From contig JABFRV010000018.1 of NCBI GenBank assembly GCA_013140975.1, forward strand, positions 1-61,569: DNA of 61,569 nt, given 5' to 3'. The notes under the pieces were generated by a model. That model was not told the origin of the DNA. It did no database searches and saw only the letters and a list, made by a program, of their open reading frames with translations. Shown here one piece after another: positions 1-61,569 of this stretch. Made by a program: the position numbers and the translations under genes. Each line of letters opens with the position of its first letter. The first letter of the stretch is position 1. Source of the DNA: Saprospiraceae bacterium (GTDB lineage: Bacteria > Bacteroidota > Bacteroidia > Chitinophagales > Saprospiraceae).

Positions 1-2
1 GG

Positions 3-23
3 GCAGAATTAAATTCTGCTTTT
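3..23 (+). terminator. Rho-independent terminator-like hairpin
   Basis: GCAGAATT (3-10) and AATTCTGC (12-19) form a perfect 8-bp stem with a one-base centre, followed by TTTT. It probably ends a plus-strand gene lying before the window. The stem is AT-rich and the U tract is short, so the call is moderate. Confidence 0.45.
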
Positions 24-65
24 AGCGATTGAACTCGCCTTCGGGGAATAATTGTACAACACATA

Positions 66-306
66 CTACATTGATTTATGACAGAGCTTCCTCTGCCGGT
101 TAAAAAAAATAAACACCAAGGCACTTTGAAATAGGTTTATCCTTTTACCTAATTGCTTTTCTTCTTCATCTATAACTGAGCCCTTTAGAAGCCCAAATGC
201 TGCATCTTGCTCTACAAAGATAATTACATGTTTTCATATTGTCAATAGGCAAAATACTGATTTTGAAAAATTCAGGGTTTACCCTTGTCAGTTGTACCGT
301 AAACAT
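66..306 (-). pseudogene. Possible frameshifted small gene remnant
   Basis: This lies in the otherwise empty 1-404 stretch. On the minus strand an ATG at 306 opens a frame that reads MFTVQLTRVNPEFFKISIL and PIDNMK, then fails. A second frame shifted by one base continues with HVIIFVEQDAAFGLLKGSV and IDEEEKQLGKRINLFQ to a TAG at 66-68. Joined, they would give a protein of about 80 residues of ordinary amphipathic composition, and the 241-base span is one base more than a multiple of three. I do not recognise the family. It could be a decayed gene, a sequencing error, or chance. Apart from this and the terminator at 3-23, I see nothing in 1-404. Confidence 0.2.
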
Positions 307-404
307 AAAATGATTTAAAATAATTAGCGAACTTTTTTAACTTCTTTAAAAGCAATTCAAAGTTTTACATTTTCATCAATACTTTGAGAATGAATAAATT
401 AAAT

Positions 405-1682
405 TTAAAGCTTACTATCTTTATTCTTTGTTATCAATATTTTATCAATTCGTTGGCCATCTTTATCAACGATCTGCAAGGTAATGTTATCAATATCCAA
501 TGTATCTCCGATATTCGGAACATTTTCATTGTGATAAATGAACAAACCTGCCAGAGTTGAGTACTTTTCTAAAACTTCAGCACTTAAATCCAGATCAAAT
601 TTCTTTTGAAATTCTGTAATATTATAAAAACCATCTGCAAGCCATGTATTCTCATCGGTTTGAACGATTGTATATTCTTCTATTCCTTGCTCGGAAGAAT
701 CTCCTACAAGTGCATCCAGAGTGTCGTCCATTGTGACCATTCCTACCGTTACACCATATTCATCAATCACAATACCGTAATGCATTTTTTCTTCTTTAAA
801 CTTCTCCAAAACCTTAAAAGCTGAGAGGCTTTCAATAACAAATAAAGGTTGCTTTATTACCTTCGATAAATCAAAATGCTTCCCTGAGTCATCAAATAAA
901 TCTTTAAGCAATAATATACCTTTAATTTCATCCAAATTATTATCAATACAAACCGGATAAGCTGAATGCTTATCAGAATTAATTTTACTTTTTATCGTAG
1001 CCCAATCATCTGTTAGATTCAAGTACGTAATATCCCTTCTATGAGTGTAAAGTGAACTGACTCTTTTATCCCCCATTTCAAATACTCTTTCCACAATATT
1101 ATGCTCAATCTCTTGTATTTCTCCTCCATCGGCACTTTCCTTTACAATGGCTTTAATCTCCTCTTCACTTACTTTACTATCGGTTGATTTCCGAACGGCA
1201 AATATCCTTAAAAGCAAATTATTGGAAATCGTAAGCAACCAAACAAAAGGTGAAGTTAGAGTCGATAAATACTGCATGGGTTTAGCGACAAAAATTGCAA
1301 TCGGCTCCGGAAATGTCATACCGATTCGCTTTGGAAATAATTCACCAAGAACAATCGATAAATAGGTTATAAAAATTACGGATAATCCTGTGCCGATCTG
1401 TTTCGAATATGGCGCAATAAATTCTACATTCGAAAGATATTCAGCTATTGTTTTAGTGATTGTCTCTCCACTAAAAACACCCAAAAGAATACTTATCAAA
1501 GTAATTCCAATCTGAACCGTGCTGAGAAACTTAATAGGGTTGTCAGAAAGCTCCAATGCAGCTTTTGCTCTGCTGCTACCCTTTCTTGCAGCGGATTCAA
1601 GCTTAAATCGTCTTGATGAAACCAGAGATAACTCGCTCATTGCAAAAGTCCCATTAATTAAGACTAATATAATAATAATCAT
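405..1682 (-). CDS. CNNM/CorC/HlyC-family membrane protein (DUF21-CBS-CorC)
   Basis: A 425-residue integral membrane protein of the hemolysin C/CorC/CNNM family, whose members are linked to magnesium or cobalt efflux. Residues 1-180 are a DUF21 domain with hydrophobic helices and the family opening NGTFAMSELSLVSSRR. Residues about 200-320 are a CBS-domain pair, with SEEEIKAIVKES just before it and the VIDEYGVTVGMVTMDD motif near its end. Residues about 335-415 are the CorC_HlyC domain (ADGFYNITEF). The N-terminus is a few residues shorter than I would expect, and the ATG abuts the MITE-like element at 1681-1820, so the insertion may have replaced the original start and promoter. The hemolysin name is historical; the substrate is not shown by the sequence. 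Confidence 0.88.
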   Translation of the reverse strand: MIIIILVLINGTFAMSELSLVSSRRFKLESAARKGSSRAKAALELSDNPIKFLSTVQIGITLISILLGVFSGETITKTIAEYLSNVEFIAPYSKQIGTGLSVIFITYLSIVLGELFPKRIGMTFPEPIAIFVAKPMQYLSTLTSPFVWLLTISNNLLLRIFAVRKSTDSKVSEEEIKAIVKESADGGEIQEIEHNIVERVFEMGDKRVSSLYTHRRDITYLNLTDDWATIKSKINSDKHSAYPVCIDNNLDEIKGILLLKDLFDDSGKHFDLSKVIKQPLFVIESLSAFKVLEKFKEEKMHYGIVIDEYGVTVGMVTMDDTLDALVGDSSEQGIEEYTIVQTDENTWLADGFYNITEFQKKFDLDLSAEVLEKYSTLAGLFIYHNENVPNIGDTLDIDNITLQIVDKDGQRIDKILITKNKDSKL

Positions 1683-1820
1683 TGTTGTCCGACTAATTTT
1701 TGCTAGTCAGGGCTAAAGCCCTTTTGGAACGAGCATTTTCAACCCCACGCTGAAGCATGGGGTTGCATAATGCATTTTATTGAGATTCAATTTATTATTA
1801 TCATTAATCGGACAACAATA
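1681..1820. mobile_element. MITE-like element, about 140 bp, with target duplication
   Basis: The left end ATTGTTGTCCGACTAA (1681-1696) and the reverse complement of the right end, ATTGTTGTCCGATTAA, match at 15 of 16 bases. The direct repeat AATAATAATC flanks the element at 1671-1680 and 1821-1830, a likely 10-bp target duplication. The interior has no ORF but holds two hairpins: GGGCTAAAGCCC (1710-1721) and a 24-base one at 1741-1764 whose arms are AACCCCACGCT and AGCATGGGGTT. The size, terminal repeats, duplication and lack of coding capacity fit a non-autonomous transposable element moved in trans by an IS transposase. The flanks are AT-rich, so the duplication could partly be coincidence. 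I see no second copy in the window. Confidence 0.6.
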
Positions 1821-1857
1821 AATAATAATCAATAACTCCATACTTCAATTTAATACA

Positions 1858-2538
1858 TTAAATTTTACTAATATTATTATTTGATTCTCCGTACACCCAT
1901 TCTCTTCTAACAAAACTTAAATCTGTTGAACTATACTTGCAAATGACAACCAAGTTGTCAGAATTATTTTGGAACTTCAAAAGGACAAGTTCATTTAGGA
2001 TAAATCCTTTTTGCGACATTTCTCGTGACCACAATGCCTCCATATTTAAAGGAATGATAATTACGATCTGACCAGTGTCTGAACTTAAATTCTTACATGA
2101 ATTTGCAAACTTTTCAACAAAATTATTATCTGTATGTCTAAATTCATCTCGCAATATATTGATTGCACGAAGCTGATTTACATAATACGGAGGATTAGAT
2201 ACTATAAGATCAAATCGCTTCGAAGAAGAATAATTCTGTATATCACAATGAATAAAATCAATGTTAGTAATATCGCTGTTTAAAACCTTAGATTTTTGCG
2301 CTATTTGAATCGCCTCTGACTGAACATCAACACCAATACATTGTGCTGTGGGCTCATAGCTTGATAAGATAAAAGTAATTACTCCTATTCCACATCCAAT
2401 ATCTAAAACCTGAGTAAAGCTCAAGTTCTTGCAATATCCGGCAAGTAACAAGGAGTCCGTAGACACCTTCATTAAACGATCCGACTGCCAGATTTGGAAA
2501 TTTCCAAAATCGTAAATACTTAATTCTTCGTCTTTCAA
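1858..2538 (-). CDS. trmN6: tRNA1(Val) (adenine(37)-N6)-methyltransferase
   Basis: A 226-residue Rossmann-fold, SAM-dependent methyltransferase of the YfiC/TrmN6 family, which methylates N6 of A37 in tRNA-Val. The SAM loop is LDIGCGIGVITFIL (about residues 46-59), followed by the acidic ribose-binding stretch IGVDVQSEAIQIA. The catalytic N6-methyltransferase motif NPPYY is at about 115-119. The N-terminal FQIWQSDRLMKVSTDS stretch is family-typical. The start is TTG at 2536-2538, directly after the TAA of the DUF5689 gene, so the two are likely co-transcribed and coupled. The next in-frame ATG (residue 24) would cut into the conserved N-terminus, which supports TTG. Confidence 0.88.
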   Translation of the reverse strand: MKDEELSIYDFGNFQIWQSDRLMKVSTDSLLLAGYCKNLSFTQVLDIGCGIGVITFILSSYEPTAQCIGVDVQSEAIQIAQKSKVLNSDITNIDFIHCDIQNYSSSKRFDLIVSNPPYYVNQLRAINILRDEFRHTDNNFVEKFANSCKNLSSDTGQIVIIIPLNMEALWSREMSQKGFILNELVLLKFQNNSDNLVVICKYSSTDLSFVRREWVYGESNNNISKI

Positions 2539-4566
2539 TTAGGGCTTAATATCATTTATATTTCGAACAACAACCTGCGCTTTATTAAAATACGATACTA
2601 TCCCCACAATCTTCACTGGCGTGACAGATATTGTCGTGGTAGCAAAATTTGACTGTGACCTTGTAAACAGTTCAATAGTACCGGTAGCATCTGTAAGAAT
2701 ACAAGCTCCGGAATACGTATTACCACTCGTCTTACTGATTGTAACATTGTCTATCTGAATTAACTGCCCTTCCAATTGATCCACATTATCTACAATACTT
2801 TTTATGCTCATAATTTGTGGAGATAAAGTATTACGTGTACTTATTAAAGTTGCATTTGCAAGAGGTGTATTGTTTAATTGTAATAAACCTGAGAACTCAG
2901 AAAGCTCAACACCTTTAACCTTGACCTCAATTATATCACCGATGTTAAAAGTATGGCTCCCTGCAAATCGAACAGCAATACCTGCAGTTGCGTCCTGTAA
3001 GAAAAGGTTTTGTGAAACAATATTCAAGGCAGATTTATCTGAGATTACTGTTCCCCTAACAATAAAGTCATCAGAAATATTCAATACCGCACCGGTAAAT
3101 AAACTTCGTATTTCTCGTATAGTCTCTACAGTAGTTCCACCACCGCCGCCACCGCCAGTATTATCAGTTACATCTTTCAAATTTCTGATTAATATCTGCT
3201 TACTGTCAAATTCAGAAGCTATTACAACCAGATCTACATTATTCACCGGAAAATTATCATTTGCAAATACAGAATTAGGGTTTGTAAATAAATTAATACT
3301 GCCGGTATTATCCGTAGCGGTGACATCGAAAGAATACTTGCCATCGGAAGCTTTTGATAACTTCACATTTTTAATTAGTATTAATGAACTTTCATGTAAT
3401 TCAAAATTGGTGGTAAGTTCTGAGATATTCATTAACTTAGGAGTTAATGCAATGCTAGCAGGCACAACTTTTGCATTGGAAATTGGGACAGAATTTATTT
3501 GCAACAAGCCTTTGAATTCTGAAAGCTCAAGACCAATAAGATCAATTTCCAATTCTTCGTTTAAGGCAAAATTATGAGCTCCTGTAAATCGAATCGTTAT
3601 TCCCGCACTCGCATCTTGAATAAATAAATTTTGGGAATTCACATTTTTAGAATCTTTGTCAGAAATTACAACACCCCTAATTTTGGAATTGCCTTTAATA
3701 TTTGTAGATACTCCAGAATAAATTGTTCGGATCGATTGAATGGTTACCAGACTGGAATTACCGCCGCTGCTATTACATGGCGTATTGGAAAATCGAATTT
3801 CTGAAGTATCCCTTAAGTAGAGTTGAATACTTGAATTAAACTTGCCCAAAACTGCAATAATGCTTCCATTTTTATCCGGAGCTTTATATGTTGCAAAATC
3901 GGAGAAGTCACTGGTATGTAATAAGATTGCTGCATTATTGCAATCTACTATACTCAAATCTACAAATGATCCTGCGCCCAAATTGCCTATTGATTTTCCA
4001 ACATCAGATCTCTTAAATTCAACATTTTCCAATTCAATCAAAGTACTAAGGTCAGTTGTACGAACAGAATTTATAGTTCGCTTTGCAGGAATTACCGGCT
4101 TATTACGGGGACCTGGATATAATATACTTGCGACTTGATTATCAGGAATAAAATCCAATTGTTCCCGACCATTTGAAACACTAGACCCTTTTCCCAGTTG
4201 AATAAGACCTCCGTAATCTCCGATTGTTAGTCCTTTGCACAAAATTCCAACTTTAGAATTCTGAGGATAACTTGAAAATAAACCGTTGCGATTAATCTTT
4301 AATAAAATACCTCCAGTACTATCTTGCACAACAAGTGATTTGTAGAAATTACCAGATCTATCATCTGCAATAACTGTTGCGACAATCTTAATGTCTTCGG
4401 TAATTTCAGTAAATTTTCCCGGGACGTATTTACTGTTTAAATAATCAATACCATGAGTTGCGCTAAATGGAATTTCCAATTCCTTAACAGGAGGAACATC
4501 AAAATTACGATCTACACAAGATGAAATAATTAAAAGACAAAAACTAAATAAAATTACATTTTTCAT
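2539..4566 (-). CDS. DUF5689/OB-fold surface lipoprotein
   Basis: A 675-residue lipoprotein: hydrophobic leader with lipobox ISSC, Cys17 being the lipidated residue. Residues about 30-265 match what I know as DUF5689 (EITEDIKIVATVIADDRSG, then LVVQDSTGGILLKI). Residues about 275-465 and 480-675 are two copies of an OB-fold-like unit. They share RGVVISDKDS / RGTVISDKSA, SQNLFIQDASAGI / SQNLFLQDATAGI and ELSEFKGLLQ / ELSEFSGLLQ, and a run of seven glycines separates them. OB folds commonly bind nucleic acid, so this may be the surface ligand-binding partner of the TonB-dependent receptor one base upstream, as SusD is to SusC. The function is inferred; the domain architecture is visible. Confidence 0.8.
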   Translation of the reverse strand: MKNVILFSFCLLIISSCVDRNFDVPPVKELEIPFSATHGIDYLNSKYVPGKFTEITEDIKIVATVIADDRSGNFYKSLVVQDSTGGILLKINRNGLFSSYPQNSKVGILCKGLTIGDYGGLIQLGKGSSVSNGREQLDFIPDNQVASILYPGPRNKPVIPAKRTINSVRTTDLSTLIELENVEFKRSDVGKSIGNLGAGSFVDLSIVDCNNAAILLHTSDFSDFATYKAPDKNGSIIAVLGKFNSSIQLYLRDTSEIRFSNTPCNSSGGNSSLVTIQSIRTIYSGVSTNIKGNSKIRGVVISDKDSKNVNSQNLFIQDASAGITIRFTGAHNFALNEELEIDLIGLELSEFKGLLQINSVPISNAKVVPASIALTPKLMNISELTTNFELHESSLILIKNVKLSKASDGKYSFDVTATDNTGSINLFTNPNSVFANDNFPVNNVDLVVIASEFDSKQILIRNLKDVTDNTGGGGGGGTTVETIREIRSLFTGAVLNISDDFIVRGTVISDKSALNIVSQNLFLQDATAGIAVRFAGSHTFNIGDIIEVKVKGVELSEFSGLLQLNNTPLANATLISTRNTLSPQIMSIKSIVDNVDQLEGQLIQIDNVTISKTSGNTYSGACILTDATGTIELFTRSQSNFATTTISVTPVKIVGIVSYFNKAQVVVRNINDIKP

Positions 4567-4567
4567 A

Positions 4568-7315
4568 TTAATTGAAAGAATAATTCAGGTTTAAAAAATA
4601 GTTGATTCCCTGAAGGTGAAAATATTTATTCGGAAATTTATTTATATTCTTTTCATCATAATCAAATCTGCTTTGCTCAAATCCTCCACTCAGCAAGTCT
4701 TTATTATTCAGTAAATTTCCTACATTTAAACTTATCGATATATAGCTTTTCTTTACTTTCCAGCTTTTAAATGCCGAGGCATTTATAACAATTGCATTTT
4801 TTAACTTTTCCTGATTTATAATATCGCTCAAAGCAGTAGAATTGCGTTCTACACCATCTACGGCTTCAGGTATTCTTCTTAAAGGGTTAATTTCTACATA
4901 ATTATCCGCTAAATAATTAGCTGTTAATCGCAATGAACCATATCGGACAAATTCATACTTAAGACCTAAAGACGCAGCCGTTTGTGGAGAGCCAGCAACA
5001 AAGAAATTATTTAAATATACAAGATGCTTACCTTGTGAAGTACTAAATTGATCGTAGATATAATATTCCGGACGATCGATATAGATGTACTCACCTTTTT
5101 GCGCGACCAGACTAAGTTCCAATTTCGGTGAAATATTGAATTGTAAGGCCGCTTCAAGACCGATATGCTGCTCATCAAGATTCGTATAAAATCCATTGAT
5201 AAATCCTCCATCTAACAATTCCGAATCGGGGTCATCCTCTGAACCTGCATCCAGAAAAAATCTTCTGGTTAAAATCTGATCCATGAACCATGAAGCATAT
5301 GCATTTACTTGAAATTTTAATTCCGGCGAACTGTATTTATAGGAAACATCTGTACTGAATATTTTAATCTGATCTTCAACCGGAAGCCTGTCTCCTCGCC
5401 AAGTCGGATTAATAAAAATTTGTTCCGCGCTTGGATTCTGCATAGATACTCCAAAGTTCCAAAGAAAATAATTTCTACCATTCACTTTATATGCAAGATT
5501 CGATTTTAATGAAAGATTTGGTTTCTTCATTATTCCGGCATTGTCATCTTCTTGTTTTGGAAAAATTGAATTCTTGAAATTTCTTTGTAAGGAATTCCAT
5601 TGTAATGATTGTTCCAGGCCGACATTCCAGTCAACTCTTCTGAAAGAATGTGAATACTGTTGGTAAAATGTGAATCTTGAAGAATTGATTTCATAATTTC
5701 TTCCAAACTGATCTCCTTTTGCTACGATATGGTTTCGATTATTCGTATTCGCATTTTGGTCTCCTACAATAAAATTTTCATAATCAACAAAATAGTCACC
5801 ACCTAATAAATCAAGCATTCGGTTATAATAATGAATCTTCATATTTTCGAATCGAAGATTCAAAAGCAAACTCTTCCTGGGAGAAAATTGTATTTTTCTT
5901 CGCACATAGGCTTCAAAATCTTGCGGATCTGCATGTTCATCCATCAGGATATATAATGATCTTCTACCCCGAATAGAATCAATACCACCATTAATATTTT
6001 TAATGGTTTCGATATTACTATAATTTGATTGATAAAAGTAATCCCAATTAAGTTGAGTTACGGAAGGATCAGATTGTTTCCATGTTTGGATTTTACTGGC
6101 TTTGACTTGCGCATTCTCCTCATATGATGGTAAGAATTGGTAATAATCGGGTCGCGGATCACGCACATCAGTCCAATCAATAGTAGAATTCGATCTTTTT
6201 CCTTTGGCAAACATCACCCCCCATGTATCACTAATTCTTGTCCCTTTCCTTTCTAGTGTAAGTAAAAATGCAGGGACACGTGTATTAACCATTCTTGCGT
6301 TTCTCTTCTCTCCTACCTGATATCCCCAATTTGGATTATACAATGAATTTGAAGTTAACTCTACAGTTTCATTTACAACAGGTGCCGATTTACTTCTAAC
6401 GACAGGCGCAAAAATGCTTATAAAGTGCAATTGCAACTTGTTATTAAAGGTCTTTTGAATTCCCGCATAAACACCGTATGCATCATAAAAGGTTCCGGGG
6501 AAAGCGGCTTCTTGCGCCCATCGTCTGTTCGCACCAAACATATATATCAAAGACTTATTTGCAGATGATTTTACATAGTGCAATCCAAGCCGATGCGTAT
6601 AGGATCTGTTACTTAATGAGTAATTAAATGTCAATCCTTCCCTATAATTTCTCAGCCTGCAATCTGCCCATTGGCTATTACCAGCAGATCCAAAATCTTC
6701 AATTTGCTCAGGATATGAAAATCTATTTTCCGAATATTTATTAATCTGGTTCTGACCTGAAATGAGATAGTAAGGAACCTGTCCAGTCGTTACGTCATTA
6801 ACTAAAAATCCATTTATACCAAGTTGATCATATCGATTGGAAATACCTCTATTGCGGTATCTCATAATGCTAAATTCGTAAGCAATTGCTTGTTGAATGG
6901 GATTACGGGAACTTCCTAAAATGCTATAAACTTCAGATTCATCATTGTTAGAGTCATCAGTACCTTCAATTTGAATTGTGGATAAATCTATATTAGAATT
7001 TTCGTTCTGAAAAATTTCAATAACGATTTCAGATGCTTCCGACCCAAAGCTAAATTCTCCGGTATATTCTTTATATAACTTATGGTTAATTTTGATTATC
7101 GCTTTAGGCTCATTAGATTGACTAGGAATAGTAAACCTACCATTTTGATCAGAATAAAAAGTCAAGCCTGATTTTCCTTCTACAATTGAAGCATCTGCAA
7201 CAGGTGCAAGTGTGAATCCATCAATTAATAAGAACTTCAATTCCTGCGCATTTATGCAAATAGCACCAAAGAAGATGAACAGAAGATTGAATAATTTTAG
7301 CTTACTTTGTGCCAT
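4568..7315 (-). CDS. TonB-dependent receptor with N-terminal carboxypeptidase-like domain
   Basis: A 915-residue outer-membrane receptor. A signal peptide ends near INAQ (21-24). It is followed by a carboxypeptidase-regulatory-like domain (LIDGFTLAPVADASIVEG, then FYSDQNGRFTI, about 25-110), a plug-like region with MRYRNRGISNRYDQLGINGF (about 150-200), and a long C-terminal beta-barrel of alternating aromatic strands ending in NYFLNLNYSFN, with a terminal aromatic strand as expected for BAM recognition. It lies one base before the DUF5689 lipoprotein gene and diverges from a lipid-anchored nuclease-like gene. Such receptors import large ligands by TonB energy. The neighbours suggest nucleic-acid fragments or nucleotides, but the substrate is an inference. 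Confidence 0.82.
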   Translation of the reverse strand: MAQSKLKLFNLLFIFFGAICINAQELKFLLIDGFTLAPVADASIVEGKSGLTFYSDQNGRFTIPSQSNEPKAIIKINHKLYKEYTGEFSFGSEASEIVIEIFQNENSNIDLSTIQIEGTDDSNNDESEVYSILGSSRNPIQQAIAYEFSIMRYRNRGISNRYDQLGINGFLVNDVTTGQVPYYLISGQNQINKYSENRFSYPEQIEDFGSAGNSQWADCRLRNYREGLTFNYSLSNRSYTHRLGLHYVKSSANKSLIYMFGANRRWAQEAAFPGTFYDAYGVYAGIQKTFNNKLQLHFISIFAPVVRSKSAPVVNETVELTSNSLYNPNWGYQVGEKRNARMVNTRVPAFLLTLERKGTRISDTWGVMFAKGKRSNSTIDWTDVRDPRPDYYQFLPSYEENAQVKASKIQTWKQSDPSVTQLNWDYFYQSNYSNIETIKNINGGIDSIRGRRSLYILMDEHADPQDFEAYVRRKIQFSPRKSLLLNLRFENMKIHYYNRMLDLLGGDYFVDYENFIVGDQNANTNNRNHIVAKGDQFGRNYEINSSRFTFYQQYSHSFRRVDWNVGLEQSLQWNSLQRNFKNSIFPKQEDDNAGIMKKPNLSLKSNLAYKVNGRNYFLWNFGVSMQNPSAEQIFINPTWRGDRLPVEDQIKIFSTDVSYKYSSPELKFQVNAYASWFMDQILTRRFFLDAGSEDDPDSELLDGGFINGFYTNLDEQHIGLEAALQFNISPKLELSLVAQKGEYIYIDRPEYYIYDQFSTSQGKHLVYLNNFFVAGSPQTAASLGLKYEFVRYGSLRLTANYLADNYVEINPLRRIPEAVDGVERNSTALSDIINQEKLKNAIVINASAFKSWKVKKSYISISLNVGNLLNNKDLLSGGFEQSRFDYDEKNINKFPNKYFHLQGINYFLNLNYSFN

Positions 7316-7348
7316 ATTCGTAAATTCTGGACAAAACTACTATTTTTC

Positions 7349-8407
7349 ATGCCTTTTTTGACTAAATATCAGACTATTATTCTCGTGCTTGTAGCCAGCA
7401 TTATTACTTCCTGTAAGTCAGCCAATAGTCAAAAAAATCTGACACAAAACCTATGCATTGGTTTTTATAACTTGGAGAATCTTTTTGATACTTATAGAGA
7501 CAGCACAATCATGGATGAAGAATTCACACCCGCTGGCAGTAAAAATTGGACTCAAGAAAAATATAACAACAAATTAAAAAACCTAGCGAAGGTAATCTCA
7601 GAGTTAGGCAAAAGTAAAAACTCTTCCGGTCCTGCTATTTTAGGTATCTGTGAGATTGAAAACAGACAGGTTCTTAGAGATCTTTTAAATACTGATTTGC
7701 TTAAAAATACTCCGTATCAAATTGTTCATTATGATTCACGGGACAGCAGAGGCATAGATGTCGCTTTATTTTATAAGCCATCAATATTTAAGCTATTGGA
7801 AAGTAAAAGTTACAATGTATTGTTGCGTGATAGTATAGAAGGAAATAAATATACACGAGATGTATTATTGGTTAAAGGGCAGATTGAAAATCAGGTTTTT
7901 TATTTTACAGTCAATCATTGGCCATCCCGCAGATCCGGAACTTCTGCTTCTCAAAAATATCGCAACCAGCTCGCAAGCATTAATAAATCACTATATGATT
8001 CTATTTCTATAAAAGAACCCAATCCTGTATTTATTGTTATGGGAGACTTAAATGATAATCCCTCTGATGAAAGTGTAAAATATATATTAAAAGCACATAA
8101 AGACAAAGAATATGTCAAAAGTCAGGAGTTCTTCAATCCATTCTACCAAACTTATAAAAATGGCGAAGGAAGTCTTGCACATAATGGAAGCTGGAATTTG
8201 TTTGATCAAATTATTCTCTCTCATAAACTCTTGCATCCGGAAAAAGGTGAATGGGAATATTATGATCATCAGGTCTTTCATAGAGATTACATGCTGGAAA
8301 CAGATGGAAAATATAAAAATTATCCCAAACGTTCATTTAGTGGCGACAACTGGAATAATGGATATAGTGATCATTTTCCAACGTTGGTATTTTTAAGAAA
8401 AAAATAA
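7349..8407 (+). CDS. Endonuclease/exonuclease/phosphatase-family lipoprotein
   Basis: A member of the EEP superfamily (DNase I/exonuclease III-like). ATG 7349 is preferred over 7307 because it gives a clean lipoprotein leader (MPFLTKYQTIILVLVASII, then TSCKS, with Cys22) and avoids overlap with the divergent receptor gene; the product is 352 residues. Core motifs are FYNLENLFD, the metal-binding GICEIENRQ, the catalytic VNHWPSRRSGT, MGDLNDNPSD and the C-terminal SDHFP. It is probably anchored at the outer membrane and hydrolyses phosphodiesters or phosphate esters. With the receptor and OB-fold lipoprotein it could degrade extracellular DNA or RNA before uptake. The EEP fold also includes phosphatases of other substrates, so nuclease activity is not proven. 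Confidence 0.85.
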   Translation: MPFLTKYQTIILVLVASIITSCKSANSQKNLTQNLCIGFYNLENLFDTYRDSTIMDEEFTPAGSKNWTQEKYNNKLKNLAKVISELGKSKNSSGPAILGICEIENRQVLRDLLNTDLLKNTPYQIVHYDSRDSRGIDVALFYKPSIFKLLESKSYNVLLRDSIEGNKYTRDVLLVKGQIENQVFYFTVNHWPSRRSGTSASQKYRNQLASINKSLYDSISIKEPNPVFIVMGDLNDNPSDESVKYILKAHKDKEYVKSQEFFNPFYQTYKNGEGSLAHNGSWNLFDQIILSHKLLHPEKGEWEYYDHQVFHRDYMLETDGKYKNYPKRSFSGDNWNNGYSDHFPTLVFLRKK

Positions 8408-8545
8408 TCGACGCCTAAAAACTCGAACACTCAAGAACTCAGATTCATTAATCATTTGAAGAATAAATTTTCATCGCGTAGTAAAAAATAATAAATCCTG
8501 AACAATAAAGTCTAGGTACTTAAGAGCGTTATATTTACATTTTAA

Positions 8546-9826
8546 ATGAAATCATCCGAAGAAATTCTAACCTTAAATGAAGAACAACACTATGTTCTTG
8601 ACAGATTATCCGATTTAAAAGGAGTATTATTTCTTACAGGAAAGGCAGGAACAGGTAAATCAACTTTATTTAATGTTTTTAACAAAGTATCTGATAAGAA
8701 AATAGTTGTTTTAGCTCCAACTGGAGTTGCAGCAGTTAATGTTGGCGGACAAACAATACATTCGTTCTTTAAATTCCCACCAGGATTTATTACAACGAAA
8801 GATTATAGACCAATAAAACATTCTTTGCTTAAAAAGATAGAACTCCTGGTTATTGATGAAATCAGTATGGTTCGTGCAGATATGCTAGATCACATAGATA
8901 GGCTTCTGCGAATATCCGCAAAATCAAATGAGCCCTTTGGAGGAATTCCAATGTTATGGATTGGTGATTTGTATCAGTTACCGCCAATTATTAGTACAGC
9001 AGAAGAAAGAGAATATTTTGTAAAAAATTACGAAAGTCCATACTTCTTTTCTTCTCAGGTAATGAAAGAATTAAAAGAATTTGAACTAATTGAATTGTCT
9101 CAGGTCTTCAGACAAGACGAACAGACCTTCATTAGAATGCTTAATAAAATTCGCGTCAATGAAATTGACGAAGATGACCTTATGGAAATAAATGATCGCT
9201 GTTTATCCTTGCCATCTGATTTTGAAGAACCAGTTATAACGCTTTGCACGACAAACGCCTTGGCGAATCAGATTAATCAAACCGAACTTGATAAAATAGA
9301 CTCTGAAGCCAGAATATTTTTAGCCAGAATTACCGGGCAGGTATCAGCCAGTATGTATCCCGTAGATCAACAATTAATTCTAAAAGAAGGAGCTCAAATT
9401 ATGACTATCAGAAATGCGACTGACAAATCATACGTAAACGGAAGCCTTGGAACAATAATTTCTATTCATCCTGATTCAATTACTATAAAATTTCCACATT
9501 CGGAAAAATCCATTACCTTAGGCTATGAGAATTGGGATATAATAAAATATAAAACAGAAGGCGAAGAACTTAGTAAAGAAACAATAGGAACCTTTCAACA
9601 AATACCGGTAAAGTTAGCCTGGGCAGTTACGATACATAAAAGTCAAGGCAAAACATTCGAAAGTGCCATTATTGATTTTGGCAAAGGAGCATTTGAATCA
9701 GGACAAACGTACGTTGCCTTAAGTCGCTGTCGATCATTACGCCGGCTTTATCTCAAACAAAAAATAAACTGGAGAGATATCCGAACGGATGAAAGAGTGA
9801 CTGAATTTTTGCGAATGCACTCTTAA
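8546..9826 (+). CDS. Pif1/RecD-like superfamily 1 DNA helicase
   Basis: A 426-residue SF1B helicase. Walker A is GKAGTGKST (32-40), followed by VVLAPTGVAAVNVGGQTIHS (motif Ia region). Walker B is LLVIDEISMVRADMLD (about 107-122), with motif III-like WIGDLYQLPPI. LSQVFRQDEQTF, WAVTIHKSQGKTFE (motif V) and TYVALSRCRS (motif VI) complete the set. It is compact and lacks the long C-terminal extension with HRDC-like region found in some Bacteroidota Pif1 relatives. The probable role is unwinding of DNA at stalled forks, R-loops or G-quadruplexes. It stands alone on the plus strand. Confidence 0.88.
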   Translation: MKSSEEILTLNEEQHYVLDRLSDLKGVLFLTGKAGTGKSTLFNVFNKVSDKKIVVLAPTGVAAVNVGGQTIHSFFKFPPGFITTKDYRPIKHSLLKKIELLVIDEISMVRADMLDHIDRLLRISAKSNEPFGGIPMLWIGDLYQLPPIISTAEEREYFVKNYESPYFFSSQVMKELKEFELIELSQVFRQDEQTFIRMLNKIRVNEIDEDDLMEINDRCLSLPSDFEEPVITLCTTNALANQINQTELDKIDSEARIFLARITGQVSASMYPVDQQLILKEGAQIMTIRNATDKSYVNGSLGTIISIHPDSITIKFPHSEKSITLGYENWDIIKYKTEGEELSKETIGTFQQIPVKLAWAVTIHKSQGKTFESAIIDFGKGAFESGQTYVALSRCRSLRRLYLKQKINWRDIRTDERVTEFLRMHS

Positions 9827-10063
9827 AATATTCCCCGAATTCTTGAATTATCAAATTACTTTATTGAAATAAGAATGAATAAAATAAGGAAATTTTGATT
9901 GCTTCAGTGTATAAAATGTTGAAGGCTCCTTGTACAATATGAATCAGAAGTTAAATTTCTAAATGGTTCTAAAGCCTTTAACTTTTATGAATCAGTAATT
10001 TTTATTAAAATAGTTGCGCTCTTAATATTGTATTATTGTAATATTGCTTAAATTTTAAAATAC
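9827..10063. other. Intergenic, nothing recognised
   Basis: This 237-bp AT-rich gap separates the Pif1-like helicase gene from miaE. I see no tRNA, no hairpin followed by a U tract, and no clear TAnnTTTG box. Confidence 0.4.
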
Positions 10064-10648
10064 TTGAAAAAAACATTAGATCTCAGAGTTGAAAGTTCTA
10101 CAGAATGGCTAAATGCGGTATTAAATGATTTCAATACCTTTCTACAGGATCACGCCGACTGTGAGAGAAAAGCCTCTGCAATGGCAATGAGTCTAGTCGC
10201 CAAGTATCCCGATAGATCATTTATTCATAATGAATTGATCGATACAGCAATTGAAGAATTGGAACACTTTAAAATGGTTTATGAACTCATGCAATCAAGA
10301 GGAGTTCCGTTTTCATCCAATATTCAGGAGGACCCATATATAAAAAATCTTAACAGACAGATGCATTCCGGTGGCGATAAGAGATTTATGGATTACTTAT
10401 TGATTGGATCATTATTTGAAACGCGTGGTGCTGAGAGGTTTCGCCTCATTGAAGAAAATCTATCTGACCCGGATTACAAAAAATTTTATAAAATGCTATG
10501 GACCTCAGAAGCCAAACACGGACATATTTACATTAATATGGCACTTCATTATTTTCCAGAAGAAATAGTATATGACCGAATGGAATGGTGGATAGATCGT
10601 GAAGCTGAAGTCGTAAACGCCTTGCCAATAAGAGCAGCTTTACATTAA
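10064..10648 (+). CDS. miaE: tRNA-(ms2io6A)-hydroxylase-like di-iron protein
   Basis: A 194-residue ferritin-like four-helix protein of the MiaE family, which hydroxylates the isoprenyl group of ms2i6A37 in tRNA using a di-iron centre and O2. Candidate iron ligands are in DHADCERKASAMAM, EELEHFKMVYE, FETRGAERFRLIEE and SEAKHGHIYINM, the paired E...ExxH pattern of ferritin-like oxygenases. The start is TTG at 10064, followed by KKTLDLRVESSTEWL, which is typical of the Bacteroidota branch. The length agrees with that branch. Confidence 0.88.
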   Translation: MKKTLDLRVESSTEWLNAVLNDFNTFLQDHADCERKASAMAMSLVAKYPDRSFIHNELIDTAIEELEHFKMVYELMQSRGVPFSSNIQEDPYIKNLNRQMHSGGDKRFMDYLLIGSLFETRGAERFRLIEENLSDPDYKKFYKMLWTSEAKHGHIYINMALHYFPEEIVYDRMEWWIDREAEVVNALPIRAALH

Positions 10649-10739
10649 TCAATTTTGCTTACATTTTGACGCTACTAAAAACATCTCAGGCTTCAAACAG
10701 TACCTCTAATAAAAATTTTAAGCGAAGTTTGATATTTAC

Positions 10740-10747
10740 TATATTTG
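10740..10747 (+). promoter_or_regulatory. Bacteroidota -7 promoter box, TATATTTG
   Basis: TATATTTG matches the TAnnTTTG consensus and lies 22 bases before the ATG at 10770. I see no good -33 TTTG at the usual distance. Confidence 0.4.
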
Positions 10748-10769
10748 ACCTAGAATCGTTAGATCTAGT

Positions 10770-11492
10770 ATGCTTAACAAGGATCATTTCCTTATACTTT
10801 TCAATTCCTCGCTTTGGTGGTATGGTTTTATTGGGTTTCTAATTTACGCAGCGATAATTTTATTTTTAGGCAAGAAATTTATTCAAAAGAACAAAGAACC
10901 ACAATTTAGAAGAGTTTGGTTATGGGTATTAATTGCAAGAGAACTTGTCTTTTACTTTTATCTTTTCTATTCCGGAAAATTTACGGTGAGTCATTCTCTT
11001 CCTCTTCATCTTTGCGGGCTTTCGTATTTGGCATCTATGATATTCTTATACAAGCCTAAATTTTTCTATTTCGAATTTTTATTATTACTTGGAATCGGAG
11101 GGGCGGTTCAGAGTATTTACACACCAGAAGTTACAGGTGGATACTCTGCCTACTTCATTGTCGACTATTACATTAGTCATGGAACAATAATTATCACGCC
11201 ACTCTATGCATACTTTGTTTTAAAAATGCAATTAAGAGATTATAGCTGGATTAGAATCTGGATACTCGCTCATGTTATTCTAATCTCAGTTGGTTGTGTC
11301 AACTACTTTCTAAACTCCAATTACATTTATTTATGCGAACCCCCTGCAGCTGATAATCCATTCATTACTGGTGGATATCCTTACCATTTATTAGGATTTG
11401 AGGTATTGGGAACGATTCATATACTTTTATTCTACGTAATCTTTAAATATGGGATACGATGGAAATTGAAACCAAAATTCTATAAGCAATAA
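10770..11492 (+). CDS. TIGR02206/YwaF-family integral membrane protein
   Basis: A 240-residue membrane protein with about six or seven hydrophobic helices. It carries the family features SHSLPLHLCGLSYLASMIF in the middle and a C-terminal GGYPYHLLGFEVLGTIH. These match the TIGR02206 (YwaF) family, whose biochemical function is unknown. The gene is single, after miaE and convergent with the oxidase cluster. Confidence 0.78.
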   Translation: MLNKDHFLILFNSSLWWYGFIGFLIYAAIILFLGKKFIQKNKEPQFRRVWLWVLIARELVFYFYLFYSGKFTVSHSLPLHLCGLSYLASMIFLYKPKFFYFEFLLLLGIGGAVQSIYTPEVTGGYSAYFIVDYYISHGTIIITPLYAYFVLKMQLRDYSWIRIWILAHVILISVGCVNYFLNSNYIYLCEPPAADNPFITGGYPYHLLGFEVLGTIHILLFYVIFKYGIRWKLKPKFYKQ

Positions 11493-11546
11493 AAGGTAAA
11501 TGCTTAAACTTCGAATTGCAATTGCGATAATTTCTTGTTGGTAAAA

Positions 11547-11807
11547 TTAGCCTTGCTCTAGTTTCTTCCTATTTTTTCTAAATAGATAAATCATTGTAGC
11601 CGCTATGAGATATGGCAATGCAAGTAAATATAAGATTCCGGTATTTAAACCCTGACCGGCGCTTCCTCCATGAGCCATATTAGATTCAGCTGACATTCTA
11701 CACATGGGACATTGTGCAAGTATAGAATGTGAATGAGGAGACAGAATGAGAATGAGGAATAACAAACCTCCAATAAGTTTTTTATATTTTAATAAATTCA
11801 TTTTCAA
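11547..11807 (-). CDS. Small CPMC-motif membrane protein, last gene of the oxidase cluster
   Basis: An 86-residue protein with a signal-anchor, a CPMCRMSAESNMAHGG segment, and a second helix (ILYLLALPYLIAATMIYLF) ending in a basic RKNRKK tail. The CxxC pair plus Met and His residues on the likely periplasmic side could bind copper or act as a thiol pair. It lies 17 bp after the DUF420 gene at the end of the respiratory operon, so a role in oxidase assembly is reasonable but inferred. I do not recognise a named family. Confidence 0.65.
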   Translation of the reverse strand: MKMNLLKYKKLIGGLLFLILILSPHSHSILAQCPMCRMSAESNMAHGGSAGQGLNTGILYLLALPYLIAATMIYLFRKNRKKLEQG

Positions 11808-11824
11808 TTCTCAGTTTTCAATTC

Positions 11825-12361
11825 TCAATTATTATAACAAGGCATCAGCATAAGATAACACAAAGGTCCTGTAACGCAAACATACAGCCAAACCGGATAT
11901 ACCCATCGTGCCAGCTTTCTATGTTGTTCAACTTTCATAAGATATCCTCTCACAAAAGTAAAAAGTATAAAAGGAAAACTAACTGCAGCTAAAACAATGT
12001 GTGTTATAAGAAAGAAAAAATAAATAGGGCGCATTATTCCTTCGCCACAATATAGTGTCTCTGGTGTTGTAATATGATAAAGAACATAGCATAATAGAAA
12101 AACCAAACATATTGACATTGCTACAATCATATATTTGCGATGCTGCTCTACCCTTTTATTTCTTATATGCCTCACTGCTATAATTAGGCAAATTGCACAA
12201 ATTGCATTTAAGCTTGAATAAAATGGCGGAAGAAATCCAAAATCAATATCAGTATCAATATGAATCTTTTTCATGCCACCAATAATCAATAAACCCACTA
12301 CACTTATTATAGTGGCAGCTATATTTAAATTTCGTTCTAATGAAGATGCTGGAGAGCTCAT
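11825..12361 (-). CDS. DUF420-family membrane protein
   Basis: 178 residues with about five transmembrane helices. Two repeated VEQHRK motifs (RNKRVEQHRKYMIV and MKVEQHRKLARWVYPVW) mark DUF420, a family found beside heme-copper oxidase genes and related to CtaM-type assembly factors. FGFLPPFYSSLNAICAIC is also typical. It starts 3 bases after the SCO-like gene. The likely role is maturation of the caa3 oxidase in the inner membrane, inferred from the family and its neighbours. Confidence 0.8.
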   Translation of the reverse strand: MSSPASSLERNLNIAATIISVVGLLIIGGMKKIHIDTDIDFGFLPPFYSSLNAICAICLIIAVRHIRNKRVEQHRKYMIVAMSICLVFLLCYVLYHITTPETLYCGEGIMRPIYFFFLITHIVLAAVSFPFILFTFVRGYLMKVEQHRKLARWVYPVWLYVCVTGPLCYLMLMPCYNN

Positions 12362-12364
12362 GAA

Positions 12365-12955
12365 TTATTTTTTAAGACTTAGGAAAACGGGATATTGCCA
12401 AACAAGCTCTTTAACTGAAGCAGGATCGTCCAGATTAAAATAATTCCTTACATGAAGTTTTTCATCAACAAGAACAGCACATGCTTTATTCTTAAACTCT
12501 AAAGGAATATTAAATACTTCATAAGTATATGGATGAACATGGTTTTCTGCCAAATAACAGTTTAACCATGTAGAGTCTGTACTTCTTAATTTTAATTGTT
12601 GTGTCATTTGGGGCATAGATTCGCCTTGAAGCAACCCGGTGATACAAAGAATATTGGGTTTGAATTCTTCTTTACTCTGATTGTAAAGGTTGAGAATATT
12701 TTGTGCATTATCAGCCCTTCTTGGCCCATTCCCTAAGATCGCGACCAACCATCGTCTGCCTTTGAGAAAATTTGTATTGACAATCAGATCATTTTCTGTA
12801 GGCGTTTCAAAGGCATCAATGACATCTTTGGCTTTTAGTTCCTCCATTGCATTCTTGCGCAATACAGATCCCTTGTTTAGGAAATACCATGCTGTTATTG
12901 GCATTCCAATTAAGATTATAAAAACGACTAAAATTCGGACTTTGCTACTCATCAT
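12365..12955 (-). CDS. SCO1/SenC-like thioredoxin-fold protein lacking CxxxC
   Basis: A 196-residue protein with one N-terminal membrane anchor (ILVVFIILIGMPITAWYFL) and a periplasmic domain. It sits where Bacteroidota oxidase operons usually carry a SCO-like copper chaperone, between subunit IV and DUF420. Where SCO proteins have CxxxC, this one reads VAILGNGPRRADNAQNI with no cysteine. VLVDEKLHVRNYFNLDD resembles the late SCO strand. It would therefore not bind copper through the classical pair; a structural or chaperone role is possible. The fold assignment is tentative and rests partly on position. Confidence 0.55.
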   Translation of the reverse strand: MMSSKVRILVVFIILIGMPITAWYFLNKGSVLRKNAMEELKAKDVIDAFETPTENDLIVNTNFLKGRRWLVAILGNGPRRADNAQNILNLYNQSKEEFKPNILCITGLLQGESMPQMTQQLKLRSTDSTWLNCYLAENHVHPYTYEVFNIPLEFKNKACAVLVDEKLHVRNYFNLDDPASVKELVWQYPVFLSLKK

Positions 12956-12977
12956 TTATACCAACAAAAAAGAGGTA

Positions 12978-13520
12978 TTAATGATGTGATGGAGCTTCTT
13001 TTTTTGTTTCCGCATCATTAGAATGATCTCCATGCTCATCTTTCTTAGTTAAAGTATCTTGATGTGCAGGTGCAAGCTGATTCTCCTTTTGGTCAACAGT
13101 TCCATGACCGGAGCTTTTTACGTCTTTTGCTTTCTCGTCAACCAGCCCAGTCAACGAGCCTATAGGTCTGTCATTCTTTTGTGCACGCCAATCATGCCAT
13201 GTTTTTCCTTCTGTAAAAAACGCTATAACAGCCCATACGAGCAATAAGGTTGGTAACAACACTGATTTTACAAGTCCAGGTACTTCATATTTCATGTGCA
13301 TAAAATAATATACAATAAAATATGCTTTATAAAGACTCATTACGATCATTAAAATATACATTAGCCATACAGGTAAGTGAAAATCTTTAACAAGATAACC
13401 CTTCCCTAAAAGGGCGACAAAAACTTCGGCTAAAGTTACAATCGCAAGGATTATTAATCCTTTCATGACTAACTTCTTACTTTCTTCGTATGATAAATGA
13501 CTCATATCTTTAAAATTCAA
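12978..13520 (-). CDS. Cytochrome c oxidase subunit IV (caa3-type)
   Basis: 180 residues with three transmembrane helices (LVMKGLIILAIVTLAEVFVA; VWLMYILMIVMSLYKAYFIV; LLPTLLLVWAVIAFF) and the subunit IV feature VYYFMHMKYE. A charged His-rich tail follows, ending DAETKKEAPSHH. It stabilises the oxidase in the inner membrane. It begins 9 bp after the 280-residue subunit III gene, in the same operon. Confidence 0.85.
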   Translation of the reverse strand: MNFKDMSHLSYEESKKLVMKGLIILAIVTLAEVFVALLGKGYLVKDFHLPVWLMYILMIVMSLYKAYFIVYYFMHMKYEVPGLVKSVLLPTLLLVWAVIAFFTEGKTWHDWRAQKNDRPIGSLTGLVDEKAKDVKSSGHGTVDQKENQLAPAHQDTLTKKDEHGDHSNDAETKKEAPSHH

Positions 13521-13529
13521 ATAATAATT

Positions 13530-14372
13530 TTATAATAAATAGAATACCAGGAACACGAAGACCCATACAAGGTCTACAAAGTGCCAGTACAAACCTATTT
13601 TCTCAACCATCTCATATTTATTGTTTCTACGTGCATAAAGCCCGCTGGCAACATTTAACGCTATAATAAGCAGGAATACAACCCCACTAAAAACGTGAAA
13701 TCCATGAAATCCTGTAATAAAGAAAAACAAAGCTCCAAAAGCTTTGGGGCCCATCTGTTGCGTTTTTACTTCACCGCCTTCAGTTTTATATTTTAAAGGT
13801 TGAAAATGTCCGTCATGATAATGAATTAAATAAGAGCTTCCTTTCGTAAAAGAATCTCCCGCTTTGATATCATGTCCATCACCTTCCAAATAGGTACCAT
13901 TTTCAATATGTGTACCAAATGGATTCCTGGTAATTGACATTTTTTCACCACCGATCAAAGTAGTCCACTCCCAGGCTTGACAACCTAGAAATCCTAAACC
14001 ACCAATAATCGTTAGAATCATCCAAAATACAACTCCTTTCTTATTTTCTCTATGTCCTTCTTGCACTGCTCTAACCATCGTTACCGAGCTTGCAATCAAT
14101 ACAAAGGTCATGATTGTTACAAATATTAAAGGCTTATGATGAATTCCTCCCGGCAAACCTGAAAAAACAAAATCAGGAACAGGCCACGTAGGCATACTGA
14201 ACCTTAAGGTACCATAAGCAATTAAAAAAGCTGAAAATGTAAATGCATCTGATAGCAAAAAATACCACATCATCAACTTTCCATAACTCGCTTTAAAGGG
14301 CTCACTGGCCCCATTCCAATTTTCGACTTCTGTATGATGCGATCCTGTATGAGCTGTATGTTCTGAAGACAT
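13530..14372 (-). CDS. ctaE: Cytochrome c oxidase subunit III
   Basis: 280 residues, heme-copper oxidase subunit III family. The N-terminus is His-rich (HTAHTGSHHTEVENWNG), followed by KLMMWYFLLSDAFTFSAFLI, the family helix I pattern. There is an inserted soluble loop of roughly 70 residues between helices (SITRNPFGTHIENGTYLEG onward), then GFHGFHVFSGVVFLL and the C-terminal YWHFVDLVWVFVFLVFYL that closes the family. It is the first of two subunit III-type proteins in this cluster. Confidence 0.9.
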   Translation of the reverse strand: MSSEHTAHTGSHHTEVENWNGASEPFKASYGKLMMWYFLLSDAFTFSAFLIAYGTLRFSMPTWPVPDFVFSGLPGGIHHKPLIFVTIMTFVLIASSVTMVRAVQEGHRENKKGVVFWMILTIIGGLGFLGCQAWEWTTLIGGEKMSITRNPFGTHIENGTYLEGDGHDIKAGDSFTKGSSYLIHYHDGHFQPLKYKTEGGEVKTQQMGPKAFGALFFFITGFHGFHVFSGVVFLLIIALNVASGLYARRNNKYEMVEKIGLYWHFVDLVWVFVFLVFYLL

Positions 14373-14386
14373 ATTTTAAATATTTC

Positions 14387-14968
14387 TTATTGTAATATCA
14401 AAAAAACTAATAAATAAATCCATAGTACCCCTAGAAAATGCCAATATTGACGTAATAGATCAAACTTTAAAATCTTCATGTCATTCACTGCAAATTCGCT
14501 TGTAAAAGCAAGTAGAATGCTTATAATAAAAGTTACTAATCCTCCAAGTAAATGCAATGCATGTAATCCTGCAATTACATATAAAAAGGAAATACTTACA
14601 TTTAAATCTATATACAATCCCTGAGATAACAAATTTTTTACAGCAATAATCTGACTGGCAATAAATCCAATCCCTAAAACAAAACTTGCAATTAATGATT
14701 GCTTAAACAATTTTTCATTTTTTCTTTTAAGTGCACGGAAACAAAATTCGAGAACAATTGAAGAGATAACAATTATTACTGTGCTATAAAAGAATTCAAT
14801 AGGTAATTTATATTCATACCAGTTACCAACACCTCTTCTCACTAAAAACGCACTTGTCAAAGCTCCAAATAGCATAATAATTGAAGCCATTCCAATCCAA
14901 AGTCCAAACTTTAAAGCCTGAACTTGACTGGGAGCTAACTCCTTGTTAAACATTTGAACTATTGGCAT
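14387..14968 (-). CDS. Second cytochrome c oxidase subunit III-type protein
   Basis: 193 residues, five helices. GLWIGMASIIMLFGALTSAF resembles subunit III helix I, GLHALHLLGGLVTFIISILL the central helix, and LRQYWHFLGVLWIYLLVFLI the terminal one. It is shorter than its neighbour and lacks the soluble insert. Paired subunit III genes are usual in Bacteroidota caa3 clusters. It lies one base after ctaB. Confidence 0.85.
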   Translation of the reverse strand: MPIVQMFNKELAPSQVQALKFGLWIGMASIIMLFGALTSAFLVRRGVGNWYEYKLPIEFFYSTVIIVISSIVLEFCFRALKRKNEKLFKQSLIASFVLGIGFIASQIIAVKNLLSQGLYIDLNVSISFLYVIAGLHALHLLGGLVTFIISILLAFTSEFAVNDMKILKFDLLRQYWHFLGVLWIYLLVFLILQ

Positions 14969-14969
14969 A

Positions 14970-15866
14970 TTATCTCATATAATTACTAATAATGAATAAA
15001 ATAAATATCACTGGTAAATACATTATAGAATATAGCATTAACTTTCTTGCAGCCATTCGATCATTTCTTTTAAATAACTGCCAACCATAAAATGCAAAAA
15101 CCAACATACTTGCAATAAGGAATATAAAAATTAGTGGATGAATTGAAAGTATCTTAAATAAGGGGAATAGAAATAATATTCCCAGCAAAGAATAAACTGC
15201 AGAATAAATTCCAAATCTAGGATCAGGTTGACCATCAATATCCTTTATCAATTTAAACCCTGCCTGAATATAATCTTTGTGACCCAAAAATGCAATTGCC
15301 CAGAAATGCGGAAATTGCCACAAGTACTGAATTCCAAAAAAGCACAATGCTTCTACTGTAATTGTTTGTTGCGCTGCAACTGCAGCTATTAAGGTTGGTA
15401 ATGCTCCGGGAATAGCTCCAATTGGAACTGCCAATGTAGAAAATCTTTTAACAGGAGTATAAATGAAAGCATACAATACAAGACTCAACATACCGAGCGT
15501 TGCACATAATGGACTTATAGTAACTAAAAAAATAATTCCTAAAACCATACAAATTCCTGCAATTAGTATAGCTGTTGATAAGCTCATTCTTCCTGCAGCC
15601 AGTGGTCTTCCTGCGGTCCTCTCCATCAATTTATCATAATCCCTTTCAATTGCCTGATTTAGTGCGTTTGCAGCGAAAGTAATTAACATGCCGCCACCGA
15701 TTAGTAAATACAAGACAATACTGCTGAAATTAGAACCTGCGAAAATCAAATATGTAGCTGCTGAGCTAAATATCACCATTAAGCTCAATCTGAACTTAAC
15801 CAATAAACCAAAATCCTTTATAAAAGAATTTTGCTTAAGTGAATATGATTTAGATTGCGTATTCAA
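14970..15866 (-). CDS. ctaB: Protoheme IX farnesyltransferase (heme O synthase)
   Basis: 298-residue UbiA-type prenyltransferase that adds a farnesyl group to heme B to make heme O, needed for the a-type hemes of the oxidase encoded next to it. The first Asp-rich motif is NALNQAIERDYDKLMERTAG (about 65-84), followed by RPLAAGRMS. The second region is FKLIKDIDGQPDPRFG. About eight helices are seen. Co-operonic with ctaD, which starts 14 bp upstream of its ATG. Confidence 0.94.
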   Translation of the reverse strand: MNTQSKSYSLKQNSFIKDFGLLVKFRLSLMVIFSSAATYLIFAGSNFSSIVLYLLIGGGMLITFAANALNQAIERDYDKLMERTAGRPLAAGRMSLSTAILIAGICMVLGIIFLVTISPLCATLGMLSLVLYAFIYTPVKRFSTLAVPIGAIPGALPTLIAAVAAQQTITVEALCFFGIQYLWQFPHFWAIAFLGHKDYIQAGFKLIKDIDGQPDPRFGIYSAVYSLLGILFLFPLFKILSIHPLIFIFLIASMLVFAFYGWQLFKRNDRMAARKLMLYSIMYLPVIFILFIISNYMR

Positions 15867-15880
15867 GGAATAAAATATTT

Positions 15881-17728
15881 TTAATGGTCACTTGGTTTTT
15901 CACCATCACGCAACGGAACGTGCTGTTGCGTAAATTCAATACCATCCTTACCATAATCATAAGACCATCGTTGTACTGTTGGAATTTTACCAGGCCAATT
16001 TCCATGACCTGCTTCAATTGGCGTAGTCCATTCTAACGAGTTAGATCCCCAAGGATTTTGAGAAGTCACACGTTTTCCTTTATACATTGACCAGAAGAAA
16101 TTTACAACAAATAAGATTTGTGCAAAAAAACTAACGATAGCTGCAATTGTAATAAACTTGTTCATATCATCAAAGCCACTAAATGCATCAAACTTATCAA
16201 ATAAGTAATATCTTCTAGGAACTCCCGCCATACCTAAAAAGTGCATCGGTCCGAAAACTGCATAAGCTCCAATTAACGTTATCCAAAAGTGAATCTTACC
16301 TAAGGTGTCATTCATATATCGTCCAAACATTTTTGGAAACCAATTGTATACACCCGCAAACATTCCAAAGAAAGCTGCAACACCCATTACAATGTGAAAA
16401 TGCGCAACTACGAAATATGTATCGTGTTGTTGTATATCAATCGCTGAATTTCCTAAGAAAATACCTGTTAGTCCACCGGAAATAAACATAGATACAAATC
16501 CAATACAAAACAGCATTGGAGTATTGAGGCGAATGTTACCGCCGTATAAGGTACTAATCCAATTGAACACCTTTACAGCTGATGGAACTGCAATGATTAA
16601 AGTAAAAACAACAAAGAAGTTAGACAAGAATGGATTCACACCCGACATAAACATGTGGTGAGCCCAAACAATAAATGATAAAAATGCAATTGCAAGAATT
16701 GAATACACCATTGCACGGTATCCAAATATTGGTTTTCTCGCGTGTACTGCTAAAACTTCAGAAACAATTCCCATCGCTGGAAGAATAATGATATATACTT
16801 CCGGATGTCCTAAAAACCAAAAAATATGCTGATATAAAATTGGTGATCCACCAATTCTATCTAATGCCATTCCATTCACAAAAATATCAGACAGGTAAAA
16901 ACTAGTACCCATACTTCTATCAAATATCAGAAGTAAAAATCCAGAGAATAAAACCGGGAATGAAAGAAGTCCTAATATAGCTGTTACAAGAAAAGCCCAA
17001 ATCGTTAATGGCATTCTCCAAAGGCTCATTCCTTTTGTACGAAGATTTAAAACGGTAGTAATATAATTCATACCTCCAAGTAGAACCGAAACTACAAACA
17101 ATGCAAGTGACACTATCCACAAAGTCATACCGGATTCAGAGCCTATTGAAGCCTGAGGCAAGGCACTTAAAGGTGGATAAGCTGTCCATCCTCCAGAAAA
17201 TGGTCCGGTACTTAAAAACAATGAATAAAACATTACTGCACTTGACAAGAAGAAAAACCAATATGACAACATATTGAGAAATGGCGATGCCATATCACGA
17301 GCTCCTAATTGTAATGGTATTAAGAAATTACTAAAAGTTCCACTTAATCCTGCCGTCAATACAAAAAACACGATAATAGTTCCATGCATTGTCACAAGGG
17401 CATAATAAAATTCAGGTTCAAGTGTTCCAATACCGGCTTCATTGATAATAATCCATTTACCCAAAATAGGTTTTAACCATGCCATACTTGCATCAGGAAA
17501 TCCTAATTGAAATCTAAATACTATAGACATCGCTGCACCAATAATTGCCCAGAATATTCCTGTGAAAAGGAATTGCCTGGCAATTATCTTATGATCCATG
17601 CTAAAGATGTACTTGGTCAAAAAGTTAAACTGGAACTTATCACCTTCATGATGTTCATGAAAATGATCATCGTAACCATATTTTTCTATCAGTGCGTCTT
17701 GTTCGTGATGATGATGACCTGATGACAT
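15881..17728 (-). CDS. ctaD: Cytochrome c oxidase subunit I
   Basis: 615 residues, catalytic subunit carrying heme a and the heme a3-CuB site. HPEVYIIILP (about 305) has the His-Tyr pair, WAHHMFMSG (about 353) the two CuB histidines, and HDTYFVVAHFHIVMG (about 435) the a3 and a heme ligands. The N-terminus is His-rich (MSSGHHHHEQ, then DDHFHEHHEGDKF). The length and the twelve-helix core are normal. It reduces O2 to water and pumps protons. Confidence 0.97.
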   Translation of the reverse strand: MSSGHHHHEQDALIEKYGYDDHFHEHHEGDKFQFNFLTKYIFSMDHKIIARQFLFTGIFWAIIGAAMSIVFRFQLGFPDASMAWLKPILGKWIIINEAGIGTLEPEFYYALVTMHGTIIVFFVLTAGLSGTFSNFLIPLQLGARDMASPFLNMLSYWFFFLSSAVMFYSLFLSTGPFSGGWTAYPPLSALPQASIGSESGMTLWIVSLALFVVSVLLGGMNYITTVLNLRTKGMSLWRMPLTIWAFLVTAILGLLSFPVLFSGFLLLIFDRSMGTSFYLSDIFVNGMALDRIGGSPILYQHIFWFLGHPEVYIIILPAMGIVSEVLAVHARKPIFGYRAMVYSILAIAFLSFIVWAHHMFMSGVNPFLSNFFVVFTLIIAVPSAVKVFNWISTLYGGNIRLNTPMLFCIGFVSMFISGGLTGIFLGNSAIDIQQHDTYFVVAHFHIVMGVAAFFGMFAGVYNWFPKMFGRYMNDTLGKIHFWITLIGAYAVFGPMHFLGMAGVPRRYYLFDKFDAFSGFDDMNKFITIAAIVSFFAQILFVVNFFWSMYKGKRVTSQNPWGSNSLEWTTPIEAGHGNWPGKIPTVQRWSYDYGKDGIEFTQQHVPLRDGEKPSDH

Positions 17729-17755
17729 AGACTATTTTTTAATTAAATACTTAAA

Positions 17756-19255
17756 TTATAAAACCTTAACTTCTATTCTTCTATTCTTTGCTCTTCCTTC
17801 TTCGCTATCATTTGAATCTATTGGCTTAGACATACCGTAACCGCTTGTATTAATTCTGCTGCCTTCGATTCCATTGGAAGAAAGAAATGACTTAACAGAT
17901 GCTGCCCTTTGTTGTGAAAGCAAAAGGTTAGAAGCAGGATCTCCGACATTATCGGTATGACCAGAAACTTCTAATTTTAGATTTGAATTTTCATTCAATG
18001 CATCAAGTATAACTTTCAATGCGTATTCTGATTCTTTCGAAAGTGTTGCTGAACCTGTTTCAAAATAAATATTATTTAAATTTAAAGTTTTGTCAGCAAC
18101 ATTTGTGTTTTTTGGATCAATGGCTTTTTTCAATGAAGTTCTTAGCTTTTCAGCTTCCGATTTTAATTCTACACCTAGTGGCTTGCCTTTAAATGGATCG
18201 TCATCTGTATTTCTTATAGAAGTAAGATAGTAAGATTTTTGTGTGGTAAGCCATTTTTCATATTCTTCCGGACTTACAACACGAACCAATCTTCTCATAC
18301 TGTAATGTCCTTTACCACATAATTCAGCACATGCCAATTCATAATTAAATGCTTTCCATTTTGGCGGACTGTTAGGATCAGATGGGTCTGAAGGAGTAGA
18401 ATATTCTTTATATTTCTTCAATTCTTGACGAAATTCTTCCGTAGTCTTTGTAGGAGTAAAAACAAAATATGTAGGAATTCCTGGCACTGCGTCCATCTTT
18501 ACTCTAAAGTGCGGTAAATAAAAATTGTGCAAAACGTCTCTTGCTATAATACTTACTCTTACTTTTTTTCCTTTTGGCAAGACTAATTCATCAGAATTGA
18601 AATCATCTAAATTCCTTTCATCATTCCAATCTTGCCCAAGTTCATTTGATCCTGGTTTAATTAATCTAAAGTCCTTAACACCGAGTTGACCATCAGGTCC
18701 AGAGTATCTTAGATTCCATGCAAATTGCCATGCTGTTGCTTCAATGTTTATTGCTTCTTCTCCGCTTTTAGTATCAGCCATAATTTCATTCCAGGCAATT
18801 AATCCTTTCACAACAAGAATTACCATTACAAACGCTGGAATTCCAGTCCATATTAACTCAAGCTTATCGTTATGCGGAATAAATAGTGTCTTTCGTCCAG
18901 GACGATATCTAAATTGGTATGCAAACCAGAACAATGCAATATGACAAATTACAAAAACGATAATTGTAAAAAATGCAGTTAGATTAAACATTGAGTCAAT
19001 AGAACCTCCATGAGCAGAAGCCGATTTTAATGGTCCGTAACCCAACATATAATTTGCATAATACAAGCAGCCCCAAATAAAGCATGCAAAAAATATTACG
19101 CAAAATATTAATAAACCTAAAGAATTAGAGTCCGCAGAGCCAATTTCAGATGCTTCTTCTCCTTTAAGTTCTTCTGCGATTTCGTATATTTTTGCTATCT
19201 GAATAAGTACTACAAAGAGTAAAATCACAGATAACAATACAATTAATGAAGTCAT
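17756..19255 (-). CDS. ctaC: Cytochrome c oxidase subunit II fused to an OmpA domain
   Basis: 499 residues. Residues 1-25, 45-70, 90-113 and 132-155 are membrane helices, more than the usual two. The periplasmic cupredoxin domain carries the CuA site: His243 (DVLHNFYLPHF), Cys309 and Cys313 (CAELCGKGHYSM), His317 and Met320. WQFAW (about 176-180) is the aromatic patch. After a charged linker (340-390) comes a complete OmpA-like domain (391-499): NNIYFETGSATLSKES, SGHTDNVGDPASNLLLSQQR with Asp435 and Arg450 in the peptidoglycan-binding positions, and GRAKNRRIEVKVL. The electron-accepting subunit may thus be tied to the cell wall. No frameshift or stop separates the two parts. ActF is 27 bp upstream of its start and ctaD 27 bp downstream. 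Confidence 0.94.
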   Translation of the reverse strand: MTSLIVLLSVILLFVVLIQIAKIYEIAEELKGEEASEIGSADSNSLGLLIFCVIFFACFIWGCLYYANYMLGYGPLKSASAHGGSIDSMFNLTAFFTIIVFVICHIALFWFAYQFRYRPGRKTLFIPHNDKLELIWTGIPAFVMVILVVKGLIAWNEIMADTKSGEEAINIEATAWQFAWNLRYSGPDGQLGVKDFRLIKPGSNELGQDWNDERNLDDFNSDELVLPKGKKVRVSIIARDVLHNFYLPHFRVKMDAVPGIPTYFVFTPTKTTEEFRQELKKYKEYSTPSDPSDPNSPPKWKAFNYELACAELCGKGHYSMRRLVRVVSPEEYEKWLTTQKSYYLTSIRNTDDDPFKGKPLGVELKSEAEKLRTSLKKAIDPKNTNVADKTLNLNNIYFETGSATLSKESEYALKVILDALNENSNLKLEVSGHTDNVGDPASNLLLSQQRAASVKSFLSSNGIEGSRINTSGYGMSKPIDSNDSEEGRAKNRRIEVKVL

Positions 19256-19282
19256 TACGTTTTACAATTTTATTATTAACAA

Positions 19283-20617
19283 TTAAACGTGGTGATGTAA
19301 GCTTTCTTTAAGAAACGGATCATGCTTTGGAGTCAATGCAGCTTTAGATAAGAAATGTAAAGTTGTAGCAATAAATAAAGATAAGAATCCTAACATAACT
19401 CCAAATTCAGGAATTCCCGGAATTGTAAATCCAACTTTAAATCCTGTGCTATGAGCACTATGTGCATCAGCGGCTCCATGAGCATCGGCTGCATGTTCAG
19501 CAGCATGTCCGGCTACGCCATGAGCTGCAGAAGATGCATGGTCTCCCAACTCCATAGCAGTGTGCAAAGTTCCAGGTTTAATCATTTGAAATAAATCAAT
19601 CCAGTGACCTACAAAAACAAGTATACCTACGAGTATCAATGTTCCATATTTTCTCTTATTATCATTACGCATTAATATTAAAAATGGCAACACGAAGTTG
19701 ATTACAAGATTTCCATAAAATAATACCGGATATTCTTTGATCCTAGTTTGAAAATAAACAGTTTCTTCACCAATGTTTCCATACCAAATTAACATATATT
19801 GGTCAAACCATAAGTACGTCCAGAACACAGAAAACGCAAACATGAATTTTCCTAAATCATGGAAATGCTCTGAAGTAACTGCATGATAATATCCTCTGCT
19901 TTTCAAATAGATTAATAGAAGAATCGTAAGTGCAATCATACTTACAAAGCAAGAAGCACTGGAATACCATGCAAACATTGTACTGTACCAATGTGGGTCA
20001 ACTGACATAATCCACAACCAGATAGCAGCAGCACTTGTAAATCCTGCGATTGGTAAAAACAAAGCAGCATAAAATTTCATGGACTTATAATGTTTCCAAG
20101 GATTGTTCCCAAATTGGTTGCTACCGTGATCATCTTCAGCCACAGAAAGATCTCTCATTTTTTTTGCAAAAAAGAACCAAAGTGCAATAAATCCAAGACC
20201 TGCTATAGTATAAAAATGCTTATTTAGAAATCCGGATTTACCTTTAATAATTGGATCTGTCGCTGCAGTCTTTGCATCTGCCCAATGGTATAAATTATGC
20301 CATCCAAAATAAACACCCATGGCAATTATCCCCATTAGAACCAAACCTACAAGTAAAAAATGAGACATACCGTCCCATACTCTTCTAAATACAACATTCC
20401 AACCTGCATAAGCTGTCACACTTATACAAATAAAGAATATTGCCATTAAGGCAATGAGTGTAAAGAATACACTATTATGGAGGATATTTGTCCATAACCT
20501 TGTATGACCAAGATCATCATTGGAAGCAATATAAATAAGAGATAGTAGACCTATAATACCGAGTATTGCAAGTACAATCTTGTCTTTATTTGGCAATTGA
20601 ATATGTTCAGAATTCAT
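19283..20617 (-). CDS. actF: Alternative complex III subunit ActF
   Basis: 444-residue membrane protein of about ten helices, ActF of alternative complex III (menaquinol:cytochrome c oxidoreductase). FRRVWDGMSHFLLVGLVLMG, GWHNLYHWAD, IMSVDPHWYSTMFAWYSS and FSVFWTYLWFDQYMLIWYGN are family-typical. Near the C-terminus is a run of His/Ala (HGVAGHAAEHAADAHGAADA). It lies 25 bp after actE. Confidence 0.9.
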   Translation of the reverse strand: MNSEHIQLPNKDKIVLAILGIIGLLSLIYIASNDDLGHTRLWTNILHNSVFFTLIALMAIFFICISVTAYAGWNVVFRRVWDGMSHFLLVGLVLMGIIAMGVYFGWHNLYHWADAKTAATDPIIKGKSGFLNKHFYTIAGLGFIALWFFFAKKMRDLSVAEDDHGSNQFGNNPWKHYKSMKFYAALFLPIAGFTSAAAIWLWIMSVDPHWYSTMFAWYSSASCFVSMIALTILLLIYLKSRGYYHAVTSEHFHDLGKFMFAFSVFWTYLWFDQYMLIWYGNIGEETVYFQTRIKEYPVLFYGNLVINFVLPFLILMRNDNKRKYGTLILVGILVFVGHWIDLFQMIKPGTLHTAMELGDHASSAAHGVAGHAAEHAADAHGAADAHSAHSTGFKVGFTIPGIPEFGVMLGFLSLFIATTLHFLSKAALTPKHDPFLKESLHHHV

Positions 20618-20642
20618 TCTGTTTTATTTATTCGAATTTATC

Positions 20643-21419
20643 TTATTTTTTTACAGGACTTGCAGGAACAATAGTGGCTGCAACTTTATTAATTGAAGCT
20701 TTTCTGGCATCCGATACAGCCTGTGAATTGGTAAAAGTATTTTCAGTTTCTGTATACTTAAGATTTTTAGAACCTGCTTGAAGAGATCTAATATAATGTA
20801 TAACTTCCCATCTTTCATTGTAAGATAATTTGTTACTATATCCATTCATAACATTTTTACCATACATTATAGCATGATACAGCCTTCCTTCTGTAGCAGC
20901 GATGAAATCATCATTAATTAGATTAGCAGGTTGCGCAGGATATTTTCCTCCATCATCTCTCACTAAATAACCTGCACCATCTCCTTTTTCACCATGACAA
21001 ATTCCACAATAGATTAAATAATTAGTCTTTCCATTTTCTAATACTTTTTTAGAAATAGGAATAGCATTTGAAACTATTTCTCTGCTAGCTCGCGCACGCT
21101 CTTCTTCTGTATCACTATAATAATAATTTCTATGTCCATTATTTACATAAGAAATGGTATTTAAAGAATCTACAAGTGAGGAAGAAACCGATCCTCTCGG
21201 AACCGTTCCTTTTACTGGGTTTCTTGGTATTGCATATTTTCTATAATCGTCAATTCCACCCCAATGATGATAATCATAGTATTGTTGCGAGTTGGCTTCA
21301 TAGGAGACCGCATGTCCCATATCTGACATATACTCATGACCAGGATTATTACCTTCTGCAGGAGAGCAGGCTTTAATCAAAGCAACAATTAGGATCAATA
21401 TATAAATATTGTATTTCAT
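20643..21419 (-). CDS. actE: Alternative complex III subunit ActE, monoheme cytochrome c
   Basis: 258 residues. Lipobox IKAC near residue 18 anchors it on the periplasmic face. One CxxCH (CGICHGEKGDGAGYL, about 138-152) binds a heme c, and a Met ligand may lie in HAIMYGKNVMNGY. GDYxK-like Bacteroidota features include HHWGGIDDYRKYAIPRNPVK. It passes electrons from the complex to the oxidase or a soluble carrier. Spacing to actD is one base. Confidence 0.92.
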   Translation of the reverse strand: MKYNIYILILIVALIKACSPAEGNNPGHEYMSDMGHAVSYEANSQQYYDYHHWGGIDDYRKYAIPRNPVKGTVPRGSVSSSLVDSLNTISYVNNGHRNYYYSDTEEERARASREIVSNAIPISKKVLENGKTNYLIYCGICHGEKGDGAGYLVRDDGGKYPAQPANLINDDFIAATEGRLYHAIMYGKNVMNGYSNKLSYNERWEVIHYIRSLQAGSKNLKYTETENTFTNSQAVSDARKASINKVAATIVPASPVKK

Positions 21420-21420
21420 G

Positions 21421-21942
21421 TTAGATTGATTTCGTATTTACTTCCTCTGCACCGGAATCAGAGAAAAAACTTTTAGCATCAGATACACTTACCTCATTCG
21501 TATCAAAAGCAAGACAAAATTTGTCATCCGTTGTCCTTAGGTCAACTTGAGGATTTTCAACTCCCGGCCAAAGTCCACAAATTGTATAAAATGTTATTGT
21601 CATTCCCCAAGCTGCAAATAAAACTGTCATTTCAAATGTTATAGGTATAAATGCAGGTACTGACCAATATGGTTTTCCTCCAAAAATTATCGGCCAATCT
21701 CTCGTAAAAATCCAGGTCATTCCTAAGAACCCTGTTAATGTACCCAATGCACCGTAAACAAATCCGGCAATATGCAATCTCGATTCACTTAATCCTAAAG
21801 CCTGATCCATACCGTGTACCGGAAATGGAGTATATACATCAAAAATTTCAAGATGATTATTTTTTGCTTTACGGATAGCATGAAGAAGCTTTTCTTCATC
21901 ATCATACAATCCGTACACAACATCTACATTATATTTTCTCAT
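21421..21942 (-). CDS. actD: Alternative complex III subunit ActD (DUF3341)
   Basis: 173 residues, DUF3341. VVYGLYDDEEKLLHAIRKA opens a small soluble alpha/beta domain, and FDVYTPFPVHGMDQALGL leads to two helices (GFVYGALGTLTGFLGMTWIF and ITFEMTVLFAAWGMTITFY). Its position between actC and actE is standard. Confidence 0.92.
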   Translation of the reverse strand: MRKYNVDVVYGLYDDEEKLLHAIRKAKNNHLEIFDVYTPFPVHGMDQALGLSESRLHIAGFVYGALGTLTGFLGMTWIFTRDWPIIFGGKPYWSVPAFIPITFEMTVLFAAWGMTITFYTICGLWPGVENPQVDLRTTDDKFCLAFDTNEVSVSDAKSFFSDSGAEEVNTKSI

Positions 21943-21979
21943 ATTTTATACTTCTAAAATATTTAAATCTTTTTATTTA

Positions 21980-23422
21980 TTAATGATGACCGTGATCAGA
22001 ATGTGATTTAGAATGTGAATGATCCAGATCATTCGAATGTGAGTGTGTTGCATTTTCACCAATATATTGATCTCCTCCTACCTTTAAGATGTGCTTTACT
22101 TCAGCGATTGCAACAACCGGCGCAACTCTTGTAAATATCATATATAAAGTAAAAAACAAACCTATCGTTCCTATAAAGATTCCTATCTCAACCCAGGTCG
22201 GTTTATAGTAAGACCAGGAAGATGGAAGATAATCTCTTGCAAGTGTTGTGGCAATAATTACAAACCTTTCAAACCACATACCAATGTTAACAAAAATACT
22301 CATGATAAAAGTAATGAGTACACTTCTTCTAAATTTCTTTACCCAAAATATCTGAGGAGAAATAACATTACAAGTCATCATACCAAAATACGACCACCAA
22401 TAAACTCCCATTGCTCTGTTAAAGAAAGCGAACTGTTCATATACATAACCTGAATACCAGGCAATAAATAATTCTGTTAGATATGCAACTCCTACAATAG
22501 TTCCGGTTACAAGAATAACCTTGTTCATTGATTCAATATGTTCAAGAGTAATATACTCTTCCAGTTTAAGAATTTTTCTGGTAATAACCATTAATGTTTG
22601 TACCATAGCAAATCCAGAAAAAATAGCACCTGCAACAAAGTAAGGTGGAAAGATTGTTGTATGCCAACCAGGTATCACAGATGTTGCGAAGTCAAAGCTT
22701 ACAATAGTATGAACTGATAATACAAGTGGTGTAGATAATCCAGCCAATACCAATGATAATGATTCCCATCTTTGCCAATGCTTAGCAGAACCTGTCCATC
22801 CAAATGATAATCCATTGTAAATTTTCTTTCTAAGTCCCGTTGCACGATTTCGAATGCTTGCAAAGTCAGGAACTAATCCAGTATACCAGAATAAAAGTGA
22901 AACAGAAAAGTAAGTTGAAATTGCAAATACATCCCATAGTAAAGGTGAATTGAAATTCGGCCATAAAGAACCTCTTGTATTAGGATATGGAAAGAAATAA
23001 AAAACCACCCAAATTCTTCCGACGTGAATTAAAGGAAACATGGCAGCACAGATTACCGCAAAAATTGTCATTGCCTCAGCCGCTCTGTTTACACCTGTTC
23101 TCCATCTTTGACGAAATAACAATAAGATTGCAGATATTAATGTTCCGGCGTGACCAATACCGATCCACCACACGAAATTGGTAATATCATAAGCCCATCC
23201 TATCGTTCTGTTGGCTCCCCAGCTTCCAATTCCCATCCATATTGTCCAAACAATACAGAATAAACCAAAAGCAAGAACCGACGCAGATATAATAAAAGCA
23301 ATAACCCAAGCGCGCGTTGGCGCTTTTTCCGTTGGCGAGCAAAGGTCCTCTGTAATTTGATGGTAAGTCTTATGCCCCTCAATCAGAGGTCTTCTTACCG
23401 GTGCTACAACTCCTGCTGACAT
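21980..23422 (-). CDS. actC: Alternative complex III subunit ActC (NrfD-like quinol-binding)
   Basis: 480 residues, NrfD/PsrC-type polytopic protein with about ten helices, expected to hold the menaquinol site near the ActB iron-sulfur module. Features: FVWWIGIGHAGTLISAILLL, TGLVPDFASIRNR, FDFATSVIPGWHTTIFPPYF, NIGMWFERFVI. The C-terminus ends in a His/Ser-rich tail (HSHSNDLDHSHSKSHSDHGH). It starts 19 bp after actB. Confidence 0.93.
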   Translation of the reverse strand: MSAGVVAPVRRPLIEGHKTYHQITEDLCSPTEKAPTRAWVIAFIISASVLAFGLFCIVWTIWMGIGSWGANRTIGWAYDITNFVWWIGIGHAGTLISAILLLFRQRWRTGVNRAAEAMTIFAVICAAMFPLIHVGRIWVVFYFFPYPNTRGSLWPNFNSPLLWDVFAISTYFSVSLLFWYTGLVPDFASIRNRATGLRKKIYNGLSFGWTGSAKHWQRWESLSLVLAGLSTPLVLSVHTIVSFDFATSVIPGWHTTIFPPYFVAGAIFSGFAMVQTLMVITRKILKLEEYITLEHIESMNKVILVTGTIVGVAYLTELFIAWYSGYVYEQFAFFNRAMGVYWWSYFGMMTCNVISPQIFWVKKFRRSVLITFIMSIFVNIGMWFERFVIIATTLARDYLPSSWSYYKPTWVEIGIFIGTIGLFFTLYMIFTRVAPVVAIAEVKHILKVGGDQYIGENATHSHSNDLDHSHSKSHSDHGHH

Positions 23423-23441
23423 TTGATTCTTTTTTAATTAA

Positions 23442-26400
23442 TTAAGCTTCAATTGATTCATCTTTATTCGTCACTCTCATGGAATAATTTACAACTGATT
23501 TTACTCCAATTTCTTCAAGCACTATAAAATTCAATGGATTATTTAACTTCTTACTCAAGGCACTTTCAGGATTATTCATATCCCCAAATGTGATTGCACC
23601 TGTAGGACAAGCCGTTTGACATGCAGTTTTCACTTCATTGGCTTTTAAAGTCCTTCCTTCTTTTTTCGCATTCAGTTTACCATCTTGTATTCTTTGTATA
23701 CAGAAAGAACATTTTTCTATTACTCCTCTTGATCTGACAGTAACATCCGGATTGAGTACCATTCTTACAAGATTTTCGGCATAGTATGGTTTATCTTTTT
23801 CCCCAGCCATCATTCTTGAATTTCCTGGAAATAAATCGGATTCTGTATAATCGTACCAATTAAATCTTCTTACTTTATATGGACAGTTATTTGCACAATA
23901 TCTTGTACCCACACAACGATTGTAAGCCATTTGATTTAATCCATCTGATGAATGGTTCGTTGCATTAACAGGACAGACATTTTCGCAAGGAGCACTATTA
24001 CAATGTTGACACATCATAGGCTGATATGCTACACTTGGATTTTCAACATCTCCGTAATAATATCTATCGATTCTCAACCAGGTCATTTCATGGTGGCGGG
24101 CAACTTCTCTTTTTCCAACAACAGGTACATTGTTTTCTGAAACACAAGCAACAGCACACGCACTGCAACCTATGCAACTATTCATATCGACATGCAATCC
24201 CCAATGATGACCTGAATTATATTGATAATCATAGCTCGGATATAATGAATGAGAATTTAACTTCTGTGCTTCTTTTCTCTTTTCATTATTGTGCTCAACT
24301 TTTTCTTTAAGCTCACTAAGATTACTGGTTCTTAAAATTGAACGATCAGTTAATGATCCTTGATATCCTTTCGTTATTGGCTTAAAGAAATCATCTACTA
24401 AAGCTGCTTCGTCAGCATTTATTTTTTTACCAGATGATTTTTCTATCGCAGTAACTCCTAAGGTATGATGATGCTGTACACATGCAAAACCATTCTCGAT
24501 TCCTTGATTTGCATCTGCTAAGTCAACACCTTCTGCATAATATTGTGTATGTCCATTTTCATCCAACTTTAAGTATGGATAAAAATTTACACCTACACCA
24601 GTTCCACATACTCCCCCTTGTGTTCTTCCGTATCCCAACGAAACTGCAAGAGTCTCTTTCATTTGGCCAAATTGCTTGATCGCGCCAATACTTGAATTTT
24701 GTCCGTTTAAACTTAAATTAACGATTGTGCCGTCTTCATTAATATTTTTGAACGCTTCAAATCTTCTATCTCCATCAAAGCTTATTGGAATAGCAACATA
24801 ATTTCCCCAGGCACATCGGGTAATTGGATCTGGAATTTCTTGCAACCAAGGATTATTTGCATACTGTCCTGCACCAATACCAATATTTTCTACTAATGAA
24901 ATTTCTAATCCACCTGTTGAAGTAGGTTTAATTTTTGAAGCACTAGCAGCAACATTAACTCCAAAGGCTGAATTTAATGACAAGCCTGTTGGGACTTCAT
25001 ATACTCCATTGTGCAATATTTTATCCCACTCAAGATTAGCAAACATCTCCTTCCATGAAGTTTTTAGATATTCATAGTAAGGTTGTTCAGCACTGCTATT
25101 TAAATTGGCTGATTTTGCCCATACCAATAAAGAATGCTCAGGTTGACGTGTATTAAATATTGGATTAATAGTAGGTTGTATTAAGGAATACATTCCACTT
25201 TTAGGTTCAACATCACCCCATGATTCAAGATAATGATGAACCGGTGCTGCATGAGTACAATGAATAGCAGTTTCGTCAAGAGAAGAATTCATACTTACTC
25301 TTAAAGCCACTTTAGACATTGCATCTTTAAATTGATTGGCAATTGCTAAATCATAACATGGATTCGCATTCCATATTATTAATGCATCTACTTGACCATT
25401 ACTCATTTCAGACACGAGTGTATTGACATCAGCTTCATTACCCTGACGTTGAAAATTCACTCTTGAAAATCCTACAGTGGTTCCTATATTACCTAACAAT
25501 TGATTTATTCCAAAAACAATAGTTTGTTGATCGATATTATTATTCCCACAAACAATCAGTGATTTTCCTTTATTTGCATACAAGGCATCAGCAGCTTTAC
25601 TTAGTGCAATCTTAGCTTTTTCATTTACTTCTCCACCCGGCAACGCAGCACTGCCGGATTTAGCAGCAATAAGATTGTAAAGTGCAATAATTGCAGAACC
25701 TTGTTCCGATGGTTTTACTAAAATTCTATGATCTGCATTAGAACCAGTAAGTGACATATGAGATTCAACCTGAAAATGTCTTGACATCTTCGGTTTATCA
25801 TTATCTACCCTTCTGCCTTTTACATACTGAGATGCATATTCTATTGGTGAAATCCATGTTCCTAAAAAGTCAGCATTAAAACTAACAATAGCTTCTGCTA
25901 TATCAAATTTATAATCCGGAATACCCCTTACTCCAAAGCAATTTTGTGTTGCTTGAAGTAGCGCAGCACTGGAAATTGCATCATACATTATGTGTTTCGT
26001 ATTCGGAAATTTGGCACAGAACTCACGAATTGCTTTTTTAGCTGTTGGGCTCATAATAGTAGAGCTTACAATTCTAATCCTTGAGCCAGCATTCAAGCTT
26101 GAATGAACAGCATTATCCAGATCAGTCCAACTTATATCTTCAGTTTGCTCTCCATTAATTTTCGCAGAATTTTTCAATCTGTTAATATCGTAAAGAGACA
26201 AAACAGAAGCTTGCGCTCTTGATGATGTTCCACCGTTTGTAATTGAGGATAAAGAATTCCCTTCAATTTTTATAGGTCGACCTTCACGCGTTTTTACGAT
26301 TACAGGACAAAAATCACCTCCGTTAACAAACGTAGAGGCATAATAATTTGCAATACCTGGAATGATTTCATCTGTAGCAACTGTATACGGTATCGCTTTT

Positions 26401-26633
26401 TTAATTGGAGTTTCGCAAGATGCAAGTGTTGCAGCACTAATTCCGAAGCCCAATAGTTTTAAAAAATCTCTACGATTGGCTTGCACACCAACACTATTAT
26501 CATCTTCTAATAAGGCAGAAATATTGACTGCAGATCTTTCTGAATTCAATTCTTGCAGCAAAATAGGATCTTGTGTAAGATCTTTTTCGCTAATCCAGAT
26601 ATTTTGATCGTTATTCTTCATTTTCATTTTCAA
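23442..26633 (-). CDS. actB: Alternative complex III subunit ActB (MopB-like plus iron-sulfur)
   Basis: 1063 residues. A Tat-type signal NRRDFLKLLGFGISAATLAS ends in SC (about 54-75), which may also be lipidated. Residues about 90-720 resemble a molybdopterin oxidoreductase domain, in this family without cofactor. Residues about 810-1000 are the ferredoxin part: CIGCSACAVAC, CQHCNSAPCENVCPVNA, CVGTRYCANNCPYKVRRFNW and CSFCIQRI ... CQTACPTGAI, giving 4Fe-4S and 3Fe-4S clusters. It takes electrons from ActC and gives them to ActA hemes. ActA ends 7 bp upstream. Confidence 0.95.
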   Translation of the reverse strand: MKMKMKNNDQNIWISEKDLTQDPILLQELNSERSAVNISALLEDDNSVGVQANRRDFLKLLGFGISAATLASCETPIKKAIPYTVATDEIIPGIANYYASTFVNGGDFCPVIVKTREGRPIKIEGNSLSSITNGGTSSRAQASVLSLYDINRLKNSAKINGEQTEDISWTDLDNAVHSSLNAGSRIRIVSSTIMSPTAKKAIREFCAKFPNTKHIMYDAISSAALLQATQNCFGVRGIPDYKFDIAEAIVSFNADFLGTWISPIEYASQYVKGRRVDNDKPKMSRHFQVESHMSLTGSNADHRILVKPSEQGSAIIALYNLIAAKSGSAALPGGEVNEKAKIALSKAADALYANKGKSLIVCGNNNIDQQTIVFGINQLLGNIGTTVGFSRVNFQRQGNEADVNTLVSEMSNGQVDALIIWNANPCYDLAIANQFKDAMSKVALRVSMNSSLDETAIHCTHAAPVHHYLESWGDVEPKSGMYSLIQPTINPIFNTRQPEHSLLVWAKSANLNSSAEQPYYEYLKTSWKEMFANLEWDKILHNGVYEVPTGLSLNSAFGVNVAASASKIKPTSTGGLEISLVENIGIGAGQYANNPWLQEIPDPITRCAWGNYVAIPISFDGDRRFEAFKNINEDGTIVNLSLNGQNSSIGAIKQFGQMKETLAVSLGYGRTQGGVCGTGVGVNFYPYLKLDENGHTQYYAEGVDLADANQGIENGFACVQHHHTLGVTAIEKSSGKKINADEAALVDDFFKPITKGYQGSLTDRSILRTSNLSELKEKVEHNNEKRKEAQKLNSHSLYPSYDYQYNSGHHWGLHVDMNSCIGCSACAVACVSENNVPVVGKREVARHHEMTWLRIDRYYYGDVENPSVAYQPMMCQHCNSAPCENVCPVNATNHSSDGLNQMAYNRCVGTRYCANNCPYKVRRFNWYDYTESDLFPGNSRMMAGEKDKPYYAENLVRMVLNPDVTVRSRGVIEKCSFCIQRIQDGKLNAKKEGRTLKANEVKTACQTACPTGAITFGDMNNPESALSKKLNNPLNFIVLEEIGVKSVVNYSMRVTNKDESIEA

Positions 26634-26640
26634 TTAAAAA

Positions 26641-28044
26641 TCAATAATGACATTTTTGACATTCCAAACCGCCAATATCGGCAACTTTTACGCTTGTTCT
26701 TTTCCCATCTTTTAACTCATCGTGATAAGTTTTATAACTTTCGTAATACTTGTTGTCTTTGAATTTCACATCTGTTTGTCTGTGACAATTAATACACCAT
26801 CCCATTGACAGAGGAGCATATTGACGAAGCGTTGCCATTTCACTTACATTACCATGACATTTTTCGCAAGCGACTTTACCAATTGTTACATGTTGTGAAT
26901 GGTTGAAATAAACATGATCCGGAAGATTATGAATTCTTACCCATTCTATTGGTCCTTGTAGTTTTGGTTTATTAGGACCTGTCATACTGTTAACGATATC
27001 TGACCATTCGCTTTCAACAATCGCTTTCGCTTCTTCAGAAAGGTCTTTAAGTTTATTTTCTTCTTTGTAATTATCTGCAATCCATCTTTTAAATATGGTA
27101 TCTATTGCTGATTGTTCCAAATTATCATAGTTGTCTATATATTTTCCAGTATTCGGATTAAAACCAATTGAGGTATAAATTTTAGTAATTTCTGAAGTAC
27201 CGGAAATTGTTCCTTTTTTAATTGCCGTATGACAATTCATACAAGTTGAAGCTCCGGGAATAACTGATTGCTTGGATCTTCTTGCACCATCATGACAATA
27301 ATTACAATCAATTTTATTCGTTCCTGCATGAATTTCATGTGAAAAATTAATAGGTTGATCAGGCGCATAATTTTGCTGACGGCCCAAGGAAATTGCATTA
27401 TTTACAGTTGTATATCCACCAAATAATATTAACCCAAATAAAACTAATGTTACGACTCCTTTGCTGGATAACTTATCCCAAAGGCTATGTCTTTGTGCAT
27501 TTTTATCTCCCATTGCTAAACTTCTGGTAAATGTCATATCTGACATCACATTCCACAAGAAAAGCGCAAGGGTTAAAAGAATACCAAAGGCAACATAAAT
27601 CCAAACCGGTGAAAAACCTGTTTTTGTAGCAACTTGTGTAGCTCCAACTGCAGCAGGGGTTGCTCCTGGGCAATTCCCTTTAGCGGTGCAGTCTACATAT
27701 AATAGAATGCTTTCAATATCTTCATCAGTTAAGGTTGGAAAAGCCTGCATTAGTGTTGGCTTCCACTCACTCCATAGTTCTGTAGCTTTGGGATGACCCG
27801 CTGCAATTAAACTTTGCGAATTTCTAATCCATTTGTATAAATCTTCTTTAGGGTATGCTGCCCATCTTTCTTGAACACCGCCTAACGCTGGTCCTGTTAG
27901 CTTGTCTTTCATGTTTTTATTATGACAGCTGGCACAGTTGTTCTTGAAAATTGTCTTACCTGATTCAATGCTGGGAGCTGCATTCAGTATAAAACTGGAA
28001 AGCAGAGTCAGCAAAAGCAGCTTGCTTATGCGAATTCCGTACAT
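26641..28044 (-). CDS. actA: Alternative complex III subunit ActA, six-heme cytochrome c
   Basis: 467 residues from the preferred start ATG 28044 (a longer frame opens at 28146). The shorter form gives a clean leader (MYGIRISKLLLLTLLSSFIL), and a TAnnTTTG box at 28114-28121 would lie inside the longer frame. An N-terminal monoheme domain (CASCHNKNMKDKLTGPALGG) precedes two membrane helices (WIYVAFGILLTLALFLWNV, VVTLVLFGLILFGGYTTVN). The periplasmic multiheme part follows: CNYCHDGARRSKQ, CMNCHTAIKKG, CEKCHGNVSEM, CINCHRQTDV and CQKCHY at the end, so six CxxCH in all. It is the first gene of the respiratory operon. Confidence 0.92.
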   Translation of the reverse strand: MYGIRISKLLLLTLLSSFILNAAPSIESGKTIFKNNCASCHNKNMKDKLTGPALGGVQERWAAYPKEDLYKWIRNSQSLIAAGHPKATELWSEWKPTLMQAFPTLTDEDIESILLYVDCTAKGNCPGATPAAVGATQVATKTGFSPVWIYVAFGILLTLALFLWNVMSDMTFTRSLAMGDKNAQRHSLWDKLSSKGVVTLVLFGLILFGGYTTVNNAISLGRQQNYAPDQPINFSHEIHAGTNKIDCNYCHDGARRSKQSVIPGASTCMNCHTAIKKGTISGTSEITKIYTSIGFNPNTGKYIDNYDNLEQSAIDTIFKRWIADNYKEENKLKDLSEEAKAIVESEWSDIVNSMTGPNKPKLQGPIEWVRIHNLPDHVYFNHSQHVTIGKVACEKCHGNVSEMATLRQYAPLSMGWCINCHRQTDVKFKDNKYYESYKTYHDELKDGKRTSVKVADIGGLECQKCHY

Positions 28045-28113
28045 AAATGGTTGATATAAAGTGAAATACAAATTGCGGTTCGGTTTATTTGAAAAAGGAC
28101 TATTTGAATGGCG

Positions 28114-28121
28114 CAAAAATA
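28114..28121 (-). promoter_or_regulatory. Possible -7 box (TATTTTTG) for the act-cox operon
   Basis: On the minus strand TATTTTTG fits TAnnTTTG. It would start transcripts near 28107, about 60 bases before the preferred actA ATG at 28044. No -33 TTTG at the ideal distance is seen. Confidence 0.3.
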
Positions 28122-28234
28122 GATTGATTATTGAAAACCTCCTCATTTTAAGCTTAGTATTTATTAAAAACTTTAATCATTTCTCGAAAACGTTCCATTT
28201 CTACTATAAATAAACGTTAAAATTATCTTAAGGT

Positions 28235-29029
28235 TTAAATTGCAATTGGAGCTTTTATTGACGGATATGCTTGATAATCAATGACTTTGAAATCTTCATA
28301 TTTGAAATCTTCTATTGCAGAAACCTCAGGATTCAACCAAATATTCGGCAATCTTAACGGTTGTCTTTTTAATTGTTCTTCAGCTTGCTCAATATGATTC
28401 AAATAGAGATGGACATCCCCAAAAGTATGAACAAACTCCCCTACCTTTAAATTGCAGACCTGTGCAATCATATGCGTAAATAATGCATACGAAGCTATAT
28501 TGAAAGGCACACCCAAGAACACATCAGCACTTCTTTGGTAAAGCTGACAACTCAAATGGCCATTTTGAACATAAAACTGAAACATACAATGGCATGGACT
28601 TAAAGCCATATCCGGAAGGTCAGCCACATTCCATGCAGAAATGATTAATCTTCTTGAATCAGGATTCGTTTTGATCTGATGGATTAACTGCTCTAACTGA
28701 TCAACACTCGAACCATTCGGTTTTTGCCAGGATCTCCATTGTTTTCCATATACCGGACCTAGATTTCCCTCTTTATCAGCCCATTCGTTCCAAATACTTA
28801 CTCCGTGATCATTTAGGTATTTAACATTCGTATCGCCCTTAATAAACCAAAGCAACTCATATATTATCGACTTAATATGCAGCTTTTTAGTAGTAAGAAG
28901 GGGGAATCCGTCATTGAGATTGTGCCTGAACTGATATCCAAAAATTGATTTAGTGCCTATTCCGGTCCTGTCTGACTTGACAATTCCATTTTCGCAAACA
29001 TGCCGTAAGAGATCAAGATAAGCTTTCAT
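28235..29029 (-). CDS. thyA: Thymidylate synthase
   Basis: 264 residues from ATG 29029, the same length as E. coli ThyA. A 29044 start would add five residues and overlap the promoter box. It makes dTMP from dUMP with methylenetetrahydrofolate. The opening [15 protein letters not shown] and [14 protein letters not shown] is standard. Catalytic Cys146 sits in [51 protein letters not shown] and the C-terminal IKAPIAI are conserved. No folA is next to it. Confidence 0.97.
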
Positions 29030-29041
29030 CGAATAACAATG

Positions 29042-29049
29042 CAAAGTTA
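29042..29049 (-). promoter_or_regulatory. thyA -7 promoter box, TAACTTTG
   Basis: Minus-strand TAACTTTG fits TAnnTTTG and ends 13 bases before the ATG at 29029. Initiation would fall about 7 bases before that ATG, supporting the shorter thyA frame. Confidence 0.5.
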
Positions 29050-29113
29050 CTTACATATTTGACTTTTTATAATATAAAAATCAGAAATATTATATGCGAT
29101 TATTTTTTAAAGG

Positions 29114-29121
29114 TATCTTTG
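29114..29121 (+). promoter_or_regulatory. -7 promoter box, TATCTTTG
   Basis: TATCTTTG fits TAnnTTTG, 16 bases before ATG 29138, and is divergent from the thyA box. Confidence 0.45.
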
Positions 29122-29137
29122 TCTAAAATATTCAAGG

Positions 29138-30157
29138 ATGATTAGATTATGCTCTTTATTATTTATCATTTCATTCCGTCTGCTGTCACAAGAAAACGGA
29201 AATGATATTAAATTCAATAACTTAAATTTAAAGATCTATTCCGACAGCTTACAGGTATTAGATCAATGGCTTGAATCTGGTAAGATCAATTCAACAGAAT
29301 ATAAGATTGCCATCTATCGAATTTCATCTGAAATGGCATATCTCACAGGAAATAATGTTGAAACTACATATCCTGTTGTTGACTCAATAATTTACTCAAC
29401 GATGAAAGATGCTGAATTGCCAACATCCAATGATGAACAGCCATCGATGAATTCTGAAGAAAATACATCTCAGGATGTTCCAGAAGAACCAATGAAAATA
29501 AAAATGCCTCTAAGCGCCCGTGTCGTCGGCTTAATGATTCCGAATCCTGAGAGACGAACAAAACTGAGCGTAAATTTATGTTTTGGAGCCACTGGGATAT
29601 TAAATAATTCAAAGGAGTTTGGTTACCCGGAAATAGATTTATTGAAAAATTTTTATGTACATAATTTAAGACTGGATTTAAGGACCCGATTGGGCAGGAG
29701 CAATAGTAAAATAGGAATCATTTATGGAATTGGTTTTGATTATGTTTCTCTTCGTCAGACTGAAGATTTAAAACAATTACAAGAATTAAACGAAAAGCCT
29801 GTTTTTGCATCGTTAACACCGACTGAATCAGAAGCTTCAATCAAATTACGACTAAAATATTTACGATTCCCATTGGGATTGGACTATAAAATTAATAAAA
29901 AAGTGAATCTTCAAGTTCATGGGTTTTATAATCTTTTATTACGTCAAAGACAATATGTCTATTTGGAATCTGATGATGATAAAAAGACAATTATTGATGA
30001 AAATAAATTTGGACTCAATTCCAATTTAATAGGAATGCACTATCACATTGGATTCAAAAGAAACTATTTATTTTTCGAACATAGCTTGAATAGTATACTT
30101 AACGGCAAGGCTGATCAGGATTGGAAATATTTTAAAATCGGAATTGGTTTTAGATAA
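29138..30157 (+). CDS. Putative outer-membrane beta-barrel protein, unknown function
   Basis: 339 residues. The leader MIRLCSLLFIISFRLLSQEN looks like a Sec signal peptide. Residues about 20-130 are hydrophilic, with an acidic Ser/Glu-rich stretch before KMPLSARVVGLMIPNPERR. Residues about 140-339 alternate hydrophobic and polar residues with many aromatics (LSVNLCFGATGIL; LGLDYKINKKVNLQVHGFYN; YFKIGIGFR at the end), as in small PorT-like barrels. I do not recognise a named family. It is divergent from thyA. Confidence 0.6.
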   Translation: MIRLCSLLFIISFRLLSQENGNDIKFNNLNLKIYSDSLQVLDQWLESGKINSTEYKIAIYRISSEMAYLTGNNVETTYPVVDSIIYSTMKDAELPTSNDEQPSMNSEENTSQDVPEEPMKIKMPLSARVVGLMIPNPERRTKLSVNLCFGATGILNNSKEFGYPEIDLLKNFYVHNLRLDLRTRLGRSNSKIGIIYGIGFDYVSLRQTEDLKQLQELNEKPVFASLTPTESEASIKLRLKYLRFPLGLDYKINKKVNLQVHGFYNLLLRQRQYVYLESDDDKKTIIDENKFGLNSNLIGMHYHIGFKRNYLFFEHSLNSILNGKADQDWKYFKIGIGFR

Positions 30158-30189
30158 TTCCTGAATTCCTTAACAAACAATTATTAGTA

Positions 30190-30278
30190 TCAATTTAAAA
30201 TATTCAAGCATCTAAGCTTCTGAACATAAGAGCTTAAAAGCATTAGAGCATCAAAGCTTTAGAGCTTTATAGCTTTAA
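30190..30278. repeat. Degenerate AGC/AGAGC(T/A)TT low-complexity tract
   Basis: About 85 bases between converging genes are built from near-repeats such as AGCATCTAAGCTTCTGA, AGAGCATCAAAGCTTTAG and AGAGCTTTATAGCTTTA, a loose 8- to 9-base period with AAGCTT cores. It could form alternative hairpins and serve as a weak bidirectional terminator, or it may be slippage-derived. Confidence 0.4.
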
Positions 30279-30764
30279 TCACTCCTCCTCATCCATAAAA
30301 AATATAGGATCCAGCATCGGCAATCCTATCCAAACACTTTCTTCAGCAGAAACAGAAAGCATTCTTAAAAATCCACCGCTCGCCTTGGCAACTTGCTCAG
30401 CAAATTCAATAAAGCTTTCATAAATTCTTGAAGCAATTGAAATTTTTAATTTGGGTAAGATGCTATTCAATTTAGAAAGTCGTTTGCTAATTTCTTTTCC
30501 TCTTTCTTCAGGATTAGAAGGTAATCCTTTATAAAAAGTATGAATTTTTTCTTCAAATACAGGTTCCAAGTCCTGATAAATAGGTTTCAATTCCATATCA
30601 TTTGCGAAAGTTCTGATATGTACAATTTTTTTTGCCCATTCTTTTTCATGATCATCAAAATTATCATCAGCACCTCCAATAAGAATTGCAATCAACGGAA
30701 TCGCATCAACAATTTGTTGATATTCTTCATCAGAAATAGATCGGTAAACATTCGCCATACTCAA
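30279..30764 (-). CDS. TerB-like helical protein (tentative)
   Basis: 161 residues, soluble and mainly helical, no signal. IPLIAILIGGADDNFDDHEK near the N-terminus resembles the acidic metal-binding helix of TerB-type tellurite-resistance domains (A...DDxxxxxE). The rest (LKISIASRIYESFIEFAEQV, then GGFLRMLSVSAEESVWIGLP) is conserved-looking but not a family I can name. The C-terminus ends in MDEEE. Its own promoter is at 30775-30805, with a predicted leader of only about 4 bases before the ATG. A TerB-like fold is a guess from one motif. Confidence 0.6.
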   Translation of the reverse strand: MSMANVYRSISDEEYQQIVDAIPLIAILIGGADDNFDDHEKEWAKKIVHIRTFANDMELKPIYQDLEPVFEEKIHTFYKGLPSNPEERGKEISKRLSKLNSILPKLKISIASRIYESFIEFAEQVAKASGGFLRMLSVSAEESVWIGLPMLDPIFFMDEEE

Positions 30765-30774
30765 TAATAAAAGA

Positions 30775-30805
30775 CAAAGTTATTAAGAAAATAATTGTTT
30801 GCAAA
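30775..30805 (-). promoter_or_regulatory. Complete Bacteroidota promoter, TTTG-N19-TAACTTTG
   Basis: On the minus strand TTTG (30805-30802) and TAACTTTG (30782-30775) are 19 bases apart, the ideal -33/-7 spacing. Initiation falls near 30768, and ATG 30764 follows almost at once. Confidence 0.65.
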
Positions 30806-30870
30806 ATTAATATTCTAACTCAAAAAAAATCACAAATTTACCAATAAAATAATATATAAAGAAATCGAAA

Positions 30871-30906
30871 TTTGAGCACAAAACCAGGCATATGTTTATA
30901 CCTTTG
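30871..30906 (+). promoter_or_regulatory. Promoter-like TTTG-N24-TACCTTTG overlapping the mutS start
   Basis: TTTG (30871-30874) and TACCTTTG (30899-30906) fit the -33/-7 pattern with a slightly long spacer. The last G is the first base of the GTG opening the longest mutS frame, so transcription would begin after that codon. Confidence 0.45.
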
Positions 30907-33524
30907 TGAAAACCAAAATTGTGCCAGGACCCAATCTGCTTTTTGAAGTAAAGACGCTGACTCCTTTAATGGAACAGTACAATGAGATGAAGGCTAAACA
31001 TCCTGATGCAATATTACTCTATCGTGTCGGAGATTTTTATGAAACGTTTGGAGAGGATGCAATAAAAGCATCACAAGTTTTAGGAATTACTTTAACCAGC
31101 AGGAATAACGGAGGTTCAGATATTGAACTAGCAGGATTTCCATATCACTCGGTAGATGCATATTTACCAAAGCTCGTAAGAGCGGGATATAGAGTTGCTA
31201 TATGTGAACAACTTGAAAAACCATCAAAGGGCAAGAAGATTGTTAAACGAGGCATTACAGATGTTGTTACACCAGGAGTAACATTAGACAATCACCTTCT
31301 TGACCACAAAAAAAATAATTTTCTAGCTGCAATCTCATTTGGCAATGATCAAAATATTGGAATTGCTCTTGCCGACGTTTCTACCGGAGAATTTTATGCA
31401 GCAGAAGGCCACTCTGAATATATCAATAAAGTATTGCAAAGTTTTTCACCATCTGAAATAGTTCTTGCAAGATCAACTAAGAATCGATACACTGAATTTA
31501 TTGGTGACAAGTACTATACTTATTTTTTAGAGGATTGGATATTCACAGATTCTTATGCGCAAAAAAAATTATTATCACACTTCGATGTAACAAGTTTGAA
31601 GGGATTCGGAATTCACGATTACCATAATGGCATGATCGCTGCAGGTTCTATACTCCATTATTTAGAAAGTACAGAAAATCATAACCCCAGACATCTAAGC
31701 AAGATCTCACGATTAAATCATGATGACTTCCTTTGGATGGATAGATTTACCATTCGAAATCTAGAATTGATAAATGCAATGAGCCCTGAAGGCAAATCAC
31801 TTTTTGATGTGTTGGATCACAGTAGCACTCCAATGGGATCCAGACTTCTTCGAAAGTGGATAATCATGCCACTCGTTCAATTAAAAGCAATTCAACATAG
31901 ACTCGATGCAGTAGAAGAATTAATCCATTTTCATGAATCAGAATCAGATCTTTCATTACTACTAAAATCAATTGGAGATCTGGAAAGGTTGGTTTCAAAA
32001 ATTCCATTATTTAGAATCAGTCCTCGTGAATTAAAGCAACTTGAAAAATCTCTTGAAAAAATTGAACAGGTAAAAAGTGCTTTAATACAAGTCCATTCTA
32101 CTTATCTTAAAAAATTAATTGATACTTTAAATCCTTGCCAGGAATTACGAAACAGAATTCATACTCAGATAGATGAAAATGCTCCCAATTCTTATTCTAA
32201 AGGAGGAATATTTAAAGAAGGAGTCAATCAAGAATTGGATGAATTAAAATACGTTTTAAATAACAGCAAAGATCTTTTGCTGAATATACAGAAAGAAGAA
32301 GCGATTAACACCGGCATTAGCAATTTAAAGATAGGCTTTAATTCCGTGTTTGGTTACTACCTCGAAGTCACCAATAAATATAAGAATCAAGACATGGTTC
32401 CTGCTCATTGGATTAGAAAACAAACAATGTCTACAGGTGAACGCTATGTTACTGATGAATTAAAAAAACTTGAATCTAAAATTCTCGGCGCAGAAGAAAA
32501 AATTCTTCAAATTGAAGAAGACCTTTTTAAAAATTTCATAACAGACATTCAGGATTTTCTTCCTCAGCTTCAACAAAATGCTCAAAATATTGCAAGACTA
32601 GATGTGCTTCATTGTTTGGCAAAAGTTGCAACATTAAATCAATATAACAAGCCTTCACTCAATGAAGACACAAATCTTGACATAAAAGCTGGAAGACATC
32701 CGGTTATAGAAAAGTTATTACCACAATCTGAATCTTATATACCCAATGATCTTCACTTAAATTCAGAAGATCAACAGATAATCATGATTACGGGTCCAAA
32801 TATGAGTGGTAAATCTGCAATACTTCGACAGACTGCAGTAATTTGTATAATGGCCCAGATGGGAAGCTATGTACCTGCTGAGTCTGCTTCCATAGGTATA
32901 ATTGACCGAGTTTACACTCGAGTCGGAGCAAGTGATAATATATCTTCAGGTGAGTCAACATTTATGGTCGAAATGAATGAAACTGCTTCAATCCTAAATA
33001 ATCTTTCTTCAAGATCCTTAATTCTGCTTGACGAAATCGGTCGTGGAACAAGCACCTATGATGGAATATCTATTGCCTGGTCAATCGCTGAATATTTACA
33101 CACATCCAAGTTCAGACCAAAAACTCTTTTCGCTACGCATTATCATGAGTTAAATGAACTATCATCCTTTCTGCCCCGAATCAAAAACTTCCATGTATCT
33201 ACCATGGAAATGGATAAAACCGTTATATTTCTACGCAAACTAGTCTCAGGTGGAAGTGAACATTCATTTGGCATACATGTAGCTCGCATGGCAGGAATGC
33301 CTGATGAAATCATAAAAAATGCCGGAAAAAAATTGAAACTTTTAGAAGCTCAAAGAGACAATCAGATTCATTTGACAATTGAACCAGATTCTCGAGAAGA
33401 TGTCAAATCTGAAAATGAATCTCTTACCCGGGAAATATTATCTATCGATACTCAGTCATTAAGCCCCATTGAAGCACTTTTGAAAATTCATGAATTACAA
33501 AATTCACTTCGTAAAAAAAGTTAA
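30906..33524 (+). CDS. mutS: DNA mismatch repair protein MutS
   Basis: 872 residues from GTG 30906. Because a promoter box overlaps this codon, GTG 30921 (next in frame, before PGPNLLFEVKTL) may be the true start; ATG 30969 (MEQYNEMKAKHPD) would remove conserved residues. The mismatch-binding motif is GDFYETFGEDA, near residues 42-52. The ATPase domain carries Walker A TGPNMSGKSAILRQ (about 627-640), DNISSGESTFMVEMNE and Walker B ILLDEIGRGTSTYDG, then FATHYHELNEL. It finds base mismatches and recruits MutL. Length is normal. Confidence 0.97.
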   Translation: MKTKIVPGPNLLFEVKTLTPLMEQYNEMKAKHPDAILLYRVGDFYETFGEDAIKASQVLGITLTSRNNGGSDIELAGFPYHSVDAYLPKLVRAGYRVAICEQLEKPSKGKKIVKRGITDVVTPGVTLDNHLLDHKKNNFLAAISFGNDQNIGIALADVSTGEFYAAEGHSEYINKVLQSFSPSEIVLARSTKNRYTEFIGDKYYTYFLEDWIFTDSYAQKKLLSHFDVTSLKGFGIHDYHNGMIAAGSILHYLESTENHNPRHLSKISRLNHDDFLWMDRFTIRNLELINAMSPEGKSLFDVLDHSSTPMGSRLLRKWIIMPLVQLKAIQHRLDAVEELIHFHESESDLSLLLKSIGDLERLVSKIPLFRISPRELKQLEKSLEKIEQVKSALIQVHSTYLKKLIDTLNPCQELRNRIHTQIDENAPNSYSKGGIFKEGVNQELDELKYVLNNSKDLLLNIQKEEAINTGISNLKIGFNSVFGYYLEVTNKYKNQDMVPAHWIRKQTMSTGERYVTDELKKLESKILGAEEKILQIEEDLFKNFITDIQDFLPQLQQNAQNIARLDVLHCLAKVATLNQYNKPSLNEDTNLDIKAGRHPVIEKLLPQSESYIPNDLHLNSEDQQIIMITGPNMSGKSAILRQTAVICIMAQMGSYVPAESASIGIIDRVYTRVGASDNISSGESTFMVEMNETASILNNLSSRSLILLDEIGRGTSTYDGISIAWSIAEYLHTSKFRPKTLFATHYHELNELSSFLPRIKNFHVSTMEMDKTVIFLRKLVSGGSEHSFGIHVARMAGMPDEIIKNAGKKLKLLEAQRDNQIHLTIEPDSREDVKSENESLTREILSIDTQSLSPIEALLKIHELQNSLRKKS

Positions 33525-33643
33525 GAGTTTCCCTTTTATCAATTATTAATAAATTGTGAATTATACCAAGAAAAAGTTAGATATTCAACTAAAAACGGCT
33601 TTTTCTGTTCATTTCTAAGCAAAATAAATCACAATTTTAATCG

Positions 33644-34759
33644 ATGATCCGATCCATTATCCTCTCCTTTTCTTTTATAGTTCTTTTAATTTCCTGTAAG
33701 AAACCTTCTCCTCAGGAAGAATTGGCAAGCCTTAAAGGAACTCTTCTTAAAACCAATGAAAGAATTCTCGAACTTGAAAAAATCATTGAGAAAGCTGATA
33801 CATCCACTCGAAAAGTTAAAGCCAAGAAAGTTTCAATTGACACTATAAAACCGCAGCTATTTAAGCATTATGTTGAAGGACAAGGTATAGTTGACGCCGA
33901 ATTAAATGTCCTGGCAGCTCCACAAGTCCCTGGTGTAATCCAATCTGTTCTTGTCAAAGAGGGTGATTATGTTCGCATTGGCCAATCACTAGCAAGAATG
34001 GACTCGAAAACAATCCGACAGGGAATCGAAGAAATCCGAACAGGGCTTGCTCTGGCTACGACAATGTATGACAAGCAAAAATCTCTGTGGGAACAAAATA
34101 TAGGCTCTGAAGCGCAATATCTTTTAGCAAAGAACCAAAAAGAACAACTTGAAAAAAAATTGGAAACATTAAAATCTCAAGTCGAGATGTCAACAATAAA
34201 ATCGCCTGTAAATGGTACTGTTGATGAAATTAAAGTCAAAATTGGAGAAATCGCTGCACCTGGCTATAACGGTATACGAGTTGTTAATAATTCAAAGTTA
34301 AAGGTAAAAGCAAAGCTGAGCGATATCTTTGCTTCACGTGTAAAAAAAGGAGATAAGGTTTCAATATTTTTTCCAGATTTAAATAAGGAAATTCAGAGCA
34401 CACTATCATTTGCCTCTCAATCTGTAAATGCTGCCAGCAGAACAATTTTGGTTGAATCAAATCTTCCATCCAGCAAAGATTACAAAGCGAACCAAACTGC
34501 CAAAATAAAAATCAATGACTCGAATATAAAAGATGCCATTGTTGTCAACTCTAATTTTATTCAAAGAAGTATCAATGGCGAAGACTACATTCTTGTAGCA
34601 GAATCAATTGATGGAAAAATATTAACTAAGAAAAGAATAATAACTCTGGGTCCGGAATACAATGGATATAGTGTCGTGCAAAAAGGTCTTGTAAAAGGAG
34701 ATCTTATAATCACGAATGGCTATTCCGAACTTGTAGACGGTCAATTGATACAATTATAA
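33644..34759 (+). CDS. RND efflux periplasmic adaptor (HlyD/AcrA-like) lipoprotein
   Basis: 371 residues. Lipobox LISC (Cys18) anchors it. A coiled coil (LASLKGTLLKTNERILELEK, residues 26-50) precedes the adaptor core: VLAAPQVPGVIQSVLVKEGD (lipoyl half), a helical hairpin with coiled coil at about 125-180, and IKSPVNGTVDEIKVKIGEI (second lipoyl half), then beta-barrel and membrane-proximal domains. It pairs with the RND pump 22 bp downstream. No TolC-type gene is adjacent, so the outer-membrane channel is presumably elsewhere. Confidence 0.9.
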   Translation: MIRSIILSFSFIVLLISCKKPSPQEELASLKGTLLKTNERILELEKIIEKADTSTRKVKAKKVSIDTIKPQLFKHYVEGQGIVDAELNVLAAPQVPGVIQSVLVKEGDYVRIGQSLARMDSKTIRQGIEEIRTGLALATTMYDKQKSLWEQNIGSEAQYLLAKNQKEQLEKKLETLKSQVEMSTIKSPVNGTVDEIKVKIGEIAAPGYNGIRVVNNSKLKVKAKLSDIFASRVKKGDKVSIFFPDLNKEIQSTLSFASQSVNAASRTILVESNLPSSKDYKANQTAKIKINDSNIKDAIVVNSNFIQRSINGEDYILVAESIDGKILTKKRIITLGPEYNGYSVVQKGLVKGDLIITNGYSELVDGQLIQL

Positions 34760-34781
34760 TAAAATTCTTTATACCAATTTC

Positions 34782-37700
34782 ATGAATCAGTCAAAGATCA
34801 AACATTTAGGCTTTACTAACTGGTGTATAAAGAATTCCACAGCAGTTTATATTTTTACCATCCTTATTTCTATAGCAGGATATATTGCTTATCAGCAAAC
34901 ACCCAAAGAACTTTTTCCTGATATCGTTATACCAACTGTATCAGTAAGTACTATCTATCCTGGAGCGACTCCTCAGGATGTCGAAAACCTAATTTCCAAG
35001 CAGATTGAGAAACAAATAAAATCAATCAACGGAGTAAAAAAAGTTACCAGCAATTCGATTTCGGATTTTTCAATGGTTATTGCAGAGTTCAATACCAATA
35101 TGGATCCGAAATTATGCAAGCAACGTGTTTCTGATGCTGTTGACAAAGCCAAAAAAGATCTACCAACAGATTTAAAAACTGACCCTCAAGTTCAGGAATT
35201 TGATTTTTCGGAAATGCCGATAATGAATATCAATATTGCAGGCGATTTTCCATTAGACAGAATAAAATCGTATGCAGAGCAATTAAAGGACAAAATTGAA
35301 ACACTCAAAGAAATAACCCGCGTTGATATAATCGGAGGTGTTGATCGTGAAATTCAAGTGAATGTTGATCTTGCAAAAATGAACTTAATGGGTTTGACAT
35401 TTGCAGATATTGAAGGTTCAATTCAAAGGCAAAATTTGAATATTTCCGGAGGAGAATTAAATATTCATAATCTTCGCAGAAACATAAGAGTAACAGGTGA
35501 ATTCAGCAAACCCGAACAAATAGGAAATATTGTTACCAGGACATTTCAGGGCAATGAAGTTTTTCTAAAAGATATTGCAGAAATCAAGGATGCGTTTAAG
35601 GAAAAACAAGATTTTGCAAGATTAGACAACAAGCCGGTTGTTACTTTGAATGTGATCAAAAGAAGCGGTGAAAATTTAATTGAAGCGACGGATAATATTT
35701 ATAAGATCATTGATGATTACAAAGAAAATAAATTTCCAGATGGAATTACAATAAAAACGACCGGAGATACTTCTGAAAATACCCGTGTTCAATTGCATGA
35801 TCTTTTCAATACAGTAATTCTGGGATTTATTTTTGTAGTATTTGTCCTGATGTTTTTCATGGGATTTACAAATGCATTTTTTGTAGGATTAGCGGTTCCA
35901 CTTTCATGCCTTGTTGCATTCATGATTTTACCTACGATGGGACTAACAATGAATGTTATTGTATTATTCTCACTTCTTCTTGCTTTAGGAATAATTGTAG
36001 ATGATGCTATTGTTGTAATCGAAAACACACATAGAATATTTACAAAAACTCCAGGCATAAGCATTGTGGATGCAGCAAAAGAAGCAGCCGGCGAAGTATT
36101 CTTACCGGTATTAACCGGAACACTCACTACCCTCATGCCTTTCGTTCCATTATTGTTTTGGCCAGGAATCATTGGAAAATTCATGTCAAATCTTCCTGTA
36201 ACTTTAATCGTTACGTTAGGTGCTTCACTTTTTGTTGCATTTGTAATGAATCCGGTTTTTGCAGTGAGCTTTATGACAAAAGAAGATCATAGCAAACAGT
36301 CTTCACTAAAATATTATAAACGGGCTTTTATATTTTTTGCCTTAATGGCAATCATTGGATATGCAGGCTTGGGTAAGGGACTTGGAAATTTTTCAATTGC
36401 ATGTATTTTACTAATATTACTTTATCATTTTGCTTTTGAAAAGATGATACATTCTTTTCAAAATAAGATCTGGCCAAGTTTCGTAAATATTTACAAGAGA
36501 ATTTTATCTCTTTTGCTTGAAGGTGCAAAACCGCTTCTTGTAGTAGTATCTTCTTTTATTTTCTTAATAGTTTCCTGGATGTGGTACTTTGGCACCAATC
36601 CCAAAATTGAAACTTTCCCTGACGGGGAACCGAATTTTGCTTTTGTCTATTGTAAAATGCCGATGGGAACAGATGCACAACTCACTGATTCAGTAACAAG
36701 AGTAATTGAAGAACGTGTATACAAGGTTATTGGAAGAGATAATCCCATAGTTACTTCTGTAATTTCCAATATTGGACTTGGCGCAGGAACACAAGAAAAT
36801 CCTGATCGAGTTCCAACACCTAATAAGAGCAAAGTTTCTGTAGCTTTTAAGAAATTTTCAGAAAGAAATGGAATGTCAACAGGAAAAATTCTGGAGGACA
36901 TAAAAAAAGAGTTTAAAGATGGAATTGCTGGGGCCGAAATTAAAGTTGAGAAAGAATCAAATGGCCCACCTGTTGGAAAAGCAATTAATATGGAAGTTAT
37001 TGGTGATGACTTCGATGCATTAGACCAGCTGGTAAAGAAGATTGAATTACATATCAACAATTCGGGCATTAAAGGAATCGATGGATTAACATCAGATTTC
37101 CAAATCAGCAAACCAGAAATCATTATAGATCTGGATGAAGAAAAAGCGCAACGCGAAGGAGTAAGCCTTGCGCAGATTGCAGTTGAAATCAGAACTGCTT
37201 TATTCGGAAAAGAAGTTTCTAAATTCAGAGATGCAAAAGATGATTACCCGATTCAATTACGACTGAAAGAAACGGATAGAAATGAGCTAGAAAGAATATT
37301 GTCTTTGAATATTTCTTTCATGGATATGTCAACGCAACAGTTTAAGTCTATTCCTCTTTCTTCCTTTGCTAAAATACGTTACGGAAACTCTATTAGTAGC
37401 ATAAATAGAAAAAATCAAAAAAGGTTAATCACACTATCATCAGATGTAACACCGGGCTTTGATGCAAATACTGTAGTTAGTGAAATTCGCGCAGAAGTTG
37501 CTACATTAGAAATGCCGGAAGGATATGAAATTGCATTTACTGGAGAATTAGAACAACAACAAGAGACAGGAAACTTCCTTGTACTTGCATTTGGTGCTGC
37601 TCTAGCGCTTATGTTATTAATTATGGTAACTCAATTTAACTCCATTGTTAAACCACTCATAATTTTTAGCACAGTATTGTTCTCATTGATTGGAGTTGCT

Positions 37701-38141
37701 TTGGGCTTTGGTTTGTTTAAAATGACTTTTAGTGTGGTAATGACTGGTGTAGGTATATTTTCCCTGGCCGGAATTGTGGTACGTAATGGAATTCTCTTAA
37801 TTGAATTTATTGATGAATTAAGAGAAAGAGGATTGAGTGTAAAAGAAGCAATCATTGAAGGAGGCGCAACAAGAATTACGCCTGTAATTCTAACTGCTAT
37901 TTCCGCTATATTGGGATTAATACCCCTTGCCATAGGATTGAATATGGACTTCGCAACGCTGTTGACGGATTTTAATCCTAAGTTTTATCTTGGTGGTGAT
38001 AATGTTGCTTTTTGGGGACCTCTCGCCTGGACAATTATTTTTGGATTGATAGTATCCACTTTTTTAACATTACTTGCAGTTCCTGCGATGTATATGATGG
38101 GCTATAAAGTCAGAAATTGGTTTAGGAATGTACTTGCTTAA
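34782..38141 (+). CDS. RND-family efflux pump (AcrB-like permease)
   Basis: 1119 residues, inner-membrane proton antiporter. The N-terminus IFTILISIAGYIAYQQTPKE is helix 1, and TVSVSTIYPGATPQDVENLI is the porter motif. LLALGIIVDDAIVVIENTHR (about 398-417) has the proton-relay Asp pair in helix 4. Near the end GIFSLAGIVVRNGILLIEFI matches helix 10. Two extra hydrophobic helices lie between helices 6 and 7 (YKRAFIFFALMAIIGYAG; NFSIACILLILLYHFAF), a feature of Bacteroidota relatives as I recall. The substrate is not inferable. It heads a block with the RNase and inhibitor genes, 3 bases from the former. Confidence 0.93.
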   Translation: MNQSKIKHLGFTNWCIKNSTAVYIFTILISIAGYIAYQQTPKELFPDIVIPTVSVSTIYPGATPQDVENLISKQIEKQIKSINGVKKVTSNSISDFSMVIAEFNTNMDPKLCKQRVSDAVDKAKKDLPTDLKTDPQVQEFDFSEMPIMNINIAGDFPLDRIKSYAEQLKDKIETLKEITRVDIIGGVDREIQVNVDLAKMNLMGLTFADIEGSIQRQNLNISGGELNIHNLRRNIRVTGEFSKPEQIGNIVTRTFQGNEVFLKDIAEIKDAFKEKQDFARLDNKPVVTLNVIKRSGENLIEATDNIYKIIDDYKENKFPDGITIKTTGDTSENTRVQLHDLFNTVILGFIFVVFVLMFFMGFTNAFFVGLAVPLSCLVAFMILPTMGLTMNVIVLFSLLLALGIIVDDAIVVIENTHRIFTKTPGISIVDAAKEAAGEVFLPVLTGTLTTLMPFVPLLFWPGIIGKFMSNLPVTLIVTLGASLFVAFVMNPVFAVSFMTKEDHSKQSSLKYYKRAFIFFALMAIIGYAGLGKGLGNFSIACILLILLYHFAFEKMIHSFQNKIWPSFVNIYKRILSLLLEGAKPLLVVVSSFIFLIVSWMWYFGTNPKIETFPDGEPNFAFVYCKMPMGTDAQLTDSVTRVIEERVYKVIGRDNPIVTSVISNIGLGAGTQENPDRVPTPNKSKVSVAFKKFSERNGMSTGKILEDIKKEFKDGIAGAEIKVEKESNGPPVGKAINMEVIGDDFDALDQLVKKIELHINNSGIKGIDGLTSDFQISKPEIIIDLDEEKAQREGVSLAQIAVEIRTALFGKEVSKFRDAKDDYPIQLRLKETDRNELERILSLNISFMDMSTQQFKSIPLSSFAKIRYGNSISSINRKNQKRLITLSSDVTPGFDANTVVSEIRAEVATLEMPEGYEIAFTGELEQQQETGNFLVLAFGAALALMLLIMVTQFNSIVKPLIIFSTVLFSLIGVALGFGLFKMTFSVVMTGVGIFSLAGIVVRNGILLIEFIDELRERGLSVKEAIIEGGATRITPVILTAISAILGLIPLAIGLNMDFATLLTDFNPKFYLGGDNVAFWGPLAWTIIFGLIVSTFLTLLAVPAMYMMGYKVRNWFRNVLA

Positions 38142-38144
38142 CAG

Positions 38145-38597
38145 ATGAAAAGCAATCAAAAAAGAGCTTGGATTCAACTTGGTGTGCTTTTATTATTATT
38201 AGTTGCTTACGGCATAATGAAATATTATGCCAAACAATCAATTCCTAATTCTCCTAAAACAACACAGAAAGAAACCTCAAGAGAATCTGGTAAACAACCC
38301 GGGGAATCGCCGTCTAATAAGACGATTCTTGTTCCTTCTAAAGTAATTGAAGTTTATAATTATATTATTGCCAATAAGCAAGCACCTAAAGGTTTTGTAG
38401 GTGGAAGAATTTTTGCAAATCGTGAGAAGAGACTTCCAATTACTGATTCATCCGGTAAAAAACTTAAATATCAGGAATGGGATGTGAATCCTAAAGAACA
38501 AGGAAAAAACAGAGGTGCTGAAAGGCTAATAACATGCTCTGACAATTCTGCATATTACACATCAGATCATTATAAAACATTTACAAAATTCAAGTGA
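38145..38597 (+). CDS. Membrane-anchored barnase-type ribonuclease
   Basis: 150 residues. An N-terminal helix (WIQLGVLLLLLVAYGIMKYY, 9-28) anchors or exports it, followed by a polar linker (30-62) and an RNase N1/T1 (barnase) domain from 66. The catalytic triad of this family is present: Glu111 (YQEWDVNPK), Arg127 (GAERLITCS) and His142 (SDHYKTFTKFK). These correspond to barnase Glu73, Arg87 and His102. FVGGRIFANREKRLPI is the conserved guanine-loop strand. Compared with barnase a segment of the second helix is missing. The partner inhibitor follows 6 bp downstream, so it is probably active and toxic to the producer or exported. Confidence 0.88.
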   Translation: MKSNQKRAWIQLGVLLLLLVAYGIMKYYAKQSIPNSPKTTQKETSRESGKQPGESPSNKTILVPSKVIEVYNYIIANKQAPKGFVGGRIFANREKRLPITDSSGKKLKYQEWDVNPKEQGKNRGAERLITCSDNSAYYTSDHYKTFTKFK

Positions 38598-38603
38598 AAT
38601 CAC

Positions 38604-39044
38604 ATGAAGCCATTTACTTTTTATCTATACGATCCTATTCACTCACCAACACTAAACATACCAAATTGTAAAATTGCAAATATAGATGGAGATTGCTGTC
38701 GTTCTGAAGAGGACTTTCATAAAGAAATTTCCAATGCTCTTCATTTTCCGGAGTATTATGGCAGAAATCTGGATTCATTATTTGATTGTTTGTCAGATCT
38801 GGAGTGGATTGAAAACGAAAATATAGCAATACAATTTTCTAATTTTGAATCGATACTTTCCGACGAGCCCGCGAAATCTTACTATCAGGAAGCTTTATTG
38901 CTTCTCATCTCTGACCTTTGTTCCATCAACAATGAAGATCCGAGCTCCGAGGACTTGACTAAAAAGCTTTATTTTTTTATAAATAGCAATGAGAAGGTTG
39001 TAAGCATTTTGGAAGATGGTGAAGTTAGCTTTGAATTGGTGTAA
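38604..39044 (+). CDS. Barstar-family RNase inhibitor
   Basis: 146 residues, cytoplasmic, no signal. FPEYYGRNLDSLFDCLSDL (48-66) is the inhibitory helix and loop of barstar: Tyr51/52, Asn55, Asp57 and Asp61 match barstar Tyr29/30, Asn33, Asp35 and Asp39, while Phe60 replaces Trp38. The C-terminal third (about 85-146) is longer than in classical barstar. It should neutralise the RNase encoded just upstream by plugging the active site. Confidence 0.88.
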   Translation: MKPFTFYLYDPIHSPTLNIPNCKIANIDGDCCRSEEDFHKEISNALHFPEYYGRNLDSLFDCLSDLEWIENENIAIQFSNFESILSDEPAKSYYQEALLLLISDLCSINNEDPSSEDLTKKLYFFINSNEKVVSILEDGEVSFELV

Positions 39045-39174
39045 AATATAATTTCAACTTTTATTATTCAAGTTGTTTGAGAATAATAAAATATACCTTT
39101 AGCTCTCTATTACAAATATTCCTTTTTAATCCCTGAGCTCTTATAAATTTATCCTTTTGGATATTTTAAAAAAT

Positions 39175-39207
39175 AAAAAAGCCCCGGAAAAATTCCGAGG
39201 CTTTATT
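39175..39207. terminator. Bidirectional terminator hairpin
   Basis: GCCCCGGAA (39181-39189) pairs with TTCCGAGGC with one mismatch across an AAA loop. An A run precedes it, which on the minus strand becomes a TTTTTT tract after the stem. It stops the long type IX cassette operon and can also end the plus-strand efflux/barstar transcript. Confidence 0.75.
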
Positions 39208-39226
39208 CAATATTTCTTTACTTTAT

Positions 39227-42200
39227 TTATTTCAACAAACTAACATTTCCCTTAAGAGAATACGATTTATCATCAGGACAAGTAAATCGTACGCACCATG
39301 CATAGACATCAGGTCCAAGTTTCTCGCCATCAAATGTTCCATCCCATCCACTTCCAATATTTGTAGACTTATACATTTCCTGACCCCATCTGTTATAGAC
39401 AACCAATTCCATTGATTTAAGAGATATTGCTCTCACTCTGAATTGATCATTTTTGCCGTCATTATTAGGAGAAAACGCATTCGGAACAAAAACAAATTCA
39501 TCACAAGGACCTACTTTTACTGTAACGGTTGAAGTTGCCGTACATCCATTTGGATCAGTAACAGTAACTGTATATGAAGTGGTTTTCTTAGGAGTAGCAA
39601 TTGGATTATAAATATCAATTGCATTTAAGCTGCTATCATTTGGCGACCATAGATATTTATAGTTTGCTCCCTGAATAGTTGTCAACTGAGAACTACTACC
39701 AACAACAATGACTTCGGGATCAGCTTTGGCAAAGATAACATTACCGATATCCGATACATTTACAGTATGAGAGTCTGTCCACACACATCCTGATAAAGTA
39801 TCTTTGACTGTAACAGTATAAGTTGTTGATTTGGTTACATTCACCAGAATTTCAGATCCATTAGAGCTTCCTATGATTCCTGTTTTTGGAGTCCACTCAT
39901 AAGTCCAGTCAGCATTAGAAGGAACTGCTTTAAGACGAATTGTATCATTAACACATTTATTTTCCGGTCCTTCAATATTAACCGTAACATCCTGGAATTT
40001 AATCCTTGTTGTATCTCTAACTAAACAGTTAGCGAAATAACCTTTAACAATAATCGTCAGATCACCGCTCACAATTACATCAATCTTAGAACCAGAACCT
40101 ATAACTTTTCCATCTGCAGTACACCACTCTATTCTATCAAGATTCGTACTGGTGACGTTTAATTCTATTGTGTCAGGACGGCAAATAATTTCCTGATGTG
40201 AATTAATAGAAATACTTCCTGTTGGAAATGCTACATAAACACTATCTGTTTTTGTACACGTTGAATCCAACTTATCAGAATAAGTAACTTTGTACCAACC
40301 ATTCTTAGGATTTTTTAAAGTTGGATTCGCAATTTTGGAATTAACAAAGCAGGTATCAGGTTGCCATTGATAAATGAAATCATTTGATGCTCCAACATTT
40401 AATGTCAAAGGATCCTCAGGGCAGATAGAAAGACTATCTTTAAGATTCAGATCAAGTTTAACAACTACAATATCTACAGAAGACGGAACAGCACACAAGG
40501 TATCAGCATTCAAAGTCACTGTATATTTTCCGGGCTTGGAATAAGTATATTCATCCATATTTTTGGTTGAAGTTCCGGTTCCATCTCCGAAGTTCCATCT
40601 TACCTTTCCACTATAATCTGTAGCGACTTTTATTTTAAGACTACCACATACAGTTTCAACTTTTATGTCAGGCTTTATAGTCGGAGAAATTGTTAAGCTA
40701 ATTGTATCTGTCTTTTCACAACCAAATTGATTCTTTGCGTTAAAAGTAACAACGTATACTCCTGGTCCCGACGTATTTAATTTAGGATTCAAAGTTCCTT
40801 GGCCTGAACTAATCAAATTGCTTGGTTTCCACTCAATCGTTATATTATCGCCTGCTTTATTATTTCGCACGATGAGATTAAAGCTGTCTTTGTCGCATAT
40901 TTTATTCTCACGAGTATATCCAAGATCCAAAGAACGATCAAGCAATTTAACAACTCTTACTTCGCGACACTCTCCTTTTGAAGCACGAACATAAAGAGTA
41001 CGATCTCCTCTGATAGTACCATTAAATGTAGTTCCTGTATATTCTATTGGATTAAAATTACTATTGTAAGACCATTCAAAAATACTTGTTGAATCTGAAG
41101 TTCCTGTCAAAGATATTTTTCCATCGCAAGTAGCAGTATCTCCACTTATTGTTAATCCAATTTTGTTTCTGACATCAAGAGTAACTTGTTGTTCTGATTT
41201 ACATCCACTTACGGCATCAAGTATTACAACTTTGTAAGTTGTTGTTACTTCAGGAGATGCATTAGGATTACTTGGATCAGATAGGTTAAGACCATTTATT
41301 GGAGTCCATACATAAGTAAAATTACGATTCGGATTAGAAATCAACCTTACTGAATCTCCTTTGCATAATATTCTATCACTAATTAAATTAACATCTATAA
41401 CATTAACAATTTGCGTTTTTGTAAGGGAATCCTTACATCCATTAATGTCAGTAATTACCAATTTGATGCTATAAGTACCGCCAGAATTAATGTTGAAAGT
41501 TGGATCTTTATCTATAGAATTTTGATTGGGTTTACCAACAGCACTAAGAGTCCAGTTATAACTACTTATTGCAGACCCACTGGTTGAATTATTCGTTACT
41601 TCTATTTTAAGATCCGGATCACACTTATACTTAGAAGAAAAATCTGGTACAATTGTAGAAGGAATAAGAGTTATCGTCTTCTTGATAGTATCATTACAAC
41701 CAGCATTTCTAGCTACCAATACTACTGTATAGGTTCCTGATCGAGGAAAAGTATAACTTGGATTAGAACTTGTGGAAGTTGCATTTAGATTATTTGGATA
41801 TTCAAAGAACCATTGTATAGAAGCTGCTCCGGTAGATTTATCGCTAAAACTCTGCGTTAATCCATTACACACGTTTGAAGTTATATCAAAAGCTGCGGTT
41901 GGTGTTGCGCCACAAGGGACGATATTAATTTCAAAATCTCTGCTCGTGTAAGACATTTTAACACCGTTGCGATACTCAGTTACGCAAACACCTATTAAAA
42001 ACTGACCAACAGTATTTGGAGTACCAGTTATTTCACCTGTTGCAGGATTAATCTTTAATGGTATACCGGCACCAAATGGATTTGTAAGACTATTTAACGT
42101 ATATCCATTTCTGAAGATAACACTATCATATGGGGGTGGACCTGCATATCCTTTAGGATCAGCCAAGGTTTTACCTGAATTTGGTCGACAAAAGCTATAT

Positions 42201-42817
42201 ACTAAATTATCACCATCAACATCAGCAGCACTATGATCATAAGTAAATGCTCTATCAACGCAAACATATAATGGAGGGAAAGGTCTGAATTGAGGATTAC
42301 TATTTCCACGTAACAAATCATCCTTACCTATTACTACTGCATAAGTAGTACCGGTTTGTAAGGGGTTCTCAATATTTGTAAGAGTTTGATTTCTGCAACA
42401 TCTTTGATAGGCTATTATATAACCTCGGTCAGTATAAGGTAAATTTATAATTTTTGTATAAACAGATTCATGTACGCAGACCTTTTGACCGGGATTTATG
42501 CATCCAGAGTTGATATTTTCCTGCAGGGTATCTTCACTTATAAAGTCCATATCAATTCGACCATTAATTCCTACTCTCCAGGCCAATTGACAATCACCAT
42601 AAAAGATTGAAATCTGAGCTGGTTTGTCAAAATACACAGAGTCAGCTCCGTTAATACAATCGCGACGGATTACCAGTCGTAATTCAAATCGGTTATTACC
42701 AAGTGACTTATAAGTAAGCTCACCTCCAACAATATGTGTAGCATTCGATACTGATACAAACCCCACCATCAAAAAGATGGTTATTATTGAGTATATTTTT
42801 TGTACTACGCTTTTCAT
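39227..42817 (-). CDS. Giant PKD/Ig-like protein with CHU_C sorting domain, copy 1
   Basis: 1196 residues, secreted. A signal peptide ends near NAT (25-27). Residues 28-300 are a conserved Cys-containing region (THIVGGELTYKSLGNNRFEL, then RRDC, then YQRCCRNQTLTNI). It is followed by PKD/Ig-like repeats (SDKSTGAASIQWFFEY; TYTVVLVARNAGCNDT; WNFGDGTGTST; several TYTVTVxD units). The last 85 residues are a gliding-motility-associated C-terminal domain (FVPNAFSPNNDGKNDQFRVR, then YNRWGQEMYKS, then GWDGTFDGEKLGPDVYAW), the type B signal of the type IX secretion system. It is probably a surface adhesin or filament subunit. It is the last gene of cassette 1. Confidence 0.88.
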   Translation of the reverse strand: MKSVVQKIYSIITIFLMVGFVSVSNATHIVGGELTYKSLGNNRFELRLVIRRDCINGADSVYFDKPAQISIFYGDCQLAWRVGINGRIDMDFISEDTLQENINSGCINPGQKVCVHESVYTKIINLPYTDRGYIIAYQRCCRNQTLTNIENPLQTGTTYAVVIGKDDLLRGNSNPQFRPFPPLYVCVDRAFTYDHSAADVDGDNLVYSFCRPNSGKTLADPKGYAGPPPYDSVIFRNGYTLNSLTNPFGAGIPLKINPATGEITGTPNTVGQFLIGVCVTEYRNGVKMSYTSRDFEINIVPCGATPTAAFDITSNVCNGLTQSFSDKSTGAASIQWFFEYPNNLNATSTSSNPSYTFPRSGTYTVVLVARNAGCNDTIKKTITLIPSTIVPDFSSKYKCDPDLKIEVTNNSTSGSAISSYNWTLSAVGKPNQNSIDKDPTFNINSGGTYSIKLVITDINGCKDSLTKTQIVNVIDVNLISDRILCKGDSVRLISNPNRNFTYVWTPINGLNLSDPSNPNASPEVTTTYKVVILDAVSGCKSEQQVTLDVRNKIGLTISGDTATCDGKISLTGTSDSTSIFEWSYNSNFNPIEYTGTTFNGTIRGDRTLYVRASKGECREVRVVKLLDRSLDLGYTRENKICDKDSFNLIVRNNKAGDNITIEWKPSNLISSGQGTLNPKLNTSGPGVYVVTFNAKNQFGCEKTDTISLTISPTIKPDIKVETVCGSLKIKVATDYSGKVRWNFGDGTGTSTKNMDEYTYSKPGKYTVTLNADTLCAVPSSVDIVVVKLDLNLKDSLSICPEDPLTLNVGASNDFIYQWQPDTCFVNSKIANPTLKNPKNGWYKVTYSDKLDSTCTKTDSVYVAFPTGSISINSHQEIICRPDTIELNVTSTNLDRIEWCTADGKVIGSGSKIDVIVSGDLTIIVKGYFANCLVRDTTRIKFQDVTVNIEGPENKCVNDTIRLKAVPSNADWTYEWTPKTGIIGSSNGSEILVNVTKSTTYTVTVKDTLSGCVWTDSHTVNVSDIGNVIFAKADPEVIVVGSSSQLTTIQGANYKYLWSPNDSSLNAIDIYNPIATPKKTTSYTVTVTDPNGCTATSTVTVKVGPCDEFVFVPNAFSPNNDGKNDQFRVRAISLKSMELVVYNRWGQEMYKSTNIGSGWDGTFDGEKLGPDVYAWCVRFTCPDDKSYSLKGNVSLLK

Positions 42818-42846
42818 TCTTTTATATTTAAATAGTAAGCTTTAAA

Positions 42847-45786
42847 TTAATTTTTCTTATCAATATTTATAATCTCAATACGTCTTTCTGAAGCTGCATC
42901 GACAGTATAAATTGATCTGGGATCTTTAGGATCGAATGGCACACCACTAGGAGCAGTATCTTCTCCTAATGGACTTTCTTCTATTACTAACTTTTTAGAC
43001 TTGATATATTTTGACAAAATCCCTCCTTTGTATTTTGCAAATTCATTCTGGATACTTTTAATTCTTCTTTTACTAAGATTTAAATTGTAATCATTTTGAG
43101 CCAAAGGACTTGTATATCCTCTTACATCTATCTTATATTCTTTGCCTTCAGCAAGTTCAATTGCCAAACTATCTAAAAACACATTAAATTTTTCTTTTCC
43201 GGCTCTCACATTATTTTCAAAAAATCCGTCCATATCTGTTCCGGTTATTACACATCCAGAGCTAAAGTTTGTTGTTTCTTTGTAAGTTGTTATCTCTTTA
43301 CCTGTACAGTAATAAAAGTGATTACCACAAGTCTTCATGAAATGCAAATCACATCCACTAGGTCCGCTGAATCTGAAAGCTGAAAGGTCAATTGCTTCAT
43401 TATTTAATTGAACATATGTAGTCTGATGGTCTTTTGAGTAACCGATGTTACCAACAATTCCTTTTGGCAATACAACTTCTGATATATTGCTAAGACTAAC
43501 TTCTTCAAAGCTTGAGAATCCTAAGCCTTTGAAAGCTTTATTCAAGAAATCCCGATCACGCTTACTATCTTTCGCTGCTTTTTTAAATTTAGCAAGTACT
43601 TCTGCAGTACTTAAATTATGCAAATTTCCAAATTCAGGATTTGTTCCTAAACGAGTAAGTACTTTTGGACTTCCACTTCTTATATTATAAATCGGACTAT
43701 CAGATGCCCCACAATTACAATCTGAATAAGATGTATAAGTTGATGTAGAGCTAGTAGAAGATCCAAGTTTTAAACTTCTTCTTATATACTCTGCTTTTCT
43801 TGCATAGTAAGATTTATAGGTCTGAGAATATGTTTGGCTTGTTGTTTTAGGACCAGTAGTCTGTCTTGGAATATCATTATCAAAATATAGACAAACTGGC
43901 AATAAACTAACCAAGTATGTTTCAAAGTAAATTTTACGAACTATTGTTGTACAAGGTGCATTACAGTCTACTGAAAACTCCTGCGTTGCCTCACCATAAC
44001 CAGGAGAGTTAGCTACAATTCTGTATTTATGACATGGAATAAGGTTCGCATTGACTCCACTTGTAATATTAACTGCAGCTTTAGAAGGTTCATTCAGATC
44101 AAATAAAGAAATACTAGCGCCTTTTAGTTCAGCCCCTGATTCACTGTCATAAGTCAATACATTCAACTGATTGTATTCTTTTCGAAGTTCAATCTTTTTA
44201 AGAATCACTGTAAATTCTCCTGGCCTACCACTTAATACCATAACTGAATCTTTGCCATAGCAATCCTTTTCAGTAACGATCTTATATTCTTTATCACAAT
44301 CCAAAGGAGTAGAAATGTCACTTCCTTTATCGAAGGAAATTACAATTGGCGTCGCAGAATTATTTCCAACTTCAGTAATCGTAAGCTTGACGCCTTTAAG
44401 TTCTTCTTTAGTTCCTACATCATAAACCAATACCTTTAGTTTTGCCTCACATTTTGGCAGATCTACCTGATAAATATCAAGACAACAAACTTCATCTAAA
44501 TTTTCACTTATTTTGGATACTTTTCTATTGGAAGAAAAATACCCTTTTCGGCCATTATTCAATGTGTAATAAATATCGTCGTAGCTTGAATTCCTTGGAC
44601 TACCTAAATTTACTGGTGTTGCCCAAGCTGTTCCATTTTTCTTAGAAGAAAACAGATCAAATCCGCCAAAACCCAAGTATCCTCTTGAACTAAAGTATAG
44701 AGTAGATGATTCTCCGTCATAAAATGGAGTAATGTCATCTTCTCTAGTATTTAAAGAACCAAGATTCATTGGTTCTGAATATGATCCACTTTCATCTACC
44801 ATTGAGTACCAGATATCAAGCATTCCTTTACCTCCTTCCCGATTTGAAACAAAGTATAATGTTTCTTTATTGGTTTTTGGGTCAACAGAAATACATGGAT
44901 GAGTATTTGTTGCGTTGGGGACATTAATAAAGTCTGGTAGTGCTGCAACTTCAGACCAATTACCCTGTGCGTCAATTTTTGCCTTATAAAGTTGACAAAC
45001 TATATCGTGGTCGTTAGTATCCTTACAAACTGTAAATACTGTCCTACTATTATCCGGAGAGAAACTTGCATTAGAAACATGCATTCCTTTAAAATCCAAG
45101 TTTGGACTTTCTACAGGAATTGCTAATGCTTCTCCTTTTGAAGTCAATAACTTACTAAGAGTTCTTTTAGGTTTATATTTATTAATAAGATTGTCGAATC
45201 TATCAGAACTAAATCGTAACAGATCATCTTTCGAACTCGGTGCAAAGTCAGACCATTCCTGTGAATTAATATTATCTCCAAGTCTTCTTATCTTTAAATT
45301 CGTATCGACCTTGCTTAATTGAGTCAGTGCCCATTCACAAGCTTTTATTTCTTTATCAGCATATGAAGAAGCGTATTCATCTTCATTACCATGTTCTGTG
45401 CGATATGCGAGATATGACATCTTTGCACCCTGATAATCTCCCATCATCTGCTTTACCCTACCCATGTGTAAGGATGCAAGCGGATAGGAATTATTATTCT
45501 CATGCTTCAAAACAAGATCATAATACTTAATAGCATCTGCAAAAGCTGCTGTGGACCCAAACAGTCTTGAAGCTTCGGCAGCACTGTATAAGTAACTAAT
45601 ATTATTTTCTTCAAACTCCAAAAGCTCTTTATACTTAATGTAAGCATCATAATAATTCTTGGAATTCATTGACTTTTCTGCAACTTCCTGAATTGATTTT
45701 TTACTTGGCTTTACAGTTTGTCCATATGTCTGACCTACTATAAAAATAGCCAGTACTACCATTTTAAAATTTATATTCTTGCGCAT
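42847..45786 (-). CDS. PorE-like TPR/PD40/OmpA protein, copy 1
   Basis: 979 residues. Signal peptide to about 22 (GQTYGQ). TPR-like repeats 25-150 (SMNSKNYYDAYIKYKELLEF). PD40/WD40-like propeller about 165-425 (FAPSSKDDLLRFSSDRFD; YFVSNREGGKGMLDIWYS; LYFSSRGYLGFGGFDLFSS). Two carboxypeptidase-like domains about 445-620. The OmpA domain opens at PVCLYFDNDIP and closes at KRRIKSIQNEF ... AASERRIEIINI. This order equals PorE of the type IX system. An insert of about 175 residues lies inside the OmpA domain (43235-43760), holding CNCGASD, GCDLHFMKTCGNHFYYCTG and SSGC. It lies between PorP1 and the giant protein. Confidence 0.86.
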   Translation of the reverse strand: MRKNINFKMVVLAIFIVGQTYGQTVKPSKKSIQEVAEKSMNSKNYYDAYIKYKELLEFEENNISYLYSAAEASRLFGSTAAFADAIKYYDLVLKHENNNSYPLASLHMGRVKQMMGDYQGAKMSYLAYRTEHGNEDEYASSYADKEIKACEWALTQLSKVDTNLKIRRLGDNINSQEWSDFAPSSKDDLLRFSSDRFDNLINKYKPKRTLSKLLTSKGEALAIPVESPNLDFKGMHVSNASFSPDNSRTVFTVCKDTNDHDIVCQLYKAKIDAQGNWSEVAALPDFINVPNATNTHPCISVDPKTNKETLYFVSNREGGKGMLDIWYSMVDESGSYSEPMNLGSLNTREDDITPFYDGESSTLYFSSRGYLGFGGFDLFSSKKNGTAWATPVNLGSPRNSSYDDIYYTLNNGRKGYFSSNRKVSKISENLDEVCCLDIYQVDLPKCEAKLKVLVYDVGTKEELKGVKLTITEVGNNSATPIVISFDKGSDISTPLDCDKEYKIVTEKDCYGKDSVMVLSGRPGEFTVILKKIELRKEYNQLNVLTYDSESGAELKGASISLFDLNEPSKAAVNITSGVNANLIPCHKYRIVANSPGYGEATQEFSVDCNAPCTTIVRKIYFETYLVSLLPVCLYFDNDIPRQTTGPKTTSQTYSQTYKSYYARKAEYIRRSLKLGSSTSSTSTYTSYSDCNCGASDSPIYNIRSGSPKVLTRLGTNPEFGNLHNLSTAEVLAKFKKAAKDSKRDRDFLNKAFKGLGFSSFEEVSLSNISEVVLPKGIVGNIGYSKDHQTTYVQLNNEAIDLSAFRFSGPSGCDLHFMKTCGNHFYYCTGKEITTYKETTNFSSGCVITGTDMDGFFENNVRAGKEKFNVFLDSLAIELAEGKEYKIDVRGYTSPLAQNDYNLNLSKRRIKSIQNEFAKYKGGILSKYIKSKKLVIEESPLGEDTAPSGVPFDPKDPRSIYTVDAASERRIEIINIDKKN

Positions 45787-45805
45787 TTTTCTTATTGTTC
45801 TAGTA

Positions 45806-46825
45806 TTAATAAATATGGCATTTTCTAACTTCAGCTACACGAGATTTAACAAATATGTGCATGAGAGAAAATTCTGGTCCACCTCTTCGATTTGTAGCCT
45901 TTCTGAAATCTGAATTATTAATATCATAGGAAGCACCCAGATACCAATTATTATATTCAAAAGCAATCTTAGGTATCAAAGCATCTCCTAATCTTGAAGC
46001 AACTCCAAGCAATACATTTAACTCATTGCCTCTTTTAGTATTCAAATACGTTTTCAAATAACCTCCTATTACAGTTTCCTTATAAGGTGCTTGAAAATTA
46101 TACAATCCATGTAATAAGATATCGAAACGATTGCTAATTTTAAATGATGGTAGAGCATAAAGACTGGTTCTTAAAGGAAGCTTGCATTTATGATTACTAT
46201 TAGCAAAAACCTGATCCGGTTCATTCAAATGGAAAGCTCCAAAACCTAAATCCATTTTGGTTCTTCTAGATTTTTGCCATCTATAGTTTAAGCCCGTTGA
46301 AACATCGAGGAAGAAATTTGATGTATTAGAAAAATTTTCACCACTAGGCCTGTTTGGATCAAAACTACTTCCATTATACTGTTCATCCCAAGTTAAAGCA
46401 TCCAAACTAAATCTGCGACTTGAACCACCAATCAACCCTCCTAGACTAATTATATTACTTTTATTTAAATAATAAGCATATGATCCGCTAAGTCCTAAAT
46501 TCGTTAATCCTAATTTGGAATCTCCAGCCTGATCATAATTAATCAGAACTCCGGCACTAAAAACCCCTTTAGTCGTCCATTTTTTAGGATAAAACCTCTT
46601 ATCAAAAGATCCGGTAAAAGTTAGATATTTTACCAAATCATCAACAAACCACTGGTTCCTGTAATTCATAGTTATTCTATGATCACCAGCAGTATCATTA
46701 AACTGACCCGTTAATGCGGGATTTAGATTTAAAGGTGAAGTATAAAATTGAGATTGATGAATGTCCTGACTTATTATTGGTAACAATGCCATAGCCAGAA
46801 TGACCGAAAGTAAAATTTTTCTCAC
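45806..46825 (-). CDS. PorP/SprF-family type IX secretion outer-membrane protein, copy 1
   Basis: 339 residues. Signal peptide (MRKILLSVILAMALLPIISQ), then the family opening DIHQSQFYTSPLNLNPALTG and NYRNQW. A beta-barrel follows, with closing LGASYDINNSDFRKATNRRG and SLMHIFVKSRVAEVRKCHIY. SprF/PorP members work with type B (CHU_C) cargo and help its secretion or surface attachment. First gene of cassette 1; the OmpA gene starts 19 bp later. Confidence 0.9.
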   Translation of the reverse strand: MRKILLSVILAMALLPIISQDIHQSQFYTSPLNLNPALTGQFNDTAGDHRITMNYRNQWFVDDLVKYLTFTGSFDKRFYPKKWTTKGVFSAGVLINYDQAGDSKLGLTNLGLSGSYAYYLNKSNIISLGGLIGGSSRRFSLDALTWDEQYNGSSFDPNRPSGENFSNTSNFFLDVSTGLNYRWQKSRRTKMDLGFGAFHLNEPDQVFANSNHKCKLPLRTSLYALPSFKISNRFDILLHGLYNFQAPYKETVIGGYLKTYLNTKRGNELNVLLGVASRLGDALIPKIAFEYNNWYLGASYDINNSDFRKATNRRGGPEFSLMHIFVKSRVAEVRKCHIY

Positions 46826-46945
46826 GATTGGTAGGTTTAATCTTAAATTAATAGATTGAATATCAACCTATTAGAAAAAACCTTCAGCCTTAATATGCTG
46901 GTTAGGCTTTAAGAGATGTAGTGAGGCTTTAAGTCTTTTCCAACA

Positions 46946-46953
46946 CAAATATA
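46946..46953 (-). promoter_or_regulatory. -7 box (TATATTTG) ahead of cassette 1
   Basis: Minus-strand TATATTTG fits TAnnTTTG in the 178-bp gap between the cassettes. It would give a leader of about 115 bases before ATG 46825 and independent expression of cassette 1. Confidence 0.4.
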
Positions 46954-47003
46954 CACCTACCCATAATACAGTGATTAACAAGTGTTAATAAATTTAAAAA
47001 TTT

Positions 47004-50000
47004 TTATCTGACGATTGTCAGGTTGCCTTTTTCGGAATATGTCTGACCATCGACACAGACTACGTTAAAGTAATAACCATATACATCGGGTCTAAGATCA
47101 AAGCCTTTATACGTTCCATCCCAACGAAAATCCGGATCTTTAGTCTCATAAATCTTTTCACCCCAACGGTCATAAATATACAGTTCCAGTCGTTCAATAA
47201 AATTACTTCTGATTCTTAAAACAGAATTATTAGCGTCGCCATTGGGACTAAATATATTTGGCAAGTAGACGTCTTCTTCATTGCATGTAGGCCGTATGAC
47301 AATAACCCTTACTGTTGCTTCCCCTATGCAACCTGCGTTATCAGTTGCTTCAACTTTATACAAAGTTGAGGTTTCAGGAGATGCTATTGGATCTTTGCAA
47401 TCGTCACAAGACAACTTGTTTGGATTTATCCATCTGTAAGGCTCATAGCCGGGAGTAACATGCAAAGTTGTAGATTTACCAAAATAAATTGTGTCTTCGT
47501 CAGCATACGCTTCTAAAGGCGGATTGAATCTGCTGATATTGACTTGGAAACTGTCATTATACGTACAGCCATATTCATTTCTAAATTGCAAATAATATAC
47601 TGTTGTGTCTGTTGGCTTCGTAATAATTCTGTTACCATTTTTATTGCCGGTTATGAATCTTGTAGGTGACCAAATAAATTCATACTTATACTTATCTGAT
47701 TGATCAAATTCAATAAAACCGGTTTGCTCCGGACATATAGAAGAATCTCCAATCAAAGAATACCTGGGTCTGATAGGAACGATTTTAAATGAATCCTGAT
47801 AAGTACATCCAAAAATATCTGTAGCAAATGCATGAATATATTGAGAATCTCTAAAGAATCTTTTTAACTCATACCCATCTCCTAAATATAAACCCACACC
47901 ATCAAGCCATTCGATTTTAGCCAGCAAGTCAGTTTTTGCTCGCAACACAATAGAATCTAAGTCACATAGAATGGTGTCGTTATTTACTTGTAGGTTTAAC
48001 GGCGGCGGAATAAATACAGTTACAGATCTTTCAATAAAGCAATCTTTAATATTAGGATCAATAACCCTGACTTTATAAACTGTGGTTGTGCTAGTCTTAC
48101 TAAAAGGATTAGGATCATTAGGATCAGTAACTTTATCAGCTGGAGTCCACTCATATTTGTATTTAAGATCCGGATTCGGATTAAGTGGAACAGGTTCTCC
48201 GTTACAACTGAGAATTGTATCATTTAATTGAACGGGTATAAATCCAACATCAACTGTCTTTGTAATTTCATTATTACATTCTGCTTCAACTCTCAAAGTG
48301 ACTTTATACCTTCCGGTTTGTTTATAATCATGTATAGGACTCTTTTCACTACTTGTTTCTCCATCTCCAAAATCCCAAAAATACTTTCCTGCTGCTCCTT
48401 GATTAATGAAACTAACGAAAGTGTTGTCACAGTTTTTGTCTAAAGTAAAATCTATAAAAGGCTTACAGATCATTTCAACATTCACTGAAGTTTCTGCTTC
48501 ACAATCAAATTGATTTTTAGCTCTTATAGTAAATTTTAAAGGAGCACAGCTATCACCTTTGGCGAGTATTTCGGAAGTTCCTTGTCCTGAAATAATATTT
48601 AATTCCGGACTCCATATAAATTGTAATTTATGAGCCGTGTCTAAATTATTAACAGCAAGCGAAAAAGTGTCTTTTTCACAAAACTTATAAGAATTACCTG
48701 TAAAATTTACCTGAACCTTTTCATTCGTGATAGTAATACTGTCCATGCCGGGGCAATTAGAGGACGATAGTGCTCTAACAAAAAATTGTGCAGATTTATT
48801 AATCGTGGTATTAAAAGCGAATTTTCCCGATAGAATTACATTGGAAAAGCTTCTCTGATTTGACCACTCTATTGAATTTTCAACTCCTCCAATAGCTTTG
48901 AGAAATACCGAATCACTACAAGTAATTTTGTCTCCTGCAATATCAATATCCAAAAGATCTGACACTTTTATCAAGACAGAATCTTCAATAAAACATTGCC
49001 CATCAGAAATTTTTACCTTATACCAAAAATTTGCTTTTGGAAACACAACTGGATCGGGACAATTTACACAGCTAATATCTTTTGCCGGTGACCATTCATA
49101 CGTAAATCGATTATCTGGATTTGCGATGATCTTCGTTGAGTCCCCTATACAAATAGGAATCCCATTCACTGGAAAGCCGGGTTTTAATTTATTAAATTGA
49201 ATATTTTTTTCTAAAGTATCAATGCATCCACCAGAAGAAGTTATCACCAACTTTACTTTCGCAAAACCTGTATCAGGAATAATAAAATCAGGATTCCTAC
49301 GAATGGAATTATACTTTTTACCATTTAAAGATACCTCCCAATTCCAGTTTCGTATCTGAAGCAATGAATCAAATGACTTGTCATTAAAATTCACTTTAAT
49401 AGTGTCTTCACAAGCTCCTATTGAATAATCAAAGTTCGCACCAAATAAAGTTGAATCATACACATAAATATTTTGAAAACTGGTGTCAATACAATCTTTT
49501 GCTCGCTTGGAAACTAATGCAACTCGATATACTCCTGCTTTTGGAAAAAGAAATTTCGGATTTGTATCTTTAGAAGTAAGACTATTTCTTGGATAATCAA
49601 AAAACCAGGTAAACTCTTTGGAGTTTATAGACTTATTTTCAAAGGAAACCAATCTGTCTTCATTACAAATTACGTCCTTATCCGCAGCAAAACTTGAAAC
49701 CGGATTTGTTGTGCAAATTCTTACATTATACTCAAAGTCTCTACGTACCTGACTTAATAATTTCCCTCCGCGATATTCACTAATACAAACTCCAATTAGA
49801 TACTGTCCAACGATATTCGGTTCCGGTTGCCCAGTAATCAAACCCGTCCGTCTATCTATAGTTAATGCGGGACTTCCATTCATTAAATTAAACAATGAAA
49901 ATGGCGGTTTGTATACTACAGCTTGGTAAGGTGGTCTTTTCGGAGTACTTGGTTTGGAATTAGAAGTATCTGCACCTACATATGGAGCACACAATGTATA

Positions 50001-50618
50001 CACTAATGAATCTGATTCTGAATCCGTAACTGAATGTAAAAAACTTATAGATCTGTCTCCACAAATATATACAGGTGGCCAATCCAAAAAACGAGGACTA
50101 TTGTTGCAAGTTCTTAGTCCTTCTTCTGTAATTATTATATTATACGTTGCGCCTGCGAGTTCCGGCATGATAATGTTAGAAATCGTTTTATTCCTGCAAC
50201 ATCTTTGATATACCAATTGATAACCACCTCGTTTAAAAGGAAGGTTGATTTTTCCAATATAAGTTGTAGTGTGAACACAGACATCACCACCGATAACCTC
50301 ACATTCCGTTTTTAAAATTTCATTTAATGTATCATCTTTGCTAAATGGTATTTGGATCACTCCAAATTTTCCCAATTCTCTTAACACATTTCCTTCAGAG
50401 TCAAATATTCCAATATGTGCCGGATCATCAAATTCTGCTTCGGGACTTCCATTAAAGCAATCCCGTCTTAACACTAATCGTATTTCATAATTGTTATTCC
50501 CAAGACAGCGGTATGTCATTTCACCTCCCACTATATGAGTTGCATTCAACTCAGACCCTATATTTGATACAAAAATTATTGCACTAAGCAACACCAAATT
50601 ATGTGCAAAGGATTTCAT
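47004..50618 (-). CDS. Giant PKD/Ig-like protein with CHU_C sorting domain, copy 2
   Basis: 1204 residues from ATG 50618, chosen because MKSFAHNLVLLSAIIFVSN matches the leader of copy 1 in length and opening MKS. A start at 50654 would overlap the upstream gene by 14 bases. The same THIVGGEMTYRCLGNNNYEI region with RRDC and YQRCCRNKTISNI is followed by PKD repeats (FWDFGDGETSSEKSP; FEWSP-like units). The C-terminal CHU_C domain is LPNIFSPNGDANNSVLRIRS, then YDRWGEKIYET, then FRWDGTYKGFDLRPDVYGYY. Same predicted export and role as copy 1, but clearly diverged from it along the length. Confidence 0.87.
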   Translation of the reverse strand: MKSFAHNLVLLSAIIFVSNIGSELNATHIVGGEMTYRCLGNNNYEIRLVLRRDCFNGSPEAEFDDPAHIGIFDSEGNVLRELGKFGVIQIPFSKDDTLNEILKTECEVIGGDVCVHTTTYIGKINLPFKRGGYQLVYQRCCRNKTISNIIMPELAGATYNIIITEEGLRTCNNSPRFLDWPPVYICGDRSISFLHSVTDSESDSLVYTLCAPYVGADTSNSKPSTPKRPPYQAVVYKPPFSLFNLMNGSPALTIDRRTGLITGQPEPNIVGQYLIGVCISEYRGGKLLSQVRRDFEYNVRICTTNPVSSFAADKDVICNEDRLVSFENKSINSKEFTWFFDYPRNSLTSKDTNPKFLFPKAGVYRVALVSKRAKDCIDTSFQNIYVYDSTLFGANFDYSIGACEDTIKVNFNDKSFDSLLQIRNWNWEVSLNGKKYNSIRRNPDFIIPDTGFAKVKLVITSSGGCIDTLEKNIQFNKLKPGFPVNGIPICIGDSTKIIANPDNRFTYEWSPAKDISCVNCPDPVVFPKANFWYKVKISDGQCFIEDSVLIKVSDLLDIDIAGDKITCSDSVFLKAIGGVENSIEWSNQRSFSNVILSGKFAFNTTINKSAQFFVRALSSSNCPGMDSITITNEKVQVNFTGNSYKFCEKDTFSLAVNNLDTAHKLQFIWSPELNIISGQGTSEILAKGDSCAPLKFTIRAKNQFDCEAETSVNVEMICKPFIDFTLDKNCDNTFVSFINQGAAGKYFWDFGDGETSSEKSPIHDYKQTGRYKVTLRVEAECNNEITKTVDVGFIPVQLNDTILSCNGEPVPLNPNPDLKYKYEWTPADKVTDPNDPNPFSKTSTTTVYKVRVIDPNIKDCFIERSVTVFIPPPLNLQVNNDTILCDLDSIVLRAKTDLLAKIEWLDGVGLYLGDGYELKRFFRDSQYIHAFATDIFGCTYQDSFKIVPIRPRYSLIGDSSICPEQTGFIEFDQSDKYKYEFIWSPTRFITGNKNGNRIITKPTDTTVYYLQFRNEYGCTYNDSFQVNISRFNPPLEAYADEDTIYFGKSTTLHVTPGYEPYRWINPNKLSCDDCKDPIASPETSTLYKVEATDNAGCIGEATVRVIVIRPTCNEEDVYLPNIFSPNGDANNSVLRIRSNFIERLELYIYDRWGEKIYETKDPDFRWDGTYKGFDLRPDVYGYYFNVVCVDGQTYSEKGNLTIVR

Positions 50619-50640
50619 ATTTGCAAGCAAAGACATATAC

Positions 50641-53100
50641 TTATTTACCATCATCTACTCCTTTTAATATTTCTAAAATCTCTACCCTTCTTTCATAGGC
50701 TGCCTTAAGGTTATAAATGGAATTTCGAGTGTCTTCAATATTATCACTCACTCCATAGGTAGACTGCGATTCTCCAAAAGGTATTTCTTTAATTTTTAAA
50801 TTTTCATTCACAATATAATTATGGAAAACTCCACTTCTATAATAATCAAATTCATTGCGAATACTTGCAACTCTTCTTGCTGAAAGATGTTGATTATATT
50901 CTGATTTGGCTCTTGGCGAAGCAAATCCTTTTAAGAATATATCAATTGAATGTCCTTCTTCCATAATAATACTCAGCTTATCTAAGAATATTAATAGCTT
51001 ATCTCCATTTAATTTAACATTCTTGTCAAAAAATGTATCTATCTCAAGAATCGCTTTTGTTCTTTCTGATCCTCTTAAAACATCTGCAAACTGATACATA
51101 TATACTCCTTTCTTAGCTGAGTACTCATTATATATTTTAGAAAATAAAACATCTGTTGTATCTGCCTCAGACTTTGGATTCGGCATATCATTATCAAAGA
51201 ATAAGCGAATCGGAAGTAATCTTCTCAATTCAGCAATTGCGCTTAATTCTAAAAACATTTTCCTCTGTACAGGATTCTCCAATGAAATTTTCGATGCCAA
51301 TAATAACAAAGTATCTGGCTCATACTTCGGTTTAGAAGCAATCAACTTATAATTTCTTCCTTTGTAAATATTGAAATTAAATTGATTCGTATCCACGTTA
51401 GATGTTTGGGAAACTAACAAATTACGATCTATATCCCAAACCTGAATCGTTACGCCTTTAAGAGTAAAATTTGTTGTTTTTTCAAACGTAGAGATATCAA
51501 GTTGCTTTCCCTGAGTTATATACAGATTTCTTTTTATTGGATCAAAAGAGTATAGATCCATAGTACTTATAAGTAAAGAATCTCCGATATAATTATTTTT
51601 TGTAGCAATAATTTTATACTTATGATCCTCAATTAATGTAAAGGTATGCATAGATTTTTCCGGCATTGAAACGACACTTACCAATGTATCCCGATCTGTA
51701 ATATCAATAAGACTTATTGTTGATCCGGACACTTCCAAAGAATCATATGCGTCCAATATTGTAACAATAAGATCGACAGAGCGTGGGGTCGAACTGACTT
51801 TATAAATATCATAACAACATGCCTGTAAATTCTGATCGAGATAATTTGATCCTGGTCGATTACTTGAAAGATAGGATATCGATTCATCAAAATTTGGCGA
51901 ATAACAATATTCGTCATAACTTGAATTTACGGACCTTCCCAAATTCATTACTTTCAAAGAGTCTGATCCTTTCCAACTATACTTAAAAACATCAAGGCCC
52001 CCAAATCCAAAATGAAAATTACTACTAAAAAATAATGATTTTGATTTTGGCGAATAGAAAGGTGAGTGCTCATCGCCCATAGTATTGAGATATTCTAGGT
52101 TCTCAGGAATTGAGCAAGAACCATCATCCTCTATTAAACTTGACCAAATATCATATCCTCCTTTTCCGCCCGGCCTATTGCTGGAATAATATATTTTATA
52201 GAGCTCACCATCTTCAACTATTGTCGCCTGAGTAGAGGAATAACCACTAAGATTAATTTGCTCAGGAAGCATTTTTCCTACTGACCATTTTCCATTGTTA
52301 TACGTTTTCATGTACACTTTACATTGCAATTGAGTTGAATTTTCCAATTGTTGACAAACTGTATATAAAAATTTCGAATGGTCTTTTGAAAAACTTGGAT
52401 TGCCTCCCGAAAAAGCATTGTCAATTAATCCGGAATCTAATGGCATAGGGTCTCCGGACTTTTGATCTACTTTATATAACTTACTAAGATATTGCTCTTT
52501 ACTTTTTTTGGTTTGGGAATTTTTACGAAGTCCGCTATAGTACAATGACGAATTATGAACAAACGCACCAAATTCATTGTCAATCGTATTTATTCCAGTT
52601 TCCACTTTATGCGTTTTCACTAAGGGATTTTTATTATTATTATTCTCCTTGGCCCAACTTGTCTGTTGAATTCTTTGAGAAATTAATTCATGCTCTGGAG
52701 TCCCTTCTGTTGTCATTGGAAGATACGTTTTATATGCGTTTGAAGCTTCCCCATATCTTCCGGTATACATCATAGTCTCAGCAAATATTTTATATAGTTC
52801 CTGGTGTCTTTCACCATAAGGATTATTTAATATCTGGCGAATGTGCATTTCAGATTTTCCAAATGCATTTAGTTTAAATGCAGATTCAGCTGCAAGATGA
52901 TGCAACGTGTCTGTCATTTTCTGATACTTTAAGGCTTGACTTATAAGTTCATAAGCCTGATAATAATTCTCTTTTTGAAAAGATTCTGTAATTGGTTCCC
53001 AATATTTATCAAATGATGGATAGTTCTGAGAAAATCCAACTTGTGCGAACAGCGCAAATACAATAATTCTGAAAATTTGTTTTGGTCTAATGTCTTTCAT
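50641..53100 (-). CDS. PorE-like TPR/PD40/OmpA protein, copy 2
   Basis: 819 residues. Signal peptide to about 24 (ALFAQVGFSQ). TPR-like region (SFQKENYYQAYELISQALKY), PD40 propeller (NPSFSKDHSKFLYTVCQQ; IYYSSNRPGGKGGYDIWSS; LFFSSNFHFGFGGLDVFK), carboxypeptidase-like domains, then OmpA (LPIRLFFDNDMPNPKSE to AAYERRVEILEIL). It lacks the roughly 175-residue insert of copy 1. In its OmpA domain the Asp normally contacting diaminopimelate is Ser (KGFASPRAKSEYNQHLSARR). Cassette 2 neighbours are PorP2 28 bp upstream and the giant protein downstream. Confidence 0.86.
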   Translation of the reverse strand: MKDIRPKQIFRIIVFALFAQVGFSQNYPSFDKYWEPITESFQKENYYQAYELISQALKYQKMTDTLHHLAAESAFKLNAFGKSEMHIRQILNNPYGERHQELYKIFAETMMYTGRYGEASNAYKTYLPMTTEGTPEHELISQRIQQTSWAKENNNNKNPLVKTHKVETGINTIDNEFGAFVHNSSLYYSGLRKNSQTKKSKEQYLSKLYKVDQKSGDPMPLDSGLIDNAFSGGNPSFSKDHSKFLYTVCQQLENSTQLQCKVYMKTYNNGKWSVGKMLPEQINLSGYSSTQATIVEDGELYKIYYSSNRPGGKGGYDIWSSLIEDDGSCSIPENLEYLNTMGDEHSPFYSPKSKSLFFSSNFHFGFGGLDVFKYSWKGSDSLKVMNLGRSVNSSYDEYCYSPNFDESISYLSSNRPGSNYLDQNLQACCYDIYKVSSTPRSVDLIVTILDAYDSLEVSGSTISLIDITDRDTLVSVVSMPEKSMHTFTLIEDHKYKIIATKNNYIGDSLLISTMDLYSFDPIKRNLYITQGKQLDISTFEKTTNFTLKGVTIQVWDIDRNLLVSQTSNVDTNQFNFNIYKGRNYKLIASKPKYEPDTLLLLASKISLENPVQRKMFLELSAIAELRRLLPIRLFFDNDMPNPKSEADTTDVLFSKIYNEYSAKKGVYMYQFADVLRGSERTKAILEIDTFFDKNVKLNGDKLLIFLDKLSIIMEEGHSIDIFLKGFASPRAKSEYNQHLSARRVASIRNEFDYYRSGVFHNYIVNENLKIKEIPFGESQSTYGVSDNIEDTRNSIYNLKAAYERRVEILEILKGVDDGK

Positions 53101-53128
53101 TTTCTGATATTCTGCTTTCCTCTTGTGA

Positions 53129-54136
53129 TTAATACATTGGACATTTTTTATAAATACCTGAAGTATTCACTTTTGCAAATATGTATTGCACAGCAATTTC
53201 AGGACCGCCTCTTTTGTTTGTCGCTAAATTGAAAAAGGAATTATTGATATCGTAGGAAGCTGAGATTAACCAATTCTTATATTCAATTCCAAGGTTCGGA
53301 ATAATAGCATCATCTAAACGAATATTGCAACCTCCTAATAAATTAAGAACAGAACCAGGTGTGCGGTTAAGCCTAAAGCGTAATCTTGCTGAACCGACTG
53401 TTTCTTTATATTTTTCTTGCGTTTGATAATTGGCTCCAACAAGCAAGTCCAGGCTTTGCCCTAACCCTATTCCAATATGAAGACCTAATGAATATCTTGA
53501 AGGCAAGGAAACAGCCTGGGCAGATGACCCATAAAATGTTTGATTCGGTTTATTGAGATGAAAAGCAGCTCCGGATATAAGAAGTTCAGTACGATTCGTA
53601 TAATTAAATCTATAACTAACTCCGGCTCCAAGATCTACAAAAAAATCACCGGATGAAGCAAAGTTTTCATTCGAACTAATATTAGGATCATAGCGGTCTC
53701 CATTCCATTGCCTATCCCATCTTAAGGCCTCAGAACTAATTCTTCTTTGTGCAAATGCAGGACTAATTCCGAATGAAATTTTATTTCTACTACTAACTCT
53801 TAAAATGTAGGACGCATTTAATACAAGTTTGGCAAGACTAAGCTTTGAATCACCTGCGCGATCATAATCCAGGCCAACCCCAAAGCCCCAAAATGAACCC
53901 TTCTTATGAGGTCTGTTGGCATCATATAGAACGCTGAATGTATTATAGGGAACAGGAAGACTTAACCATTGATTTCTGTAATTAAAGGTAATTCTGTCGT
54001 TCCCATCAAAGTCTCCAATTAATGAAGGCGATAGATTATGATAGCCATAATAAAACTGGGAATAATGAAGATCCTGAGCGAATCCGGATCCGTAGCCTAC
54101 AATGAATAACAAATAAATAATCGTTCTTTTCGACAT
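53129..54136 (-). CDS. PorP/SprF-family type IX secretion outer-membrane protein, copy 2
   Basis: 335 residues from ATG 54136, which gives a proper signal peptide (MSKRTIIYLLFIVGYGSGFA, then QDLHYSQFYYGYHNLSPSLI). The frame runs open to 54346, but that extension has no signal and no family match. NYRNQW, DVDxG-like FFVDLGAGVSYRFNYTNR and the closing ISASYDINNSFFNLATNKRG, then KKCPMY parallel copy 1. First gene of cassette 2. Confidence 0.88.
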   Translation of the reverse strand: MSKRTIIYLLFIVGYGSGFAQDLHYSQFYYGYHNLSPSLIGDFDGNDRITFNYRNQWLSLPVPYNTFSVLYDANRPHKKGSFWGFGVGLDYDRAGDSKLSLAKLVLNASYILRVSSRNKISFGISPAFAQRRISSEALRWDRQWNGDRYDPNISSNENFASSGDFFVDLGAGVSYRFNYTNRTELLISGAAFHLNKPNQTFYGSSAQAVSLPSRYSLGLHIGIGLGQSLDLLVGANYQTQEKYKETVGSARLRFRLNRTPGSVLNLLGGCNIRLDDAIIPNLGIEYKNWLISASYDINNSFFNLATNKRGGPEIAVQYIFAKVNTSGIYKKCPMY

Positions 54137-54476
54137 TCTTCGAAAGATTAATGGGTATGGTAAAATAAAAATTAAATTAAATAACTGAATTGAATTCGGA
54201 ATGAACTGGGTTAAACGTTCAGGCTTTGTGACTATCCTTAGATCCAAAGGTACAAGTTTTTTATTTATTTCAAAATTTAAAGCATTAAGAAACATAATTT
54301 TTTTTAAAATAAATATTTTAAACATGTATATGTTATTGATTATCAAATATATACATATTTTGTTAATGTTTTATAAATATTTCATTTATTAAAATGATTT
54401 TACTCTCAATTCATATGCCTCAAATATATCCAACCAAAAGCCAAATGACTTACTTTCGTGTAAAATTTTATCATTT
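54137..54476. other. Divergent promoter region between cassette 2 and the NTF2-like gene
   Basis: 340 bases, very AT-rich, with no gene supported. An inverted repeat has arms ATGTATAT (54324-54331) and ATATACAT (54349-54356) around 17 bases. Minus-strand TATATTTG (54351-54344) overlaps it and could be the cassette 2 -7 box, with a leader near 200 bases. On the plus strand TACTTTCG (54451-54458) is a near match to a -7 box for the gene at 54477. All are tentative. Confidence 0.35.
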
Positions 54477-55025
54477 ATGAAATTAAATATTTTAGTTATT
54501 GGACTTCTATTATGTAGTTTTTCACTACAAGCACAGAAAAAAATGCCGAAATTACCGATGGATAACAAGGCAGGTTTTGAAAAATTTATGGCTGATGTTT
54601 ATAATGCTTACTACGAAGCATATGACAAAAAGAACTATAAAAACTTTGTCAAGTACTTTAGTGGTAGTGCAAGTGAAATTGGACCTGATGGCAATTTAAC
54701 TTATTCTTTAAAATCTTTAAAGGAGATGTGGCCTAAACAAGATCAAATGCTAGATAGTAAACCAAAATTTGATTACAAGTTAACTTCTTCAAGAATGGTT
54801 AATTCCGAAATTGCCTTGATTACCTGGGATGTAGATGCAGATATTATGGTTAAAGGAAATCAAGTAGGTGGTAGACAGACTAATGCCGCAATACTTAAGA
54901 AAAGCGGTAGCACTTGGGTTATTGAGTTTAGTGTTGCAGTTCCTTTCCACGAAATGCCTGCAGTTGAAGCTCCACCAGCTCCAGCAGCTCCACCAGAGGC
55001 TCCGGTTGAAGAAAAGAAAGAATAA
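54477..55025 (+). CDS. Secreted NTF2-like (SnoaL/DUF4440-type) protein
   Basis: 182 residues. Signal peptide MKLNILVIGLLLCSFSLQAQ. The body looks like an NTF2-like cone fold: FMADVYNAYYEAYDKKNYKN opens with helices, YFSGSASEIGPDG and LKSLKEMWPK follow, and strands include ALITWDVDADIMVKGNQVGG and GSTWVIEFSVAVPF. The C-terminus is a Pro/Ala/Glu tail (APPAPAAPPEAPVEEKKE). It has no neighbours in its transcript and ends in a strong terminator. The ligand is unknown. Confidence 0.68.
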   Translation: MKLNILVIGLLLCSFSLQAQKKMPKLPMDNKAGFEKFMADVYNAYYEAYDKKNYKNFVKYFSGSASEIGPDGNLTYSLKSLKEMWPKQDQMLDSKPKFDYKLTSSRMVNSEIALITWDVDADIMVKGNQVGGRQTNAAILKKSGSTWVIEFSVAVPFHEMPAVEAPPAPAAPPEAPVEEKKE

Positions 55026-55046
55026 TAAGACGTTTTAAGAAAAATG

Positions 55047-55080
55047 AACCCCGTTAAGGATTACCCTTTACGGGGTTTTT
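55047..55080 (+). terminator. Rho-independent terminator
   Basis: AACCCCGT (55047-55054) pairs with ACGGGGTT (55070-55077), with an inner AAGG/CCTT able to extend the stem, followed by TTTTT. Confidence 0.85.
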
Positions 55081-55098
55081 ATTTTCAACTCTAAAGAC

Positions 55099-55131
55099 TT
55101 TGGTTTGTTAGAATACGGATTACTAAATTTG
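55099..55131 (+). promoter_or_regulatory. Complete Bacteroidota promoter, TTTG-N21-TAAATTTG
   Basis: TTTG (55099-55102) and TAAATTTG (55124-55131), 21 bases apart, fit -33/-7. Initiation would be near 55138, before ATG 55151, driving the fdhD-mobA operon. Confidence 0.65.
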
Positions 55132-55150
55132 TTTCGCTAGAAATTAAAAC

Positions 55151-55531
55151 ATGAAGATTAGAATTACCGGACAATCCTTACGAATGCGACTTAATAAGCA
55201 AGATATTGAACAGTTACATAAAAACAAATCTTTATGTCAAAGCAGTTCATTTGGCAGTTTGACAACGATTCAATTTCAGTATGAATTGAAAATACATTCG
55301 AATCCGGATATTACAACTGATTTTTCAAACAATAAGCTTCAAGTCTCCATTCCGGATTCAATAGCAGCCAATTGGTTAAACACAGAACAAGTAGGTATCA
55401 GTGCAACAATTAAAAATTCTGATAATACAGAGCTGTATGTGCTTATCGAAAAAGATTTTCAATGCCTTGTCCCCAGGCCACAAGAAAACGAAGAGAATAA
55501 TTTTCCGAACCCGCTTGCCCTTAAATCTTAA
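55151..55531 (+). CDS. DUF7009-like protein next to fdhD
   Basis: 126 residues, cytoplasmic. MKIRITGQSLRMRLNKQDIE, then LQVSIPDSIAANWLNTEQVG and KDFQCLVPRPQENEENNFPN. The opening and the CLVPRPxEDE-like end are, from memory, those of a small uncharacterised family (DUF7009) found beside fdhD in Bacteroidota. It may help molybdoenzyme maturation. fdhD starts 3 bp later. Confidence 0.6.
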   Translation: MKIRITGQSLRMRLNKQDIEQLHKNKSLCQSSSFGSLTTIQFQYELKIHSNPDITTDFSNNKLQVSIPDSIAANWLNTEQVGISATIKNSDNTELYVLIEKDFQCLVPRPQENEENNFPNPLALKS

Positions 55532-55534
55532 TCC

Positions 55535-56380
55535 ATGTTTCAGGAAGGAATTTACGATCATAATATAATTTCTATTGATAAAAAATCCAGAGAAAACCTA
55601 CAAGATCATTTGGTAATAGAAGAGCCACTTGAAATCGTTTTAAAATATAAAACCGCATCAAGTTCTATAATTAAAACAGTATCAATTACCATGCGAACTC
55701 CGGGCGCTGATAAAGATCTTGCACTTGGTTTCTTATTTTCTGAATCACTAATTGATAAAGCAGAAGATGTATTGGATATAAACTTTAGAATAAATTGTCA
55801 AAACGACGAAGCAACTCAGCAAACGATAATACTGGAACTTCAGCCTTCACTACATACTCGAATAAACAATCTTGAAAGACACTTTTATACAAATTCTTCT
55901 TGCGGAGTCTGCGGAAAAACCACTATTGATCTGACCGCACAATCTGCTAAGTATATTTTAAAAAAACACGATTCAATCTTAGACCCGGAAGAAATTTATA
56001 AATTACCGCAAAAACTTAAAGCAGTACAAAAATTATTTGAAAGCACCGGTGGTATTCATGCATGTGGATTATTTAATTTTCAATACTCATTGATGCATCA
56101 TTGTGAAGATATCGGAAGACACAATGCAATGGATAAACTGATTGGTTACTCTTTGGAAAACAAACTCATACCAACTTTGGACCACATTCTAATTCTAAGT
56201 GGAAGAGCCAGCTTTGAGTTAATTCACAAAGCCATCTGCATTGGAATTCCTGTAGTTGCTTCCGTTGGCGCTCCAAGCAGTCTGGCAGTACAACTCGCAG
56301 ATAGTTTCGGTATGACTTTAATTGGATTTTTACGGGATCAAAGAATGAATGTTTATACGCATCCTAACAGGTTAAAATGA
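55535..56380 (+). CDS. fdhD: FdhD sulfurtransferase for formate dehydrogenase maturation
   Basis: 281 residues. FdhD moves sulfur from a cysteine desulfurase to the molybdenum cofactor of formate dehydrogenase. The catalytic loop SSCGVCGKTTIDL (about 123-135) has the two required Cys; STGGIHACGLF, HHCEDIGRHNAMDKLIGY, LSGRASFELIHKA and GAPSSLAVQLA are family signatures. It overlaps mobA by 4 bases (ATGA). Confidence 0.94.
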   Translation: MFQEGIYDHNIISIDKKSRENLQDHLVIEEPLEIVLKYKTASSSIIKTVSITMRTPGADKDLALGFLFSESLIDKAEDVLDINFRINCQNDEATQQTIILELQPSLHTRINNLERHFYTNSSCGVCGKTTIDLTAQSAKYILKKHDSILDPEEIYKLPQKLKAVQKLFESTGGIHACGLFNFQYSLMHHCEDIGRHNAMDKLIGYSLENKLIPTLDHILILSGRASFELIHKAICIGIPVVASVGAPSSLAVQLADSFGMTLIGFLRDQRMNVYTHPNRLK

Positions 56381-56934
56381 AAAATCTGAACGGTGTAATT
56401 TTATGCGGAGGAAAAAGTTCTCGCTTAGGATTCGACAAACTTTCACTTCGAAAAGAAGGTATTCCCATTCACTTATGGTGGAAGAATTTATTGACAAATT
56501 TATGTGATTCATTCTACTTCTTAACGAATCATGATTTACAAAAAAAATATGACCTTCAACCCTTCCTTTTAGATTCAATAATAAACTTAGGTCCATTGGG
56601 TGGAATTGAATCAATGATCAACGTTGACAGGTCAAAAGCGATTCTTGTAGTTGCAGTAGATTTAGTATATGTAAAGAATAAAGATTTAGAGTATCTAATT
56701 CAGAACCGAAATACCGAAAAAATGGCAACAGTTTTTATGGATTCTTCACATCAGCTATATCCTTTATGCGCAATCATAGAGCCCGGATTATTTGAGGTAA
56801 TTCTAAACAATTATAAGACAGAAACAAGATCTCTTAAAGCTATTCTACTTAATTCTGATATACAAGTTTTACAAAGAAATGTAGATCTAAGAGGCATAAA
56901 TACACCTGAAGACTATTCAGAATATATAAATTAA
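56377..56934 (+). CDS. mobA: Molybdenum cofactor guanylyltransferase
   Basis: 185 residues. Transfers GMP to molybdopterin to form the guanine dinucleotide cofactor. VILCGGKSSRLGFDKLSL (about 6-23) is the nucleotide-binding loop; LGPLGGIESMI follows. VVAVDLVYVKNKDLEYLI occupies the usual DxP metal site but lacks the Pro. The C-terminal LRGINTPEDYSEYIN is family-typical. Confidence 0.88.
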   Translation: MKNLNGVILCGGKSSRLGFDKLSLRKEGIPIHLWWKNLLTNLCDSFYFLTNHDLQKKYDLQPFLLDSIINLGPLGGIESMINVDRSKAILVVAVDLVYVKNKDLEYLIQNRNTEKMATVFMDSSHQLYPLCAIIEPGLFEVILNNYKTETRSLKAILLNSDIQVLQRNVDLRGINTPEDYSEYIN

Positions 56935-57052
56935 AGCATTATAAATTATTCAATTTAATAAGAAAATACTTTTTGAAATAATTTACAAATATCGCTTGCA
57001 AAATTAATTACTATTATGATGTGATATTAGTTCTTCATACATAAAAATATTT

Positions 57053-57487
57053 ATGAAATACACTACAGAAATTGAAATCGAAAAGCCTCTTGAAAAAGTT
57101 ATTTAACTTTTTGACAATCCTGAAAATATGAAAAAATGGATGGAAGGATTGGAAACATTTGAGCACATTAGTGGAACCCCGGGACAGCCTGGAGCTAAAT
57201 CAAAACTCAAGTTTAAGATTGGTAACAGAGAAATGGAAATGATCGAAACTGTTGTAAAGCGAAACCTTCCTACAGAATTCTCAGGTACTTATGAAGCAAA
57301 CGGATCTATAAATCATGTAAGCAATAGCTTCGCAAAATTATCTGAAAATTAAACACTTCATGTAACTGAAACAGAATTTATTTTTAAGGGATTTATGAAA
57401 GCTATATCGTATTTAATGGCAGGAATGTTTAAGAAACAATCTATGAAATACATGAGAGCCTTTAAAGATTTTGCTGAGAAATCGTAA
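57053..57487 (+). pseudogene. SRPBCC-family gene broken by two in-frame TAA codons
   Basis: The frame from ATG 57053 to TAA 57485 (144 codons before the final stop) reads as one SRPBCC/polyketide-cyclase-type lipid-binding protein: MKYTTEIEIEKPLEKVI, stop, LFDNPENMKKWMEGLETFEH, ETVVKRNLPTEFSGTYE, SEN, stop, TLHVTETEFIFKGFMKAISY, FKKQSMKYMRAFKDFAEKS. The stops are TAA at 57104-57106 and 57350-57352. There is no frameshift, and family-like sequence continues across both. Each stop is one base from a Lys (AAA) or Glu (GAA) codon. The gene is probably recently inactivated; recoding or sequence error is possible. Confidence 0.75.
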
Positions 57488-57593
57488 TTCGTTTAAGGTA
57501 TACGTTTTTTGCCAATCAAAATTGATACTATTTTAATTGCTTCAATTAGGTATCTAATCAATATATTACTCTTTAGGATTGTTATGTACACAA

Positions 57594-58088
57594 TTAAAAT
57601 TGATTTAAAAATGACCCTAATTTTTCAGGATCATTGAAGTGTATTATCTTATTAATATTGGGATATTTAAGTTTAAAATCATTTAAAATAGAAGGCCGAA
57701 CTACAAGAAGAAGTGTTTTATTAGAGTCCTGATTTAAATGTAAAAGCGGTTGTTCAATTGCTTCAAAAAACCCCTCGCCTTTCATTTCAAGTGGGCCAAA
57801 TTCATCTACAACTGTTAACGAATTCTTGATTAATGATTGAAGAATTATTGTATTTCCTTTTTTAAAAGCATCTTTAAGAAAGGTAAATTTTCCTATACAT
57901 ACTAACTCATTTTGGGAAAGTTCAGTTTCGAATTCACTCCATTCTTTTTTTTCAATATCATATAACTTTCTCTTTTGATCTCTGTCTGGAGTGAGAATTC
58001 CACCAATACTATTTTTTCCGGAAACAAATTGCAGAAGTCTTGTTGTTTTACCACTTCGTATTTCTCCGGTCAGGATCACAACATTCAT
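57594..58088 (-). CDS. THEP1-like nucleoside-triphosphatase
   Basis: 164 residues. P-loop VILTGEIRSGKTTRLLQF (3-20), then GGILTPDRDQ as in THEP1 proteins (GGF-type strand), Walker B-like LTVVDEFGPLEMKGEGF (about 90-106), LLLVVRPSIL. THEP1-type enzymes hydrolyse NTPs; a MobB-like role is less likely because the second half differs. It overlaps the upstream membrane protein gene by 4 bases, suggesting that the two proteins act together. Confidence 0.78.
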   Translation of the reverse strand: MNVVILTGEIRSGKTTRLLQFVSGKNSIGGILTPDRDQKRKLYDIEKKEWSEFETELSQNELVCIGKFTFLKDAFKKGNTIILQSLIKNSLTVVDEFGPLEMKGEGFFEAIEQPLLHLNQDSNKTLLLVVRPSILNDFKLKYPNINKIIHFNDPEKLGSFLNQF

Positions 58089-59086
58089 TCTTGTGAGAAA
58101 ATTATTACACCCAGAATATAATAAGGCAATAAAAATATTTTCTTATACCAGAATTCCGTTACCACCATTTGATTTGCATAAAACACAGAATTGCGGATAC
58201 GGGGAAATAGGTTTTTGATTTCTTCTAATTTCTGTGAGTATTTATGCTCTTTCTTTTTTAGAAAATTAAACAACAAGACCTTTAAAACCGGAAGGATTAC
58301 AAACAACCATACTGCGATCAATAGCACTGATCTTAATAACAAATACAATACACTCTTGTATTGGGTTACAGCTGCCATTATTATAATAAACAGAAACAAT
58401 ACAAGTAAAACTAAAAATTTCGTTTTTTTCCTTTTAGTATTGACGTTTTCTGAATCTAAAATTGGGATGCTAGAAATTGAAATCTTAGAAAATAATTTAT
58501 AATCGGCATGAATTAACTTAGAGTATAATTTATATACCAGAATTGATGCAATTACAGAACAAAGCAGATAAATAGATGCATAGTATAGGAGAATACTCTC
58601 CGTACTTGTCCTCCCTTCTATTCTGAAAAAATCTATGGAAAGCTTCTGGACAAACTCATTAATTAAATTTGCCAAGTTTTTACCATACAAAATATAAAGC
58701 ACGAAGATTTTTTGAAAAGCGGATTCCAAATACGTCAAAATGCAAACCAATAAAACAGAAATAAATCGAATCGAAAAAATCGAATAAATTGCGAATGCCA
58801 TCAAACATTGGAATGCTACAGCAATAGCAGCAGTAACAGAGGTATGCGGGCTAACAGAATACTTAATAATTAAAACAAGAATTAGAGCTTCTGTCATCTG
58901 CAATAATTTATTTTCGGAAAAATAAAATATAAGCGTAAGTATTGATACTGAAATTCCGGTAAGCACAATACCACTCAACGGCAAATGCAAAAGATGCAAT
59001 ACTCCACCTAAGCCAGATTCAGCCAAAGCCCATAACGCGGTAAGTCGGAGAACAATTTTTCCAGAGTCTAAATGCTGTAATTTCAA
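58085..59086 (-). CDS. Polytopic membrane protein coupled to the NTPase, unknown function
   Basis: 333 residues. At least eight hydrophobic helices, with a break of basic/acidic residues at about 205-215 (DSENVNTKRKKTK). Near the N-terminus, LAESGLGGVLHLLHLPLSGI is a Gly/His/Pro-containing loop between helices that recalls substrate-binding (S) components of ECF-type transporters, but this is weak. C-terminal helices precede LFPRIRNSVFYANQMVVTEF. Both ends overlap neighbouring genes by 4 bases (gldC upstream, NTPase downstream). Confidence 0.65.
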   Translation of the reverse strand: MKLQHLDSGKIVLRLTALWALAESGLGGVLHLLHLPLSGIVLTGISVSILTLIFYFSENKLLQMTEALILVLIIKYSVSPHTSVTAAIAVAFQCLMAFAIYSIFSIRFISVLLVCILTYLESAFQKIFVLYILYGKNLANLINEFVQKLSIDFFRIEGRTSTESILLYYASIYLLCSVIASILVYKLYSKLIHADYKLFSKISISSIPILDSENVNTKRKKTKFLVLLVLFLFIIIMAAVTQYKSVLYLLLRSVLLIAVWLFVILPVLKVLLFNFLKKKEHKYSQKLEEIKNLFPRIRNSVFYANQMVVTEFWYKKIFLLPYYILGVIIFSQE

Positions 59087-59430
59087 CTTGCGCTTTGAGG
59101 TGGTATAACTTCTACTTTCTCTCCAAAATATTGCGCAAAGTTCATCATGTCATTCGCTAAAGCATTGTTATTTGTCGCTCTGAGATAAGTCTCACTCAAT
59201 GCCCGTAAAGTATGATATACAAATCTATCCATTTCATGAACCTGCATATCCTTTGTCCAAAGATCCAATTTCAGCGTATCCTTCGTCTCTTCTTCAAAAA
59301 TTGAAACCAATATAGCTTTGGCATTCGCACTTGAGTTGTCTTTAGATTCTGTAGCAGTCCAATGAATTCTTTCTGGTATGTTGTCATCGCCAAGCTGCAC
59401 TTTAATATTCACTTCTGTAGATCTGGGCAT
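59083..59430 (-). CDS. gldC: Gliding motility protein GldC
   Basis: 115 residues, cytoplasmic, single small domain. STEVNIKVQLGDDNIPERIH, WTATESKDNS, LVSIFEEETKDTLKLDLWTK, MDRFVYHTLRALSETYLRAT and FAQYFGEKVEVI are characteristic. GldC is widespread in Bacteroidota, including non-gliders. It leads a three-gene operon with ATGA overlaps. Confidence 0.92.
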   Translation of the reverse strand: MPRSTEVNIKVQLGDDNIPERIHWTATESKDNSSANAKAILVSIFEEETKDTLKLDLWTKDMQVHEMDRFVYHTLRALSETYLRATNNNALANDMMNFAQYFGEKVEVIPPQSAS

Positions 59431-59449
59431 ATTATTCTAATATAAATGG

Positions 59450-59457
59450 CAAACGTA
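59450..59457 (-). promoter_or_regulatory. gldC -7 promoter box, TACGTTTG
   Basis: Minus-strand TACGTTTG fits TAnnTTTG, 19 bases before ATG 59430. No clear -33 element. Confidence 0.45.
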
Positions 59458-59586
59458 CATAAAACTTATTAAATACTGAAATGAAAAAGCGAATAAAGAA
59501 GCTTAGTTGCAAACAAGTAATTAAATACAAAAGGCATTTTAATAGCCTAGAGGAATCGATATTGATGAGATTTAATTTCCTGAAGA

Positions 59587-60099
59587 CTAGACTATGGCTT
59601 GATTTTCAAATTTACTCATTTCAATAATCCTCATATTTGAAATATTATGTTCATGAACATCAAACTTTATTAAAGTTCGTACTGTATGAAAACCATAAGT
59701 ACCTGCTGCGCCGGGATTCAAGTACATCACATTGAATTTTTTATCTTGCGCTATCTTTAATATATGAGAATGTCCGCACACTAAAATCTCAGGTTTGTGT
59801 TCAACTATCAGTTGCTTGACTTGAGGAGTATAAGATCCAAATTTTCCGGCAATATGTATCATCATAATTTTAAAGTCCTCGCATTGAAATAAATCGACTT
59901 CAGGAATCTGTCTTCGCAAAGTTGCGTCATCAATATTCCCCCATACTACCCTTACTCTGCATATTTTTTGTAACAATTGTAAAATATTACCTGGTCCAAT
60001 ATCACCTGCGTGCCAGATTTCATTACAATCTTCGAAATGATGTAGAATTTTTTGGTCGAGAAAACCATGTGTGTCAGAAAGAAGCCCGATTGTTGTCAT
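59587..60099 (-). CDS. YfcE/MJ0936-type metallophosphoesterase
   Basis: 170 residues. Metal-binding motifs in order: GLLSDTHGFLD, WHAGDIGPGNI, VRVVWGNIDDATLR, ILVCGHSHILK and YLNPGAAGTYGF. Likely a cytoplasmic phosphodiesterase with two metal ions. It overlaps the oxidoreductase gene by 4 bases. Confidence 0.9.
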   Translation of the reverse strand: MTTIGLLSDTHGFLDQKILHHFEDCNEIWHAGDIGPGNILQLLQKICRVRVVWGNIDDATLRRQIPEVDLFQCEDFKIMMIHIAGKFGSYTPQVKQLIVEHKPEILVCGHSHILKIAQDKKFNVMYLNPGAAGTYGFHTVRTLIKFDVHEHNISNMRIIEMSKFENQAIV

Positions 60100-61064
60100 T
60101 CATTTACTGCTATAACAATTTTACCAAATTGCTTTCCAGCTTCCATATATTGCAAGGCCTCATTTATTTCATGCAAAGCAAATATACGATCTACTACCGG
60201 CTGAATACTGTGAGAGCTTACAAGTTGGACCATTTCTTTAAAGTCTTGTTCAGATCCCATAGTTGAGCCAAGAATATTTAATTGCTTCCAAAAAACTTGT
60301 TGCACAACAATATCTGACCAAGTTCCCCGAGTAGCACCATATAAGGCAATTCTTGCGCCCGGATTGCAGATTTTGATAAGTTGTGAAAATCCCTGACCAC
60401 CAGCACCATCAATTACAACATCAACTCCTGAATGAGTTTTTAAAAACTCTTTATGCCAGGTTTCATTCGAATAATTAAATCCTGCTTTGGCACCTAGCTG
60501 AATTGCTTTTTCTATCTTAGAATCATCAGAAGAACTAACATAAACTTCTGCTCCGATAGCAACAGCAAATTGCAAAGCAAATAAAGCAACTCCACCTCCA
60601 ATTCCTGAAATAAATATTTTATCTGTCGATGTAACCTTTGCTCTACTAAATAATGCTCTATATGCTGTCAATCCGGCAAGTGGCAATGCGGCAGCTTGCT
60701 CCATCTTAAGATGCTTGGGTTTATCAATAATGTTTTGATGTGGAACAGATACAAATTCCGCCAGTCCTCCATTAGCAGGCAGACCCAAAATACTGTACAA
60801 TGGTCCTTGAAATAATTCTGACCCTCCCCAATTCAGTGATGGATTAATTAATACTTCAGCATTTTCATAAACACCACTTATATCAGAGCCTAAAATGATT
60901 GGGAATTTCAGTCCCGCATATTGACCTTTATAAATCCATAAATCTCTATGATTAAGTGCGCAATACTTAACATTTACCAGAGAACTATTTGGATTCACTT
61001 CTGGCAATTCTGTTTCGCGAATTTCAAGTCTGTTTTTTATTCCATCAAGAATTGCAGCTTTCAT
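60096..61064 (-). CDS. MDR-family NAD(P)-dependent oxidoreductase, zinc-less
   Basis: 322 residues, medium-chain dehydrogenase/quinone oxidoreductase fold. Substrate domain: KYCALNHRDLWIYKGQYAGL, then FPIILGSDISGVYENAEVLI, then NPSLNWGG. The four Cys of the structural zinc lobe are absent. Cofactor domain: LPLAGLTAYRALF, then FISGIGGGVALFALQFAVAI and QFGKIVIAV. It reduces or oxidises an unknown small substrate. Both ends overlap the next genes by 4 bases. Confidence 0.9.
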   Translation of the reverse strand: MKAAILDGIKNRLEIRETELPEVNPNSSLVNVKYCALNHRDLWIYKGQYAGLKFPIILGSDISGVYENAEVLINPSLNWGGSELFQGPLYSILGLPANGGLAEFVSVPHQNIIDKPKHLKMEQAAALPLAGLTAYRALFSRAKVTSTDKIFISGIGGGVALFALQFAVAIGAEVYVSSSDDSKIEKAIQLGAKAGFNYSNETWHKEFLKTHSGVDVVIDGAGGQGFSQLIKICNPGARIALYGATRGTWSDIVVQQVFWKQLNILGSTMGSEQDFKEMVQLVSSHSIQPVVDRIFALHEINEALQYMEAGKQFGKIVIAVNE

Positions 61065-61569
61065 GATTGGCTATTAAGATGTGATAAAATTATACCGCCT
61101 GCAATAGAAACATTTAAGGACTCCGCACCCAAGGAATTTCCTTTTATGGTAATTGCGATGTCACTCGCCGAAATAAATTCGGCTGGAAGACCATGTGCTT
61201 CATTTCCAAGGCAAAAAATGCTTTTCTCCGTAAAATTTACGCTTCCATAATCTTGACCATTCATACAAGTCGCAATGATTCTAAAATTTGGAAATTTCTT
61301 TCTTATTTCATCTGCTTCTATAGTAAAGATCATGATTCTACTCAAAGAACTCATACTCGCCTGAACACTTTTATTATTATAAGGATCAACGCAATTTGAG
61401 CTACACAATATGACTTTATGGCCAAACCAATCTGCTGTTCTTAACAACGTGCCAAAATTTCCGGGGTCTTGAATATCGTACAAGTATAAAAGACTATTCA
61501 AAGAGCTCAAGAGCTCTTCAGAAGGAATACTTTTGTTCATCTTAACGACTGCGAAGACCTCCTTCGTGG
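61061..61569 (-). CDS. TrmH/SpoU-family RNA 2'-O-methyltransferase (5' end cut)
   Basis: Partial; the frame stays open from ATG 61540 to the window end (TKEVFAVVKMNKSIPSEEL), so the N-terminal substrate domain lies outside. SPOUT motifs: YDIQDPGNFGTLLRTADWFG (motif 1), IFCLGNEAHGLPAEF (motif 2) and NSLGAESLNVSIAGGIILSH (motif 3), where the trefoil knot binds SAM. It methylates a ribose in rRNA or tRNA; the target is unknown. It heads a three-gene operon joined by ATGA overlaps. Confidence 0.92.
   Translation of the reverse strand, partial: TKEVFAVVKMNKSIPSEELLSSLNSLLYLYDIQDPGNFGTLLRTADWFGHKVILCSSNCVDPYNNKSVQASMSSLSRIMIFTIEADEIRKKFPNFRIIATCMNGQDYGSVNFTEKSIFCLGNEAHGLPAEFISASDIAITIKGNSLGAESLNVSIAGGIILSHLNSQS

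Follow-up and report, generated by a model that had tools for sequence, protein, structure and literature searches.

The usual picture of respiratory complexes is that they diffuse within the membrane. The fixing of inner-membrane or lipid-anchored proteins to peptidoglycan is the work of OmpA-domain proteins such as MotB, TagL, YiaD and Pal, which are dedicated anchors or parts of motors or secretion systems and not catalytic respiratory subunits. An extra C-terminal domain on subunit II of an oxidase is known from subunit IIc of caa3 oxidases, in which it is an electron-carrying cytochrome c. Physical association of alternative complex III (ACIII) with an oxidase has been reported for Flavobacterium johnsoniae and R. 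marinus, and ActE is periplasmic in the known ACIII; in R. marinus it was suggested to be a lipoprotein and was placed, within the supercomplex, close to the periplasmic domain of subunit IIc (PMC5928083). In F. johnsoniae, ActE is dispensable for electron transfer to aa3, and growth is slower without it (PMC8552683). The two systems are described as caa3 (R. marinus) vs. aa3 (F. johnsoniae), the latter having an ActA with an extra heme domain (PMC5928083; PMC8552683).

Judged by sequence search, the nearest precedent for an OmpA domain on an electron-transfer complex is PsaB of Gloeobacter violaceus (PDB 7F4V). Like the protein described here, it is an electron-transfer core subunit with a C-terminal OmpA-like stretch (chain aB, residues 754-863 of 872, E 3.5e-14), yet it belongs to the photosystem of a cyanobacterium and not to an oxidase. 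PsaB was modelled as residues 3-727, and the main text of the structure paper, in its available part, does not mention peptidoglycan or OmpA (PMC9000952). The OmpA-like stretch falls beyond the part listed as modelled (PMC9000952).

The window, i.e., the whole stretch of 61,569 nucleotides of Saprospiraceae DNA that was analysed, carries an ACIII-aa3 operon on the minus strand in the order ActA, ActB, ActC, ActD, ActE, ActF, CoxB, CoxA, heme O synthase and subunit III-like genes. The Act genes lie directly upstream of the oxidase genes, and CoxB adjoins the gene of subunit I:

26641..28146, minus strand, ActA with an extra N-terminal cytochrome c domain (61-151), by family match
23442..26633, minus strand, ActB, named by length and position and matched across the loci of relatives
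21980..23422, minus strand, ActC (NrfD family), by family match
21421..21942, minus strand, ActD (PF11821, 201.5 bits)
20643..21419, minus strand, ActE, the ACIII monoheme cytochrome c, here with no OmpA domain; N-terminus lipobox-like by eye
19283..20617, minus strand, ActF, named by position and weak similarity to ActC; no family match
17756..19255, minus strand, CoxB-OmpA fusion, 499 aa plus stop, an open frame from ATG to stop
15881..17728, minus strand, CoxA, subunit I (PF00115, 482 bits)
12978..15866, minus strand, heme O synthase, two subunit III-like proteins and one small protein without a family match

A neighbouring ACIII, as claimed in the initial annotation of this DNA, is thus borne out by the ActA-ActF genes, and an ACIII-aa3 supercomplex would be expected to form in the window organism. 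The F. johnsoniae supercomplex resembles it in combining ACIII with aa3 and in the extra cytochrome c domain of ActA (PMC5928083; PMC8552683), but differs in that the available text of its paper names OmpA only as a promoter.

The fusion gene is divided as follows:

18776..19255, minus strand, CoxB residues 1-160, N-terminal helices including COX2_TM (Pfam and model)
18221..18751, minus strand, CuA cupredoxin domain, residues 169-345, with ligands H243, C309, E311, C313, H317 and M320
18092..18220, minus strand, linker between CoxB and OmpA, residues 346-388 (43 residues), with a predicted helix at 361-379
17759..18091, minus strand, OmpA-like peptidoglycan-binding domain, residues 389-499 (Pfam, sequence and fold matches)
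17951..17953, minus strand, codon of D435, the spacing-equivalent of PorE Asp576
17927..17929, minus strand, codon of N443, the spacing-equivalent of PorE Asn584
17906..17908, minus strand, codon of R450, the spacing-equivalent of PorE Arg591

Three Pfam matches were found on the protein: COX2_TM at residues 77-149 (30.2 bits, cut-off 22.8), COX2 (PF00116) at 221-263 (38.0 bits, cut-off 22) and, as the strongest, OmpA (PF00691) at 397-492, which spans positions 1-98 of the 98-position profile with 84.3 bits, far over the cut-off of 27.2. The best match to an NCBIfam equivalog, TIGR02866, reached 127.4 bits and stayed under the cut-off of 147.7, and CoxB is for this reason filed as a Pfam COX2 subunit II. 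H243, C309, C313, H317 and M320 are unvarying in an alignment of 11 sequences, and the CuA ligands including E311 in all 72 full-length fusions among the best 80 of 580 loci. The OmpA domain has D435 within a GHTD motif and R450 within an LSxxR motif. The initial annotation was therefore right in describing one open frame with a CuA domain followed by a complete OmpA domain with the canonical Asp and Arg. CoxB is an ordinary electron-accepting subunit II of the aa3 type with an added C-terminal periplasmic OmpA domain.

An AlphaFold2 model built with 58 sequences (mean pLDDT 85.9) showed a helical N-terminus (helices 2-31, 33-65, 83-114 and 130-159), the cupredoxin, a linker with one helix, and an OmpA fold with block pLDDT of 87-94 from residue 391 on. 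In fold comparison, model residues 67-343 matched oxidase subunit II (Z about 15) and residues 366-499 matched OmpA, TagL, Pal and MotB domains (Z 14-18). The top matches of the OmpA part were Capnocytophaga OmpA (Z 17.9) and the peptidoglycan-binding domain of EAEC TagL (16.5); the OmpA domain of A. baumannii solved with a peptidoglycan pentapeptide (3td5) gave Z 14.9. By prediction and by its sequence relatives, the added domain would thus share the fold of MotB, TagL, YiaD, Pal and other OmpA-domain proteins. In the window genome the fused CoxB is the single PF00116 match, alongside three COX1-type matches, so that, provided the genome is complete, it encodes no unfused subunit II from which its aa3 oxidase could be built. 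PF00691 matches over the cut-off number 16, the fused CoxB included.

CXXCH is absent from the window CoxB, which by its lack of the cytochrome c motif is not a subunit IIc of the caa3 type; its extra domain sits at the same place as that of subunit IIc but is of a wall-binding type. Among the CoxB ORFs, CXXCH was present in 15/19 outside the class and in 0/141 inside it, and ActA is shorter outside the class (median 215 vs. 432 aa, incomplete ones included). This class-wide pattern fits the published contrast between R. marinus caa3 and F. johnsoniae aa3. Once no cytochrome was needed there, the C-terminus of subunit II could presumably take up another domain.

PorE binds the diaminopimelate stem peptide through the side chains of Asp576, Asn584 and Arg591 (PMC7192894). 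D435, N443 and R450 lie at the same spacing as this triad and are unvarying in 72/72 fusions among the best 80 of 580 loci. In the 178-genome set, the Asp is kept in 48/48 CoxB-borne and 10/11 ActE-borne OmpA domains, and the Arg in 48/48 and 11/11, respectively; the 48 CoxB-borne domains count one genome twice, via two loci. These triad counts describe HMM-detectable domains only, because three further CoxB tails, all from the 6 of the best 80 of 580 loci with no detected OmpA on either gene, were not HMM matches: that of L226, a decayed OmpA domain without the Asp and Arg (hhalign E 2.3e-5), and those of L230 and L239, of OmpA length and doubtful relation to the domain (hhalign E 0.034), likewise without both residues. 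The decay in L226 looks recent, since L226 is sister to the intact fusion L234 on short branches. Altogether, the sequence evidence for peptidoglycan binding by the CoxB OmpA domain is strong, and the domain would be expected to bind peptidoglycan in the cell.

In sequence, the linker is conserved less than any other part (mean majority 0.49), and its length, residue 345 included, is 37-46 residues in 72/72 relatives and exactly 42 in 40 of them. The OmpA part of the window protein is 68 percent identical to that of L002, the CoxB part 92 percent. For L006/L007, the sole pair of ten with dS below 1 in all three parts, dN/dS was 0.05 for OmpA, 0.02 for CoxB and 0.10 for the linker; the other nine pairs had dS of about 1.3 or more, or undefined, with computable OmpA dN/dS of 0.05, 0.12 and 0.17. 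The OmpA part is under purifying selection.

Within the window family (n=37, own genome included), 25 genomes had a full-length match to the fusion, 8 a match ending before OmpA, and 4 no CoxB match listed; full-length matches were also found in G054 and G059, from other families of the same order. Separate genes for the two parts in close relatives would have spoken against the fusion, but this is not what they have: 6/8 same-genus genomes have a full-length match as one open frame with no internal stop, and in the remaining two (G005, G008) the best listed match is the OmpA domain of another protein. Nor, in the loci read, was a separate OmpA gene split from CoxB seen adjoining it. The best 80 of 580 loci comprised 72 with OmpA on CoxB (ActE was not seen in 8 of these), 1 with OmpA on ActE (L237), 6 with no detected OmpA on either gene and 1 with CoxB cut by a contig end; these counts, like those from the best fusion matches L001-L020, are not prevalence, because the sets were picked by fusion match and overlap, the best 80 of 580 loci also overlapping the 178-genome set. 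All seven records without MAG in the title among these best 80 loci carry OmpA on CoxB: Lewinella cohaerens DSM 23179, Neolewinella persica DSM 23188, three Membranihabitans, Portibacter marinus and Saprospirales bacterium GYS_P2D; four of the seven were checked with Pfam and gave OmpA matches of 70.7-88.5 bits. A sequencing or assembly artefact is ruled out by the 72 of the best 80 of 580 loci together with these seven records, and an oddity private to one genome by the full-length matches in relatives. The fusion is thus confirmed as real; it is widespread among Saprospiraceae and has parallels in other families.

A domain of this type was also found on a second subunit. Operon stretches were read from 178 genomes of the order, class and phylum, a 179th entry being an empty placeholder. 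Of the 136 genomes with both genes readable, 28 had OmpA on CoxB and 9 had it on ActE; none had it on both, and 99 had it on neither. The respective numbers for CoxB, ActE and neither were 24, 3 and 7 in the window family (n=34) and 4, 6 and 40 in the rest of the order (n=50), whereas all genomes of the rest of the class (n=34) and of the phylum (n=18) had OmpA on neither gene. Outside the 136, CoxB+OmpA was seen in 19 genomes where CoxB alone was readable, and ActE+OmpA in 3 where ActE alone was. One of the latter is weak: in G354 (outer family f105), whose own CoxB was not seen, ActE has an OmpA-like tail of 48 bits with the Asp replaced by Trp. G034, also not among the 136, has a fused CoxB on another contig, beyond the stretch read. 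Two of the nine ActE cases contain N: in G515 a run of N separates ActE from the OmpA frame after it, and the pair was counted as ActE+OmpA, whereas in G057 the ActE-OmpA frame itself includes such a run. L237, a further ActE+OmpA case, has its own CoxB without OmpA. A lipobox-like motif is present in 8/11 ActE fusions of the 178-genome set and in L237. No OmpA domain was seen on operon proteins other than CoxB and ActE in the loci read, and stand-alone OmpA ORFs numbered 4 there, one being the G515 piece. OmpA on ActE in other lineages is new here. The absence of genomes with OmpA on both is not a count of independent events; the alternation between CoxB and ActE suggests that the whole ACIII-aa3 unit is the thing tethered.

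Other length differences were noted in these operons. The long CoxB tails of G029 and L237 were rejected as OmpA, being other or low-complexity sequence by eye, and in G049, G474, G315 and G350 the extra CoxB length comes from an insertion before the CuA ligands, not from a tail. CoxB of families f14 and f75 (L040, L079, L129, L149) has a long insertion at that position. ActD of G490 and G354 (L089, L151; both ActE+OmpA) has a long C-terminal extension, alike by eye in the two.

On a tree of operon proteins from 158 genomes the OmpA trait is scattered. In parsimony, unknown states were left out (among them CoxB of G477 and G484, where the contig ends inside the gene) and G034 was set to fused. 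Equal costs gave 3 gains and 8 losses for CoxB (142 tips) and 5 gains and 2 losses for ActE (139 tips), or 4 and 2 without G354; with gains costed 10 times losses, a single gain of each fits, with 16 and 21 losses for CoxB and ActE, respectively. On the Saprospiraceae family tree (117 rows), CoxB showed 1 gain and 10 losses, or 8 losses if three doubtful tails are counted as present, and ActE 1 gain and 1 loss (96 rows). There, ActE+OmpA forms a basal grade (L237; G011 with G013; G578) and CoxB+OmpA is derived, so that a relocation of OmpA from ActE to CoxB at one branch is possible. Branch supports at the base of this tree are 0.63, 0.98 and 0.82, and G578 is placed differently in the 158-genome tree, with three CoxB-fusion genomes (support 0.67).

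The OmpA domain itself is too short for settling origins. In AU tests on its tree a single origin was not rejected for all CoxB-borne domains (p 0.07), for these without family f4 (p 0.12) or for all ActE-borne domains (p 0.64), and the case for independent acquisition therefore rests on the operon tree and not on the OmpA domain. A hint of a separate donor comes from families f8 and f19, whose CoxB-borne OmpA is grouped with a stand-alone domain of G548 at 97 percent SH-aLRT. The occurrence of the domain on either of two subunits, but not on both, suggests that evolution tied the respiratory machine to the wall more than once. The repeated losses mark the OmpA domain as accessory.

We propose that the OmpA domain anchors the ACIII-aa3 supercomplex to peptidoglycan and that the attachment can be made through CoxB or ActE, and give this prediction from sequence a probability of about 0.75. 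The domain would bind the diaminopimelate stem peptide non-covalently, as PorE and other OmpA-family anchors do. The oxidase with its ACIII partner, as an inner-membrane complex, would be tethered to the wall via a linker of nearly fixed length, and the tether point would be interchangeable, the same domain type being found on ActE in other lineages. The benefit would lie in immobilisation or positioning of the supercomplex. The initial annotation had already read the oxidase, and possibly its ACIII, as fixed to the wall: this reading gains from the architecture, the ACIII genes, the binding residues and the alternation between CoxB and ActE, but the trait extends well beyond one odd protein, and the domain is accessory by its repeated losses. 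We lean slightly towards the further step that, in such a wall-anchored supercomplex, the oxygen-reduction sites would keep fixed positions and be carried along as the wall grows, and would not diffuse through the membrane. E. coli nitrate reductase has been reported to change place with metabolic state (PMC4466248).

Alternatively, the domain might serve the envelope and not respiration, with an abundant inner-membrane complex used as a handy anchor that attaches the inner membrane to peptidoglycan or maintains the spacing. This would agree with a linker whose length is kept though its sequence is not, with a domain carried by either of two subunits, and with the 16 PF00691 matches in the genome, which indicate that wall anchoring is a common need. 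We nevertheless regard it as unlikely: the carriers known here come from this complex, the one that the analysis covered, stand-alone anchors would serve equally well, and the frequent loss would be costly under a role in envelope integrity. It is more doubtful still that the OmpA fold stabilises the contact between ACIII and oxidase, or dimerises the supercomplex, without binding peptidoglycan. ActE and CoxB are the only carriers seen, R. marinus ActE lies near subunit IIc (PMC5928083), and L226 has retained an OmpA-like tail that lacks the binding residues, all of which would suit such docking; three binding side chains unvarying in 72/72 exceed what a docking surface needs, however, and 99/136 genomes have the operon with OmpA on neither gene. 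A neutral gene fusion now decaying is very hard to credit, since the eight to ten CoxB losses, at least one degenerate tail in the family and the faster evolution of the OmpA part than of the CoxB part are set against a dN/dS of 0.05 in the OmpA part of L006/L007, binding residues unvarying over deep divergence and recurrence on two subunits.

An existing good description would have spoken against the initial annotation. In the open-licence literature we found none of a fusion of the CoxB/OmpA type, either in searches for it or in those on supercomplexes and their placement and on Gloeobacter; a review of III-IV supercomplexes has no mention of OmpA, peptidoglycan or the cell wall in its available part (PMC8361435). 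Together with Gloeobacter PsaB, the present case indicates, as an inference from two cases, that wall-anchor domains may have been joined to bacterial electron-transfer complexes more than once.

Elsewhere in the window, positions 39227-46825 and 47004-54346 (minus strand) hold two consecutive copies of a three-gene unit, each encoding a large PKD/CHU_C protein that bears a type IX secretion signal domain, a protein matching PorE/CHU_0125 or PD40, and a PorP/SprF protein. One member, a protein of 979 aa (42847-45786, minus strand), matches PorE/CHU_0125 models below their cut-offs in its N-terminal half and has a sub-threshold OmpA match near its C-terminus (23.8 bits, cut-off 27.2).

A built-in anchor on either subunit would be direct evidence of selection on the position or immobility of the oxidase. 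The proposed wall anchor is testable, as it is one removable domain that should be dispensable for catalysis. Such an anchor would also link the envelope to energy conversion in Saprospiraceae, bacteria that are common in activated sludge and on marine particles.
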